From positions 7,457,563 to 7,521,562 of the forward strand of contig JAJEKV010000014.1 of NCBI GenBank assembly GCA_021234155.1: a stretch of DNA of 64,000 bases, given 5' to 3'. Position numbers and translations under genes: made by a program. This DNA comes from Isoetes taiwanensis. Its lineage: Eukaryota > Streptophyta > Lycopodiopsida > Isoetales > Isoetaceae. Below the pieces are notes generated by a model, which saw nothing but the letters and a program-made list of their open reading frames with translations, searched no databases and was not told the origin of the DNA. Shown one piece after another: positions 1-64,000 of this stretch (positions within the stretch are counted from its first letter, which is position 1; every line of letters begins with the position of its first letter).

Positions 1-1169
1 AAGCTTAAAGTCATTTCCAACATCACTTTCCTAACCTCTAGATAGGAAATATATGCTATAACAGCTGGTCTTAGTCCATTTTTTAGCATTTTGGTCAAAG
101 ACACCATTTTCATCATTAGTGAGGTCTGCGGCATAATTGTTTCCATTTGGTTGATCATGAACCAAACACCGTGATCAAACCAAATTACGTTGCATTTGCG
201 TGCTTCTTCTTTTTTCTTCTTGTTGTACTTATTCTTATCACATCTGCATGTGAAGTAAGGACAATAGGATCTCCAGACCCTTTTGAGATAGAAGTCATCC
301 CTCATAATATTAGGAAAAACCATGTGTCCTTTTTGTAAAATCTGTATTACTCCTCCCTTAAGGCATGTTTGCTCAAAAAAATCCATCTTGAATGGGAACT
401 CTTCAGTAAGTACATTGAAGGTTTTTTCCAGCTTAATGGCAGCAGACTTAGCATTGTTGATCTCTTTAGTGATCCCTGCCAAAGCAATCCAGGTTTCTAC
501 ATCAATTGGTGCAAGTGCACCGAAATTCTGGCTTTTCCAGATTGCATGCTCATACATGACAGCATAGGCTTCTACTGACTGTTCAATGATGACAGGATAA
601 CAGGTTGAGTTGGCTAAGGTGAGATTTGGGACATCCTCTTCTCCTTCAGTGCCATATACCTTGATTTCCTCACTTTGTGGGAAGTCCTCTTCAATCAGAA
701 CCATTTCGGAAAAAAGACTATCCTGTGTATCCTCTTTTATGGGACTGGCAATCTTCTTCCCTTTGTCTTTATCAAAGGTAAGAGGTACGATTTTATTTCC
801 ATCTTCCAATGCAGTAAGGCCAATCACAAAATTCTTTGCCTGAATGTCCTCAAGACACGTTCTGTCATACAGTATAGTGCCGATTTCCTGATACACATTT
901 GTAATAATGCTTCTACATTTTGTAAATTCAAAATTCACTTTTTTCATGGATTGATATACCTTGAACCAGCCGTTAAAGCCAAGGCAAGCTACTGGAGATA
1001 TTTTCTTGTCACATAAGTTGAACTCCTTGAACGTAATAAAGGAATGTATCTCCTTGTTTCGAATGCAGCCCAAAATAGTCTGGACTGCATAGTTTGGGCA
1101 GTCAATATTGCACTTGTGATAGTCAAATGCCAACAGCTCCTTGATCCACTGATTATTTTCCTCATTCAT
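1..1169 (-). CDS. Unrecognised protein, at least 389 aa, runs off the left edge
   Basis: A continuous reading frame starts at an ATG at 1169 (MNEENNQWIKELLAF) and stays open to base 1, giving 389 codons with no stop. It is rich in Lys and acidic residues. Cysteines are scattered (YHKCNIDCP early on). Near the left edge is a short Cys/Lys-rich stretch, YFTCRCDKNKYNKKKK followed by EEARKCN, which could bind metal or nucleic acid. I see no signal peptide and no family I recognise. The same frame continues through the second copy's junction into 28790-29874, so the protein probably has another 250-350 residues. The second copy (29875-31057) is broken by many small indels at CAG/CTG sites. It could be a host gene or a gene of an undescribed mobile element. 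The uninterrupted frame is solid; function is unknown. Confidence 0.7.
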   Translation of the reverse strand, partial: MNEENNQWIKELLAFDYHKCNIDCPNYAVQTILGCIRNKEIHSFITFKEFNLCDKKISPVACLGFNGWFKVYQSMKKVNFEFTKCRSIITNVYQEIGTILYDRTCLEDIQAKNFVIGLTALEDGNKIVPLTFDKDKGKKIASPIKEDTQDSLFSEMVLIEEDFPQSEEIKVYGTEGEEDVPNLTLANSTCYPVIIEQSVEAYAVMYEHAIWKSQNFGALAPIDVETWIALAGITKEINNAKSAAIKLEKTFNVLTEEFPFKMDFFEQTCLKGGVIQILQKGHMVFPNIMRDDFYLKRVWRSYCPYFTCRCDKNKYNKKKKEEARKCNVIWFDHGVWFMINQMETIMPQTSLMMKMVSLTKMLKNGLRPAVIAYISYLEVRKVMLEMTLS

Positions 1170-3637
1170 TGTCTTTTCCTATATTATCAAACAAAAATGT
1201 CATTGTTAGCATGATATAATTTCACCTGAATTTTATGAAACATAGTCAAGGTTACTGGTATAACCAATAAACTGAGTTAAAGAAAAAAAACCTTTTAAAT
1301 GCGTCTCCAGACTTTTATCTTGTTAGACCTTTGCAAGGAACCAACTCGATACAATAAGCAGCCCTAAGTTTAGTCAGGTGTACTAATCTTAGGCCCAGAC
1401 TATGTTACTTTGTTCTTCCTTAATGAGCTAAAAAAGACTAATCCATTAACCAATGCCAAGTGTTAAACAAGTATACAACAATGTAAAATTTTCCTTTCCA
1501 TATGACTTTTCCAAAGCAAAATAGTTACATGTACATCTAATTAGTATCAAACTTTCCACTGTTGAATACTATGAAAATCAAACCAATGCAAACAGAATAA
1601 TTCATTGTAGCTCCACGAGTGTATTTTCCGCTTTATTTCCAATCTTCCCATATGAATTTTTGGTCTTTATCCAGCTTCCACTTTTTAAAGAATACATAAC
1701 AATGAGCAAAAGATCTTGTTACCTGCACCAACATTACAAAAACAAGCATTAGAAATGGTTGCCTTGTACATGGTAGCAGGTGTCATGGGATCTTTTGGGG
1801 TCATCCCCCTTCACACTGCTATGTACACAAACAGAATAGTAAAACATAATCCAAAACAACACCATTAGCAAGGGGAAAACCAGATATACTAATGGAATGG
1901 ACCAAGGCAAACGCCCCAAGCTGTTCAAACCTGTTCAAAGTACATCACTATCCTGCGAGAAGATTATTCTATGCCTTTCTACTCTTATGACATCTTTAGC
2001 TTATCTGCAGCAGTCTTACAATCTTATGCATGTATCCATAGTTACCTTCATTGCCATGCAACATATCAGCATTAAATAGAAGTTTCAAGTCAGCTTCAGA
2101 CTTTAGCCTTAATCATTATGCCAGATTTAAGATATAGCCCAATTTTGGAGCCATCCTCTCTCATTTGCTAAATGTAACCTTACACTTACCTAGTTAGCGC
2201 ATTTGAGCCAATATATTTCTATTTTCATTAAACTATATGCCAGCATCTAAGTTATTACTAATAGCACAAGCAGTATGCAATATTACTACCAGAGTAGTTA
2301 GCTGCATTATGAAGACAACAGTATACCATTTACTACTGGGGTAAATTATAGCATTAAGCAAATTCTAAATAGCAGCAGTAACATTCATGGATAGCTGACG
2401 TAGATCAAGCTTCCTACTATAATTAGTGGCATTATCATGCGCAAGATTTGCAGTAAAATGCAATCTGTCTTGTACAGCCAATGTGGGCTTAACCTCTATA
2501 AGGTAGATTGGCTGGTCACAGAATTTTAAGGCAAATGATGCTGAAACATACAGTTAGTAGGTAGCCGTATCAATATGCATGTCTAATAGTGACCTTACAT
2601 GCAGTAAATCTACTCAAGACTACTCTGCCCTAATGCAATCTTTATTGAAGCTCCCATAAGCCTTCAAACTTAGGCAAATACTCATGCTTAAGCCCATGGC
2701 TCTGCATGTTGACATGCAACACAGCAGCATATAGGACAATACATGAATCCTTGTGCTCTTTAAATATTAGAGCCATGCCCTTACACTGTTACCATACGAA
2801 GATCTAGCTTTTTAATTTTCAAATATATGCAGGTCTACACCAAGTTCATATATCCATAGTTACACATAAGTTTATGTTGCAACTTCCAGTAGTTGCTTTG
2901 TTTGCCAATACTCGGTGGATCAATGCCTCGTTTAGAGAGCTTGTATACAAGGACAGTCTAAATCAATGACTTTAACATCCTTATCTAGAAGTCCCGCTCA
3001 ATTATATGCATGTAACATGTAACACCTATGAACTATGCAAAGGACATCTCTATAAGTACAGCTTCTAGAGAATCTACCTTTCTTTGCCTTAACATTTCTC
3101 GACCATCACCCTCGCTCATCATAAGATTATGTTTATAATAAGGCCATGATATCTCGATTAATGGGTTCTAGCACCACACTTCACGCGTGTGCCCTACCGC
3201 AAGCCATTTCTAATGATTGAATCGACCATATCACCGCAGGATGTATCCGCTTAACCTATATTGTCACGATCTAAGCAATGCGGTTAAATTCAAAACACTG
3301 CATCTTACATTTGAACAGTAGCACATACCTTTGTTTCTCATGCCTATGCCTTTGTTATTCTCTTGCTGCTCTTTAAATATTTGCGCAAAGCCCCTATAAT
3401 GTTACCTTGTGCCTATTTATCTTTTAATTTTCTCAAGTTTAATCTACATCATAATCAAAGGACTGGTTAAGAACCCCATTCTATCAGCTATTATAAGGAT
3501 TTTCGTCCATGTGACTAATGCTGGTGTTATGATACAAGCTCTAGCACTTTAATTTTCATAACTTCAACTTGAATATATAGAAATATACTTGTCTGCTAAT
3601 ACAAATATTAACCTGATTGTCTTGTTTGTGCTCTTGC
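1170..3637. other. AT-rich stretch without a recognisable gene
   Basis: About 2.5 kb of AT-rich sequence lies between the two coding stretches on the minus strand. I found no long frame on either strand, no RNA gene and no terminal repeats. It could be a long intron joining the exon-like ORF at 3657-3983 to the ORF at 1-1169, or simply intergenic DNA. Its second copy (31058-33530) has the same content. Confidence 0.5.
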
Positions 3638-3664
3638 TATTCTATTCTATTCTATTCTATTCCT
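3636..3664. repeat. ATTCT pentanucleotide microsatellite
   Basis: About five consecutive ATTCT units are visible. They sit at the 3' end of the minus-strand ORF and supply its stop region. The array is repeated at about 33526-33551 in the second copy. Confidence 0.85.
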
Positions 3665-3983
3665 TGTTGCGAGTCTCCAGATCTTGTTGGGGTGGCTGCA
3701 ATGCCTCCTTGTTGGCTGAAATCTCCATAGATCCACTTGATTTGTTGGGATCTTCATCTTGCACTTCATCTGATGCCTTGTTTCCACTGGATTCAATGAT
3801 ATCACTCTCAGAGATTTTTGCAATGCAATCATTCCCTCCATTAGGATCCGAATTTGTTGCTTTCTTCCCAGTTTCAGTGCAATTTTTCAGTGCATCTTTC
3901 ACAGTTGCCTTGTGAAATTGAAATACCTTCTTGCTGCCTAGCATTAAGCTCTTTTCCTCTGCTATTCTCTTCCTTGTAGACAT
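3657..3983 (-). CDS. Small unrecognised ORF or exon, 108 aa
   Basis: The minus-strand frame starts with MSTRKRIAEEKSLML and ends at the pentanucleotide repeat. An in-frame start further upstream at 4037 is also possible. The product is hydrophilic and Ser/Asn/Asp/Glu-rich with a basic start, and looks disordered. The second copy (33541-33877) keeps recognisable stretches (DPNGGNDCIAK, DEVQDEDPNKSSGSMEIS), but with frameshifts at CAG/CTG sites. It may be an upstream exon of the minus-strand gene at 1-1169: same strand, about 2.5 kb upstream, similar composition. I do not recognise the protein and cannot place splice sites with confidence. Confidence 0.4.
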   Translation of the reverse strand: MSTRKRIAEEKSLMLGSKKVFQFHKATVKDALKNCTETGKKATNSDPNGGNDCIAKISESDIIESSGNKASDEVQDEDPNKSSGSMEISANKEALQPPQQDLETRNKE

Positions 3984-4769
3984 ATTTAGATCTCCTTTCT
4001 CACAGAAGCCCGGGCCTTTGCACGCTGAACAAATCACAAGAGTTCCCTCATAATTCTCCTATTTTCGGCACATATTCTTATACTAGTGGTCCTTGTTACC
4101 GTCAGTTCCACAACTCTAGTTTACATTCTACTTTTAGGTGCACGCCCCTCCCAGTAATCCATATGCATATGCCAGCTATATATGCATTTCCATAATTAAC
4201 TACGCTGCCATATCTGGACTGCTCATATTCGGACTGCTCAGAGGTCGTTAGGAAAAACCCTAAACCTGTTCTATTTTTTTCTTTTGCATATTTTCTATAG
4301 TTCAATTGTCAATATCCATATTTTAGTATGCGCCAATCATGCCCTTTCTTTCTCTATATGTTCCTAGGCTATTTCTGCCCTAAAATGTTGTATTCCAACG
4401 AGCCAGAACTCCATTATCCATCACACTTAATGTAAAAAATTACTATATTTGAGAAGTAAAGGCCAAGATTACTTCCTCTCAAATTATTTGAGTATGAACG
4501 GCCTGGGTGCTTGCCTCAAAACTTCCATCCATCTTTTTTGCATTAATATTCCACTTACTGACTTCATTTCCCCTTTAGAATGCTCATGTCCGTGTTATTT
4601 TTCAAATTTTCGGCCCTTTTACACGCCCTTTTATCTTGGGTTCTTCATATGGTCTAGACCATCACTTACCATGGCATATTGAGTTATAATTTGGATTCCA
4701 ATCTTATACATCCTTATTCAATGTTTCTAATGGACAATTTTCTCTTTTTTAATTAAAAATAAAATAAAA
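3984..4769. other. Non-coding stretch left of the gypsy element
   Basis: AT-rich sequence with no supported gene. It ends in an A/T-rich run at about 4749-4775, where homology to the internal region of the gypsy family begins. No LTR is visible here, so the plus-strand element lacks its 5' LTR. Confidence 0.5.
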
Positions 4770-4789
4770 AAAAAAATGGCTCAAATCCA

Positions 4790-5225
4790 CCCACTGGGTC
4801 CATTCGCGCCAAACCCGTCTGCGTCGCGAACGCAAAGCCCTTTCGCGTGAATGGACCCGAGTCCCTTGATTTTAGTCAAAATTGATCCAATTTTTGTACT
4901 TAAAGATGCTAGAATGCTTAGGACTCATCTAGAAATGCAGGGTAGCATTTAATTTTAGTTAAAAATATTAAAATCTAGCTAAGATCAACCCACTCGGATC
5001 GATTCGCGCCAAACCCTTCTACGTCGCGAACGCAGAGCCCTTTCGCGCGAATGGACTCGAGTCAGCCAAATTTCTACTTTTAGATGTCCAATTAGCATGA
5101 AATAAGTTGCTAGCTAGGTTAGAATTGATTCAAATAGACATGTTAGCATCTTACAACCCTTAGAAATGTTTACTAGTGAGCAAAATCAGCTCACTCGGGT
5201 CGATTCGCGCCAAACCCTCCTGCAC
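4790..5225 (+). repeat. Three GC-rich dyad modules, ~200-bp period
   Basis: Modules start near 4797, 4998 and 5198, separated by AT-rich spacers. The first two contain CATTCGCGCCAAACCC, a GCGTCGCGAACGC core and a closing GCGTGAATGGAC-type arm. In the first module the outer arms GGTCCATTC and GAATGGACC are complementary, and an inner TGCGT/ACGCA pair flanks CGCGA. The third module is truncated after its left arm. They lie 90-530 bp upstream of the TATA box, as enhancer-like or structured elements would. Confidence 0.75.
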
Positions 5226-5317
5226 TTCATGGTACCTCATTTGGAGACCCATAGCCTTAGAACAAAGGTCCGTTCGATCAATAATCCTTGTGCATGGAAA
5301 CCTAGGCAGCTCTAGTC

Positions 5318-5325
5318 TATATAAG
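5318..5325 (+). promoter_or_regulatory. TATA box of the internal gypsy promoter
   Basis: TATATAAG lies about 110 bp upstream of the ORF1 start codon. The same box in the same context occurs in the minus element (14226-14233). Conservation in both paralogues argues for a used promoter, although no transcript data are available. Confidence 0.6.
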
Positions 5326-5435
5326 GGGATCTCATTTGTCATTTTCCCTTCGCCAAAAGTGCTCTTACCCTCTTAGGCGATTTTCCAAGCTTCTGTCAGT
5401 TCTTCCAAGCCATCTTCTACATCTATTTCTGCTCA

Positions 5436-6936
5436 ATGGCACCCACGAACTTTGTTCAATGGTACGATAGTGCCAACCACATCCGTGATTTCCCTGCTGA
5501 AGAGGCCTTCCATGTGTTTGATCATCTCTTCGACCTCCATGCAACCCTGACTAGGACCCCTTACTACACTGATATAGTTTGCCAGTATGACCAGCAGATC
5601 TTACCCTGGGAGGTTAGCCTTCCCCCTAGGGGAAGGAAGTGGGTATCCTTAGACTCATTGAGCCAAGCCATGGGGGGGGGGGGGGGGGGGGGGGGGGAGG
5701 AGGGGATCCGAGTCAAAGGGGCAGCTGTGGGCAGGACGAGGGACATGCTTGACTACATGACTTGTAGAGCTCATAGGCATAGGTATATTTCGGCACAAGC
5801 GGCTCTCGCATTATTCATGCAGTACAAGGCAGTCAACAAGGTGGGGGAGCCTTCGATCCAGCCTTTGGACCTAGCGCTACTCGACACAAGAAGGGAGCAA
5901 AGCCACATACATGAGATCAAATCCTCAGAGTACGTGTACCATGGCGCAACATCAGGGGCACTACAGACTGAGCAGGACGATGAGCAGCTTGGGGAAGAAA
6001 ACTCAGATTGGGAGAGCAGGGAAGCAGCAAGAATGGAGAGATGCATAGCAAGACTGAATGACGAGCTTAGGCGGGCTACCGAACTACCAATCGGCATCAC
6101 AGCTTTATCACCAATAGTAATCGAAGGGGAGGAGTACATCTTGGCAAATAACATCCTCAACCTTCTATACTGCCAAGAAGAAGGGCTCAGGATCGACGAA
6201 CTCTTAGCTTAATTGCGAAAGAGCAGCAGAGTGACTGCATCGACTACGCCTATCAGGAAGTCCCAAGGGAAGTAGCGGAGCGGCACTCCTACATAAGGGA
6301 AATGTACCAGCGGCAACAACCAGTCATCCTGGAAGAGGAGTTCCAAGCCATTCAAGACAGGTTGTACAAACCAGGGAAGGGGCTGAGCACCAGCCGAACC
6401 GTCCGATCGCGGAGTATACGCGAGGGGTCCAGCAACTTGGACAGCGCAACTACAATGTGGAGGGACCATGAAGACCTTCTAGCGCTGGACGTCTATGGCG
6501 AAGCAGCTCAGAGGAAGGGCACAGGATCACAAGCGGCAGGACATAGGGGAAGAGCGCTCCGATACTACCTTCCAGTCCTCAGCCAGGGACAAATGATAGT
6601 CTTCTACAAAGAGTTCAGCCCACGAGGAGAGGAGGTCGTGGCGCTCTTAATAGCACTCGCAGGTTTCTGGCAGCACGCCAAGTTGCACAGCAACATGGAT
6701 CACATCATCCTCTTCAAGAGATCCGTGGTACTTTACAGGCTCGACTTCGCCAGGGGCCATTTAAGGGACGCACCAATGATGGTCGTCGCAGCAACAGCGC
6801 CTCCACTCCCTCCACCCCGGATGGCTCGAGCTCTCGAAGGTGGGTCAGCGAGAAACATCCTGCATAACGTAGCTTAGGGCCTCCGACTTAAAGATGTGAA
6901 GAACTTCTTCAAGTCAATAAAGGGTTCTCGAAGATG
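5436..6936 (+). pseudogene. Gypsy ORF1 (pre-Gag protein of unknown function), frameshifted
   Basis: Starts at ATG 5436 (MAPTNFVQWYDSANHI). The frame ends at 6212, where one T is missing compared with the minus element; the frame then resumes and is open from about 6215 to 6877, and a likely original stop lies at 6934-6936. The combined product would be about 490 aa. It is mostly hydrophilic with a few conserved blocks (GEEYILANNILNL, WRDHEDLLALDVYG) shared with the minus element. I know of no family for it. It precedes Gag and could be an N-terminal Gag extension joined by splicing. A run of 26 Gs at 5672-5697 distorts it locally. It is a decayed gene; the homology between two elements shows it was a real protein. 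Confidence 0.7.
5672..5697 (+). repeat. 26-base G homopolymer
   Basis: An uninterrupted run of 26 Gs inside ORF1. The duplicate copy (about 35556-35585) has GGGA-type repeats here instead, and the minus element has only a short G stretch. It may be a sequencing or polishing artefact rather than real sequence. Confidence 0.9.
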
Positions 6937-7168
6937 AACACTTTTATTTCCACATATTATTAAAATGTATAAAAATGACCTCAGTTCCATGTATTACACT
7001 ATGTTTCTCTATAATGTACAAGTCTTGTATATTAATTGCCTTAAATTGTCCTTGACCTATAATTTGAAATTTTAACATGATTTCTTTTATACCTAACAAT
7101 AATTGACTTGTAAATAAGGTTGAATAATGTACAACCTAAGTAACAACATTGATGATCAATACTTGCAG
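6937..7168 (+). other. Intron-like AT-rich gap between ORF1 and Gag
   Basis: About 230 bp of AT-rich, stop-filled sequence ends in a good splice acceptor (TACTTGCAG), after which the Gag frame is open at once (RNTGSGSQGQGRQHQW). The minus element keeps the same gap and acceptor (about 11925-12150). The donor is not clear; candidates lie in the AAGGGTTCTC stretch near 6920. An intron inside a retrotransposon coding region is unusual, but the pattern in two paralogues supports it. Confidence 0.45.
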
Positions 7169-8484
7169 CCAGGAACACCGGTTCAGGGTCTCAAGGCCAA
7201 GGCCGACAGCATCAGTGGCAACCTAGGAACTTGTTCGGCCGGGAACACGACGAAGAACAAGACATGACAGTTGAAACAGTAAATGCAAGGTTGGCTCAGA
7301 TGAGGAATCAGATGCAGCAGTTCCTACAGTGGGCAACACCACTAATGCATGCTCAAGAGTATGGACCTCTACCACCACCTCCACCACCTCCAGGAGGTGT
7401 AGACGAAGCCTCTCAGCCAGAAAGGGAAGAAAATCAGGCTGCCGAGAAGGATAGAAAGAGAAAAAGAAGAGGCAGGAGGAGTCCATCACCTTCCAGCTCT
7501 AGCAGATCGAAAACTTTAGGTGGTGGACCCGGCAGTAGCTCCGACAGTGAGTCAGACACATCGCAGGGCAGAAACAAGAACAGAAAGACAGACGACTACT
7601 AAAAGAAGGTAAACAGTGCAATGAGCAATGTCTGGAAGACAAGAAAGCTGGGACAGTTCTGGGGTAAGGACACGTCAGGTATGGAGGCCGAAGCATGGCT
7701 GGATGAGATGGAAGAATTCGGAAACTCGTATGGAATGAAAGACAAGGACATAGGTAAGGTGGCAACGACAAACTTGATAGGGCCAGCCGGAATATGGTGG
7801 AAGGGATACGCAAAATTCAACAAGTTGAGAAGAAACAACTGCAGGTTTAGAACATTCAGCAAGGCATTCTGTAAGCACTATGTCCCAAGATCCCATACCA
7901 ACAGACAAATACAGCAGTTCTATAGGTTGGACCAGGATAATTTGTCCGTGGCTAAGTATACGGAGGAGTTCATGAGGTTGAGATTGAATGTCCCAAGGAT
8001 AACAGAAAGGCAAGCAGTAGATGGGCATATCGAGGGCCTCAATAGCAACATCAAAAGGCTAGTGAGGGCACTCAACCCAAGAACAGTTGGGGAAGCAGAA
8101 GATAAAGCTCTAAGCTTAGAAGAGGCACCAGTGACCCCAGCACTTCCATACAAAGGAAAGATAGCAGGGCAATATCAGACTAGACAGGCGGCCTCTACGC
8201 CAGTAGGAGGCCAGTACCAAGGAAAAGCTCAGGGGAAGTCTTTTGGAGACCGCAAGCCACATGAAGGATCAGGAGGCAAGTCAATTAAATTTCTCTTAGA
8301 CAGCATTCCAAAGGAGAAAAGACAGGAATGCATAGAGAAGAAACTGTGTTTCCTGTGCTTCCAGCCAGGGCACCGAACGCACAATTGGCCTTTCATCATG
8401 CAGGTGGCACTAGCTAAACTTGGGAATCACCAGCTGAGGGAGATGAAGAAGAAGGCGACCAACAGGAACCCCAAGACTTCATAG
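7169..8484 (+). pseudogene. gag: Gypsy Gag polyprotein, one premature stop
   Basis: Gag packages the element RNA. The frame is open from the acceptor at 7169, contains a proline run (PPPPPPP), an Arg/Ser-rich stretch and a long helical capsid-like part (KLGQFWGKD, YAKFNKLRRNN), and ends at 8484. A zinc knuckle lies near 8344-8388: CFLCFQPGH matches CX2CX4H, but the last cysteine is replaced by Trp (HNW), so the knuckle is damaged. A TAA at 7600-7602 interrupts the frame where the minus element has CAA (Gln). The next ORF (protease) is in another frame, as expected for frameshift or separate translation. Confidence 0.85.
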
Positions 8485-8566
8485 AAGGTGAGTGTAAAAT
8501 TTGTGCAGCCATTGAGTCAGGGGAGGTTATGAATCAGTCTACAGTCATCTCGGCAGAAGGAACATC

Positions 8567-8890
8567 GATAGCAAGCCATATATAGTCTTGATAGACACAG
8601 GTAGTTCCCATAACTTTGCCTCTCCAAGGCTTACTGCTCTCATGAAGAATAAGATCTTGAAGTCCAAGCCAAGGCCAGTCAGCATGGCAAGTGGCGCCAT
8701 TCGCCACACTAAGGGGAGGAGAATCAATTTTGACATAGATCTTAGTGGAAGCAAGTGGCCGATGGGTGCCGAAGTGATGGACATCGGGAAATATGACCTC
8801 ATAGTAGGAATGGAGTTCCTAAGGCCAGCAAAAGCTATGATAGATTGCGACCACAACGAAATCTCTATGACAGCGCCAGACGGCAATTGA
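8567..8890 (+). pseudogene. Gypsy aspartic protease domain
   Basis: Retropepsin-like domain that would process Gag-Pol. The catalytic motif IDTGSSHNF is intact, and the later flap/dimer-side motif YDLIVGMEFL matches the gypsy pattern. It ends with TGA at 8888-8890, directly followed in the same frame by the reverse transcriptase part, so protease and RT were one ORF. The TGA is consistent with C-to-T change of a CGA Arg codon, though no second copy of this site exists to test it. Confidence 0.8.
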
Positions 8891-10043
8891 TACATAGTAA
8901 AAGGTAAGAAGGTAACTTCAGCTATGCAATGTATCTCTATGAAGCAGTTGAGGAAAAGCATAATAAGAAACAGGGTGGATTACATCTTGAGGCTAGAGGC
9001 AGTTGACCCAAGTAAAGCAAAGGGAAGTGAGTCAAGTGGAAATCAGTTGCCTAAGCCAATAGCAAGGCTCATTAAGGAGTTTAATGATGTATTCACGGAT
9101 GAAATCCATCAATTACCACCTTATAGGGGTGTAGAGTGTGAAATCACACTAGCTCCAGATGCTAAGCCTACTGGCAAGGCACCTTATAGGATGGGCACTC
9201 CAGAGCTGGTAGAGCTCAAGAAGCAGTTGCAAGAACTGCTTGAGCTCGGATTCATAAGAGCAAGCGTGTCTCCTTTTGGAGCACCCATCCTTTTCGTCAA
9301 GAAGAAAGACGGAAGTCTAAGGATGTGCATTGATTATCGTCAGCTTACTAAGCAAACGATAAAGAATAAATATGTTCTGCCAAGGGCAGACGACTTGATG
9401 GACCAGCTCCAGGGAGCAAAAGTCTTCTCCAAAATTGACCTAAGGTCGGGATACCATCAGATAAGGATCAAGGAAGAAGACATCCACAAAACTGCCTTCG
9501 GAACGCGATATGGGCACTATGAGTTCATGGTAATGCCTTTCGGCTTATCGAATGCCCCAGCAACCTTCATGCGCTTGATGAATAATATCTTCATAGAATT
9601 CTTAGATGAATTTGTCATCGTATTTTTCGATGACATCCTAGTCTATAGCAAGACCATAGAAGAGCATTGTCAGCACTTGAGAAGGGTTTTGGAGAAGCTA
9701 ATGTGGCATCAATTGTATGACAAGCTTTCTAAGTGCCACTTTGCAACAGGCCGAGTGGAGTATTTGGGTCATGTGGTGTCATCTCAAGGGATCTCCACTA
9801 ATTCGGCAAAGATTGAAGTCATAGTGGATTGGCCGGCACCAAGGAATATAAGAAGCTTCATCGGCTTGGTAGGGTATTATCGGAAGTTCGTGAAGGACTT
9901 CGCTAGGTGGGTGTCCCCTCTGTCGGACCTCACCAAGGATAAGAAGGTGAAGGATTGGACAAAGCATTGGCTCGAGAATGTCCAAGCCTCCTTTGAGAAG
10001 CTCAAAGAGGCACTAACCACAGCACCGGTCCTCATCCTACCGG
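8891..10043 (+). pseudogene. pol: Gypsy reverse transcriptase, C-terminus and RNase H missing
   Basis: Reverse transcriptase copies the element RNA into DNA. Conserved blocks appear in order: a PYRMGTPE entry block, [49 protein letters not shown], and the catalytic [10 protein letters not shown] (gypsy form of YxDD). The thumb and connection region ([24 protein letters not shown]) follows. At about 10044 the protein is cut within the linker to RNase H and joined to an LTR scrap. The RT core is intact, but the element lacks RNase H and integrase, so it cannot be autonomous. Confidence 0.9.
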
Positions 10044-10194
10044 CGCCTAGCCGTCAGTCTACCTCCCTATGAGTCTGAGCCTTGGGTAGGAGCTCTCATA
10101 TTTTACGGCATATGTTTATCTCTGTTGTAGCTATGGATATATGGATGTGCTACCCCTCGGGGTGATATGATGTGTTGTTATTGCTAGTTCTGAC
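10044..10194 (+). repeat. LTR scrap in plus orientation
   Basis: This 151-bp stretch is the reverse complement of about 16993-17143 within the LTR at 16803-18458, with few mismatches. It is therefore a piece of the family's LTR in the sense of the plus element, fused to pol on its left and to the RNase H of the minus element on its right. It marks a rearrangement that removed the plus element's 3' pol and most of its LTR. Confidence 0.85.
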
Positions 10195-11316
10195 ACCTTC
10201 CTTCTTATAATGCTTGAAGGTCTCCCTTTCCTTATCTGTTCTTGCCTCTTTGGAGAGGCTTGCCCATACTTCTTTAAAGTCACCGTCTGATGGCAACGTT
10301 TCTTCAATCCTCTTGCCATACTCACTTGAGAGAGTCGATATGGTATTGCAATGAGTTCTTGTATCAAATGGCCTCCTCGAGAGGGCATCTGCGACTACAT
10401 TCAATTTGTCAGGCTTGTAGACTATTTCGAAGTCGTACTCTTCGAGAAATTCCATCCACCTCCTTTGTCTTAGATTTAGGAGTGGTTGCGTGAAGATGTA
10501 CTGGAGACTTTGATGATCTGTATCTAATTGAAACTTTCTTCCCAACAAATAGTATCTCCAGATTCTCAAGGCCCTCACAATGGCCAAAAGCTCTTGGTCA
10601 TGAGTCGAGTAGCATTGCTCTACATCATTCATCTTCTTGGAGTCGTATGCGACTACCCTTCCCTCCTACATGAGGACTGCTCCGGTTGCTAGCTTGCTAG
10701 CATCTATTGCCACAAGCTTATCCTTGCTTGGATCTGGTAGGATGAGAACCGGTGCTGTGGTTAGTGCCTCTTTGAGCTTCTCAAAGGAGGCTTGGACATT
10801 CTCGAGCCAATGCTTTGTCCAATCCTTCACCTTCTTATCCTTGGTGAGGTCCGACAGAGGGGACACCCACCTAGCGAAGTCCTTCACGAACTTCCGATAA
10901 TACCCTACCAAGCCGATGAAGCTTCTTACTTCGCCCATATTCCTTGGTGCCGGCCAATCCACTATGACTTCAATCTTTGCCGAATTAGTGGAGATCCCTT
11001 GAGATGACACCACATGACCCAAATACTCTACTCGGCCTGTTGCAAAGTGGCACTTAGAAAGCTTGCCGTACAATCGATGCCGCCTTAGCTTCTCCAAAAC
11101 CCTTCTCAGGTGCTGACAATGCTCTTCTATGGTCTTGCTGTAGACTAGAATGCCATCGAAAAATACGATGACAAATTCATCTAATAATTCTCTGAAGATA
11201 TAATTCATCAAGTGCATGAAGGTTGCTGGGGCATTCGATAAGTCGAAAGGCATTACCATGAACTCATAGTGCCCATACCGCGTTCTGAAAGCAGTTTTGT
11301 GGATGTCTTCTGGTAG
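10195..11316 (-). pseudogene. pol: Gypsy RT C-terminal part and RNase H, defective
   Basis: Starts at the deletion junction ([15 protein letters not shown]) and runs through RT to RNase H. The RT catalytic motif reads FFDGILVYS, so the second catalytic Asp is replaced by Gly. A TAG at 10666-10668 interrupts VLM*EGRVVAYDSKK, where family members have Gln. RNase H follows (HDQELLAIVRALRIWRYYL, DTDHQSLQYIF, ADALSRRPFDT) and is cut at 10195. Inactive by several independent lesions. Confidence 0.9.
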
Positions 11317-11318
11317 GC

Positions 11319-11924
11319 TCATCCTATCAAGTTTGCCGTTGCCACCTTACCTATGTCCTTGTCTTTCATTCCATAAGAGTTTCTGAATTCTTCCATCTCA
11401 TCCAGCCATGCTTCGGCCTCCATACCTGACCTGTCCTTACCCGAGAATTGTCCCAGCTTTCTTGTCTTCCAGACATTGCTCATTGCACTGTCTACCTTCT
11501 TTTGGTAGTCGTCTGTCTTTCTATTCTTGTTTCTACCCTGCAATGTGTCTGACTCACTGTCGGAGCTACTGCCGGATCCGCTATCTGAGGTCTCCGATCT
11601 GGTAGAGCTGGAAGGATATGGACTCCTTCTGCCTCTTTCTATCCTTCTCGGCAACCTGATTTTCTTTCCTTTCTGGCTGAGGGGCTTCGTCTATACCCCC
11701 TGGAGGTGGTGGAGGTGGTGGTGGAGGTCCATACTCTTGAGCATGCATTAGTGGTGTTGCCCACTGTAGTAACTGCTGCATCTGATTCCTCATCTGAGCC
11801 AACCTTGCATTTACTATTTCAACTGTCATATCTTGTTCGTCGTCGTGTTCCCGGTCGAACAAGTTCCTAGGTTGCCACTGGTGCTGTCGGCCTTGGCCTT
11901 GAGACCCTGAACCGGTGTTTCTGG
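11319..11924 (-). pseudogene. gag: Gypsy Gag N-terminal part, truncated by deletion
   Basis: Follows the conserved splice acceptor at 11925-11927 and reads like the plus-element Gag (proline run, Arg/Ser stretch, KLGQFSGKDRSGMEAEAWL). It ends at VATANLIG, where about 1.7 kb corresponding to the rest of Gag, the protease and the RT N-terminus has been deleted. At the position of the plus element's premature TAA this copy has CAA (DDYQKK), which shows the ancestral codon. Confidence 0.85.
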
Positions 11925-13572
11925 CTGCAAGTGTTGGTCATCAATGTTGTTACTTAGGTTATACATTGTTCACCTTATTTACAAGTCAATTATTGTTAGT
12001 TATAAAAGAAATCATGTCAAAATTCCAACTTATAAGTTAAAGACAAGTTATGGCAATTAATATACGAGAGTTATACATTATATCGAAGTATGTAGTAATA
12101 CATGGAACTGAGGACATTTTTATACATTTTAATAATATATGAAAGCAAAAGTGTTCATCTTCGAGAACCCTTCATTGATTGAAGAAGTTCTTCACATCCT
12201 TGAGTCGAAGGCCCTTGCCGACGTTCCGCAAGATGTTCCTGGAAGATCCACCTTCGAGAGCTCGATCCATTTGAGGTGGAGGGAGTGGAGGTGTTGTTGC
12301 CGCAACGACCGTCATTGGTGCGTCTCTCAAGTGGCCCCTGGTGAAGTCGAGACTGTAGACGACCACGAATCTCTTGAAAAGGATGATGTGATCCGTGTTG
12401 CTGCTCAACTTGGCATGCTGTCCGAAGCCTGAGAGCGCTATGAGGAGCGTCACGGCTTCCTCTCCTCGCAGGCTGAACTCCTTGTGAAAGACTATCATCT
12501 GCAACTGGAAGATAGTATCGAAGCGCCTTTCCCCTTGCTATGGCCTGGGTACCTGTGCCCTTTCTTTGAGCCGCTCCACCGTAGACGTCCAATGCTAGGA
12601 GGTCTTCATGATCCCTCCATGTGGTGGTTGCACTATCCAGATTGATGCTGCTGGATCCCTCCCACATACTTCGCGATCGAACAGTTCGGCTAGAGCTCGG
12701 TCCCTTCCCTGTTTATACAACATGCTTTGGGTTTCTTGAAATTCTTCCTCTGGGATGATTGGCTGCTGTCGATGATAAATTTTCCTTATGTGTTCGTAGG
12801 CGGCGATGTCGGACATCGTCTCGCCGGCATAGGAGTGTCGCTCTGCTACTTCCCTTGGGACTTCCTAATAGGAGTAATCGATGAAGTCGCTCTGTTATTC
12901 CTTTGCAATTAAACCTAAGAGCTCATCGATTCTGAGCCCCTTTTCTTGGCAGTGTGGGAGGTTGAGGATGTCATTTGCCAATATGTACTCTTCCCCTTCA
13001 ATTACTATCGGCGATAGAGCTATGATGCCGATTGGTGGTTCGTTGGCCCGCCTGATGTCATCATCATGCCTTACTATTCGCCTCTCCATTCTTGCCGCCT
13101 CTCTGCTCTCCCAATCTGGGTTTTCTTCCCCTAGCTGCTCATAATCCTGCTCAACCTGGAATTGCTCCCGATGCCGTGCCATGGTACTCGTACTCTGCTG
13201 ATTCAATCTCATGGATCTGTCCTTGGTCTATTCTTGTATTGAGTGGTGCTAGGCCCAAGGGCTGGATCGAAGGTTCCCCCACCCTGTTGACGGCCCTGTA
13301 CTGCATAAATAAGACGAGGGCCGCATGCACCGAAACATACCTATGCCTGTGGGCCTTACAACTCATGTAATCTGACATATCCTTCGTCCTGTCCCACAGC
13401 TGCCCCTTGACTCTAGATCCTCCCCCAATGGCTTGGCTCAGCAATTCTAGAGATACCCACCTTCCTCCTGCGAGGAGAGGAAGTTAGCTAAGATCTGCTG
13501 GTCATACTAACAAACTATATCAGTATAGTAAGGGGTTCTGGTCAGGGTTGCATGAAGGTCAAAGAGATGATC

Positions 13573-13730
13573 TGTAACGTTCCTAACCGACATGCCCTTA
13601 ACCAACTGGGCAAAACCGTCTAGACTTTTATGAGTAGTCGCTTCTACCCATTTATGCCGGTGTCTCGGGAACGCCCCACAGGCACATTCAAGGTTCGAAT
13701 ACTCGAGCAGTCTACCATGGGCCCGTTACA
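13573..13730 (-). repeat. TRIM 3' LTR
   Basis: 158 bp with TGTAACG and CGTTACA ends. Reading on the minus strand it follows the polypurine tract. It contains a stretch (13591-13615) that on the minus strand reads TTGCCCAGTTGGTTAAGGG, close to a tRNA-type A box. Confidence 0.9.
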
Positions 13731-13854
13731 GTCTCTCCCACTAGAACTATGCTTGTCCTCGAGCATCCAAGGCTATACCATGTCACAATGATTACCAAGT
13801 CTTTGCAAATTACCCATGTATATAGGCACCCATGGAGACTCGAACTCGAGACCT

Positions 13855-13866
13855 GCTCTGATACCA
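13855..13866 (-). promoter_or_regulatory. TRIM primer-binding site (tRNA-iMet)
   Basis: The minus strand reads TGGTATCAGAGC two bases downstream of the 5' LTR end. This is the standard plant initiator-Met tRNA primer site. Confidence 0.92.
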
Positions 13867-13868
13867 AC

Positions 13869-14026
13869 TGTAACGTTCCTAACCGACATGCCCTTAACCA
13901 ACTGGGCAAAACCGTCTAGACTTTTATGAGTAGTCGCTTCTACCCATTTATGCCGGTGTCTCGGGAACGCCCCACAGGCACATTCAAGGTTCGAATACTC
14001 GAGCAGTCTACCATGGGCCCGTTACA
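13869..14026 (-). repeat. TRIM 5' LTR
   Basis: 158 bp, identical by eye to the 3' LTR at 13573-13730, which implies a young insertion. The other side abuts the TGATC target duplication. Confidence 0.9.
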
Positions 14027-14225
14027 TGATCAAACACATGGAAGGCCTTTTTAGCAGGGAAATCACGGATGTGGTTGGCACTGTTGTACCATTGAACAAA
14101 GTTCGTGGGCGCCATTGAGCAGAGATAGATGTAGAAGATGGCTTGGAAGAATTGACAAAAGCTTAGAAAATCGCCTAAGACGGTGAGAGCAAGTTTGGTG
14201 AAGAGAAAATGGCAAATGAGATCCC

Positions 14226-14233
14226 CTTATATA
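14226..14233 (-). promoter_or_regulatory. TATA box of the internal promoter, minus element
   Basis: The minus strand reads TATATAAG about 110 bp upstream of the ORF1 ATG at 14115, in the same context as 5318-5325. Confidence 0.6.
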
Positions 14234-14397
14234 GACTAAGGCTGCATAGGTTTCCGTGCACAAGGGTTCTTGATCAAACAGGCCTTTGTTCTAAGGCTAT
14301 GGATCTCCAAATAAGGTAACATGAAGTGCAAATTTAAGTAAAACAAGTCAAGGAATACTACATGGCAATTTGTTGGGTCAAATTCGGGGAATTCATG

Positions 14398-14900
14398 GTC
14401 AAACTAGGTCGACTCGGGTCACTTTGCACGAAAGGGACTTGCGTCGCGAACACAGAGGCATTTGGCGCGGAGTGACCAAAGTGGGCTGATTTCTGTGCAA
14501 AACAAACATTTCTAAGGGTTGTAAGATGCTAAAATGCCTATTTGGATCAATTCTAGACTAGCTAGCAGCTTGTTTCATGCTAATTAGACATCTAAAAGTG
14601 TAAGTTTGGGCGACTCGGGCCACTTCGCGCGAAAGGGGTCTGCGTCGCGAATGCAGGGACATTTGGCGTGGAGTGACCGGAGTGCGTCGATCTTGGCTTA
14701 CTTTTTGATATTTTTAGCAGAATTTAAGTGCTACAATGTATTTCTAGATGATTTCTAAGCATTCTAACATCTTTTAGTACAAAAATTGGATCAATTTTAC
14801 CTCAAATCAAGTGACTCGGGTCACTTCGCGCGAAAGGTGTCTGCGTCGCGAATGCAGAGGCGTTTGGCGCGGAGTGACCGGAGTGGGTCGATCTCGACCT
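14398..14900 (-). repeat. Three GC-rich dyad modules, ~205-bp period, minus element
   Basis: Modules near 14399, 14608 and 14813, each about 75 bp, separated by AT-rich spacers that also align with each other (TTTCTAGATGATTTCTAAGC-type). Each has outer arms that pair: GGTCACTTCGCGC with GCGCGGAGTGACC in the third module. The core is GTCGCGAA with a flanking GCG/TGC. The plus element has different arm sequences that still pair, so complementarity is kept while bases change. Confidence 0.75.
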
Positions 14901-15124
14901 AATTTTTGATTTTTTTGAGACAAAATTTTATACAGATTAAGCAATTAGGAGTATTCTAACTATGATGCAAAAGATTATATTACAATTCAATTTGTATAAG
15001 AACACTTGTATGTTAATAAGAGATTAATTTACAGAAAAAAAGGACACTTTTATAGATATGGAGTAGAAATGTACAGACAAAAGCTTATATGTATATAATT
15101 TAGTTTATGTATAAAATTGGCTCC

Positions 15125-16239
15125 TCAAGGCTTCTCCTTGCGGATTCTCCTCGCCAAGTGGAGGTCCTTGGGCATGACTGTCACCCGCTTGGCGTGGATT
15201 GCACAGAGGTTGCCTTTTTCAAAAAGCTGCACCAGCTCCGCTTCTGCCGTCTCCTGCAGGGACCGGACCGTCAGTGGGGTCACCCTGTAATTTGTCCAGA
15301 ACTCCTGCATGATTTCTCGCAGAAGTCGCCCGAATGGCGCCTTCCTGATGAGGAGATTAGTGCACTGTTGGAAGTGCCTAATCTCCCGGAACACATGGGC
15401 GTGCTTAGAGTTGGACCCGTGGTGCACCTTCTTTGGCGGCTCTGGTCTTGGTGGTGGCGGCTTGGACTAGTTCTTCGGCCGCCCACCTCCAACATACTTT
15501 TGTACATTTTGCTTGCAATACCAGTCATTGTACCTCTTCCATCTGCGGAGGTACTCTTGGTACACCTTCTTGCGACGCTGGAATTCACGATCTTGTTTTA
15601 ACATGAATTCCCGCTCGCCCACCTTCTGCTTCTTGATCACCTTAGGTGCTTAGGCCACTTAGGGTATGGTGGGCGGGTGTCGGGGTTTGATGGCTCCCCG
15701 GCATCTTCTTCAGGCTCTTCTTCCATTTGCCCTGCTCCTTCACTCTCCTCCTCTTCCTCCTCCTCATCGGTAGGGTCTCGATGAGGTTCCTGAATGTGGA
15801 CCGTCCCTCTTGGGCGGTCCTGGTCCCTCTTGGACCGCTTCTCTCTCCGTCTCGCCTCCTTCTTCCTCTCCCTCTTCTTCCTCTGGGCCCTCTCCTCGGG
15901 CCACTCTGCTACCTTCTCCTTGCCCTTCTTTTTGCCCGACGTGCCAACCTCCTGCTCCTGCTGGTGCTGCTCCTGTTGCTCTTGCTGCTGCTGCTCCTTC
16001 TCCTAGTCGGACGACCGACCGAAGTGGACGGTCTCGTCCGTCCGCTGTGTCTCCACGGAGGAGCTGCTCTGGGCTTCCTCCTGGGAGGCGTGGAAAGTGT
16101 CGTCTGTGGAGCTAGACGACTCTCCCTCCCTCCCCCGTCGAAGGTGCTCAGGCACTTGTTTTCCTCCACCCGCCGCCTTTGCCATCGAGGGTGTGCGCCC
16201 GGGGCTGTATTTTCTGGCTGTGCATTTGGTGTGCGCCAT
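15125..16239 (-). pseudogene. Histone H3-like (possibly CENH3-like) ORF carried inside the gypsy element
   Basis: The minus-strand frame begins MAHTKCTARKYSPGRTP, matching the canonical H3 start (MARTKQTARKSTGGKAP), including Lys4 and Lys9. About 180 low-complexity residues follow: Ser/Thr, a Gln/Glu run, Lys/Arg/Glu, acidic. After a basic RRKKVYQEYLRRWKRYND stretch comes an H3 fold: [19 protein letters not shown], then [41 protein letters not shown] and LARRIR. By hand about 55 of 87 positions equal canonical H3, with no gap. Loop 1 has canonical length, unlike most CENH3; REIRHFQ is CENH3-like. Lesions: TAG at 16003-16005, a 1-nt shift near 15640-15650, and TAG at 15467-15469 (CAG in the second copy). 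Intronless, between primer site and internal TATA. Whether it was ever expressed is unknown. Confidence 0.85.
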
Positions 16240-16789
16240 GTCTTATGGTTAAGCAAACTGATTACGTTAAGTTGGTTATCAAGAAAGGAGGTTTAAGCAA
16301 GGTTAGGGAGAAAATGGGGTGGCAAGAAGATATTAAAAAAGGAAGATGATCTAGGGAATATTCTCCTACCATTAATAGCCCTATTAATTAGCCCCCCTTA
16401 TTAATTACCCCACTATACATACTTATTAATGTATGGCTGATGCTGTATTATACTATGAAATTCGAATTTTTCTAATAGTTTGAAGTGTCAATTATGAATT
16501 TATGTCATTTTTCACCCGGGTCTCGGATTGGGATGATTCTTCGACCCATTTTGGGTGAGATGCCGATGCATAATTTCAACTCCAATTTTATTAGAATGTT
16601 AATTTGAGTCATTCTTTTTTCCCCATCTAACAACTTAGCCTATTCTTATGGACCCACTACCTAGGAGAAAAATTTCCCCCCTATTTTCGAGGTTCCATTG
16701 TGGAAATTTTCATTCCACACCCTATTAGGCCTGTTAGACTACTTACTAGGGACATGGTCAGTGCTAGTTCTTGGTCAACCAAGAACATC
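16240..16789 (-). other. Untranslated leader of the minus gypsy element
   Basis: 550 bp between the primer-binding site and the H3-like ATG. AT-rich, without a supported ORF. The short ORFs seen here are not conserved between the two 30-kb copies. Confidence 0.55.
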
Positions 16790-16801
16790 GATCTGATACC
16801 A
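16790..16801 (-). promoter_or_regulatory. Primer-binding site of the gypsy element
   Basis: The minus strand reads TGGTATCAGATC one base inside the LTR end. It matches initiator-Met tRNA except for one base (GATC instead of GAGC). It fixes the element's orientation and the inner LTR boundary. Confidence 0.85.
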
Positions 16802-16802
16802 T

Positions 16803-18458
16803 TGTGACGCTCCCTACAAAATATACGGCGCCCGACCGTACATTCCGTAGAAAATCTCCCATCCAGTCCTTCGACCGCACGGGCCCTCCATCTATCCTGC
16901 ACTCCAGGGTATCCCTAGTGCGGGAAGGGGACACGAAGGTGTCTTGGGCGCCCTTCCCCTATGGGCTCCTATCACAGCGGAAGCATAAACAACGTCAGAA
17001 CTAGCAATAACAATACATCATACTACCTTGAAGGATAGCACATCCTCATATCCATAGCTACAACAGAGATAAATATATGCCGTAAAACGTGAGAGCTCCT
17101 ACCCAAGGCCCAGACTCATGGGGAGGTAGACTGACGGCTAGGCCTCAAGAAAGAGCAGACCGAGTCATAACAATGGCGGGGCTGGCTATAGACAATGGCT
17201 AGGGTTGACCAATCCATCCGCCCCTCCTGTGCATACTTTACAGATAGGCTAAATTGGGCTCTAGCATGACTCTAGCCTTCCGGATACGCAATCTCATGGC
17301 ATCACCCATCAAGACTACTCCGAGTTGCATCTCCCGGGTCCGTTGAGGCAGGAAGGGTTGCATATCCCCTTTCCCGGGGTCTAGAGGTTCCTCGGGCGGC
17401 TAGAGAATCGTGACGACACATGATTCATCCCCGACTTAATCCCCCGAAACAAGAGCCAGGCCAACACCTGCAGCTCTTGAGAGGCAGGGCGACACCATTG
17501 CCCTAGGAGGTGTCAGACCCATGTCCGGCCCACATGATATGACCGGCCATAAGCTTAGCCCGCTATGGGGTCCCCAGTAGCCACGCTCAGCAGGGACCCT
17601 CCCTCTGTATCTCCTCTAGCACCGTTATGTCGTGCTGAGTCACATCATAGCCCCCGTAGCCCGGTGGGTTCCTATGCACAGGCCGCATAATAATAGGAAC
17701 TAAAGGGTCTAACTAGGAGCATTACTAAGTAAGGCTACTAGGTCTCTACCCCAATACAAGAGGAGCAAACATGATCAACTATCATCACACAACTTCATAT
17801 CATGATAATCATCAGAATAACATCTAACCTAATCATACATATCTAACTTACAGTTAGGTTCGTTGATTAGGGTTCAAGATGTTGAATAAGGGTTCTAGGA
17901 TGGCTCTACTCTAGATGCGAAATACTAACTCATCTGGAGTGCTAACTTCCAGACGAACTACTAAGAACACTACTCCAAATACCTGCTCCCGAAGCACTCC
18001 CTCCCATTCCTGGCATCTCCATCCATGGTACTCGAAGTTGTCGAAGCCGCGCTCACTCCAAGATCGTACACGCACTATGGGGGCTGCTGCACTAGGCTAT
18101 GCCACAACAAGCGGCCTTCAAAGCGGGGTTTCGAAAAGCGAAGAAGGTTCCCAGGGTGTTAGGGCCAGGAAAAGAGGTCTAAAGTTAGGGTTTAGGTTAA
18201 TATAGGTTAGGGTCCACATGGGATGACACGTGGCTCCACATGGCTCCAATGGGACATGGCCATGTGTCGGTTGCCCAATAGGATAAGGCTATGTGGAAAA
18301 TGGGCCTTATCCTAAGGTTATCTAAGTTATATACTTAACTTAGATATGCACTCACGCCACTTCCTAAGGTATACAAGGCTACGAAGTAGACTTGTATAGT
18401 GACGTAACAGAACCGAAAATATACGTATTTATAGCATATATTTCCCTGGAACGTCACA
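16803..18458 (-). repeat. 5' LTR of the minus gypsy element, 1656 bp
   Basis: Bounded by TGTGACG and CGTCACA, 7-bp perfect inverted ends beginning TG and ending CA. The inner end abuts the primer-binding site. Part of it recurs in inverted orientation at 10044-10194. Near its outer end two hairpins are visible: 11-bp arms 18319-18329/18336-18346 and 8-bp arms 18370-18377/18391-18398. The duplicate is 46674-48326. No matching 3' LTR is present in the window. Confidence 0.85.
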
Positions 18459-20261
18459 ATGCCATATTGTCTCGAGGAAGGGCCCCACATCGACGAGTAA
18501 TGTCACAACTACGCCATCAACAAGTAGATAACTTCATCGACTAGTCACATCAAGAGTTTCTAAAAGATGGGACTGTATATATCTCCTAGGAAGGGCAACT
18601 ATCTCAAATATACTGACCCATAATAGTATCAGATTTAGACTTCAAGCAAAGATGCTTTGAATAAGGAGGAGTTACAAGCCAGCAATGATGGGCTACTAAG
18701 GAATAGGAATATAACCAGACCGCAACCAACTTCTTCCTCGTCACCCCCAACACTTCAAAGCAGCTACATCAGCCTCGATAGCACCATCTCAAATCATGAT
18801 GATCTTCCACCTTAGAGATTGAAGGTCAAACACCAACAAGAAGAGGCATCAGGGGGGACCAAATACCAGCATTACTAACTGATCAGCCAAGATTATAGTC
18901 CCTGCACATGAATGCAAAAAGATTTCTCTCAGGAAGAGAAGTTGCACAGTTAGAAGTGGTAAAGCACTCAACATTGTCATCAACAGTATAAAAGCAGCAT
19001 GCAACTGCCAAGATATAGAATCGAATCGACAAGGTCAATACAACAGTATCAATTCAGGAGTTAGAAGAATCATCCTCAAATCTTGTAACCTCCAAGCCAG
19101 ATGAGTCAACATGAAAGATTCTAGAGAGAAGAGAACATTACCTTCAAGCTTTTGAGATGCGACACCAACACTCTAGATTGTCCACTACATCTCCAAGTCT
19201 ACTAACATGGATACCTTTAATGAAGGAAGTCAACATCAACATTGAGGACGCGAAAAGTCAGAATATATTCGACAGAAAGAGCAGGGCACATGAATCATTA
19301 TACAACAACTTCTAGAAGATCAGATTTTTCAACAAAATTGTGGATATCGTCTTGCTACCCCAATGACTAACGAGTACACCAGCTTTTAGCAAGCTAGAGG
19401 GGTTATCAAATAGTTGAATCTCTTAGAATTATGCGTGATAACATCCATGATGGGATTGGGACGAAATTACAAGTAGATTTTGTCATTTCTTTTAGAAAGG
19501 ATGGACCCAAGAATTGAGCAAAGCTTCAAGGATTGGGAAGAAAAACGTAGGGAGTACTAAAACTATATACATTTGCTGACAGATATCCAACATATTAGAA
19601 CCTCTTCGTGAGCTTGATCACCTCGCTAAGCAGGATTCAATAATAGGATAACCGTCGACCATGTGTATGACGAGTACCTCCACAATATAAGGAATAATCC
19701 GACCCAATGAAGAGAAGCAATCTAACAAGTTTGGCCAACTTCTTAGATGGCATCAATTCAAAGATGGGACTATTTCAAGAGGACAATAACTAAGAAGAGG
19801 GAGATCCTAGAGTATAGATTACATCTAAAACAGCAGCTGTGGTAGAAGTGCAAGAATATCTTCAAACAACAAGGGCACATCAGAAGAGTCTAGTAGATAG
19901 ACATAAAACTCCTCGACAGTTTGTGGGAGATAAAGTTTGGCTCATGTAAAGGTCAAGCAAGCAAAGCTCTGCATCAGCAATTGTAGAAAACCTGCTCCAA
20001 GATAAGCGGGGCCTTTTAAGATTGTCAAGCAAATATGGAGCCAGTCATAAGCTTGACTCCCCTGCTCATCCAAAAAGTTCACAAGGTCCACGTGAGCCTA
20101 TTTAAGAGGCATAAGATGGAGCTCCAGATGTAACAAGTATCCGGCAAGCTATCCAGCAAGCAATGCAGCAGAGTGCATCGCAGCAAAAGAGTGAGGCTGA
20201 GAAAGCAATTGATAAGGTATTGAAGGACACCAAAAGAGAAGTGTTCACAGGTGAGAACACA
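18459..20261 (+). mobile_element. Degenerate LTR-retrotransposon pol remnant
   Basis: Mostly stop-riddled plus-strand sequence. One part, around 19830-19950, reads like the end of a gypsy integrase: EVQEYLQTTRAHQKSLVDRH followed by KTPRQFVGDKVWLM, resembling the usual ...YADRHRR...GDKVWL pattern. A later stretch (about 20130-20260) is Gln/Lys-rich. The remainder is not recognisable. It is nearly identical in both 30-kb copies (48327-50135), with one base difference at a CAG site. Confidence 0.55.
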
Positions 20262-20475
20262 ATAGGGGATGATGCTGTAGCACGTCCTCTGCCAAGGGAT
20301 CGAACCTTGTAAGCCGTTCCGTCCCTGTGTGTGCATTGAAGTCTCCAAGCAACATGACTCTGCCAGACTGTTTGTACTGTCGTATATCATCATATAGATC
20401 AACATAAGATTCAAGCCAATCTATATCAGAGTGAGAAATACTTGCCCATAGTACAAAGCTTCTTGATTGATGCTT
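20262..20475 (-). mobile_element. LINE endonuclease fragment
   Basis: The minus-strand frame reads DWLESYVDLYDDIRQYKQ and then VMLLGDFNAHTGTERL, the hallmark GDFN block of the exonuclease-endonuclease-phosphatase domain of non-LTR retrotransposons. The frame stays open to the left end of the DNA transposon at 20480, which indicates that the DNA transposon inserted into this LINE. The rest of the LINE is not recognisable. Confidence 0.75.
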
Positions 20476-20479
20476 TACA

Positions 20480-20510
20480 GGGTGAAAGCGTGTAGCTGGG
20501 GGACAGTTTT
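20480..20510 (+). repeat. Left terminal inverted repeat
   Basis: About 31 bp beginning GGGTGAAAGCGTGTA, preceded by the TACA duplication. Its partner is 27527-27557. Confidence 0.85.
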
Positions 20511-20690
20511 GCGCTGGGCAAGCACCCCCTAAGCACCATTTACAACCTTTTTTTTGAATACTTTTTTATTTTAGGTTCCCCCGTCATGCCCTTCACGTTC
20601 TTTGTGCAGCAGGCCGCTTCTGCTGCCTGCGACCCTAGCTAAATCGATCAGTAGCTACATCGATCAGTAGCTAGTAAGACGTACTTCGAC

Positions 20691-22044
20691 ATGATTCACC
20701 CGATGGCTATGATTCCGGCATCTTTTGGAAACCCTAGTTGCATTTCTGTGGATCAAACAACTGCATTTTGGACGCCCGAAAAGGTAGACCCTAAAGCTGT
20801 CTTGTTTCCTTTGATCTTTTTTGCATTTTTTTGCCTTTATCCGGCTCATGCATGCTTCTTTTTGTAGGTCGAAATGAGGTTTGCAAGCACTATTGAGGAA
20901 TTTCAGGTTTACAGATTGCTTCCAAATGAAGGCAGAGATCCAGAAACTTTAACTTGGGCTGATTGCCCCACATCAGATTTTCTTAGTGTGTGGAATCGTG
21001 AAGTGAAAGACAATAAGATCAAGCTCCACCAGGTGAGGCCAGAATTTGCAGATGATTTGCATGATTTGGTACACAAGGTTTATCGAAAAGGCTTAAAAAT
21101 AAGGAAGCTAGGGGCGGTCTTTGCTAGAGCTTTTGCATGGCGGCATACTCCAATGGCACTTGCTCATCCTGCTAAATTTATAGTGAATTGGGCTAGATTT
21201 GCATGGAATAGAATGCGACTTTCATGAGAAATACCCAAAAAAAGCGATATGGAAGAAATAAATTTGAAGAATGTTGCTTTTCGCTATTTCATCTTTAGAG
21301 AGGCGAGACTTAAATGTCTGAATGATGCGCTTGCTTTATTAGAGCTTGAACTCAAAGAAAAGCAAACTGAATTGGTCGATTGTGAATGGAATTTTGCAAG
21401 GGTATGACCTTGCGGCTACATCAATTTCATTAGATATACGAGAAATTAAGAACGATCTACAAAGCTTGAAAGATATTTGCCCAGATGAAGATGCGACTTT
21501 GAAGCAAAAATCGATGAAGAATGTGCACTAGGTCTTTCCACGCTCACCATTTTGAAGAAAAAAAAGAGGCGGACATTGGCCCGGATATAGAAGCACGGAT
21601 AAGACTAAGTGCATTAATTACTTATAAGCGGGAAAAGCAAGATGATCTGAAAACCAAACTAGCAAACCTGCAACATTTGAGGTCTTCATTCCTTACCACC
21701 ACATTGATCAGGCCTTCTCCTGGAAATTGGACCGTTGTTGACGATACAAGTGGATGTGTAGTTTGTGGCATGGCATTTAGTATCAATTTTGCCATGCATG
21801 TACAGCTCCAATGTGGACACAAGTTCCACTTATGGTGCTTCCAGAAGTGCATGCAGAACTTGCAATGTAATGTTTGCAACCTAGAGCGCCAATGAGACTT
21901 GTATTGGTTTGGGTTCACGTAAATTTTGTACCTAACGTGGAGGATGAAGAAGATACTGAGACTGTGGCCACTAAAGGTACATGTAGTCATATTAACGATG
22001 AAGTTGTTGAAAATGACATTAAGGTCTTAGAGGATTACATATAG
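20691..22044 (+). pseudogene. Coiled-coil RING-H2 protein of the DNA transposon, copy 1 (error-laden)
   Basis: Same gene as 50566-51923. Exon 1 is 20691-20783 and exon 2 starts at 20868 after a GT-AG intron. Compared with copy 2, frameshifts occur where copy 2 has CAG or CTG (for example CGA for CAG near 21083, GCG for CTG near 21240). The RING part is readable here without a break: CVVCGMAF, LQCGHKFHLWC, CNVC. The frameshifts are probably sequencing errors, so the underlying gene may be intact. Confidence 0.6.
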
Positions 22045-22420
22045 ATTTGGTTTCAAATGGTTCTAATGTAATTTTTTTTTTTTTTTGTTAAGTGCCAAAT
22101 ATGCCATGTGGTCACTTTGAACATGCCTCAGGCGCTAGGACATGCCAACAGGGTAAGAATGCCATGTGGCGCGCCTCAATCATGCCACGTGGCTAGAAAA
22201 TGACATTAAGGTCTTAGAGGATTACATATAAATTTGACCACATGGTTGATTTGGTTTCAAATGGTTCTAATGTAATTTTTTTTTTGTTAAGTGCCAAATA
22301 TGCCATGTGGTCACTTTGAACATGCCTCCAGCGCTAGGACATGCCAACAGGGTAAGAATGCCATGTGGCACGCCTCAATCATGCCACGTGGCTAGAAAAT
22401 GACATTAAGGTCTTAGAAGC
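22009..22420 (+). repeat. Tandem duplication at the 3' end of the RING gene
   Basis: A unit of roughly 190-200 bp, starting at the last codons (AAAATGACATTAAGGTCTTA), occurs twice, followed by a partial third start at about 22395. It contains the stop codon, a T-run and the short repeated motif GCCAxxTGGC/GCCACGTGGC. Present in copy 2 at 51889-52290. Confidence 0.8.
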
Positions 22421-23550
22421 TATTTTTGTTCTACAAGCCCTACAAGGTAATTGCATGGATGAAAAGGATGTCTCTTAAACAGGACATTGTTTTCTACAAA
22501 CTCGTGACCCTTTAACAGCAACAAATCGCTTACCGAACACACTTCCCCTGAATCTCAGCAACATGGTACCTATTCCCAAAGACCACCGTTAAAAAGGCCT
22601 GCACTACTGTAGTATTGCCAAATGTACAAATATGATAGATATTACATATACAGACTACTGCGTAGACACAAGATTTTCGACTATCTACAGTGAGACCCAA
22701 TGACCATAGGTGCTGCATAAGAAGTATCATTTGGATACAATTGCAACAAATGATCTCTACCAGGCTTTTCCTTTGCCTTCGCCTCATGATCTGCTTTCGT
22801 GCTAATTTTACATTTTAACATTTAGGATCAATGAGAGGAGCAATGGCTGTTCCTTTAATAAAATGATATGTTCTGAGAATAAATAATGGCACCTGTACAA
22901 GTACATGTACATGCATGTAGTCTAACACTCCCCCTAAAACAATCTATGGCACATTCATGTTCAGGTCATTCTGGCATTTAAAGATCATCCAGGGCTAATA
23001 TCATGTCCTCATGGCCACAATGCCACCATCGATGATGCACTTCGACTGCAGATATAATTTTCAGCAACCTATTCAATGTAACATTTGCACCTCTAAAAAT
23101 ATATGACTTCATTCCAACTGCCTTCTTCTTCCCAACCTTCTTCTTTCCAAGCTGCCTTTTTTTCTACAAATTAAATTTGATCTATGGCTTTGGCACGAGC
23201 TTTTAAACTGGATATATAATGACCATTAACATGGTCTGAGTGCACAACCAATGACCATTTGCTTTGCATAAGAAGTATTATCATTTGGATACAATTGCAA
23301 CAAAATGACCGAACTGTTCCTTTAATAAAATGATATATTCTGAGAATAAATAGGTGAGACTCGTACAAAGTACATGTACATGCATGTACATGTCACACAT
23401 ATAGAATCAATAGTCTAACACTCCTCCTAAAACAATCAGGTGGCACATTTTCATGTTCGGGTCATTCTCATTTAATAAAACTTTTTTTGTGAAACAAGAT
23501 ACACGCCAACTTCACGTGAAACAATCATGCATTTGCACCGCCAAAATAAT
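22421..23550. other. Repeat-rich, non-coding centre of the DNA transposon
   Basis: Between the convergent genes. A ~590-bp-spaced repeat pair (22720-23000 and 23230-23470) shares TTTGGATACAATTGCAACAA and CTGTTCCTTTAATAAAATG. A 22-bp perfect palindrome of ACATGTACATGC type lies at 23372-23393. I see no gene. Confidence 0.6.
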
Positions 23551-23559
23551 ATGAATGAA

Positions 23560-26500
23560 TTACAAAGAAATTGAAAAGCCGAAATCACAACCACGATCAC
23601 TACAAACCTGAACTACTTTTGGATTTGGAATTCCTTGCAACTGTCTTAGACTTCTTCCCAACTGCCTTCTTCTTCCCAACCTTCTTCTTTCCAACTACCT
23701 TTTTTCTAGCTACTACCTTCTTATACGGCATTTAGAATGTCCTCTCTTCTTTCAAGTGTCTTCTTTCTTGTCTTGGGCGCCAAGGGCTAATGTCTCGAGA
23801 ATCGGTGGTGGCAAGGAATCCATGATATGCTCATGTCTTTGCTAGAGGTAAATGGTACACATTATCTTCACCTAAAACCAAGTAACTCTCGTTTGCAGAT
23901 ATTACGAGATGTGAATAGCAATTCACATCTGGCATATGGCTTAACAGCTCGTATCTACCTTCGCCAATATACTTGTAGAACTTGCCGGTTAGAATGACCT
24001 CTTGTCTACTGAATTTTGATCCCCACTGATCCTTGAATGCTATTTCTACCATGTGCTTGGGTTCTGTGCATTTTACAATCCAGAAATCAACATTCTCTGC
24101 ATTGTTGGCTTCTGCATTAATGACAAAATTGTCTCCAACTTGTACAAGTTCTGCTTTCCACTGGTTATCTCCTTCATATTGCACATGAGTGACTGGTGTA
24201 TCCTCCTGCATTATCTCAGGCTTCAATTCAGAATATGTATAACGTTTCAATCTCTTTACGTGCTTGCACCTATTCCATAATCCCATCCAGCAACTAGTAC
24301 AAAAGCAAGATAGAGGTCTGTGGGCCACCATGGTAGGTCTGTTTTGGCAGATTGGCCTGATGGTATGAATGTTTTTTGTGCCCTTCAAGGTGTCACAGTC
24401 ATATGTCAATTCCCTGCACACCTCACCTAACTTTATGAGCCAAAATACCCTGTGCAGGACATTGATCACAATTAGTAAAACGCACACACATACAAGCATG
24501 TTTGTGAAGTCCTAGAATTTGATCATACCTACTGATTAAAGTGTCTTTGACACCTCTTTTCACTTGGAAATACCAAATCAAGAATTGTACAACATCCTCC
24601 GCATTCCTTAGAGGCGTGCCGTCCCTCTTTAACATTTCACTTGTAAGTATCCTCTTTTATGGCACCGGCAAAGTCATGCTCTCCTGCCATGGCAAGATGC
24701 AAAAGAAATTCCACGAAATCTTTATTGCATTAGATTGATAAAATCTTCCTAAGTGATAGAAGGCTCACGGAGGACTTGAATTGCTTGACTGCGCAACCAT
24801 CGGACCAAAATACATGATTTGAATAGCATATACCTTTTTCCTTCAAGTAGTTGGCATGCTTCCGAGGCGGTGTTGTGCGAATAAGCTATCATGCTTTTCG
24901 ATCATCATCGATATGTAGAAGTGGGTCTCTTTCACCAACTTCGATCGCCAATTAGAAGGTTTGGAGTCTCGACTTTCTTGGCATGTCGTAAGTAATGTGC
25001 ACTAGTATAGAACATTGATCATTCCTCCAATGCATTGTATGCGGATTTCTGCTGAATTTTGAGCGTATAGTTTTCCATAAAGTCTATAACGGATACAACG
25101 GTATCCTTTGGGAATGTTTGCAAACATTCCTTAAACTTTGAAATACTTTTGCCACCTTGCCGTATAGTTATGGGGAATGAATTGTTTGATAATTTGCATC
25201 GGCATGCTCCATAAATTCATGTAATGATGTGCTCTTGTAAGCCAACTTCATAACATCCTTCGTGGTGACTCTTGGCTTCCCCTTTGCTTGTATCCTTTAC
25301 ATAGGTTTTACATTTATGCGCAATATAAGAGCAAATTTGATGTCAGCATATTACCTTGGAAAAGCAACATTTACTCTTATTTATCCTAAACTTATCCCTG
25401 GCCATAATTTACTTGCCTACCCTATATGCATGTCTTATCCCTATGCAGGCCATAATTTACTTGGCTACCCGGTATGCATGTCTTATCCCTATCTGTGTAG
25501 CAACACTTACGGCGACAACCCCTATCAATACTTAAGCACATGCAACACTTACGTGACAACCCCATCAATACTTAGGCACATGCAACCTTATAAGATCAAA
25601 TAACCTACGATTTAACTAGCTAAAGATAAACCACCACAAGATAAATTAAACCACCACAAGATAAATTAGCTAAATTTAAACCACCACAAGATAAATTAAA
25701 TCATCTCTTCATGGCTAATCTAAACCATATCAAATAAAAGTCATAATCAAATTAAGGTAATCAATGCATGCAACTAATGGAATGCTAACCTTCTCGAAGT
25801 TCTTCCAATCAAGCTTAATTGACTTTGCTTCTCTTTGGGACATCTTTGGAATGATTTCGGACCACAAGCATTGCAGTCCATGGTCAAACAAGTAGACTTA
25901 TACCAATCTGCGGTTTCATCCTTAGGACACACCATAGTTTTCCACATTTCACTTACACTATTGAAAGTATGATTGCTTCATTTGCACATATTGGGCTGGA
26001 CCACGGACATTACATTTGCATGTACACTGGAACCATGGGTGTTAGAATCTTGTCTTAGCTTGTTGATTGCCTGCCTAACAAATTCCATTCTCATGTGGTA
26101 TATGCAGCAACATGTTTCCCTCTCTTTAAGCCTTTTCACAAACTTGGGCTTCAAAGTCTCAAACAACACGAGACCTATTTTCATCTACGGATATTGATGC
26201 TTAAATTTCTTATAAAATGTGACCTGAAATGTAATAAACAATATAAGAATGAGAGAAGCTTTTTATTGTGAAAACAAGGAAGCAATTACATACCTGACTC
26301 TCTTCCAAGTAATGAAGTGGCTGCGGGTTATCCGACTTAGCAATCTTATCACCGTTATTATTCCTTCTCAATTTCATAAACCTGCCTTTTATTTTGAATG
26401 AGACCCTAGTTTGAAATCCAAAAGTTGTATACCTTTTCGCGATCTTCATCCGATAGCCGTCGGATCTGCATTTCCTTTTGAACATAGACCACGGGCCTCC

Positions 26501-27252
26501 AAATTGATAAACTTTCTCTGTCCAATCGCGGCATACTTTGCCTTTCTCCTCATGTTCAAAACCTTTGCAACATTTGTCGGTTGGTAGATCCATTAACGAC
26601 CATCATCAAGGTGGATGCCGGTGCTTGATTGATGTCACGTGTCCTAGCACGTTTACTAGCTTGAAGAGTCTCCTTCATATTCTCAACAACATGTTGATAT
26701 ACTTGTAATTTCCTGTTTCCAATGATCCCAAACTCATGTAGGTGTTCGGCTGCTCTGGATATGATTTCTTTTCTATCAGCAGGATGTATCTTCAGGCATA
26801 CATTGTTGATGTGATCTACAATGTTTTAGCATGCTTTTGTTTTACGCCTAGTGGTCGATTTTGTCCTTGGTCTTATGCTTCTCTTTGCTTCTCTGGGTAA
26901 CTTTTCAAATTCCCTCTTCCTCTTTCTACGCAACTTTTCTTTTAGCGGATAAAATCCTTACGCATGCGATATTAGGAGAAATGCAATTGCAAACTTTCTT
27001 GCACTCAACCAAGCATACCTCAGGATTTCCAGGAACCTTCTCATCAGAAATTGGAGATAAGACCACCTCAGACACTGCATTGATGGAATTTCGAAATTGC
27101 ATGCCATTGCAACAATCTTCCTCTTCCTCCACGTTAAAATTTGGAATTCTATCTTGGATGTCAATTCCCAAGCTGGAAGCAAGTTGTTACGGATCACGGC
27201 CTCCAAATCGAGATGCAAATTCAAAGAAGACATAGCTTGCAACCAGATCCAT
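23560..27252 (-). pseudogene. DDE-like transposase gene, copy 1 (multi-exon, error-laden)
   Basis: Same gene as 53480-57147, start ATG at 27252. Blocks in order on the minus strand: Cys-rich N-terminus (EEEEDCCNGMQFRNS, KVCNCISPN), helix-turn-helix region, CCCIYHMRMEFVRQAI (about 26080-26125), VIDFMENYTLKIQ (about 25053-25091), MHWRNDQCSILVHITYD (about 24985-25036), SDG block (about 24790-24806), a C-terminal Cys block RPLSCFCTSCWMGLWNRC (about 24260-24320), a BAH-like segment ending GEDNVYHLPL and a Lys-rich tail. The ORF 24499-23831 covers the C-terminal part intact. Frameshifts elsewhere sit mostly at CAG/CTG sites. Confidence 0.65.
25627..25700 (+). repeat. Short tandem repeat in a transposase intron
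   Basis: The unit AACCACCACAAGATAAATTA occurs three times, with a spacer before the third. Upstream (25385-25590) are duplicated blocks containing GGCCATAATTTACTTG and GCAACACTTACG. The region is likely an intron of the transposase gene. Confidence 0.75.
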
Positions 27253-27526
27253 ACAATTCACGAAATGAAAAAATGAAAAACCAAGAATTGTCCATTTGAA
27301 GGAGGCGGTAGGTCAGGGTGAGGGCCCGGGAGAACTAGCCATCACGAAGTTGGATCGATGACATGGCCAACTAACTTCCCCTAAATTGGAGAGGATTTGA
27401 AGCTCTCTCTCCTGCGGGCTTTCCATGAGAAATATGACAAAGCCGCGTCAAACCCTAGTTCTTGAAGGGCGAGAAAATTTTCATGGAAAGTACTAAGCAC
27501 CCCAAAGCACCAAATGTATTGGACAT

Positions 27527-27557
27527 AAAAAGTGTCCCAATGTACACGCTTTCACCC
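27527..27557 (-). repeat. Right terminal inverted repeat
   Basis: The reverse complement begins GGGTGAAAGCGTGTA. The following bases differ from the left end at a CAG/CTG-like site that copy 2 preserves. Followed by the TACA duplication. Confidence 0.85.
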
Positions 27558-27561
27558 TACA

Positions 27562-28714
27562 TTCTAAACCAAAAAAAAAAAAAAATAATGCCGCTTAGAA
27601 TCCAAAGATGAAGAAGGTCCGGCGCTTCCAAATTTTTAAGTAGCATTCTTTATAGAAGATCGACCCCATGGAAATGTTTAGTATGCTTGGTAATCCGACC
27701 ATGTTTATTATAACCTTTGAAGGATCCTTGTACACTATAAGATGCTACGCAACTTCATTTTGCATTTTCAATAACAAAGGTTAGATATCTTGAGATCCGG
27801 AGTTCAACCTCTCGGGATCTATTGACATCAAAGTGTTTCAATGTACAAGGATTTCACATCGATGTTGTATTTATTAAAATTGTGGTGGTAAGGCAACTAT
27901 ATTGCGGCTTGCATCCTCTCTTATTTTAGGTTCACAAGATCATTCAAGCAAGGCAAAAATGAGAACAACTTTTTATGTTTGGGAAGTAGCTCTCTTCAAC
28001 GACACAAGGGCAATTCATAGTCCGGGGCACCTTGTTTTTTTTTCCTTTTCTTTTTAATGCCATTGAGGTAGTTCGACAATGTACCTATAGTCATTTGTCT
28101 TGAATAAAAACCTATTTATCACCGGTTTGTATACGTAACTTACGAATCTGGCACGAGAATGCTTGGCCCTTAACAATAGAAACTAAAATAGCTTGGGGTG
28201 CCAAGTATGAGATAAAGAGAATCTTTGGTTATTAATGATAGAATTTCTGAACAACTTGGTGCGTTATTCCTCTTAAAGGAAATGTAAAGGTGGTTAATGA
28301 GTCGCGAGGGAAATCCAGCAAGAAATGTTTCTTTGGCATACGTATTGTTGTTACATAGATATCACTCTTGCGTACATCAAATCGAAGATTTGTTGTTGTG
28401 AGATCAAACATATAACTTGGTTAATTTTTTCATTCATTATTTTTCCTCAAATAAACGAGTCAGAATGGTTTGATAGAATCATGACAATATGCATACTAGG
28501 GTTCCAACTTAGTGCTTAAGAGCTTCATCCCATGTCAATGGATGTGCTTATAATCTTTTCTAGAACTTCAAAAATAACTACCAAGATGCAATACTATTGA
28601 TGGATGCTATAAAAGTCTTATGGTGCATGATGGTGCTATAAGAGTCTTAAAAACTGCACCAAGATGTAAAGCGATTTAGTTCATATAACACCATCTAGAC
28701 AAAAATGCTTTGGC
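27562..28714. other. Right flank of the DNA transposon to the duplication junction
   Basis: AT-rich sequence without a recognised gene. Short open stretches exist on both strands but none resembles a known family. If the DNA transposon interrupted a LINE, upstream LINE sequence would be expected here; I cannot recognise it. Confidence 0.45.
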
Positions 28715-29874
28715 GTTACGTATTGCTAGCCTTTTCCTTATCTTTTACCTTCTCTTATATCTCACTTTGTAAGCTTTCAATCTGGGATCCCTCAGCTGAC
28801 TTGTGGTATTGGTAAAATCTTCTTACTAGACCCCTCATTACGCTTTTGTTTCTCAGCAATCCTCTTAAATTTGGCTTGATTCAAGTCACCCCTTCTTCCT
28901 TTCAGCATGTGCTGCAGGATCTACCCACACGGGTATGACCTCCTAATTCTAGAGCTGAGAACGCGCTACCATTTTGAGCAGTCAGGTTTAAATAGCATGC
29001 AACAATGCCCCCTCACCAAGGCAGTTCTATATGATGTTTCATACCTATTTTTGGCTGTCATTGGGTTCTTAGTCCTTCTTTGTCATATCCTTGTTCTTCT
29101 CTGCCCGATTAAGCTCGTCTACACATGCGTCTCTTGGTTCGAAGTTTCTTCATGCCCTAAAGCTTATTTCCGGCATCCGGTTTGCCCCTAAAATTTTACT
29201 GACATCTTCGAAATATTAAGTAATGGTTTTATTTAGTAATCAAGCGGATCAATAATAATACCTTTTGTATAAGCCATTATCTTCAACAACCTTTTTCTTC
29301 ATTATAAATCCATCCTTTTGCTTAACATTATAACTATGCATCAAGTTCTAATGTAGGCCACTTTTAAATACCCATGGTCTACTTGACAACCTCTCTTCAT
29401 CATATGCATCTACACTTATTTTCAATTAAAAAGCTGGGAATTCAATATTGATATTATTGCCAAATGGCTATAGGGGAATTCCCAATAAGGCTGTCTGAGA
29501 AATTTCAAACTTTTCGGTTACTATTCCAAAGTGGCCTTGGCCTTTAGCGAGAGTTCTTTTGTGAATCTTCTACCATATTAATTTCAGCACATTCATCATC
29601 CCCGAAGGTGATTTCCCTTTGCTACAAAGTTTTTCCTTTGCTTTGTATTTCGGTCGCATCCACTTGAATTCCCCATGCTTTTCTAGGATCGTTAGTTATC
29701 CTTGGTGGCCGGCTTAAAGGGGTTTTCACATTTTACAATCTTGGTCTGCATTTGTAACGAGAATACCTTTTTGTCCCGCGTAAGGAGGCCTTGTAACAGG
29801 ACCACTGAGTTTTCGGGAAATAATGAGAGGTTTGAAATGGCCGAGGTTTAAGCCCTTTATCACGGGGTCTTAGT
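28715..29874 (-). pseudogene. Duplication spacer: continuation of the left-edge gene
   Basis: Lies between the two 30-kb copies and has no partner inside the window. The minus-strand frame of the left-edge protein runs from the second copy straight through 29875 (LLRPRDKGLKPRPFQ) into this stretch. Further open pieces in shifting frames follow (QGHFGIVTEKFEISQTALLG; RRGDLNQAKFKRIAEKQKRN), ending near TGA at about 28790. The frame changes look like uncorrected indels. This supports the spacer being the sequence that normally lies left of base 1. Confidence 0.5.
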
Positions 29875-31057
29875 AAGCTTAAAGTCATTTCAACATCACT
29901 TTCTGAAAACCTCTAGATAGGAAATATATCTTTAGCAATTGGTGGTCTTAGTCATTTTTAGCATTTTGGTCAAAGACACCATTTTCATCATTAGTGAGGT
30001 CTGCGGCATAATTGTTTCCATTTGGTTGATCATGGACCAAACCACAGGTGATCAAACCAAATTCGTTGCATTTAGCGTGCTTCTTCTTTTTCTTCTTGTT
30101 GTACTTATTCTTTATCACATGCATGTGAAGTAAGGACAATAGGATCTCCAGAACCCTTTTGAGATATAAGTCATCCCTCATATTAGGAAAAACCATGTGT
30201 CCTTTTTGTAAAATCTTGTATTACTCCTCCCTTAAGGCATGTTTGCTCAAAAATCCATCTTGAATGGGAACTCTTGATAAATTACATTGAAGGTTTTCGG
30301 CTTAATGGCAATGAGACTTAGCATTGTTGATCTCTTTTTTAGTGATCCACCAAAGCAATCCGGTTTCTACATCCAATTGGTTGCAAGTGCGAGAGTGCAG
30401 CTTTTTCAGTTATTGCTCATACATACGGCTGACATAGGCTTCTCTTGTTATTCAATGATGGCGGGATATGAGGTTGAGTTAGCTAAGGTGAGATTTGGGA
30501 CATCCTCTTCTCATGATTATTGCCATATACCTTGATTTCCCTCACTTTGTGGGAAGTCCTCTTCAATCAGAACCATTTCCGGAAAAAGACTATCACAGTG
30601 TATCCTCTTTTTTTTATGGGAATGGCAATCTTCTTCCTTTGTCTTTATCAAAGGTAAGAGAGTCTGATTTTATTTCCATCTTCCAATGCAGTAAGGCCAA
30701 TCACAAAATTCTTTGCACGAATGTCCTCAAGACCGTTCGTCATCTGGTATAGTCTTAGATTTCCTGATACACATTTGTAATAAATGCTTCTACATTTTGT
30801 AAGAATTCAAAAATTCACTTTTTTCATGGATTGATATACCTTGAACCACCGTTAAAAGCCAAGGCAAGCCCCTCTTTGGAGATATTTTCTTGTCACATAA
30901 GTTGAACTCCTTGAGCGTAATAAAGGAATGTATCTCCTTGTTTCGAATCTTGACCCAAAATGATGCAGAATTTTGCATAGTTTGAAGCGATCAATATTGC
31001 ACTTGTGATAGTCAAATGCCAGCGACTCCTTGATCCTTGATTATTTTCCTCATTCAT
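29875..31057 (-). pseudogene. Second copy of the unrecognised left-edge gene, frameshifted
   Basis: Homologous to 1-1169 from the start codon (31057) onward, but interrupted by many small indels. Because copy 1 is completely open, these breaks are probably sequence errors. Confidence 0.7.
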
Positions 31058-33530
31058 TGTCTTTTCCTATATTATCAAACAAAAATGTCATTGTTAGCAT
31101 GATATAATTTCACCTGAATTTTATGAAACATAGTCAAGGTTCTTTGGTATAACCAATAAAGGCGGAGTTAAAGAAAAAACCTTTTAAATCTGTCTCCGGA
31201 CTTTTATCTTGTTAGACCTTTGCAAGGAACCAGCTTTCGATACAATAAAGCGACCCCTAAGTTTAGTCGGTTGTACTAATCTTAGAGCCCAGGACTATGT
31301 TACTTTGTTCTTCCTTAATGAGCTAAAAAAGACTAATCCATTAACCAATGCCAAGTGTTAAACAAGTATACAACAATGTAAATTTTTCCTTTCCATATGA
31401 CTTTTTCCAAAGCAAAATAGTTACATGTACATCTAATTAGTATCAAACTTTCCCTTTCATTTGAATCTATGAAAATCAAACCAATGCAAAGCAAGAATAA
31501 TTCATTTGTAGCTCCACGAGGTGTATTTTTCGCTTTATTTCCAATCTTCCCATATGAATTTTTGGTCTTTATCCGACTTCCACTTTTTAAAGAATACATA
31601 ACAATGAGCAAAGATCTTGTTACACCCACCAACATTACAAAAACAAGCATTAGAAATGGTTGCCTTGTACATGGTAGCGGTGTCATGGGATCTTTGGGGT
31701 CATCCCCTTCACCTTGCTATGTACACAAGCGAGAATAGTAAAACATAATCCAAAACAACACCATTAGCAAGGGAAAGCCGGATATACTAATGGGAATGGA
31801 CCAGAGCAAAGCGCCCCAATTTGTTCAAACTGTTCAAAATTTGCATCACTATCCTGCGAAGAAGATTATTCTATGCCTTTCTACTCTTATGACATCTTTA
31901 AGCTTATCTACCGGCGGATCTTACAATCTTATGCATGTATCCATAGTTACCTTCATTGCCATGCAACATATCGGCATTAAATAGAAGTTTCAAGTTAAAC
32001 GGACTTTAGCCTTAATCATTATGCGGATTTAAGATATAGCCCAATTTTGGACCATCCTCTCTCATTTGCTAAATGTAACCTTACACTTACCTAGTTAAGC
32101 GCATTTGAGCCAATATATTTCTATTTTTCATTAAACTATATGCGACATCTAAGTTATTACTAATAGCACAAGCGGTATGCAATATTACTACAGTAGTTAT
32201 TTGCATTATAGAGACAGCGGTATACCATTTTACCCTTGGGGTAAATTATAGCATTAAGCAAATTCTAAATAGCGGCCGGTAACATTCATGGATAGGCGGC
32301 GTAGATCAAGCTTCCTACTATATTAATTAGTGGCATTATCATGCGCCAGATTTGCGATTAAATGCAATCACGTCTTGTACGACGATGTGGGCTTAACCTC
32401 CATATAAGGTAGATTGGGTGGTCCGCGGAGGTTTTAAGGCAAATGATCTTTGGGAAACATCACCGGTTAGTAGGTAGCATTATCAATATGCATGTCTAAT
32501 AGTGACCTTACATGCGATAAAATCTACTCCAAGACTTCTCTGCCCTAATGCAATCTTTTTGAAGCTCCCATAAGCCTTCAAACTTAGGGCAAATACTCAT
32601 GCTTAAGCCCATGGCTCTGCATGTTGACATACAACAACATATAGGACAATACATGAATCCTTGTGCTCTTTAAATGTTAGAGCCATGCCCTTACCTTTTT
32701 ACCATCACGAAGATCTAGCTTTTTAATTTTTCAAATATATGCGAGGTCTACACCAAGTTCATATATCCATAGTTACACATAAGTTTATGTTGCAACTTCC
32801 GATGAGTTGCTTATGCTTTTGATACTCGGTGGATCAATGCCTCGTTTAGAGAGCTTGTATACAAGGGCAGATCTAAATCAATGACTTTAACATCCTTATC
32901 TAGAAGTCCAGCTCAATTATATGCATGTAACATGTAACACCTATGAACTATGCAAAAGGACATCTCTATAAGTCACGACTTCTAGAGAATCTACCTTATC
33001 TTTGCCTTAGCATTTACGATCTGTCGGCCTCGCTCATCATAGATTATGTTTATAATAAGGCCATGATATCTGGAGTGTCGAGTTCTAGCCGTGTGCCTCA
33101 TAAACCATTTCTAATGATTGAATCGACCATATCGATTTTTGAGCTTAACCTATATTGTCACGATCTAAGCTTTTAAATTCAAAACCTTTGCATCTTACAT
33201 TTCTAGCACATACCTTTGTTTTCTCATGCCCTATACCTTTGTTATTCTCTTTGCTCTTTAAATATTTGTAAAAGCCCTATAATGTTACCTTGTGCCTATT
33301 TATCTTTTAATTTTCTCAAGTTTAATCTACATCATAATCAAAAGGACTGGTTTAGAACCCCATTCTGCTCAGCTATTATAAGGGATTTTTAGATCCATGT
33401 GACTAATCTTTGGTGTTATGATACAAGCTCTAGCACTTTAATTTTCATAACTTCAACTTGAATATATAGAAATATACTTGTACGCTAATACAAATATTAA
33501 CACGATTGTCTTGTTTGTGCTCTTGCTATT
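31058..33530. other. Second copy of the AT-rich stretch
   Basis: Counterpart of 1170-3637. No gene seen. Confidence 0.5.
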
Positions 33531-33540
33531 CTATTCTATT

Positions 33541-33877
33541 CTATTCTATTCCTTGTTGCGAGGAGTCTCGGATCTTGTTGGGTGTTTGCAAATGCCTCCT
33601 TGTTGGCTGAAATCTCCATAGATCCACTTGATTTGTTGGGATCTTCATCTTGCACTTCATCGATGCCTTTTTTCCCTTTGGATTCAATGATATCACTCTC
33701 GAGAGATTTTGCAATGCAATCATTCCCTCCATTAGGATCGAATTTGTTGCTTTCTTCCCGGGTTTGATTGCAATTTTGATTACATCTTTCGCGATTTGCC
33801 TTGTGAAATTGAAATACCTTCTTCTTTGCCCTAGCATTAAACTCTTTTCCTCTGCTATTCTCTTCCCTTGTAGACAT
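33541..33877 (-). pseudogene. Second copy of the small unrecognised ORF
   Basis: Counterpart of 3657-3983 with several frameshifts. One frame still reads DPNGGNDCIAK and DEVQDEDPNKSSGSMEIS. Confidence 0.5.
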
Positions 33878-34671
33878 ATTTAGATCTCCTTTCTCCCTGA
33901 CCCGGGCCTTTGCCGCGTGAACAAATCACAAGAGTTCCCTCATAATTCTCCTATTTTGGCACATATTCTTATACTAGTGGTCCTTGTTCGGAAAGTCGGT
34001 TCAACTCTAGTTTACATTCTACTTTTTTAGGTGCGCCCCTCGGTAATCCATATGCATATGCCAGCTATATATGCATTTCCATGATAACTTCTGTTTGCCA
34101 TATACGAATTTGCTCATATTAGGATTTGCTTTCAGGTCGTTAGGAAAAACCCTAAACACAATTTCTATATTTTTTCTTTTTGCATATTTTCTATAGTTCA
34201 ATTGTCAATATCCATATTTTTGTATATCGCCAATCATGCCCTTTCTTTCTCTATATGTTCCTAGGCTATTTACGCCTAAAATGTTGTATTCAACGAGCGA
34301 ACTCCATTATCCATCACACTTAATGTAAAAAATTACTATATTTGAAGTAAAGGCCAAGATTACTTCCTCTCAAATTATTTAATTATGAGCGGCACGGGTG
34401 CTTGCCTCAAAACTTCCATCCATCTTTTTTGCATTAATATTCCCACTTCTTGACTTCATTTCCCTTTAGAATGCTCATGTCCAGGTGTTATTTTTTCAAA
34501 TTTTACCGGCCCTTTTACCGCAGCCCTTTTATCTTGGGTTCTTCATATGGTCTAGACCATCACTTACCATGGCATATTGAGTTATAATTTGGATTCCAAT
34601 CTTATACATCCTTATTCAATGTTTCTAATGGACAATTTTCTCTTTTTAATTAAAATAAAATAAAAAAAAAA

Positions 34672-37600
34672 TGGCTCAAATCCCTTCAGGTCCATTAGCC
34701 AAACCAGACTGCGTCATGACATGTAAAGCCCTTTCGGCGTGAATGGACGAGTCCTTGATTTTTAGTCAAAATTGATCCAATTTTGTACTTAAAAGATGCT
34801 AGAATGCTTAGGACTCATCTAGAAATGGGGTAGCATTTAATTTTAGTTAAAAATATTAAAATCTAGCTAAGATCAACCCACTTTCGGATCGATTCGCGCC
34901 AAACCCTTCTCGTGAAACGAGAGCCCTTTGTGTGAATGGACTCGAGTGAGCAAATTTCTACTTTTAGATGTCAATTAGCATGAAATAAGTTTGCTAGCTA
35001 GGTTAGAATTGATTCAAATAGACATGTTAGCATCTTACAACCCTTAGAAATGTTTGCCCTAGTGAGCAAAATCAAGCTCACTTTCGAGATCGGTCAGCGT
35101 AAACCCTCACACTTCATGGTACCTCATTTGGAGACCCATAGCCTTAGAACAAGGTCGGATTCGATCAATAATCCTTGTGCATGGAAACCTAAGCGGCTCT
35201 AGTCTATATAAAGGGGATCTCATTTGTCATTTTCCCTTAGCAAAAGTGCTCTTACCCTCTTAAGATTTTCCAAGCTCTGTCGGTTCTTCCAAGCCATCTT
35301 CTACATCTATTTCTGCTCAATGGCACCCACGAACTTTGTTCAATAGTGCGATAGTACCAACCACATCAGTGATTTCCTGCTTTGAAGGGCCCTTCCATGT
35401 GTTTGATCATCTCTTGACCTCCATACAGCCACGACTAGGACCCCTTACTACTGCTGATATAGTTTGCGGTATGACCAGCCGAGATCTTACCACAGGAGGT
35501 TAGCCTTCCCCTAGGGAAGGAAGTGGGTATCCTTAGACTCATTTGAGGCCAAGCCATGGGGGGAGGGAGGGAGGGAGGAGGGGGATCAGTCAAAGAGGCA
35601 TTTGTGGGGCGGGGGCCGAGGACATGCTTGACTACATGACTTGTAGAGCTCATAGGCATAGGTATATTTGGCACAAGCGGCTCGCATTATTCATGCGGTA
35701 CAAAGGATCAACAAAGGTGGGGGAGCCTTGATCCAGCCTTTGGACCCTGCTGCTTCTTTCGACACAGAGAAGGGAGCAAAGCCACATACATGAGATCAAA
35801 TCCCTCAGTCGTGTACCATGGCGCAACATCGGGGGCACTCTGGTGGCGGGGCGATGGCAGCAGGGAAGAAAACTTCAGTTGGGAGGCGGGGCGACAAGAA
35901 TGGAGAAGATGCATAGCAAGGCGGAATGGCCTTGAGGCTTGGGAACTACCGAACCTGTCGGCATCGCGGCTTTATCACCAATAATGTCGAAGGGAGAGTA
36001 CATCTTGGCAAATAACATCCTCAACCTTCTATCGCCAGAAGGGCTGGGATGCGGCGAACTCTTAGCCCAATTGCGAAAAAGCGTGAGTACGCATCGACTT
36101 CTTGCTCGAGGAAGTCCCAAAGGGAAGTAGCGGGCGGCACTCCTACATAAGGGAAATGTACCCGGTGGCAACAACAGGTCATCACGGAAGAGGAGTTCCA
36201 AGCCATTCAAGGCGGGTTTACAAACAGGGAAGGGGCTGAGCACCGGTAGGAAACCCGTCGATCATGAATTATCTCTGGCAGTCAACAACCAGACGGCCAA
36301 CTATAACACAATGTGGAGGGACCATGAAGAGACCTTCTTGGCCATTTGGGCGTCTATAAGCTGGCGGCTGAGAGGAAAGAGCCGCGGGATCTGGCGGCCC
36401 GGGACATAGGGGAAGAGCTCGGAAATACTACCTTCAGGTCCTCGGCCGAGGGACAAATGATAGTCTTCTACAAAGAGTTGATTACGAGGAGAGGGAGGTC
36501 GTAAGCTCTTAATAGCACTTTCCGCGAGGTTTACGGCGGACACGCCAAGTTGCCGCGGCAACATGGATCATCATCCTCTTCAAGAGATAAAATTGAGTAC
36601 TTTACTGGATTCGCTTCGCCGGGGGCCATTTAAGGGGCGCACCAATGATGGGAAATGTGACAGCAACGCCTCCCTCCCTCCACCCGGATGGCTCGGGCTC
36701 GAAGGTGGGTGTTGAGAAACATCACACATAGCGTAGCTTAGGGCCTCGGAGCTTAAAGATGTGAAGAACTTCTTCAAGTCAATAAAGGGTTCTGAAGATG
36801 AACACTTTTATTTCCCATATTATTAAAATGTATAAAATGACCTCCGGTTCCATGTATTACACTATGTTTCTCTATAATGTACAAGTCTTGTATATTAATT
36901 GCCTTAAATTGTCCTTGACCTATAATTTGAAATTTTAACATGATTTCTTTTATACCTAACAATAATTGACTTGTAAATAAGGTTGAATAATGTACAACCT
37001 AAGTAACAACATTGATGATCAATACTTGCGGCCGGAACAGGTTAAGGGTCTCAAGGCCAAAGTAAACGACATCAGTGGCAACCTAGGAACTTATTCGGCC
37101 GGGGAACCGCGACGAAGAACAAGACATAGCCGGTTGAAGCGATAAATGCAAGGTTTAGCTCAGGATGAGGGAATCGGATCGGCCCGGGTTTCCTCACCGA
37201 TGGAGGCACACCACTAATGCATGCTCCAAGGTATGGACCTCTACCACCACCCTCCACCACCTCCGGGGGTGTAGAGGTGAAACCTCGACCCGGAAAGGGG
37301 AAGAAAATCATTTCTGTAGAGAAGGATAGGGAGAGAAAAAGAAAGAAGCGGGGAGGGAGTCCATCACCTTCGACTCTAGCCGGTCGAAAACTTTAGGTGG
37401 TGGACCGGTAGCTCTTTCGAGCGGTGAGTCAGGACACATCATGTGGCGAAACGAAACGAAGAGCCGGGCGACTACTAAAAGAAGGTAAGCGATTGCAATG
37501 AGCAATGTGCGGAAGACAAAAATTTTGGGGCGGTTAAAGGGGTATGGAACCGTCGGGTATGGAGGCGAAAAAGCATGGCTGGATGAGATGGAAGAATTAG

Positions 37601-40078
37601 GAAACTCATTATGGAATGAAAGACAAGGACATAGGTAAGGTGGCAGCGACAAACTTGATAGGGGCGGTAGGAATATAATTGGAAGGGATACGCCAAAATT
37701 CAACAAGTTGAGAAAAACAAGCTGCGGGTTTAGAACATTGACAAGGCGTAAGCACTATGTCCCAAGATCCCATACCAGTGAGACAAATCGGCCCGGTTCT
37801 ATAGGTTGGACCGGGGATAATTTGTCGGAAGTGGCTAAGCTGGTATCTGGAGGAGTTCATGAGGTTGAGATTGAATGTCCCAAGGATACTTGAAGAAGGC
37901 AAGCGGTAGATGGGCATATCGGGGGGCCTCAATAGCAACATCAAAAGGCTAGTGAGGGCACTCAATAAAAAACGATTGGGGAAAGCGGAAGATAAAGCTC
38001 TAAGCTTAGAAGAGGCACCCGGTGACCCGACACTTCCATACAAAGGGGAAGATAGCGAGGGGCAATGTCGGACTAGACAGTGGCCTCTACGCCCGATGAA
38101 GGCGATACCAAGGAAAAGCTTCGGGGGAATCTTTTTTGGAGACCGCCAAGCCACATGAAGGATCGGGAGGCAAGTCAATTAAATTTCTCTTAGAACGACA
38201 TTCCAAAAGGAGAAAAAGGCGGGGAATGCATAGAAGAAAGCTGTGTTTCTGTGCTTCGGCCCGGGGCACCCGAACGCACAATTGGCCTTTCATCATCGAG
38301 GGTGGCACTAGCTAAACTTGGGAATCACCGGTGAGGGAGATGAAGAAGAAGGCGACCAACGGGAACCCCCAAGACTTCATAGAAGGTGAGTGTAATTTTT
38401 GCGACCATTGAGTGGGAGGAGGTTATGAATCGAGTCTGATCATCTGGCCCGGAAGGAACATCGATAGCAAGCCATATATAGTCTTGATAGACACGGTGGT
38501 TCCCATAACTTTGCCTCTCAAAGGCTTCTTTGCTCTCATGAAGAATAAGATCTTGAAGTCAAGCCAAGGCCGGTCCCGGCATGGCAAGTGGCGCCATTAA
38601 GCCCACTAAAGGGGAGGAGAATCAATTTTGACATAGATCTTAGTGGAAGCAAGTGGCCGATGGGTGAAGTGATGGACATCGGGAAATATGACCTCATAGT
38701 AGGAATGGAGTTCTAAGGCCCAGCAAAAGCTATGATAGATTGCGACCTACTTGAAATCTCTATGTGGCCAGGGCGACGAATTGATACATAGTAAAGGTAA
38801 GAAGGTAACTTCCAGCTATGCAATGTATCTCTATGAAGCGATTGAGGAAAAGCATAATAAAAGCGAGGTGGATTACATCTTGAGGCTAGAAGGCGGTTGA
38901 CCCAAGTAAAGCAAGGGGAAGTGAGTCAAGTGGAAATCGAGTTGCCTAAGCCAATAGCAAGGCTCATTAAGGAGTTTAATGATGTATTCGCGGATGAAAT
39001 CCATCAATTACCACCTTATAGGGGTGTAGAGTGTGAAATCACACTAGCTCGGATGCTAAGCCCTCTTGGCAAGGCACCTTATAGGATGGGCACTCAGGTG
39101 GTGGTAAGAGCTCAAAGCGATTACAAGAAGCGCTTGAGCTCGGATTCATAAAACAAGCGTGTCTCCTTTTGGAGCACCCATCCTTTTCGTCAAGAAGAAG
39201 GCGAGTCTAAGGATGTGCATTGATTATCGTGTCGACACTAAGCAAGCGATAAAGAATAAATATGTTACGCCAAAGGTGACGACTTGATGGACCAGCTCGG
39301 GGGGCAAAAAGTCTTCTCCAAAATTGACCTAAGGTCGGGATACCATCGGATAAGGATCAAGGAAGAAGACATCAAAGCGCCGCCCGGAGCGATATGGGCA
39401 CTATGAGTTCATGGTAATGCCTTTTACGGCTTATCGAATACCCCAGCAACCTTCATAAACGATGAATAATATCTTCATAGAATTCTTAGATGAATTTGTC
39501 GCCATTATTTTCGATGACATCCTAGTCTATAGCAAGACCATAGAAGAGCATTGTCAGCACTTGAGAAGGGTTTTGGAGAAGCTAATGTGGCATCAATTGT
39601 ATGACAAGCTTTCTAAGTGCCACTTTACAGCCGAGTGGAGTATTTGGGTCATGTGGTGTCATCTCAGGGATCTCCACTAATCCGGCAAAAGATTGAAGTC
39701 ATAGTGGATTGGTAGGCACCAAAGGAATATAAGAAGCTTCATCGGCTTGGTAGGGTATTATCCGGAGTTAAGTGAAGGACCCCGCTAGGTGGGTGTCCCC
39801 TGCAGCCAGGACCTCACCAGGATAAGAAGGTGAAGGATTGGACAAAGCATTGGCTCGAGAATGTCCAAGCCTCCTTTGAAACTCAAAGAGGCACTAACCA
39901 CGGCACCGGGTCCTCATCCTACGGAGCCCTGGCCCGTCGATCTACCTCCCTATGAGTCCGAGCCTTGGGGTAGGGCTCTCATATTTTTTCGGCATATGTT
40001 TATCTCATTTGTAGCTATGGATATATGGATGTGCTACCCCTCGGGGGTGATATGATGTGTTGTTATTGCTGGATTGAC
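34672..40078 (+). mobile_element. Second copy of the plus gypsy element
   Basis: Counterpart of 4770-10194: dyad modules (degraded), TATA context near 35210, ORF1 from ATG 35320, Gag and RT pieces ([20 protein letters not shown]) and the LTR scrap (39924-40078). Every coding frame is broken by indels; the corresponding frames in copy 1 are mostly open. Confidence 0.8.
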
Positions 40079-43000
40079 ACCTTCCTTCTTATAATGCTTG
40101 AAGGTCTCCTTTCCTTATACATTCTTGCCTCTTTGGAGGCTTGCCCATACTTCTTTAAAGTCAAATCTGATGGTAGCGTTTCTTCAATCCTCTTGCCATA
40201 CTCACTTGAGAGAGTCGATATGGTATTGCAATGAGTTCTTGTATCAAATGGCCTCCTCGAGAGGGCATCTGCGACTACATTCAATTTTCGGGTCTTGTAG
40301 ACTATTTCTCAAGTCGTACTCTTGAGAAATTCCATCCACCTCCTTTGTCTTAGATTTAGGAGTGGTTGCGTGAAGATATCTTGGAGACTTTGATGATCGT
40401 GTATCTAATTGAAACTTTCTTCCCAACAAATAGTATCTCCAGTTCTCAAGGCCCTCACAATGGCCAAAAGCTCTTGGTCATGAGTGGAGTAGCATTGCTC
40501 TACATCATTCATCTTCTTGGAGTCGTGTCGACTACCCTTCCCTCCTACATGAGAATTTTGCTCGGTTTGCTAGCTTGCTAGCATCTATTACCCAAAGCTT
40601 ATCCTTGCTTGGATCTGGTAGGATGAGAGCAGGTCTTTGTGGTTAGTGCCTCTTTGAGCTTCTCAAAGGAGGCTTGGACATTCTCGAGCCAATGCTTTGT
40701 CCAATCCTTCACCTTCTTATCCTTGGTGAGGTCCGGCGGGAGGGGACACCCACCCTAAGCGAAGTCCTTCCACGAACTTCAGATAATACCCTACCAAGCC
40801 GATGAAGCTTCTTACTTAGCCCATATTCCTTGGTGCTTGGAAGCCAATCCACTATGACTTCAATCTTTGCGGATTAGTGGAGATCCTTGAGATGACACCA
40901 CATGACCCAAATACTCTACTCGGCTGTTGCAAAGTGGCACTTAGAAAAGCTTAGTACAATCGATCATGCCAAGCTTCTCCAAAACCCTTCTCAGTCCGAC
41001 AATGCTCTTCTATGGTCTTCTTTGTAGACTAGAATGCCATCGAAAAATCACGATGACAAATTCATCTAATAATTCTCTCGAAGATATAATTCATCAAGTG
41101 CATGAAGGTTCTTTGGGGCATTCGATAAGTCGAAGGCATTACCATGAACTCATAGTGCCCATGCAGCGTTAAAGCGGAGTTTTGTGGATGTCTTACGGTA
41201 GGCTCATCCTATCAAGTTTGCCGTTGCCACCTTACCTATGTCCTTGTCTTTCATTCCATAAGAGTTTCTGAATTCTTCCATCTCATCCAGCCATGCTTCG
41301 GCCTCCATACCTGACCTGTCCTTACCCGAGAATTGTCCCAGCTTTCTTGTCTTCCAGACATTGCTCATTGCACTGTCTACCTTCTTTTGGTAGTAAATGC
41401 CGTCTGTCTTTCTATTCTTGTTTCTACCCTGCAATGTATGCGACTCACTGTCGGAGCTACTGCCGGATCCGCTATCTGAGGTCTCCGATCTGGTAGAGCT
41501 GGAAGGATATGGACTCCTTCTGCCTCTTTCTATCCTTCTCGGCAACCTGATTTTCTTTCCTTCGGGTGAGGGGCCGTCTATACCCCACGGAGGTGGTGGA
41601 GGTGGTGGTGGAGGTCCATACTCTTGAGCATGCATTAGTGGTGTTGCCTTTGTAGTAATCGCTGCGCATCGATTCCTCATCGAGCCAACCTTGCATTTAC
41701 TATTTCAACTGTCATATCTTGTTCGCCGTCGTGTTCTGTCGAGACAAGTTCCTAGGTTGCAGAATGCTGTCTTTGTCGGCCTTGGCCTTGAGACCCGAAC
41801 AGGGTGTTTGAGCGCCAAGTGTTGGTCATCAATGTTGTTACTTAGGTTATACATTGTTCACCTTATTTACAAGTCAATTATTGTTAGTTATAAAAGAAAT
41901 CATGTCAAAATTCAACTTATAAGTTAAAGACAAGTTATGGCAATTAATATCACGAGAGTTATACATTATATCAAGTATGTAGTAATACATGGGGCCGAGG
42001 ACATTTTTATACATTTTAATAATATATGAAAGCAAAAGTGTTCATCTTGAGAACCCTTCATTGATTGAAGAAGTTCTTCACATCCTTGAGTCGAAGGCCC
42101 TTGCCGACGTCCAGCAAGATGTTCTGGAAGATCCACCTTGAGAGCTCGATCCATTTGAGGTGGAGGGAGTGGAGGTGTTATTGTTGCCATAACGACCGTC
42201 ATTGGTGCGTCTCTCAAGTGGCCCTGTGAAGTCGAGATCAGGCGACCACGAATCTCTTGAAAGGATGATGTGATCCGTGTTGCTGCTCAACTTGGCATCT
42301 TTGTCCGGCTCACGAGCGCTATGAGGGCGTCCGGCTTCCCTCTCCTCGCAGTGAACTCCTTGGAAAGACTATCATCAAGAATGGAAGATAGTATCGGGCG
42401 CCTTTCCCCTTGCTATGGCCTGGGTACCTGTGCCCTTTCTTTGAGCCGCTCCACCGTAGACGTCCAATGCTAGGAGGTCTTCATGATCCCTCCATGTGGT
42501 GGTTGCACTATCCAGATTGATGCTGCTGGATCCCTCCCACATACCGGGCGATCCCGAACAGTCGGCGCAGAGTTCTGGTCCCTTCCCCCTGTTTATACAA
42601 CATGCTTTGGGTTTCTTGAAATTCTTCCTCTAGGATGATTGGCTGCTGTCGATGATAAATTTTCCTTATGTGTTAAGAGGGCGGCGATGTGGGACATCGT
42701 CGCCATGGCAAGCATAAGTGTCGCTCTGCTACTTCCCTTGGGACTTCCTAATAGGAGTAATCGATGAAGTCGCTCTGTTATTCCTTTGCAATTAAACCTA
42801 AGAGCTCATCGATTCTGAGCCCCTTTTCTTGGCAGTGTGGGAGGTTGAGGATGTCATTTGCCAATATGTACTCTTCCCCTTCAATTACTATCTACGATAG
42901 AGCTATGATGCCATTATTGGTGGTTTCGTTGGCCCGCTGATGTCATCATCATGCCTTACTATTACCCTCTCCATTCTTGCGCCCTCTCTGCTCTCCCCAA

Positions 43001-43446
43001 TCACGGGTTTCTTCCCTAGCCGCTCATAATCACCGCTCAACCTGAATTGCTCCGATCGTGCCATGGTACTCGTTACTCTGTGATTCAATCTCATGGATCT
43101 GTCCTTGGTCTATTCTTGTATTGAGTGGTGCTAGGCCCAAGGGCTGGATCGGTTCCCCATTCTGTTGTGACCTGTCATCGCATAAATAAGGCGAGGGCGC
43201 ATGCAAAACATACCTATGCACCGTGGGCCTTACAACTCATGTGTCGACATATCCTTCGTCTCGCCCCACAATTTGCCCCTTGACTCTAGATCCTCCCCAA
43301 TGGCTTGGCTCGCCAATTCTAGAGATACCCACCTTCCTCCTGCGAGAGGAGAGGAAGTTAGCTAAGATCTGCTGGTCATACTAACAAACTATATCAGTAT
43401 AGTAAGGGGTTCAGTGGGGGGTTGCATGAAGGTCAAAGAGATGATC

Positions 43447-43902
43447 TGTAACGTTCCTAACCGACATGCCCTTAACCAACTGGGCAAAACCGTCTAGACT
43501 TTTATGAGTAGTCGCTTCTACCCATTTATGCGGTGTCTCTAGGGGCCCCAGTAAGCACATTCAAGGTTCGAATACTCGGCAGTCTACCATGGGCGATTCT
43601 GATCTCTCCCACTAGAACTATGCTTGTCCTCGGGCATCCAAGGCTATACCATGTCACAATGATTACCAAGTCTTTGCAAATTACCCATGTATATAGGCAC
43701 CCATGGAGACTCGAACTTCGAGACTGCTCCGATACCAACTGTGCGTTCCTAACCGACATGCCCTTAACCAACTGGGCAAAACCGTCTAGACTTTTATGAG
43801 TAGTCGCTTCTACCCATTTATCTTAGGTGTCTGGGGAAGGCATACAGGCACATTCAAGGTTCGAATACTTTCGAAAGCGGAGTCTACCATGGGCCCGTTA
43901 CA
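43447..43902 (-). mobile_element. Second copy of the TRIM element
   Basis: Same insertion site and TGATC duplication (43442-43446 and 43903-43907). The two LTRs differ from each other here, mostly at CCG, CAG and CTG sites, in contrast to the identical LTRs in copy 1; this suggests errors rather than age. Confidence 0.85.
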
Positions 43903-44992
43903 TGATCAAACACATGGAAGGCCTTTTTAGCGTGGAAATCACGGATGTGGTTGGCTTTATTGTACCATTGAACAAAGTTAGGTAAAGCCATTGAGCGTAG
44001 ATAGATGTAGAAGATGGCTTGGAAGAATTGACAAAAGCTTAGAAAATCGCCTAAGGCGGTGAGAGCAAGTTTGGTGAGAAAATGGCAAATGAGATCCCCT
44101 TATATAGACTAAGGCTGCATAGGTTTCCGATTGCACAAGGGTTCTTGATCAAACAGGCCTTTGTTCTAAGGCTATGGATCTCCAAATAAGGTAACATGAA
44201 GTGCAAATTTAAGTAAAACAAGTCAAGGGAATACTACATGGCAATTTGTTGGGTCAAATTCGGGAATTCATGGTCAAACTAGGTCGATTTCGGGTCACTT
44301 TTGCACGAAAGGGACTTGCGTCATGAAACGAAGGCATTTGGCGTGGAGTGACCAAAGTGGGCTGATTTACGTGCAAAACAAACATTTCTAAGGGTTGTAA
44401 GATGCTAAAATGCCTATTTGGATCAATTCTAGACTAGCTAGCAGCTTGTTTCATGCTAATTAGACATCTAAAAGTGTAAGTTTGGGCTTTCGGGCCACTT
44501 GGCCTTGAAAGGGGTGCGTCGCGAATCTGAGGGACATTTTAGTGGAGTAGTGGGAGTGCGTCGATCTTGGCTTACTTTTGATATTTTTTAGCGTTAATTT
44601 AAGTGCTACAATGTATTTCTAGATGATTTCTAAGCATTCTAACATCTTTTAGTACAAAAATTGGATCAATTTTACCTCAAATCAAGTATTTCGGGTCACC
44701 GGCGAAAAGGTTAATGTCGTGGCGAATGCGCAGCGTTTGGCGTGGATTGGGGGAGTGGGTCGATCTCGACCTAATTTTTGATTTTTGAGACAAAATTTTA
44801 TACAGTTAAGCAATTAGGAGTATTCTAACTATGATGCAAAAGATTATATTACAATTCAATTTGTATAAGAACACTTGTATGTTAATAAGAGATTAATTTC
44901 TGAGAAAAAAAGGACACTTTTATAGATATGGAGTAGAAATGTGGACAAAAGCTTATATGTATATAATTTAGTTTATGTATAAAATTGGCTCC

Positions 44993-46113
44993 TCAAGGCT
45001 TCTCCTTGCGGATTCTCCTCGCCAAGTGGAGGTCCTTGGGCATATTTGTTGCCACCCTTGGCGTGGATTGCCATGAGGTTGCCCTTTTCAAAAGCTGCAC
45101 CGGCTCTAAAACGCCGTCTCTGCGAGGGGACCCGGACCCGTCGGTGGGGTCACCACGTAATTTGTCGAGAACTCCTGCATGATTTCAGCGAGTCGCCCGA
45201 ATGGCGCCTTCCTGATGAGGAGATTAGTGCACTGTTGGAAGTGCCTAATCTCCCGGAACACATGGGCGTGCTTAGAGTTGGACCCGTGGTGCACCTTCTT
45301 TGGCGGCTCTGGTCTTGGTGGTGGCGGCTTGGACTGGTTCTTCGACGCCCACCTCCAACATACTTTTGTACATTTTGCTTGCAATACCAGTCATTGTACC
45401 TCTTCCATCTGCGGAGGTACTCTTGGTACACCTTCTTGCGACGCTGGAATTCACGATCTTGTTTTAACATGAATTCCCGCTCGCCCACCTTCTGCTTCTT
45501 GATCACCTTAGGTGCTTAGGCCACTTAGGGTATGGTGGGCGGGTGTCGGGGTTTGATGGCTCCCCGGCATCTTCTTCAGGCTCTTCTTCCATTTGCCCTG
45601 CTCCTTCACTCTCCTCCTCTTCCTCCTCCTCATGGTAGGGTCTCGATGAGGTTCTGATAATGGACCGTCCCTCTTGGGTGGTCCTGGTCCCTCTTGGACC
45701 GCTTCTCTCTCCGTCTCGCCTCCTTCTTCCTCTCCCTCTTCTTCCTCTGGGCCCTCTCCTCGGGCCACTCTGCTACCTTCTCCTTGCCCTTCTTTTTGCC
45801 CGACGTGCCAACCTCCTGCTCCTGCTGGTGCTGCTCCTGTTGCTCTTGCTGCTGCTGCTCCTTCTCCTAGTCGGACGACCGACCGAAGTGGACGGTCTCG
45901 TCCGTCGGCCAGCTATGTCTCCCGCGGAGCTGCTCACGGGCTTCCTCACAGGGGCGTGGAAAGTGTCGATGCGTGGAGGCTAGGCGACTCTCCCTCCCCT
46001 CCCCGTCGAAGGTGCTTTCGAGGCACTTGTTTTCCTCCACCCGCCCGCCCTTTGCCGCCAGGGTGTGCGCGAGGGAACATATTTTTTCTGGCATTGCATT
46101 TGGTGTGCGCCAT
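44993..46113 (-). pseudogene. Second copy of the histone H3-like ORF
   Basis: Counterpart of 15125-16239. The central part ([19 protein letters not shown]) and the basic segment are intact. The Gln-stop at the position of 15467 is CAG here, showing the ancestral Gln. The first stop (SSD*EKEQQQ) and the frameshift near the acidic stretch are shared by both copies, so they are real lesions. The last third of the H3 fold is disturbed by indels at CAG/CTG sites. Confidence 0.8.
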
Positions 46114-48326
46114 GTCTTATGGTTAAGCAAACTGATTACGTTAAGTTGGTTATCAAGAAAGGAGGTTTAAGCAAGGTTAGGGAGAAAATGGGGTGGCAAG
46201 AAGATATTAAAAAAGGAAGATGATCTAGGGAATATTCTCCTACCATTAATAGCCCTATTAATTAGCCCCCCTTATTAATTACCCCACTATACATACTTAT
46301 TAATGTATGGTGATCTTTTCAGATTATACTATGAAATTGATTTTTTCTAATAGTTTGAAGTGTCAATTATGAATTTATGTCATTTTTCACGGGGTCTCAG
46401 TTGGGATGATTCTTGACCCTATTTTGGGTGAGATGCCGATGCATAATTTCAACTCCAATTTTATTAGAATGTTAATTTGAGTCATTCTTTTTCCCCCATC
46501 TAACAACTTAGCCTATTCTTATGGACCCACTACCTGGGAGAAAAATTTCCCCCTATTTTCGAGGTTCCATTGTGGAAATTTTCATTCCACACCCTATTAG
46601 GCTGTTAGACTACTTACTAGGGACATGGTCAGTGCTAGTTCTTGGTCAACCAAGAACATCGATCTGATACCATTGTGACGCTCCTACAAAATATCTGGGC
46701 CCGACCGTACATTCCGTAGAAAATCTCCCATCCGGTCCAGCCCGACTCGACGGGCCCTCCATCTATCCTCGCACTCAGGGGTATCCCTAGTGCGGGGAAG
46801 GGACACTGAAGGTGTCTTGGGCCCTTCCCCTATGGGCTCCTATCACGGACGAAGCATAAACAACGTCGAACTAGCAATAACAATACATCATACTACCTTG
46901 AAGGATAGCACATCCTCATATCCATAGCTACAAGATAGATAAATATATGAAGTAAAAAGCGGAGAGCTCCTACCCAAGGCCCGGACTCATGGGGAGGTAG
47001 ACCGGGACGGGCTAGGCCTCAAGAAAAGCGGGACCGAAGTCATAACAATGGCGGGGCTGGCTATAGACAATGGCTAGGGTTGACCAATCCATCCGCCCCT
47101 CCGTGCATACTTTACAGATAGGCTAAATTGGGCTCTAGCATGACTCTAGCCTTCAGGATACGCAATCTCATGGCATCACCCATCAAGACTACTCCGAGTT
47201 GCATCTCCCGGGTCCGTTGAGGCAGGAAGGGTTGCATATCCCCTTTCCCGGGGTCTAGAGGTTCCTCGGGCGGCTAGAGAATCGTGACGACACATGATTC
47301 ATCCCCGACTTAATCCCCCGAAACAAGAGCCAGGCCAACACTGCGGCTCTCTTTGAGAGGCGGCGTGACACCATTGCCCTAGGAGGTGTCGGACCCATGT
47401 CCGCCCACATGATATGACCGGCCATAAGCTTAGCCCGCTATGGGGTCCCCAGTAGCCACGCTCAGCAGGGACCCTCCCTCTGTATCTCCTCTAGCACCGT
47501 TATGTCGTGCTGAGTCACATCATAGCCCCCGTAGCCCGGTGGGTTCCTATGCACAGGCCGCATAATAATAGGAACTAAAGGGTCTAACTAGGAGCATTAC
47601 TAAGTAAGGCTACTAGGTCTCTACCCCAATACAAGAGGAGCAAACATGATCAACTATCATCACACAACTTCATATCATGATAATCATCAGAATAACATCT
47701 AACCTAATCATACATATCTAACTTACAGTTAGGTTCGTTGATTAGGGTTCAAGATGTTGAATAAGGGTTCTAGGATGGCTCTACTCTAGATGCGAAATAC
47801 TAACTCATCTGGAGTGCTAACTTCCAGACGAACTACTAAGAACACTACTCCAAATACACCGCTCGAAGCACTCCCTCCCATTCCTGGCATCTCCATCCAT
47901 GGTACTCGAAGTTGTCGAAGCCGCGCTCACTCCAAGATCGTACACGCACTATGGGGGCTGCTGCACTAGGCTATGCCACAACAAACGACGCTCGAAACGG
48001 GGTTTCGAGTGCGAAGAAGGTTCCCAGGGTGTTAGGGCCAGGAAAAGAGGTCTAAAGTTAGGGTTTAGGTTAATATAGGTTAGGGTCCACATGGGATGAC
48101 ACGTGGCTCCACATGGCTCCAATGGGACATGGCCATGTGTCGGTTGCCCAATAGGATAAGGCTATGTGGAAAATGGGCCTTATCCTAAGGTTATCTAAGT
48201 TATATACTTAACTTAGATATGCACTCACGCCACTTCCTAAGGTATACAAGGCTACGAAGTAGACTTGTATAGTGACAGACCCGAAAATATACGTATTTAT
48301 AGCATATATTTCCCTGGAACGTCACA

Positions 48327-50135
48327 ATGCCATATTGTCTCGAGGAAGGGCCCCACATCGACGAGTAATGTCACAACTACGCCATCAACAAGTAGATAAC
48401 TTCATCGACTAGTCACATCAAGAGTTTCTAAAAGATGGGACTGTATATATCTCCTAGGAAGGGCAACTATCTCAAATATACTGACCCATAATAGTATCAG
48501 ATTTAGACTTCAAGCAAAGATGCTTTGAATAAGGAGGAGTTACAAGCCAGCAATGATGGGCTACTAAGGAATAGGAATATAACCAGACCGCAACCAACTT
48601 CTTCCTCGTCACCCCCAACACTTCAAAGCAGCTACATCAGCCTCGATAGCACCATCTCAAATCATGATGATCTTCCACCTTAGAGATTGAAGGTCAAACA
48701 CCAACAAGAAGAGGCATCAGGGGGGACCAAATACCAGCATTACTAACTGATCAGCCAAGATTATAGTCCCTGCACATGAATGCAAAAAGATTTCTCTCAG
48801 GAAGAGAAGTTGCACAGTTAGAAGTGGTAAAGCACTCAACATTGTCATCAACAGTATAAAAGCAGCATGCAACTGCCAAGATATAGAATCGAATCGACAA
48901 GGTCAATACAACAGTATCAATTCAGGAGTTAGAAGAATCATCCTCAAATCTTGTAACCTCCAAGCCAGATGAGTCAACATGAAAGATTCTAGAGAGAAGA
49001 GAACATTACCTTCAAGCTTTTGAGATGCGACACCAACACTCTAGATTGTCCACTACATCTCCAAGTCTACTAACATGGATACCTTTAATGAAGGAAGTCA
49101 ACATCAACATTGAGGACGCGAAAAGTCAGAATATATTCGACAGAAAGAGCAGGGCACATGAATCATTATACAACAACTTCTAGAAGATCAGATTTTTCAA
49201 CAAAATTGTGGATATCGTCTTGCTACCCCAATGACTAACGAGTACACCAGCTTTTAGCAAGCTAGAGGGGTTATCAAATAGTTGAATCTCTTAGAATTAT
49301 GCGTGATAACATCCATGATGGGATTGGGACGAAATTACAAGTAGATTTTGTCATTTCTTTTAGAAAGGATGGACCCAAGAATTGAGCAAAGCTTCAAGGA
49401 TTGGGAAGAAAAACGTAGGGAGTACTAAAACTATATACATTTGCTGACAGATATCCAACATATTAGAACCTCTTCGTGAGCTTGATCACCTCGCTAAGCA
49501 GGATTCAATAATAGGATAACCGTCGACCATGTGTATGACGAGTACCTCCACAATATAAGGAATAATCCGACCCAATGAAGAGAAGCAATCTAACAAGTTT
49601 GGCCAACTTCTTAGATGGCATCAATTCAAAGATGGGACTATTTCAAGAGGACAATAACTAAGAAGAGGGAGATCCTAGAGTATAGATTACATCTAAAACA
49701 GCCAGCTGTGGTAGAAGTGCAAGAATATCTTCAAACAACAAGGGCACATCAGAAGAGTCTAGTAGATAGACATAAAACTCCTCGACAGTTTGTGGGAGAT
49801 AAAGTTTGGCTCATGTAAAGGTCAAGCAAGCAAAGCTCTGCATCAGCAATTGTAGAAAACCGCTCCAAGATAAGCGGGGCCTTTTAAGATTGTCAAGCAA
49901 ATATGGAGCCAGTCATAAGCTTGACTCCCCCGCTCATCCAAAAAAGTTCACAAGGTCCACGTGAGCCTATTTAAGAGGCATAAGATGGAGCTCCAGATGT
50001 AACAAGTATCCGGCAAGCTATCCAGCAAGCAATGCAGCAGAGTGCATCGCAGCAAAAGAGTGAGGCTGAGAAAGCAATTGATAAGGTATTGAAGGACACC
50101 AAAAGAGAAGTGTTCACAGGTGAGAACACAATAGG
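48327..50135 (+). mobile_element. Second copy of the degenerate retroelement remnant
   Basis: Counterpart of 18459-20261. The integrase-end-like frame is longer here (49615-49818), because a CAG site is read with one more base (AAACAGCCAGCTG) than in copy 1. Confidence 0.55.
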
Positions 50136-50350
50136 GGATGATCTTTGTAGCACGCCCCTCCGCCAAGGGATCGAACCTTGTAAGCCGTTAAGGCCCCTCG
50201 TGTGTGCATTGAAGTCTCAAGCAACATGACTCGCCCGATCGTTTTGTCTTTTTGTCGTATATCATCATATAGATCAACATAAGATTCAAGCCAATCTATA
50301 TCAGAGTGAGAAATACTTGCCCATAGTACAAAGCTTCTTGATTGATGCTT
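50136..50350 (-). mobile_element. Second copy of the LINE endonuclease fragment
   Basis: Counterpart of 20262-20475. The GDFN region is disturbed by errors, but the DWLESYVDLYDD part is intact next to the transposon end. Confidence 0.6.
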
Positions 50351-50565
50351 TACAGGGTGAAAGCGTGTAGCTGGGGGACAGTTTTGCGCTGGGCAAGCAC
50401 CCCCTAAGCACCATTTACAACCTTTTTTTTGAATACTTTTTTATTTTAGGTTCCCCCGTCATGCCCTTCACGTTCTTTTAAAGCGGCCGCTTCTTGGCGC
50501 CCTGCGACCCTAGCTAAATCGATCAGTAGCTACATCGATCAGTAGCTAGTAAGACGTACTTCGAC

Positions 50566-51923
50566 ATGATTCACCCGATGGCTATGATTCCGGCATCTTT
50601 TGGAAACCCTAGTTGCATTTCTGTGGATCAAACAACTGCATTTTGGACGCCCGAAAAGGTAGACCCTAAAGCTGTCTTGTTTCCTTTGATCTTTTTTGCA
50701 TTTTTTTGCCTTTATCCGGCTCATGCATGCTTCTTTTTGTAGGTCGAAATGAGGTTTGCAAGCACTATTGAGGAATTTCAGGTTTACAGATTGCTTCCAA
50801 ATGAAGGCAGAGATCCAGAAACTTTAACTTGGGCTGATTGCCCCACATCAGATTTTCTTAGTGTGTGGAATCGTGAAGTGAAAGACAATAAGATCAAGCT
50901 CCACCAGGTGAGGCCAGAATTTGCAGATGATTTGCATGATTTGGTACACAAGGTTTATCAGAAAGGCTTAAAAAATAAGGAAGCTAGGACAGTCTTTGCT
51001 AGAGCTTTTGCATGGCAGCATACTCCAATGGCACTTGCTCATCCTGCTAAATTTATAGTGAATTGGGCTAGATTTGCATGGAATAGAATGCAGCTTTCGC
51101 AGAGAAATACCCAAAAAAAAACTGATATGGAAGAAATAAATTTGAAGAATGTTGCTTTCGCTATTTCATCTTTAGAGGCAGACTTAAATGTCCTGAATGA
51201 TGCGCTTGCTTTATTAGAGCTTGAACTCAAAGAAAAGCAAACTGAATTGGTCAGTGTGAATGGAATTTTGCAAGGGTATGACCTTGCAGCTACATCAATT
51301 TCATTAGATATACGAGAAATTAAGAACGATCTACAAAGCTTGAAAGATATTTGCCCAGATGAAGATGCAGCTTTGAAGCAAAAATCTGATGAAGAATGTG
51401 CACTAGGTCTTTCCCTGCTCACCATTTTGAAGAAAAAACAGGAGGCAGACATTCGGCCAGATATAGAAGCACAGATAAGACGGCTAAGTGCATTAATTAC
51501 TTATAAGCAGGAAAAGCAAGATGATCTGAAAACCAAACTAGCAAACCTGCAACATTTGAGGTCTTCATTCCTTACCACCACATTGATCAGGCCTTCTCCC
51601 GGAAATTGGACCGTTGTTGTGATACAAGTGGATGTGTAGTTTGTGGCATGGCATTTAGTATCAATTTTGCCATGCATGTACAGCTCCAATGTGGACACAA
51701 GTTCCACTTATGGTGCTTCCAGAAGTGCATGCAGAACTTGCAATGTAATGTTTGCAACCTAGAGCTGCCAACAGACTTGTATTCGGAGCTGGGTTACGTA
51801 AATTTTGTACCTAACGTGGAGGATGAAGAAGATACTGAGACTGTGGCCACTAAAGGTACATGTAGTCATATTAACGATGAAGTTGTTGAAAATGACATTA
51901 AGGTCTTAGAGGATTACATATAG
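50566..51923 (+). CDS. Coiled-coil RING-H2 protein encoded by the DNA transposon
   Basis: Exon 1 is 50566-50658 (31 codons, MIHPMAMIPASFGNP...), followed by an 84-bp GT-AG intron; exon 2 starts at 50743. The N-terminal ~150 residues are an unrecognised domain (TIEEFQVYRLLPNEGRDPE, FVNWARFAW-type helices). Next comes a long Leu/Glu/Lys coiled coil (INLKNVAFAISSLEADLNVL onward). The C-terminus has a RING-H2-like finger: CVVC, 15 residues, C-G-H-K-F-H-L-W-C, then CNVC. This pattern usually binds two zincs and recruits E2 enzymes. A frame break at about 51619 separates coil and finger, but copy 1 reads through with one different base triplet, and both sit at a likely CTG site, so the break is probably an error. 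Predicted role: E3 ligase or structural partner of the transposase; inference only. Confidence 0.75.
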
Positions 51924-52290
51924 ATTTGGTTTCAAATGGTTCTAATGTAATTTTTTTTTTGTTAAGTGCCAAATATGCCATGTGGTCACTTTGAACATGC
52001 CTCCAGCGCTAGGACATGCCAACAGGGTAAGAATGCCATGTGGCGCGCCTCAATCATGCCACGTGGCTAGAAAATGACATTAAGGTCTTAGAGGATTACA
52101 TATAAATTTGACCACATGGTTGATTTGGTTTCAAATGGTTCTAATGTAATTTTTTTTTTGTTAAGTGCCAAATATGCCATGTGGTCACTTTGAACATGCC
52201 TCCAGCGCTAGGACATGCCAACAGGGTAAGAATGCCATGTGGCACGCCTCAATCATGCCACGTGGCTAGAAAATGACATTAAGGTCTTAG
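51889..52290 (+). repeat. Tandem duplication at the 3' end of the RING gene, copy 2
   Basis: Same structure as 22009-22420: two ~190-bp units starting AAAATGACATTAAGGTCTTA, then a partial third. Confidence 0.8.
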
Positions 52291-53479
52291 AAGCTATTTT
52301 TGTTCTACAAGCCCTACAAGGTAATTGCATGGATGAAAAGGATGTCTCTTAAACAGGACATTGTTTTCTACAAACTCGTGACCCTTTAACAAACAACAAA
52401 TCTTCACCGAACACACTTCCCTGAATCTCAAAGAACATGGTACCTATTCCCAAAGACCACCGATTAAAAAGGCCCCGCACTCACCGTGTAGTATTGCCAA
52501 ATGTACAAATATGATAGATATTACATATACAGACTACTGCGTAGACACAAGATTTTCGACTATCTACAGTGAGACCCAATGACCATAGGTGCTGCATAAG
52601 AAGTATCATTTGGATACAATTGCAACAAATGATCTCTACCAGGCTTTTCCTTTGCCTTCGCCTCATGATCTGCTTTCGTGCTAATTTTACATTTTAACAT
52701 TTAGGATCAATGAGAGGAGCAATGACCGAACTGTTCCTTTAATAAAATGATATGTTACAGAATAAATAGGCAGCACCTGTACAAGTACATGTACATGCAT
52801 GTAGTCTAACACTCCCCCTAAAACAATCTGTGGCACATTCATGTTCAGGTCATTCTGGCATTTAAAGATCATCCAGGGCTAATATCATGTCCTCATGGCC
52901 ACAATGCCACCATCGATGATGCACTTCCTGACCTGCAGATATAATTTTCAGCAACCTATTCAATGTAACCTGCACCTCTAAAAATATATGACTTCATTCC
53001 AACTGCCTTCTTCTTCCCAACCTTCTTCTTTCCAACTGCCTTTTTTCTCAAAGATTAAATTTGATCTATGGCTTTGTACGAGCTTTTAAACCTGGATATA
53101 TAATGACCATTAACATGGTCTGAGTGCACAACCAATGACCATAGCTGCTGCATAAGAAGTATTATCATTTGGATACAATTGCAACAAAATGACCGAACTG
53201 TTCCTTTAATAAAATGATATGTTACAGAATAAATAGGCAGCACCTGTACAAGTACATGTACATGCATGTACATGTCACACATATAGAATCAATAGTCTAA
53301 CACTCCTCCTAAAACAATCCGTGGCACATTTTCATGTTCAGGTCATTCTCATTTAATAAAACTTGCACCTGTGAAACAAGATACCTGCCAACTTCACCTG
53401 TGAAACAATCATCTGCATTTGCCTGCCAAAATAATATGAATGAATTACAAGAAATTGAAAAGCCAGAAATCACAACACG
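52291..53479. other. Repeat-rich centre of the DNA transposon, copy 2
   Basis: Counterpart of 22421-23550. Repeated blocks around 52580-52830 and 53120-53360, with the palindromic ACATGTACATGC stretch near 53250-53275. No gene seen. Confidence 0.6.
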
Positions 53480-56400
53480 ATCACTACAAACTGAACTACT
53501 TTTGGATTTGGAATTCCTTGCAATCGTCTTAGACTTCACGCGAATCGCCTTCTTCTTCCCAACCTTCTTCTTTCCAACTACCTTTTTTCTAGCTACTACC
53601 TTCTTCCGCACAGCATTTAGAATGTCCTCTCTTCTTTCAAGTGTCTTCTTTCTTGTCTTGGAACTGCCAAGGGCTAATGTCTCAGAATCCGGTGGTGGCA
53701 AGGAATCCATGATATGCTCATGTCTTTGCTAGAGGTAAATGGTACACATTATCTTCACCTAAATCAGCAAGTAACTCTCGTTTGCGAGATATTACGAGAT
53801 GTGAATAGCAATTCACATCGGCATATGGCTTAACATTTCATTATCTACCTTCGCCAATATACTTGTAGAACTTGCCTTGGGTTACAATGACCTCTTGTCT
53901 CTTTTGAATTTTGATCCCCACTCGATCCTTGAATGCTATTTCTACCATGTGCTTGGCGTGCATTTTACAATCGAGAAATCAACATTCTCTGCATTGTTGG
54001 CTTACGCATTAATGACAAAATTGTCTCCAACTTGTACAAGTTACGCTTTCCAATCGGTTATCTCCTTCATATTGCACATGAGTGGTGGTGTATCCTCCCC
54101 GCATTATCTCGGGCTTCAATTCAGAATATGTATAACGTTTCAATCTCTTTATGTGCTTGCACCTATTCCATAATCCCATCCAGCAGCCTAGTACAAAAGC
54201 AAGATAGAGGTCTGTGGGCCACCATGGTAGGTCTGTTTTGGCAGATTGGCCTCGATGGTATGAATGTTTTTGTGCCCTTCAAGGTGTCACGGTCATATGT
54301 CACTTCCCTGCACACCTCACCTAACTTTATGAGCCAAAATACCCTGTGCAGGACATTGATCACAATTAGTAAAACGCACACACATACAAGCATGTTTGTG
54401 AAGTCCTAGAATTTGATCATACCTAATGATTAAAGTGTCTTTGACACCTCTTTTCACTTGGAAATACCAATTCAAGAATTGTACAACATCCTCAGCATTC
54501 CTTAGAGCGTCTTGCCGTCCCTCTTTAACATTTCACTTGTAAGTATCCTCTTTATGACGGCACCAAAGACCGTCATGCTCTCCCTTGCCATGGCAAGATG
54601 CAAAGAAATTCCACGAAATCTTTATTGCATTAGATTGATAAAATCTTCCTAAGTGATAGAAGGCTCTGGAGGACTTGAATTACAACAAGCAACCATCGGA
54701 CCAAAATACATGATTTGAATAGCATATACCTTTTTCCTTCAAGTAGTTGGCATGCTTCGGAGGTGTTGTTGTGCGAATAAGCTATCATGCTTTCGATCAT
54801 CCGATATGTAGAAGTGGGTCTCTTTCACCAACTTACGATCGCCAATTAGAAGGTTTGGAGTCTCGACTTTCTTGGCATGTCGTAAGTAATGTGCACTAGT
54901 ATAGAACATTGATCATTCCTCCAATGCATTGTCCGGATTTCCTGCTGAATTTTGAACGTATAGTTTTCCGCAAAAGTCTATAACGGATACAACAAATATC
55001 CTTTGGGAATGTTTGCAAACATTCCTTAAAACCGGGGTCCGCCGCCACCTTGCCGGGTATAGTTATGGGGAATGAATTGTTTGATAACCGCATCAAGATG
55101 CTCCATAAATTCATGTAATGATGTGCTCTTGTAAGCCAACTTCATAACATCCTTCGTGGTGACTCTTGGCTTCCCCCTTTGCTTGTATCCTTTACATAGG
55201 TTTTCGTTTGTGCGCAATATAAGAGCAAATTTGATGTCAAAGATATTACCTTGGAAAAGCAACATTTACTCTTATTTATCCTAAACTTATCCCTGGCCAT
55301 AATTTACTTGCCTACCCTATATGCATGTCTTATCCCTATGCAGGCCATAATTTACTTGGCTACCCGGTATGCATGTCTTATCCCTATCCTGTGTAGCAAC
55401 ACTTACAGCAGCAACCCCTATCAATACTTAAGCACATGCAACACTTACAGCAGCAACCCCATCAATACTTAGGCACATGCAACCTTATAAGATCAAATAA
55501 CCTACACGAACTAGCTAAAGATAAACCACCACAAGATAAATTAAACCACCACAAGATAAATTAGCTAAATTTAAACCACCACAAGATAAATTAAATCATC
55601 TCTTCATGGCTAATCTAAACCATATCAAATAAAAGTCATAATCAAATTAAGGTAATCAATGCATGCAACTAATGGAATGCTAACCTTCTCGAAGTTCTTC
55701 CAATCAAGCTTAATTGACTTGCGCTTCTCTTTGGGACATCTTTGGAATGATTTCAGACCACAAGCATTGCAGTCCATGGTCAAACAAGTAGACTTATACC
55801 AATCTGCGGTTTCATCCTTAGGACACACCATAGTTTTCCACATTTCACTTACACTATTGAAAGTATGATTGCTCGCTGCACATATTGGGCCTGGACCACA
55901 GACATTACATTTGCATGTACACCTGGAACCATGGGTGTTAGAATCTTGTCTTAGCTTGTTGATTGCCTGCCTAACAAATTCCATTCTCATGTGGTATATG
56001 CAGCAACATGTTTCCCTCTCTTTAAGCCTTTTCACAAACTTGGGCTTCAAAGTCTCAAACAACCTGAGACCTATTTTCATCTCTGGATATTGATGCTTAA
56101 ATTTCTTATAAAATGTGACCTGAAATGTAATAAACAATATAAGAATGAGAGAAGCTTTTTATTGTGAAAACAAGGAAGCAATTACATACCTGACTCTCTT
56201 CCAAGTAATGAAGTGGCTGCAGGTTATACGGCTTAGCAATCTTATCACCGTTATTATTCCTTCTCAATTTCATAACCTGCCTTTTATTTGGACAGGCCCT
56301 AGTTTGAAATCCAAAAGTTGTATACCTTTTCGCGATCTTCATCCAGATAGCCGATCGATCTGCATTTCCTTTTGAACATAGACCACGGGCCTCCAAATTC

Positions 56401-57147
56401 AGTAAACTTTTCTCTGTCCAATGCGGCATACACCGCCTTTCTCCTCATGTTCAAAACCTTTGCAACATTTGTCCGGTTGGTAGATCCATTAATGACCATC
56501 ATCAAGGTGGATGCCCGTGCTTGATTGATGTCCCGTGGTCCTAGCACGTTTACTAGCTTGAAGAGTCTCCTTCATATTCTCAACAACATGTTGATATACT
56601 TGTAATTTCTCGTTTCCAATGATCCCAAACTCATGTAGGTGTTTTTTGCTCCGGATATGATTTCTTTTCTATCGCCAGGATGTATCTTGAGGCATACATT
56701 GTTGATGTGATCTACAATGTTTTTAGCATGCTTTTGTTTTACGCCTAGTGGTCATTTGTCCTTGGTCTTGTATGCGCTTCTCTTCGCTTCTCTGGGTAAC
56801 TTTTCAAATTCCCTCTTCCTCTTTCTCTGCAACTTTCTTTTAGCAGATAAAATCCTTCTGCATGCAGTATTAGGAGAAATGCAATTGCAAACTTTCTTGC
56901 ACTCAACCAAGCATACCTCAGGATTTCCAGGAACCTTCTCATCAGAAATTGGAGATAAGACCACCTCAGACACTGCATTGATGGAATTTCGAAATTGCAT
57001 GCCATTGCAACAATCTTCCTCTTCCTCCACGTTAAAATTTGGAATTCTATCTTGGATGTCAATTCCCAAACTGGAAGCAAGTTGTTCTGGATCCTGGCCT
57101 CCAAATCGAGATGCAAATTCAGCAGCATAGCTTGCAACCAGATCCAT
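53480..57147 (-). CDS. DDE-like transposase of the DNA transposon (multi-exon)
   Basis: Starts at ATG 57147 (MDLVASYAAEFASRFGG). In order: acidic Cys-rich N-terminus (VCNCISPNTACRRI), basic KRKLQRKRKREFEKLPREAK, a helix-turn-helix (RTNVAKVLNMRRKAVYAALD, about 56430-56490), ETCCCIYHMRMEFVRQAI with CTCKCNVCG (about 55905-56015), FIPHNYTRQ, the DFMENY block (best read in copy 1), a SDG block (about 54690-54706), NFFASCHGKGEHDG (about 54571-54615), a Cys block, a BAH-like segment, and a Lys-rich tail (VVARKKVVGKKKVGKKK). The DFxENY...HW...SDG...HGKG series resembles, from memory, uncharacterised animal transposable-element proteins with CVCxYHQN motifs; the acidic residues fit a DDE/D nuclease. 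Exon borders are uncertain and several frames need correction. Confidence 0.7.
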
Positions 57148-57453
57148 ACAATTTCTGAAATGAAAAAATGAAAAAACCAAGAATTGTCCATTTCGAAAGG
57201 GAGACGGTAGAATCGGGCAGAGCGGGAGAACTAGCATCTGAAGTTGGATCGATGACATGGCCAACTAACTTCCTAAATTGGAGAGGATTTGAAGCTCTCT
57301 CCTGCGCGGGCTTTCCATGAGAAATATGAACAGCACGTCAAACCCTAGTTCTTGAAGGGCCGAAAATTTTCATGGGAAAGTACTAAGCACCCCCAAAGCA
57401 CCAAATGTCGTGGACATAAAAAGTGTCCCCCAGGTACACGCTTTCACCCTACA

Positions 57454-58617
57454 TTCTAAACCAAAAAAAAATAAAAAATAATGCTGCTTAGAATCCAGCA
57501 TGAAGAAGGTCTGGCGCTTCCAAATTTTTAAGTAGCATTCTTTATAGAAGATCAGCCCCCATGGAAATGTTTAGTATGCTTGGGTAATCCGACCATGTTT
57601 ATTATAACCTTTGAAGGATCCTTGTACACTATAAGATGCTTCTGCAACTTCAGCTGCATTTTCAATAACAAAGGTTAGATATCTTGAGATCTGGAGTTCA
57701 ACCTCTCAGGATCTATTGACATCAAAGTGTTTCAATGTACAAGGATTTCACATCGATGTTGTATTTATTAAAATTGTGGTCGGTAGGCGCAACTATATTG
57801 CAGCTTGCATCCTCTCTTATTTTTCAGTTCACAAGATCATTCAAGCAAGGCAAAAATGAGAACAACTTTTATGTTTGGGAAGTAGCTCTCTTTCAACGAC
57901 ACAAGGGCAATTCATAGTCCCCGGGCACCTTGTTTTTTTTTTTCCTTTTCTTTTTAATGCCATTGAGGTAGTTCGACAATGTACCTATGGTCAGCTGTGC
58001 TGAATGAAAAGCCTATTTATCACCCAGTTTGTATCTGTAACTTGCGAATCTAGCCTGAGAATGCTTGGCCCTTAACAATAGAAACTAAAATAGCTTGGGG
58101 TGCCAAGTATGAGATAAGAGAATCTTTGGTTATTAATGATAGAATTTAAGACAACTTGGTGCAGGTTATTCCTCTTAAGGAAATGTAAAGACTGGTTAAT
58201 GAGTGCAGGAAATCAGCAAGAAATGTTTCTTTGGCATACGTATTGTTGTTACATAGATATCACTCTTGCGTACATCAAATCTGAAGATTTGTTGTTGTGA
58301 GATCCAAACATATAACTTGGTTAATTTTTTTCATTCATTATTTTTCCTCAAATAAACGAGTCAGAATGGTTTGATAGAATCATGACAATATGCATACTAG
58401 GGTTCCAACTTAGTGCTTAAGAGCTTCACATCCATGTCAATGGATGTGCTTATAATGCTTTTCTAGAACTTCAAAATAACTACCAAGATGCAATACTATT
58501 GATGGATGCTATAAGAGTCTTATGGTGCATGATGGTGCTATAAGAGTCTTAAAACTGCGCAAGATGTGAAAGCGATTTAGTTCATATAACACCATCTAGA
58601 CAAAAATGCTTTGGCGT
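57454..58617. other. Right flank of DNA transposon copy 2 to the end of the duplication
   Basis: Counterpart of 27562-28714. The ORF at 57735-57917 is not open in copy 1 and is not supported. Confidence 0.45.
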
Positions 58618-59772
58618 GCGACACTGCAAAAATAGACAGACATAGATCGAATGTCTACCAGGCAGGTAGAGGTAAGGTAAGGCTAAAAGGGCCAAACCTG
58701 TTTTTCGCGGAAGACCTTCTAATCCTGGTATAATTTCTAGATTGATGGCATCCAGAACGTACGATTCTCAGTCAACCCAGGAGCGTGGCAACTCTCTGAT
58801 CTGATCACATCGTATTCCATCCATCTGACTTTGGCATGCCAATAAACACACGTTTGTAGCTGTGGATGTTTTTTGTTCTGTCCAATGATATATACTCAAT
58901 TTTGGTTTGATTTGCCAGTGTTTATTTGGAGTTTTTGGCTGGTCTTTGACTACTGGGCTTTTCAAGCCTGTCCCTTAGTAACAGGACTGTGAGTAGGATG
59001 GTGGCGGGTTTGATTTGCTATTTTGAAGGATAAAAGTTCATGAACATACAAAGAATGGCAAAGGATCCTTATACCTTTTGAGAGCTGTAGCAGCTCAATA
59101 AAATTTGACATTTTTGTGCCCTAGAGTGCTTAACCGTATGAAATTTCAATAGCTTTACTGTATTAGATGGTAAACTTAATATTTATGTGTACTTCAAAAG
59201 CATTTTCAAGCCACATTTTAAATGCTCGTTTGGTTCACCCAAGGCTCATGCTGATGTGAGCCGAGGACGCGGTCAGAATAATGCATTTTGTCCTGTTGTT
59301 GGGCCTGTATACCCAAAATGCTGTTCCAGTCGCGCTCTCTCATGATCTATGGTATTCTTTGAGGTTCTATTTGAATGATATGGAGAGAAAAATAAACTAG
59401 TACTTGTAGTATACAAACTGCTTTCCTGTTCCACGGCACTAAGTTTGATTTTTAAAGAAGACCATCTGCATTCTCCATTGTGGGCCAAAGATCTTGACAA
59501 CTTTCATCCTGAGCACGCAAGTTGGAATTAAGTTGCTTTGCTATCATGTTCATCATGGAGGTTTTGACTGTATGCTTTTGTGATTTCAGGCACCAGTCAG
59601 TCTTTAAAGCTATTTGCCAGTTGATGTATGATGGGCAGAAGTTCACGACTTGAAACACACAGCTTGGCGGGTTTGTTTTGGTGTGTGCTTGCCGCATAGA
59701 TAACATCCACATGTGGTAGTGGAATCAGGCCTTTAATACAAGTTCAAGTGTCACCTAATAGAACAAAGCAGT
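58618..59772. other. Upstream region of the ERMP1 gene
   Basis: Single-copy sequence between the duplication end and the ERMP1 start codon. No gene or transposon ends seen. It should hold the promoter and 5' UTR. I cannot pick a convincing TATA box. Confidence 0.5.
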
Positions 59773-62700
59773 ATGGAGTCATCCTCCCAGCTTAGAAGAC
59801 GGCATTTACCACCTTCTGGGAATGAGGTAACCCAAGATGTTCATGCCACAGCACAAAAGTCAGTCAAGCCAAATAGTGGTATCATGTCGGCACTTCGTTG
59901 GACGGGCTTGTTGGGGTTTATTGCATCTGTGTTTTTTATTGGACATTTCATATCAGAAATTTTACCCCGGCCTCTGTCTGCATCTGAGGCTGGTAAGTTC
60001 CGCTTCTCTGAGCAAAGAGCCCTTGCTCATCTATCAACTCTAACTCAATTCGGTCCTCGACCTGTTGGATCCGATGGTCTAGACCATGCGATGGAGGTGT
60101 GTGTCTAAGTAAAATCCTTATGCATCCAAGAATTCAACCTTTTAAGCATGAATTCCACTGTGAAAAAAATTTACTCCTTTTTTTACAGTACATATTATAT
60201 GAGCTGAAGAAAGTTCAAATGGCAGCTGGTCCCAATGTCCTTGTAGAAATTGATTATTTCCATTCAAAACCTGGCTGTAATACATTAAAGAAAGGTTTAT
60301 TTTCTGGAAAATCACTTGCATATGCTAATTTAGACCACTTAGTGGTGAGAATAAGTGAAAAAGACTCTGAGGATGCAGAAGATAATGCGTTTCTTATATC
60401 CTCTCATGTGGATACAGTGTTGACATCGTAAGTTCACAGAATTTTGTCCCAATGGCTTCCTTATTATTTTGATCATTTTGATATGCTTTTTATAATATAC
60501 GCTAAGGAATTGTGCCACTATAGAGCAGGAGCTGGAGACTGTGGATCTTGCATTTCGGTTATGCTTGAGCTTGTCCGAGTTGTCTCTCATTCAACAAAAG
60601 GCTTCAAACACTCTATCATATTTTTATTTAATACAGGTGAGGAAGAAGGTCTTGATGGCGCCCACAGCTTCATTACACAGGTACATAAATAAAAAGCATT
60701 TTTTACAGATATCATTAATAATCGATTTTTTACTTCACCATATGATCCTGGAATTATCATGTTTTTTTTACCTGGAATTATCATGTTTTTTTACAGCATG
60801 CTTGGAACCAAAGCATATTTGGTTTTGTTGACTTGGAGGCTATGGGCATCAGTGGCAAGTCAAGCATTTTTCAGGTTCCTAATTCTACTCGTCTTATTCA
60901 CACATTGTTCTAGTTTGTTTATTTCATCCCGGTTAAACAGGCTGGGCCAAGAAAATGGCTGCTTGAAGTCTTCTCAAAAGTTGCTGCGCATCCATCAGGG
61001 CAAATTTTAGCACAGGCAAGTCCTGTGTTACCAGATCCCTCTGGAGGTTAAAGGACGTTCAGAAGAAAAGTTTTCTTTGCACTACAAAATTTAAATTGGC
61101 AGTTCTTTATCCTTCCTACGTCATAGAGTGGTTATTGTATGTGCAGGATGTTTTCCATTCAGGAATTATCAAGTCTGCTACTGATTTCCAAGTCTATATG
61201 GAGATTGCAGGCCTTTCTGGCCTTGATTTTGCTTATACTGACAATGGCCATGTGTATCATACTCGAGTGAGTATAAGCTTTAAAATGAAAAAATGATGGT
61301 GTTTTTTACCACTTTTATCACAGGCGTCGTTGTCTTATTCATAGAATGATAAGCTGAGCCTTCTCGAACCAGGATCCCTTCAACACCTTGGAGACAATAT
61401 ACTACCTTTTGTAAAAGAAGTTGCAAAATTATCTGACCTTGATACTACAAAGGCTGCTGACTGGAACAAGACAGAGATGGTGTACTTCGATATTTTGGTA
61501 TACAATATAAGCCTATAGCATTTGTATATATAATGGGAATCTCTAATGCCGTTGATTTGATTACAGGGATTGAAAATGGTAACTTACTCGAGAGAAATTG
61601 GAAAGTGGATCGACAACTCTATCATATTACAAGCATTAGTGCTTCTTGTCAGCTCACTTCTGTTGCAAGGCCGTAAACACTTCCTCCTCTTCCTTGTTGG
61701 CCTTCTGGGGGTGACCCTAAGTGGAATATTAGCCATCACTTTTGCAGTGGGTATGAGTGTTCTTGTAACATTTATAGGCAAGCAAAAAGTGCCATATTTG
61801 CCTTATCCATCATTGACATTAAGCCTATTTGGGTCACCCACATTATTTGGTGCTGTTCTTGGGCATTTCCTTGGGAGGAAATTAATGGTAAGATGTTTAC
61901 ATTCATCCAATATGAATTTTCAGCAAGCCTCAAAGATTATTGATGCAAACAAAGAGGAGGCTCTTGTTGAGAAAATATATTACAAGGCCACTTTTACCCA
62001 GTGGTTATTCATTCTGGCTCTTGCAACCTGGGTAGGAGCTGGTTCATCTTATATCGCATTATGCTGGCTGGTCTTTCCAGCAATTGCATGTAAGTTTTAT
62101 TACACTAGAGATCATTACATTATTTTCCCTCTTACATGATTGGTACTCATATGCATATAATATGATCAGATGGACTGCTAGAAACACGCCTTTTCATAAA
62201 GCAGTCATTTGGGGGCCTCCACGCACAAACCCTTGTTGTGGGCCTTGTCGTACCCATTCTAGTATGCGTCCCACCATTCATTCGGTTACCTGCAACACTT
62301 GTTGCTTCCTTGGTCCGCATTGACAGGTTAGCCTAACACTAAACAATTTCTATCCACCATGTGTCAATGAGTGTGCTAGACATAATTGCAATGTTTTGAC
62401 AGGAATCCAGGCGAATTTTCTGTGTACCTTGCAAATATGTTGACAGCCGTGGTTATATCAGCACTTTTGTATTTATCTGTTACATATCTTCTGCCTTACG
62501 TTCATAAAGCAGGTAACAGATAGCACCTTATCTACATCGATCCTTGCAGAGTACATGTAATGATCAGTTGGCTTAACAGGAGGTGCAAAATGGATAATGT
62601 TGGGAACTGCTCTCCTATCTGGAATTTCCCTATGTTTTATTGGTTTTGAGGTTTTTCCAGAATTTACTGGGGATGTGAGCAGAGTTTTAAATGTAAGAAT

Positions 62701-63499
62701 GTACAAATTTTGTGTCTTTCTAAATTGAACATGATACATGGATTGTTTTTACTTTAAAAACGTCAGGTGGTTCATGTTATTCAAACGGATTCCCCAGCAG
62801 AGTCATATATCCACATTTCTTCAGCAACTCCTGGCGATCTCGGCAGGGACTTCTTACAGAATGATAGCTTTTTGTGCACTCACAATGAGATTCTTGATCT
62901 GGTCACTTTTTCTGTCAAGCATGGGTGCAAAAAACATATTGAGATGAAGGATAGTTTGTGGGAGACTCGTCCATCTATGAAGGTTAATGATGATAAAATT
63001 TCGAATGAGCAGAGAATAACATCTGTGGTTTTGAAGGCAGAAGCTGCTAGGCGTTGGACACTTGCAATAAACAAAGGGAAAATCAGAGCTTTTAATTTGG
63101 ATATCATGTACAAGGACTTGGGTAAGTGTGAAAATATTACGTTATGTACTGCCACTTTAATAAGTTTTTTTTTTTTTGTGAATAGGCATCAGGGAACCGC
63201 TTGTGCCTCGAATGGATTGCGATGGATTAGGTGGATGGCATATGGTTCAGTTTGTATCTGGTAAGGATGGTCCTGATGAATTCATATTAGATCTTCTCTG
63301 GATTGAGGAGAAAGAAAGGGCAAAGATAACGGATACAAATCAAGCAGAGCCATTGCTGAAACTAAGAACAGATGTATCCCTGTTGACAACAGAGCTTCAA
63401 AAAGCATTAGACAACTTACCTAGCTGGTGTGTAGTATTTGCAAAGTCCACCAGCCCACTGTATCTGTCTTATTTGACAACTCTGAACTTGGGTGGGTGA
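59773..63499 (+). CDS. ERMP1: Endoplasmic reticulum metallopeptidase 1-like (M28 family), 13 exons, 905 aa
   Basis: Predicted exons: 59773-60096, 60189-60427, 60524-60680, 60797-60874, 60941-61015, 61147-61266, 61345-61497, 61567-62089, 62170-62326, 62403-62512, 62580-62692, 62767-63121, 63186-63499. They sum to 906 codons with stop and stay in frame. An N-terminal membrane helix (residues ~43-60) is followed by the M28 domain. Zinc ligands fit: His181 (SSHVDTV), Asp193 (AGAGDCGSC), Glu227/228 (NTGEEEGLDGAHSF), Asp252 (VDLEAMG), His329 (HVYHT). Several membrane helices follow (exons 8-11), then a luminal C-terminal domain (VVHVIQTDSPAESYI, WTLAINKGKIRAF). Length is normal for the family. All introns are GT-AG, 64-116 bp, except 61016-61146, which starts with GC. 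Role from the family: zinc aminopeptidase-type enzyme in the ER membrane. Intact; probably the only functional host gene here. Confidence 0.93.
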
Positions 63500-63679
63500 A
63501 AATGTTCTTTTTGTACTAGGATGTACTAGCATTTTGTACTAGGATGTTACTTATATTGTGCCACCTAATCATCTGCTATGGCTTATTATAAAAGACTATG
63601 AACAATCATTCCTGTTATGATATCCTATGGGATGGCACAATATATTGTGCCATGAGCAGCAATATGTGTTCCAGTTTGA
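63500..63679 (+). other. 3' region of ERMP1
   Basis: Follows the TGA at 63497-63499. Contains a short duplicated motif (GTACTAGGATGT / TTTGTACTAGGATGT). No clear polyadenylation hexamer was chosen. Confidence 0.4.
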
Positions 63680-64000
63680 AGCAATGGTACTCAGCGTCAA
63701 TGCTTTTACCGTGAAAATATGTTGTATCCTCTTGATGATGCAAAGTATTATTTATTCTATGACATCCTTTCTTGGCTCGAGTTTTCTGAAGCTAAAGATT
63801 GTTTTTTGATCCTTCAAATATCTGTTGACCTTGTACGTCCAGCAAATGGAAGACCTGTTCTAGCAAACAAAATTGCACTATATCCTGACATGTTGTTTAG
63901 CCGAACTTGCATAGAAGCTGAACTATATTATGACAACTTCCAATTTATCTTAATCTCATTAATCTCATTACTACTAACACATGCAAATCTAGGTGGGAAC
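63680..64000 (+). other. Open frame at the right edge, possible exon
   Basis: A frame of about 106 codons opens after a stop near 63678 and is still open at the window edge (NMLYPLDDAKYYLFYDIL; LVRPANGRPVLANKIALYPD). Composition looks protein-like at the start and less so at the end. It could be an exon of a neighbouring gene or chance. Not recognised. Confidence 0.25.

Follow-up and report, generated by a model that had tools for sequence, protein, structure and literature searches.

A histone H3-type open reading frame as a regular module of a Ty3/gypsy chromovirus family in the lycophyte Isoetes taiwanensis

Capture of histone H3 by mobile elements is already known from fungal hAT DNA transposons, at least as described in the accessible parts of two reports (PMC3538342, PMC6710886). 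The hAT transposons of Pyrenophora tritici-repentis carry H3L, comprising 26 genes, for which the authors suggest drift (PMC3538342); H3-carrying hAT elements have also been described in Pseudocercospora fijiensis and its relatives, where the captured copies are inactivated by RIP and 94% resemble the third exon only (PMC6710886). In plants, Gypsy elements of Phalaenopsis carry an AlkB m6A demethylase, and 15 atypical domains were reported in the LTR elements of 121 angiosperm genomes, with no histone among those described in section 12 of that paper (PMC9289625). A review of additional ORFs in plant LTR retrotransposons names no histone in the available portion of its text (PMC7264820), and the word 'histone' does not occur in the main text of the Isoetes taiwanensis genome paper (PMC8566536). 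The original prediction made for the locus described here, from its sequence alone, stated that no gypsy family with a histone was known, and for plant LTR retrotransposons this was borne out: in the open-access literature, partly available as extracts and mostly exclusive of subscription papers, no histone gene in such an element was found.

The present locus resembles each of these systems in part, as far as the available text of the sources allows comparison. Like the H3L of Pyrenophora tritici-repentis, it is a multi-copy H3-like gene on a mobile element, has insertions in the N-terminal tail, and encodes a protein that matches neither H3 nor CenH3 completely; unlike that fungal DNA transposon, the carrier is a plant LTR retrotransposon and the gene bears signs of purifying selection. 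The Pseudocercospora fijiensis system, a DNA transposon with RIP-inactivated copies, likewise differs from the present LTR element. With the AlkB-carrying elements of Phalaenopsis, the locus shares the setting of a plant Ty3/gypsy element whose extra ORF is a regulatory gene taken up from the host, but the protein is a different one. Other additional ORFs of plant LTR retrotransposons are common to all or most copies of a family (PMC7264820), and the present one may be so too; unlike those, it encodes a histone and is placed between the primer-binding site and gag.

The window, that is, the whole stretch of 64,000 nucleotides that was analyzed, contains on its minus strand, in this order, an LTR, a primer-binding site (PBS), a leader, the H3 ORF, 201-bp repeats, ORF1, gag, reverse transcriptase (RT) and RNase H. 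The features are as follows, with counts referring to the related copies described below:

16804..18459, minus strand: 5' LTR (TGTGACG...CGTCACA) of 1656 bp, with terminal inverted repeat I4; the same LTR occurs in relatives
16790..16801, minus strand: PBS, with TGGTATCAGA at 16792-16801, directly after the 5' LTR
16240..16789, minus strand: leader of 550 bp from the PBS to the H3 ORF; upstream of H3 in most of 47 copies
15125..16239, minus strand: whole H3-like ORF, with two in-frame stops and one net frameshift in the window copy
16210..16239, minus strand: H3 N-terminal tip MAHTKCTARK; tip start present in 33 of 47 copies
15467..15637, minus strand: basic/aromatic linker preceding the fold; recognizable in 46 of 47 copies, no Pfam match
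15125..15391, minus strand: H3 histone fold, C terminus and stop (Pfam PF00125, PDB H3, AlphaFold2 helices)
14411..14916, minus strand: three repeats spaced by 201 bp upstream of ORF1; in 13 of 17 10-kb copies
12155..14115, minus strand: ORF1 region, encoding a protein without an assigned family; split by a nested small LTR element at 13572-14026
11323..11937, minus strand: gag region, by homology to the inverted copy, whose gag ORF matches Pfam Retrotrans_gag
10195..11346, minus strand: RT and RNase H (Pfam RVT_1, RT_RNaseH)
4785..10194, plus strand: inverted partial copy of the same family (repeats, ORF1, gag, RT), joined to an LTR piece at 10045-10194
44993..46113, minus strand: second copy of the H3 ORF, within a 30-kb near-duplicate

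The PBS type, TGGTATCAGA, is presumably the complement of the initiator tRNA. The position predicted for the H3-like ORF, between the PBS and ORF1, was confirmed, with the PBS (16792-16801, minus strand) lying directly after the LTR (18459-16804). The RT/RNase H region ends at 10195 and abuts the inverted partial copy; the H3 region is absent from this copy (4785-10041), which starts at the 201-bp repeats. Only the 5' LTR of the element was found in the window, not a 3' LTR, and a Pfam scan of the ORF1 pieces gave no match above the cut-off. The small TRIM-like LTR element nested in ORF1 (13572-14026) has identical 159-bp LTRs, a PBS of TGGTATCAGAGC and the target duplication TGATC. Elsewhere in the window, a 199-bp tandem repeat was seen beside an ORF with a RING-finger match below the Pfam cut-off (22044-22417 and 21518-21892), and Rfam gave no match at the gathering threshold over window positions 1-30000.

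The fold at the end of the ORF is beyond doubt an H3 fold. The segment at 15125-15463 (minus strand) matched Pfam Histone at 3.5e-28 and PDB H3 chains at 1.6e-29, and an AlphaFold2 model placed helices at residues 19-32, 41-55, 63-83 and 98-107, in H3 order, with a mean pLDDT of 72. Ungapped alignment gave 55 identities in 86 positions (against an H3 sequence with the core of the PDB match), in agreement with the 55 of 87 counted by hand beforehand. In an alignment of 22 H3 rows, one of which was the window, 26 columns were invariant and 24 nearly invariant; the window protein departed at four of the latter, that is, at 4 of 50 overall, and its RPGT motif, which in H3 lies at the DNA entry site, was replaced. 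As predicted, the ORF begins with MAHTKCTARK and keeps Lys4 and Lys9. Two other predicted properties had to be corrected, since the region between tip and fold is not one open frame but is interrupted by the two stops and the net frameshift, and the long basic/acidic insert, given as about 180 residues, is replaced by a tip-to-fold spacing of about 270 residues, made up of a low-complexity part and then the linker of about 57 residues. Proteins from the five open copies are 369-389 aa long, compared with about 135 for H3; this length and the replaced RPGT motif indicate an H3-type protein that is not a canonical H3.

Protein database searches with the core and with the long form gave 879 and 228 matches, of which 240 listed ones were compared. 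The linker had no Pfam match and was shared beyond chance by none of these 240 (best E 0.49). Six unnamed database proteins (P0139, P0164, P0173, P0176, P0149 and P0225) combine an H3 tip, or an upstream extension and tip, with a long insert and an H3 fold; P0139 stands for 156 members and P0164 for 24, and these proteins are possibly repeat-borne H3 in other organisms. A viral collection returned pattern matches, yet no encoded relative of the window fold, P0164 or P0139. A gag search of the protein database yielded 465 candidates and none at E <= 0.001, which indicates that the host lineage is thinly represented in the database searched.

The original prediction described the ORF as decayed in the window. 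The stops and the frameshift are indeed read there; however, taking them as decay in the plant is unsafe, because base-calling errors are likely in this stretch. The window contains a tandem near-copy of 30 kb (1-28716 versus 29875-58617, 92% identity), whose H3 ORF (44993-46113) is garbled mainly at CG/CHG sites. Mismatches between the copies affect 28.7% of positions at CG/CHG sites, versus 2.4% at positions at least 16 nt from such a site, and the share of CG/CHG sites that differ, per kilobase, is 67-81% over 1-9000 and 2-5% over 18001-20000. Within the H3 ORF, 3 of 66 CG/CHG sites differ in the middle (15341-16040), and 17 of 30 and 16 of 27 at the ends; one of the two in-frame stops is seen in one 30-kb copy only, the other in both. 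The differences are not mainly the product of deamination, because transversions and indels are common among them, rather than mainly C-to-T changes. Real divergence was rejected as the main cause, given the mismatches at CG/CHG and the many transversions and indels. The differences likely resemble nanopore base-calling errors, and the near-copy is likely a poorly polished stretch, an unpolished haplotype or a false duplication. According to the genome paper, an ONT v9.4.1 flow cell was used, and the assembly comprises 1658.30 Mb in 204 scaffolds and 909 contigs (PMC8566536). The CG/CHG-clustered differences are perhaps an indirect methylation map.

The I. taiwanensis genome (1,658,258,908 bases, 1110 contigs) was searched with a 112-residue core of the protein. 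The search gave 9506 first-look candidates. Scoring covered 150 of them, including the place of the window itself; every one had E <= 1.9e-56 and 79-100% identity, and 26 contained an open frame of 370 aa or more without a stop. Forty-seven loci were read, the 30 top rows as stretches of 3.3 kb and every fourth row from 85 to 149 as 17 stretches of 10 kb. A single open frame from the tip to the end of the fold was found in 5 of the 47, so intact copies exist, as the original prediction had allowed. Among the 17 10-kb copies, the LTR lies upstream of H3 in 13, the exact PBS follows the LTR in 9 (a tenth, L042, has it in a second unit), the 201-bp repeats are present in 13, the start of ORF1 lies downstream in 16, a long gag stretch occurs in 11 and RT/RNase H in 8; all of LTR, PBS, H3, ORF1, gag and RT are present and colinear in 6. 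One locus, L042, has two H3 cores within 10 kb and represents tandem or nested H3-carrying elements.

The search for full-length elements that had been proposed yielded two, both among the 17, after the 3' sides were fetched; each has an LTR pair, a target duplication and the H3 ORF inside, between PBS and gag. The copy L047/L048 measures 13,158 bp, with LTRs 96.3% identical and TATCC duplicated on both sides, and L038/L049 measures 13,520 bp, with GATTC on both sides, LTR parts that are 99.0% and 92.8% identical, and an insertion in the 3' LTR. Most mismatches between paired LTRs fall near CG/CHG (45 of 55 and 65 of 88, respectively), and LTR-based ages would therefore be overestimates. The L048 polyprotein contains the domains H2C2, rve, SH3_Tf2-1 and Chromo, and this integrase and chromodomain identify the element as a chromovirus, putatively Tekay/Del-like. 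The assignment to Ty3/gypsy rests on the LTR pairs and target duplications of two copies, the PBS directly after the 5' LTR, gag, RT and RNase H in the window, and integrase and Chromo in one relative, L048. The family is thus like plant chromoviruses in gag, RT, RNase H, integrase, chromodomain and PBS type, and unlike them in having an H3-type ORF and a further ORF1 upstream of gag. We are highly confident that the H3-type ORF is a regular PBS-proximal module of a Ty3/gypsy chromovirus family and not a chance insertion.

Copies were also sampled without regard to H3. A 20-mer spanning the LTR end and the PBS occurs 1459 times in the genome (721 + 738) and not at all in the reversed control, and 12 of the first 100 listed junctions were read, in steps of seven from row 4 to row 81, with row 60 lying in L041. 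A tip or fold was found at 8 of these 12 junctions, a fraction to be read with the possibility that the 20-mer is common to several families. Six were clear (L041, L051, L053, L054, L057 and L060), the fold of L053 lying just beyond the stretch first read and L054 having no visible fold, and two were weak traces (L050 and L058). At the other four (L052, L055, L056 and L059), no H3 was found within about 1.8 kb of the PBS. Locus L053 belongs to another lineage, in which an exact MARTKQTARK is followed by an insert of unrelated sequence, a related linker and a diverged, truncated fold.

A second genome search employed the near-canonical H3 query P0054 and gave 8899 first-look candidates, of which 150 were scored. 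Rows 1-15 were full-length host-type H3 places; among the other 135, five span nearly the whole query at 64-71% and 130 span the fold at 74-84%, and in 44 of the 135 an open frame runs for 400 aa or more without a stop. Side-by-side reading showed no place common to this list and that of the 112-residue core (150 scored in each). Two of the 135, L062 and L063, picked for their long open frames, were read with about 2.3 kb upstream. Both share the LTR end and PBS of the window family; their first long ORF has a different N-terminal region and closes with an H3 fold that is 85% identical to canonical H3. Neither has a MARTK tip; L063 has MAITK. Lineages besides the window family that share its LTR end and PBS carry an H3 tip or a near-canonical H3 fold. 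In a tree of 33 rows, an analysis that had been suggested, the window family groups with the long-branched L053 (96/88), and the second class, L062 and L063, falls among canonical H3s.

The proposed comparison of dN and dS among element copies was performed on the fold, and in the 47 copies gave a median dS of 1.24 and a summed dN/dS of 0.056, a value in which dN is lowered because the copies were taken from the top of an H3 protein-similarity ranking. By the same measure, other genes in these loci gave 0.21-0.22 for RT (8-9 copies), 0.14 for RNase H (7 copies), 0.17 for gag (12 copies) and 0.18 for ORF1b (27 copies), placing the fold below RT, RNase H, gag and ORF1 in copies chosen by H3 similarity. 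Variants shared between copies were distributed 41/19/80 over the three codon positions, and singletons 11/16/5. The linker and the tip, both outside the query, are less constrained than the fold, with raw pN/pS of 0.33 (46 copies) and 0.37 (35 copies), respectively, and pS near saturation in each case. The folds of L040 and L041 combine a pS of 0.84 with a pN of 0.04. Distances in H3 followed those in ORF1b (r 0.63, n=26, 0 of 9999 permutations as high) and, weakly, those in gag (r 0.36, n=11, 172 of 9999), and no such agreement was seen for RT (r -0.06, n=8) or RNase H (r -0.17, n=7). In nine long copies (L035, L037, L038, L040, L041, L043, L044, L046 and L047), LTR and leader differ by about 0.15, silent sites of H3 by 0.74 and those of the other genes by 0.48-0.63; candidate causes of the low LTR and leader divergence are a mosaic history of the 5' end and constraint acting on the LTR.

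The 33 tips found among the 47 copies keep Lys4 in 32, Thr6 in 32, Thr3 in 31, Lys9 in 29, Arg2 in 27 and Arg8 in 25, counts that are biased toward tips because at least 5 of 10 tip residues defined the cut. Genome sites encoding MARTKQTAR number 401, and only 155 of these have the Lys9 codon next, indicating that Lys9 is not universally kept or that many sites are broken; the exact tip, with CGN for both arginines, is encoded at 155 sites, host H3 genes included, and at none in the control. Judged from these substitution patterns, the H3 ORF is very probably under purifying selection.

How the gene entered the element bears on three readings in which it would have another identity or no function. 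The pseudogene alternative was to hold if the H3-like ORF occurred only here or away from a flanking element. A retrocopied host pseudogene lying by chance in or next to the element would fit the absence of H3 from the inverted partial copy in the window, but it has next to no probability and was rejected, because open-frame relatives elsewhere lie between PBS and gag, and many copies, two of them with target duplications, keep the ORF in the same place with respect to LTR, PBS and ORF1. Capture of an H3 or a CENH3 transcript had been predicted; capture of an H3 is supported, and the CENH3 part did not hold. The hint of CENH3 came from REIRHFQ and the long tail, and the EIRHFQ and TNLLI motifs are indeed as in Arabidopsis CENH3. 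However, loop 1 of the window fold has the length of H3, as the prediction itself had observed, the fold scores 265 to H3 versus 166 to Arabidopsis CENH3, with 55 of 86 versus 43 of 84 identities, and the 33-row tree does not connect the fold with CENH3, which sits on a long branch of uncertain placement. A CENH3 origin was rejected on loop length and score, and a captured CENH3 used to reach centromeres is extremely unlikely. A passenger gene, with the element having picked up a host H3 transcript once and multiplied it to no advantage, is in turn highly improbable: gene transduction by LTR elements is known, according to the accessible text of a review (PMC7264820), and the GC3 of the H3 ORF (0.65-0.73) exceeds that of gag, pol and ORF1 (0.50-0.58), yet such a passenger would not be expected to show a fold dN/dS of 0.056 at a median dS of 1.24, shared variants concentrated at third codon positions, and diverged lineages that keep tip or fold.

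Overall, the best explanation, to which we give an even chance, is a selected family H3-type ORF that would act as an H3 variant in element chromatin. Nucleosome-type action of this variant on the element's own chromatin is proposed tentatively, on the pattern of sequence conservation. The H3-type protein would be translated from the first ORF of an RNA driven by the LTR and would pair with host H4 through its H3-H4 and H3-H3 surfaces, the H3 residues that face H4 or H3 being known. Nucleosome-like particles would then form on the DNA of the element itself or where it inserts; they would lack the RPGT motif of the DNA entry site and most of the remaining H3 tail, and the tip, on its long tether, would be displayed to H3K4/K9 enzymes and readers. 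The likely gain would be that new copies are silenced less strongly, or that the integrase acquires a handle on chromatin.

A nucleosomal H3 variant is favored because both tip and fold are constrained, which neither of two other functional readings would require, as a mimic could dispense with the fold and a packaging protein with the tip. A soluble mimic acting off DNA, whose tip occupies the silencing H3K4/H3K9 methyltransferases and readers and whose fold serves stability, import or chaperone binding, is rather unlikely. It would account for the exact MARTKQTARK in 5 of 47 copies and near-exact tips in others, followed by residues 11-36 that are unlike H3, and for the same tip being kept with a different insert in another lineage (L053/L061); however, the fold, which a mimic need not keep, is the most constrained part measured, the near-canonical-fold copies L062 and L063 were both read without the MARTK tip, and the Lys9 codon is missing from most of the 401 pattern sites. 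Packaging, in which the H3 fold and charged tail would condense element RNA or cDNA in a virus-like particle or preintegration complex, agrees with the long basic/acidic insert and with the PBS-proximal position in the genomic RNA, but the element has its own gag, and the kept H3 tip would be left unexplained; we consider this reading distinctly improbable.

Plant transposons are silenced via H3K9 methylation, and chromoviruses read chromatin via chromodomains. That numerous old copies keep an H3-type ORF in working order suggests a chromatin protein employed by the element itself, and a selected H3 gene in a chromovirus makes it testable whether a mobile element specifies nucleosomes on its own DNA, and likewise whether this provides escape from H3K9me2/CHG silencing or a docking site for the element's integrase. 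In such genomes, counts of H3 genes and results from antibodies against the H3 tail could also be distorted by element-encoded H3. It may be, at somewhat less than an even chance, that a chromovirus group several lineages deep, with more than 1000 LTR-PBS junctions in one lycophyte genome, encodes nucleosome-forming H3 variants; if so, a retrotransposon would have been building part of the chromatin on its own DNA for long enough that silent sites became saturated.
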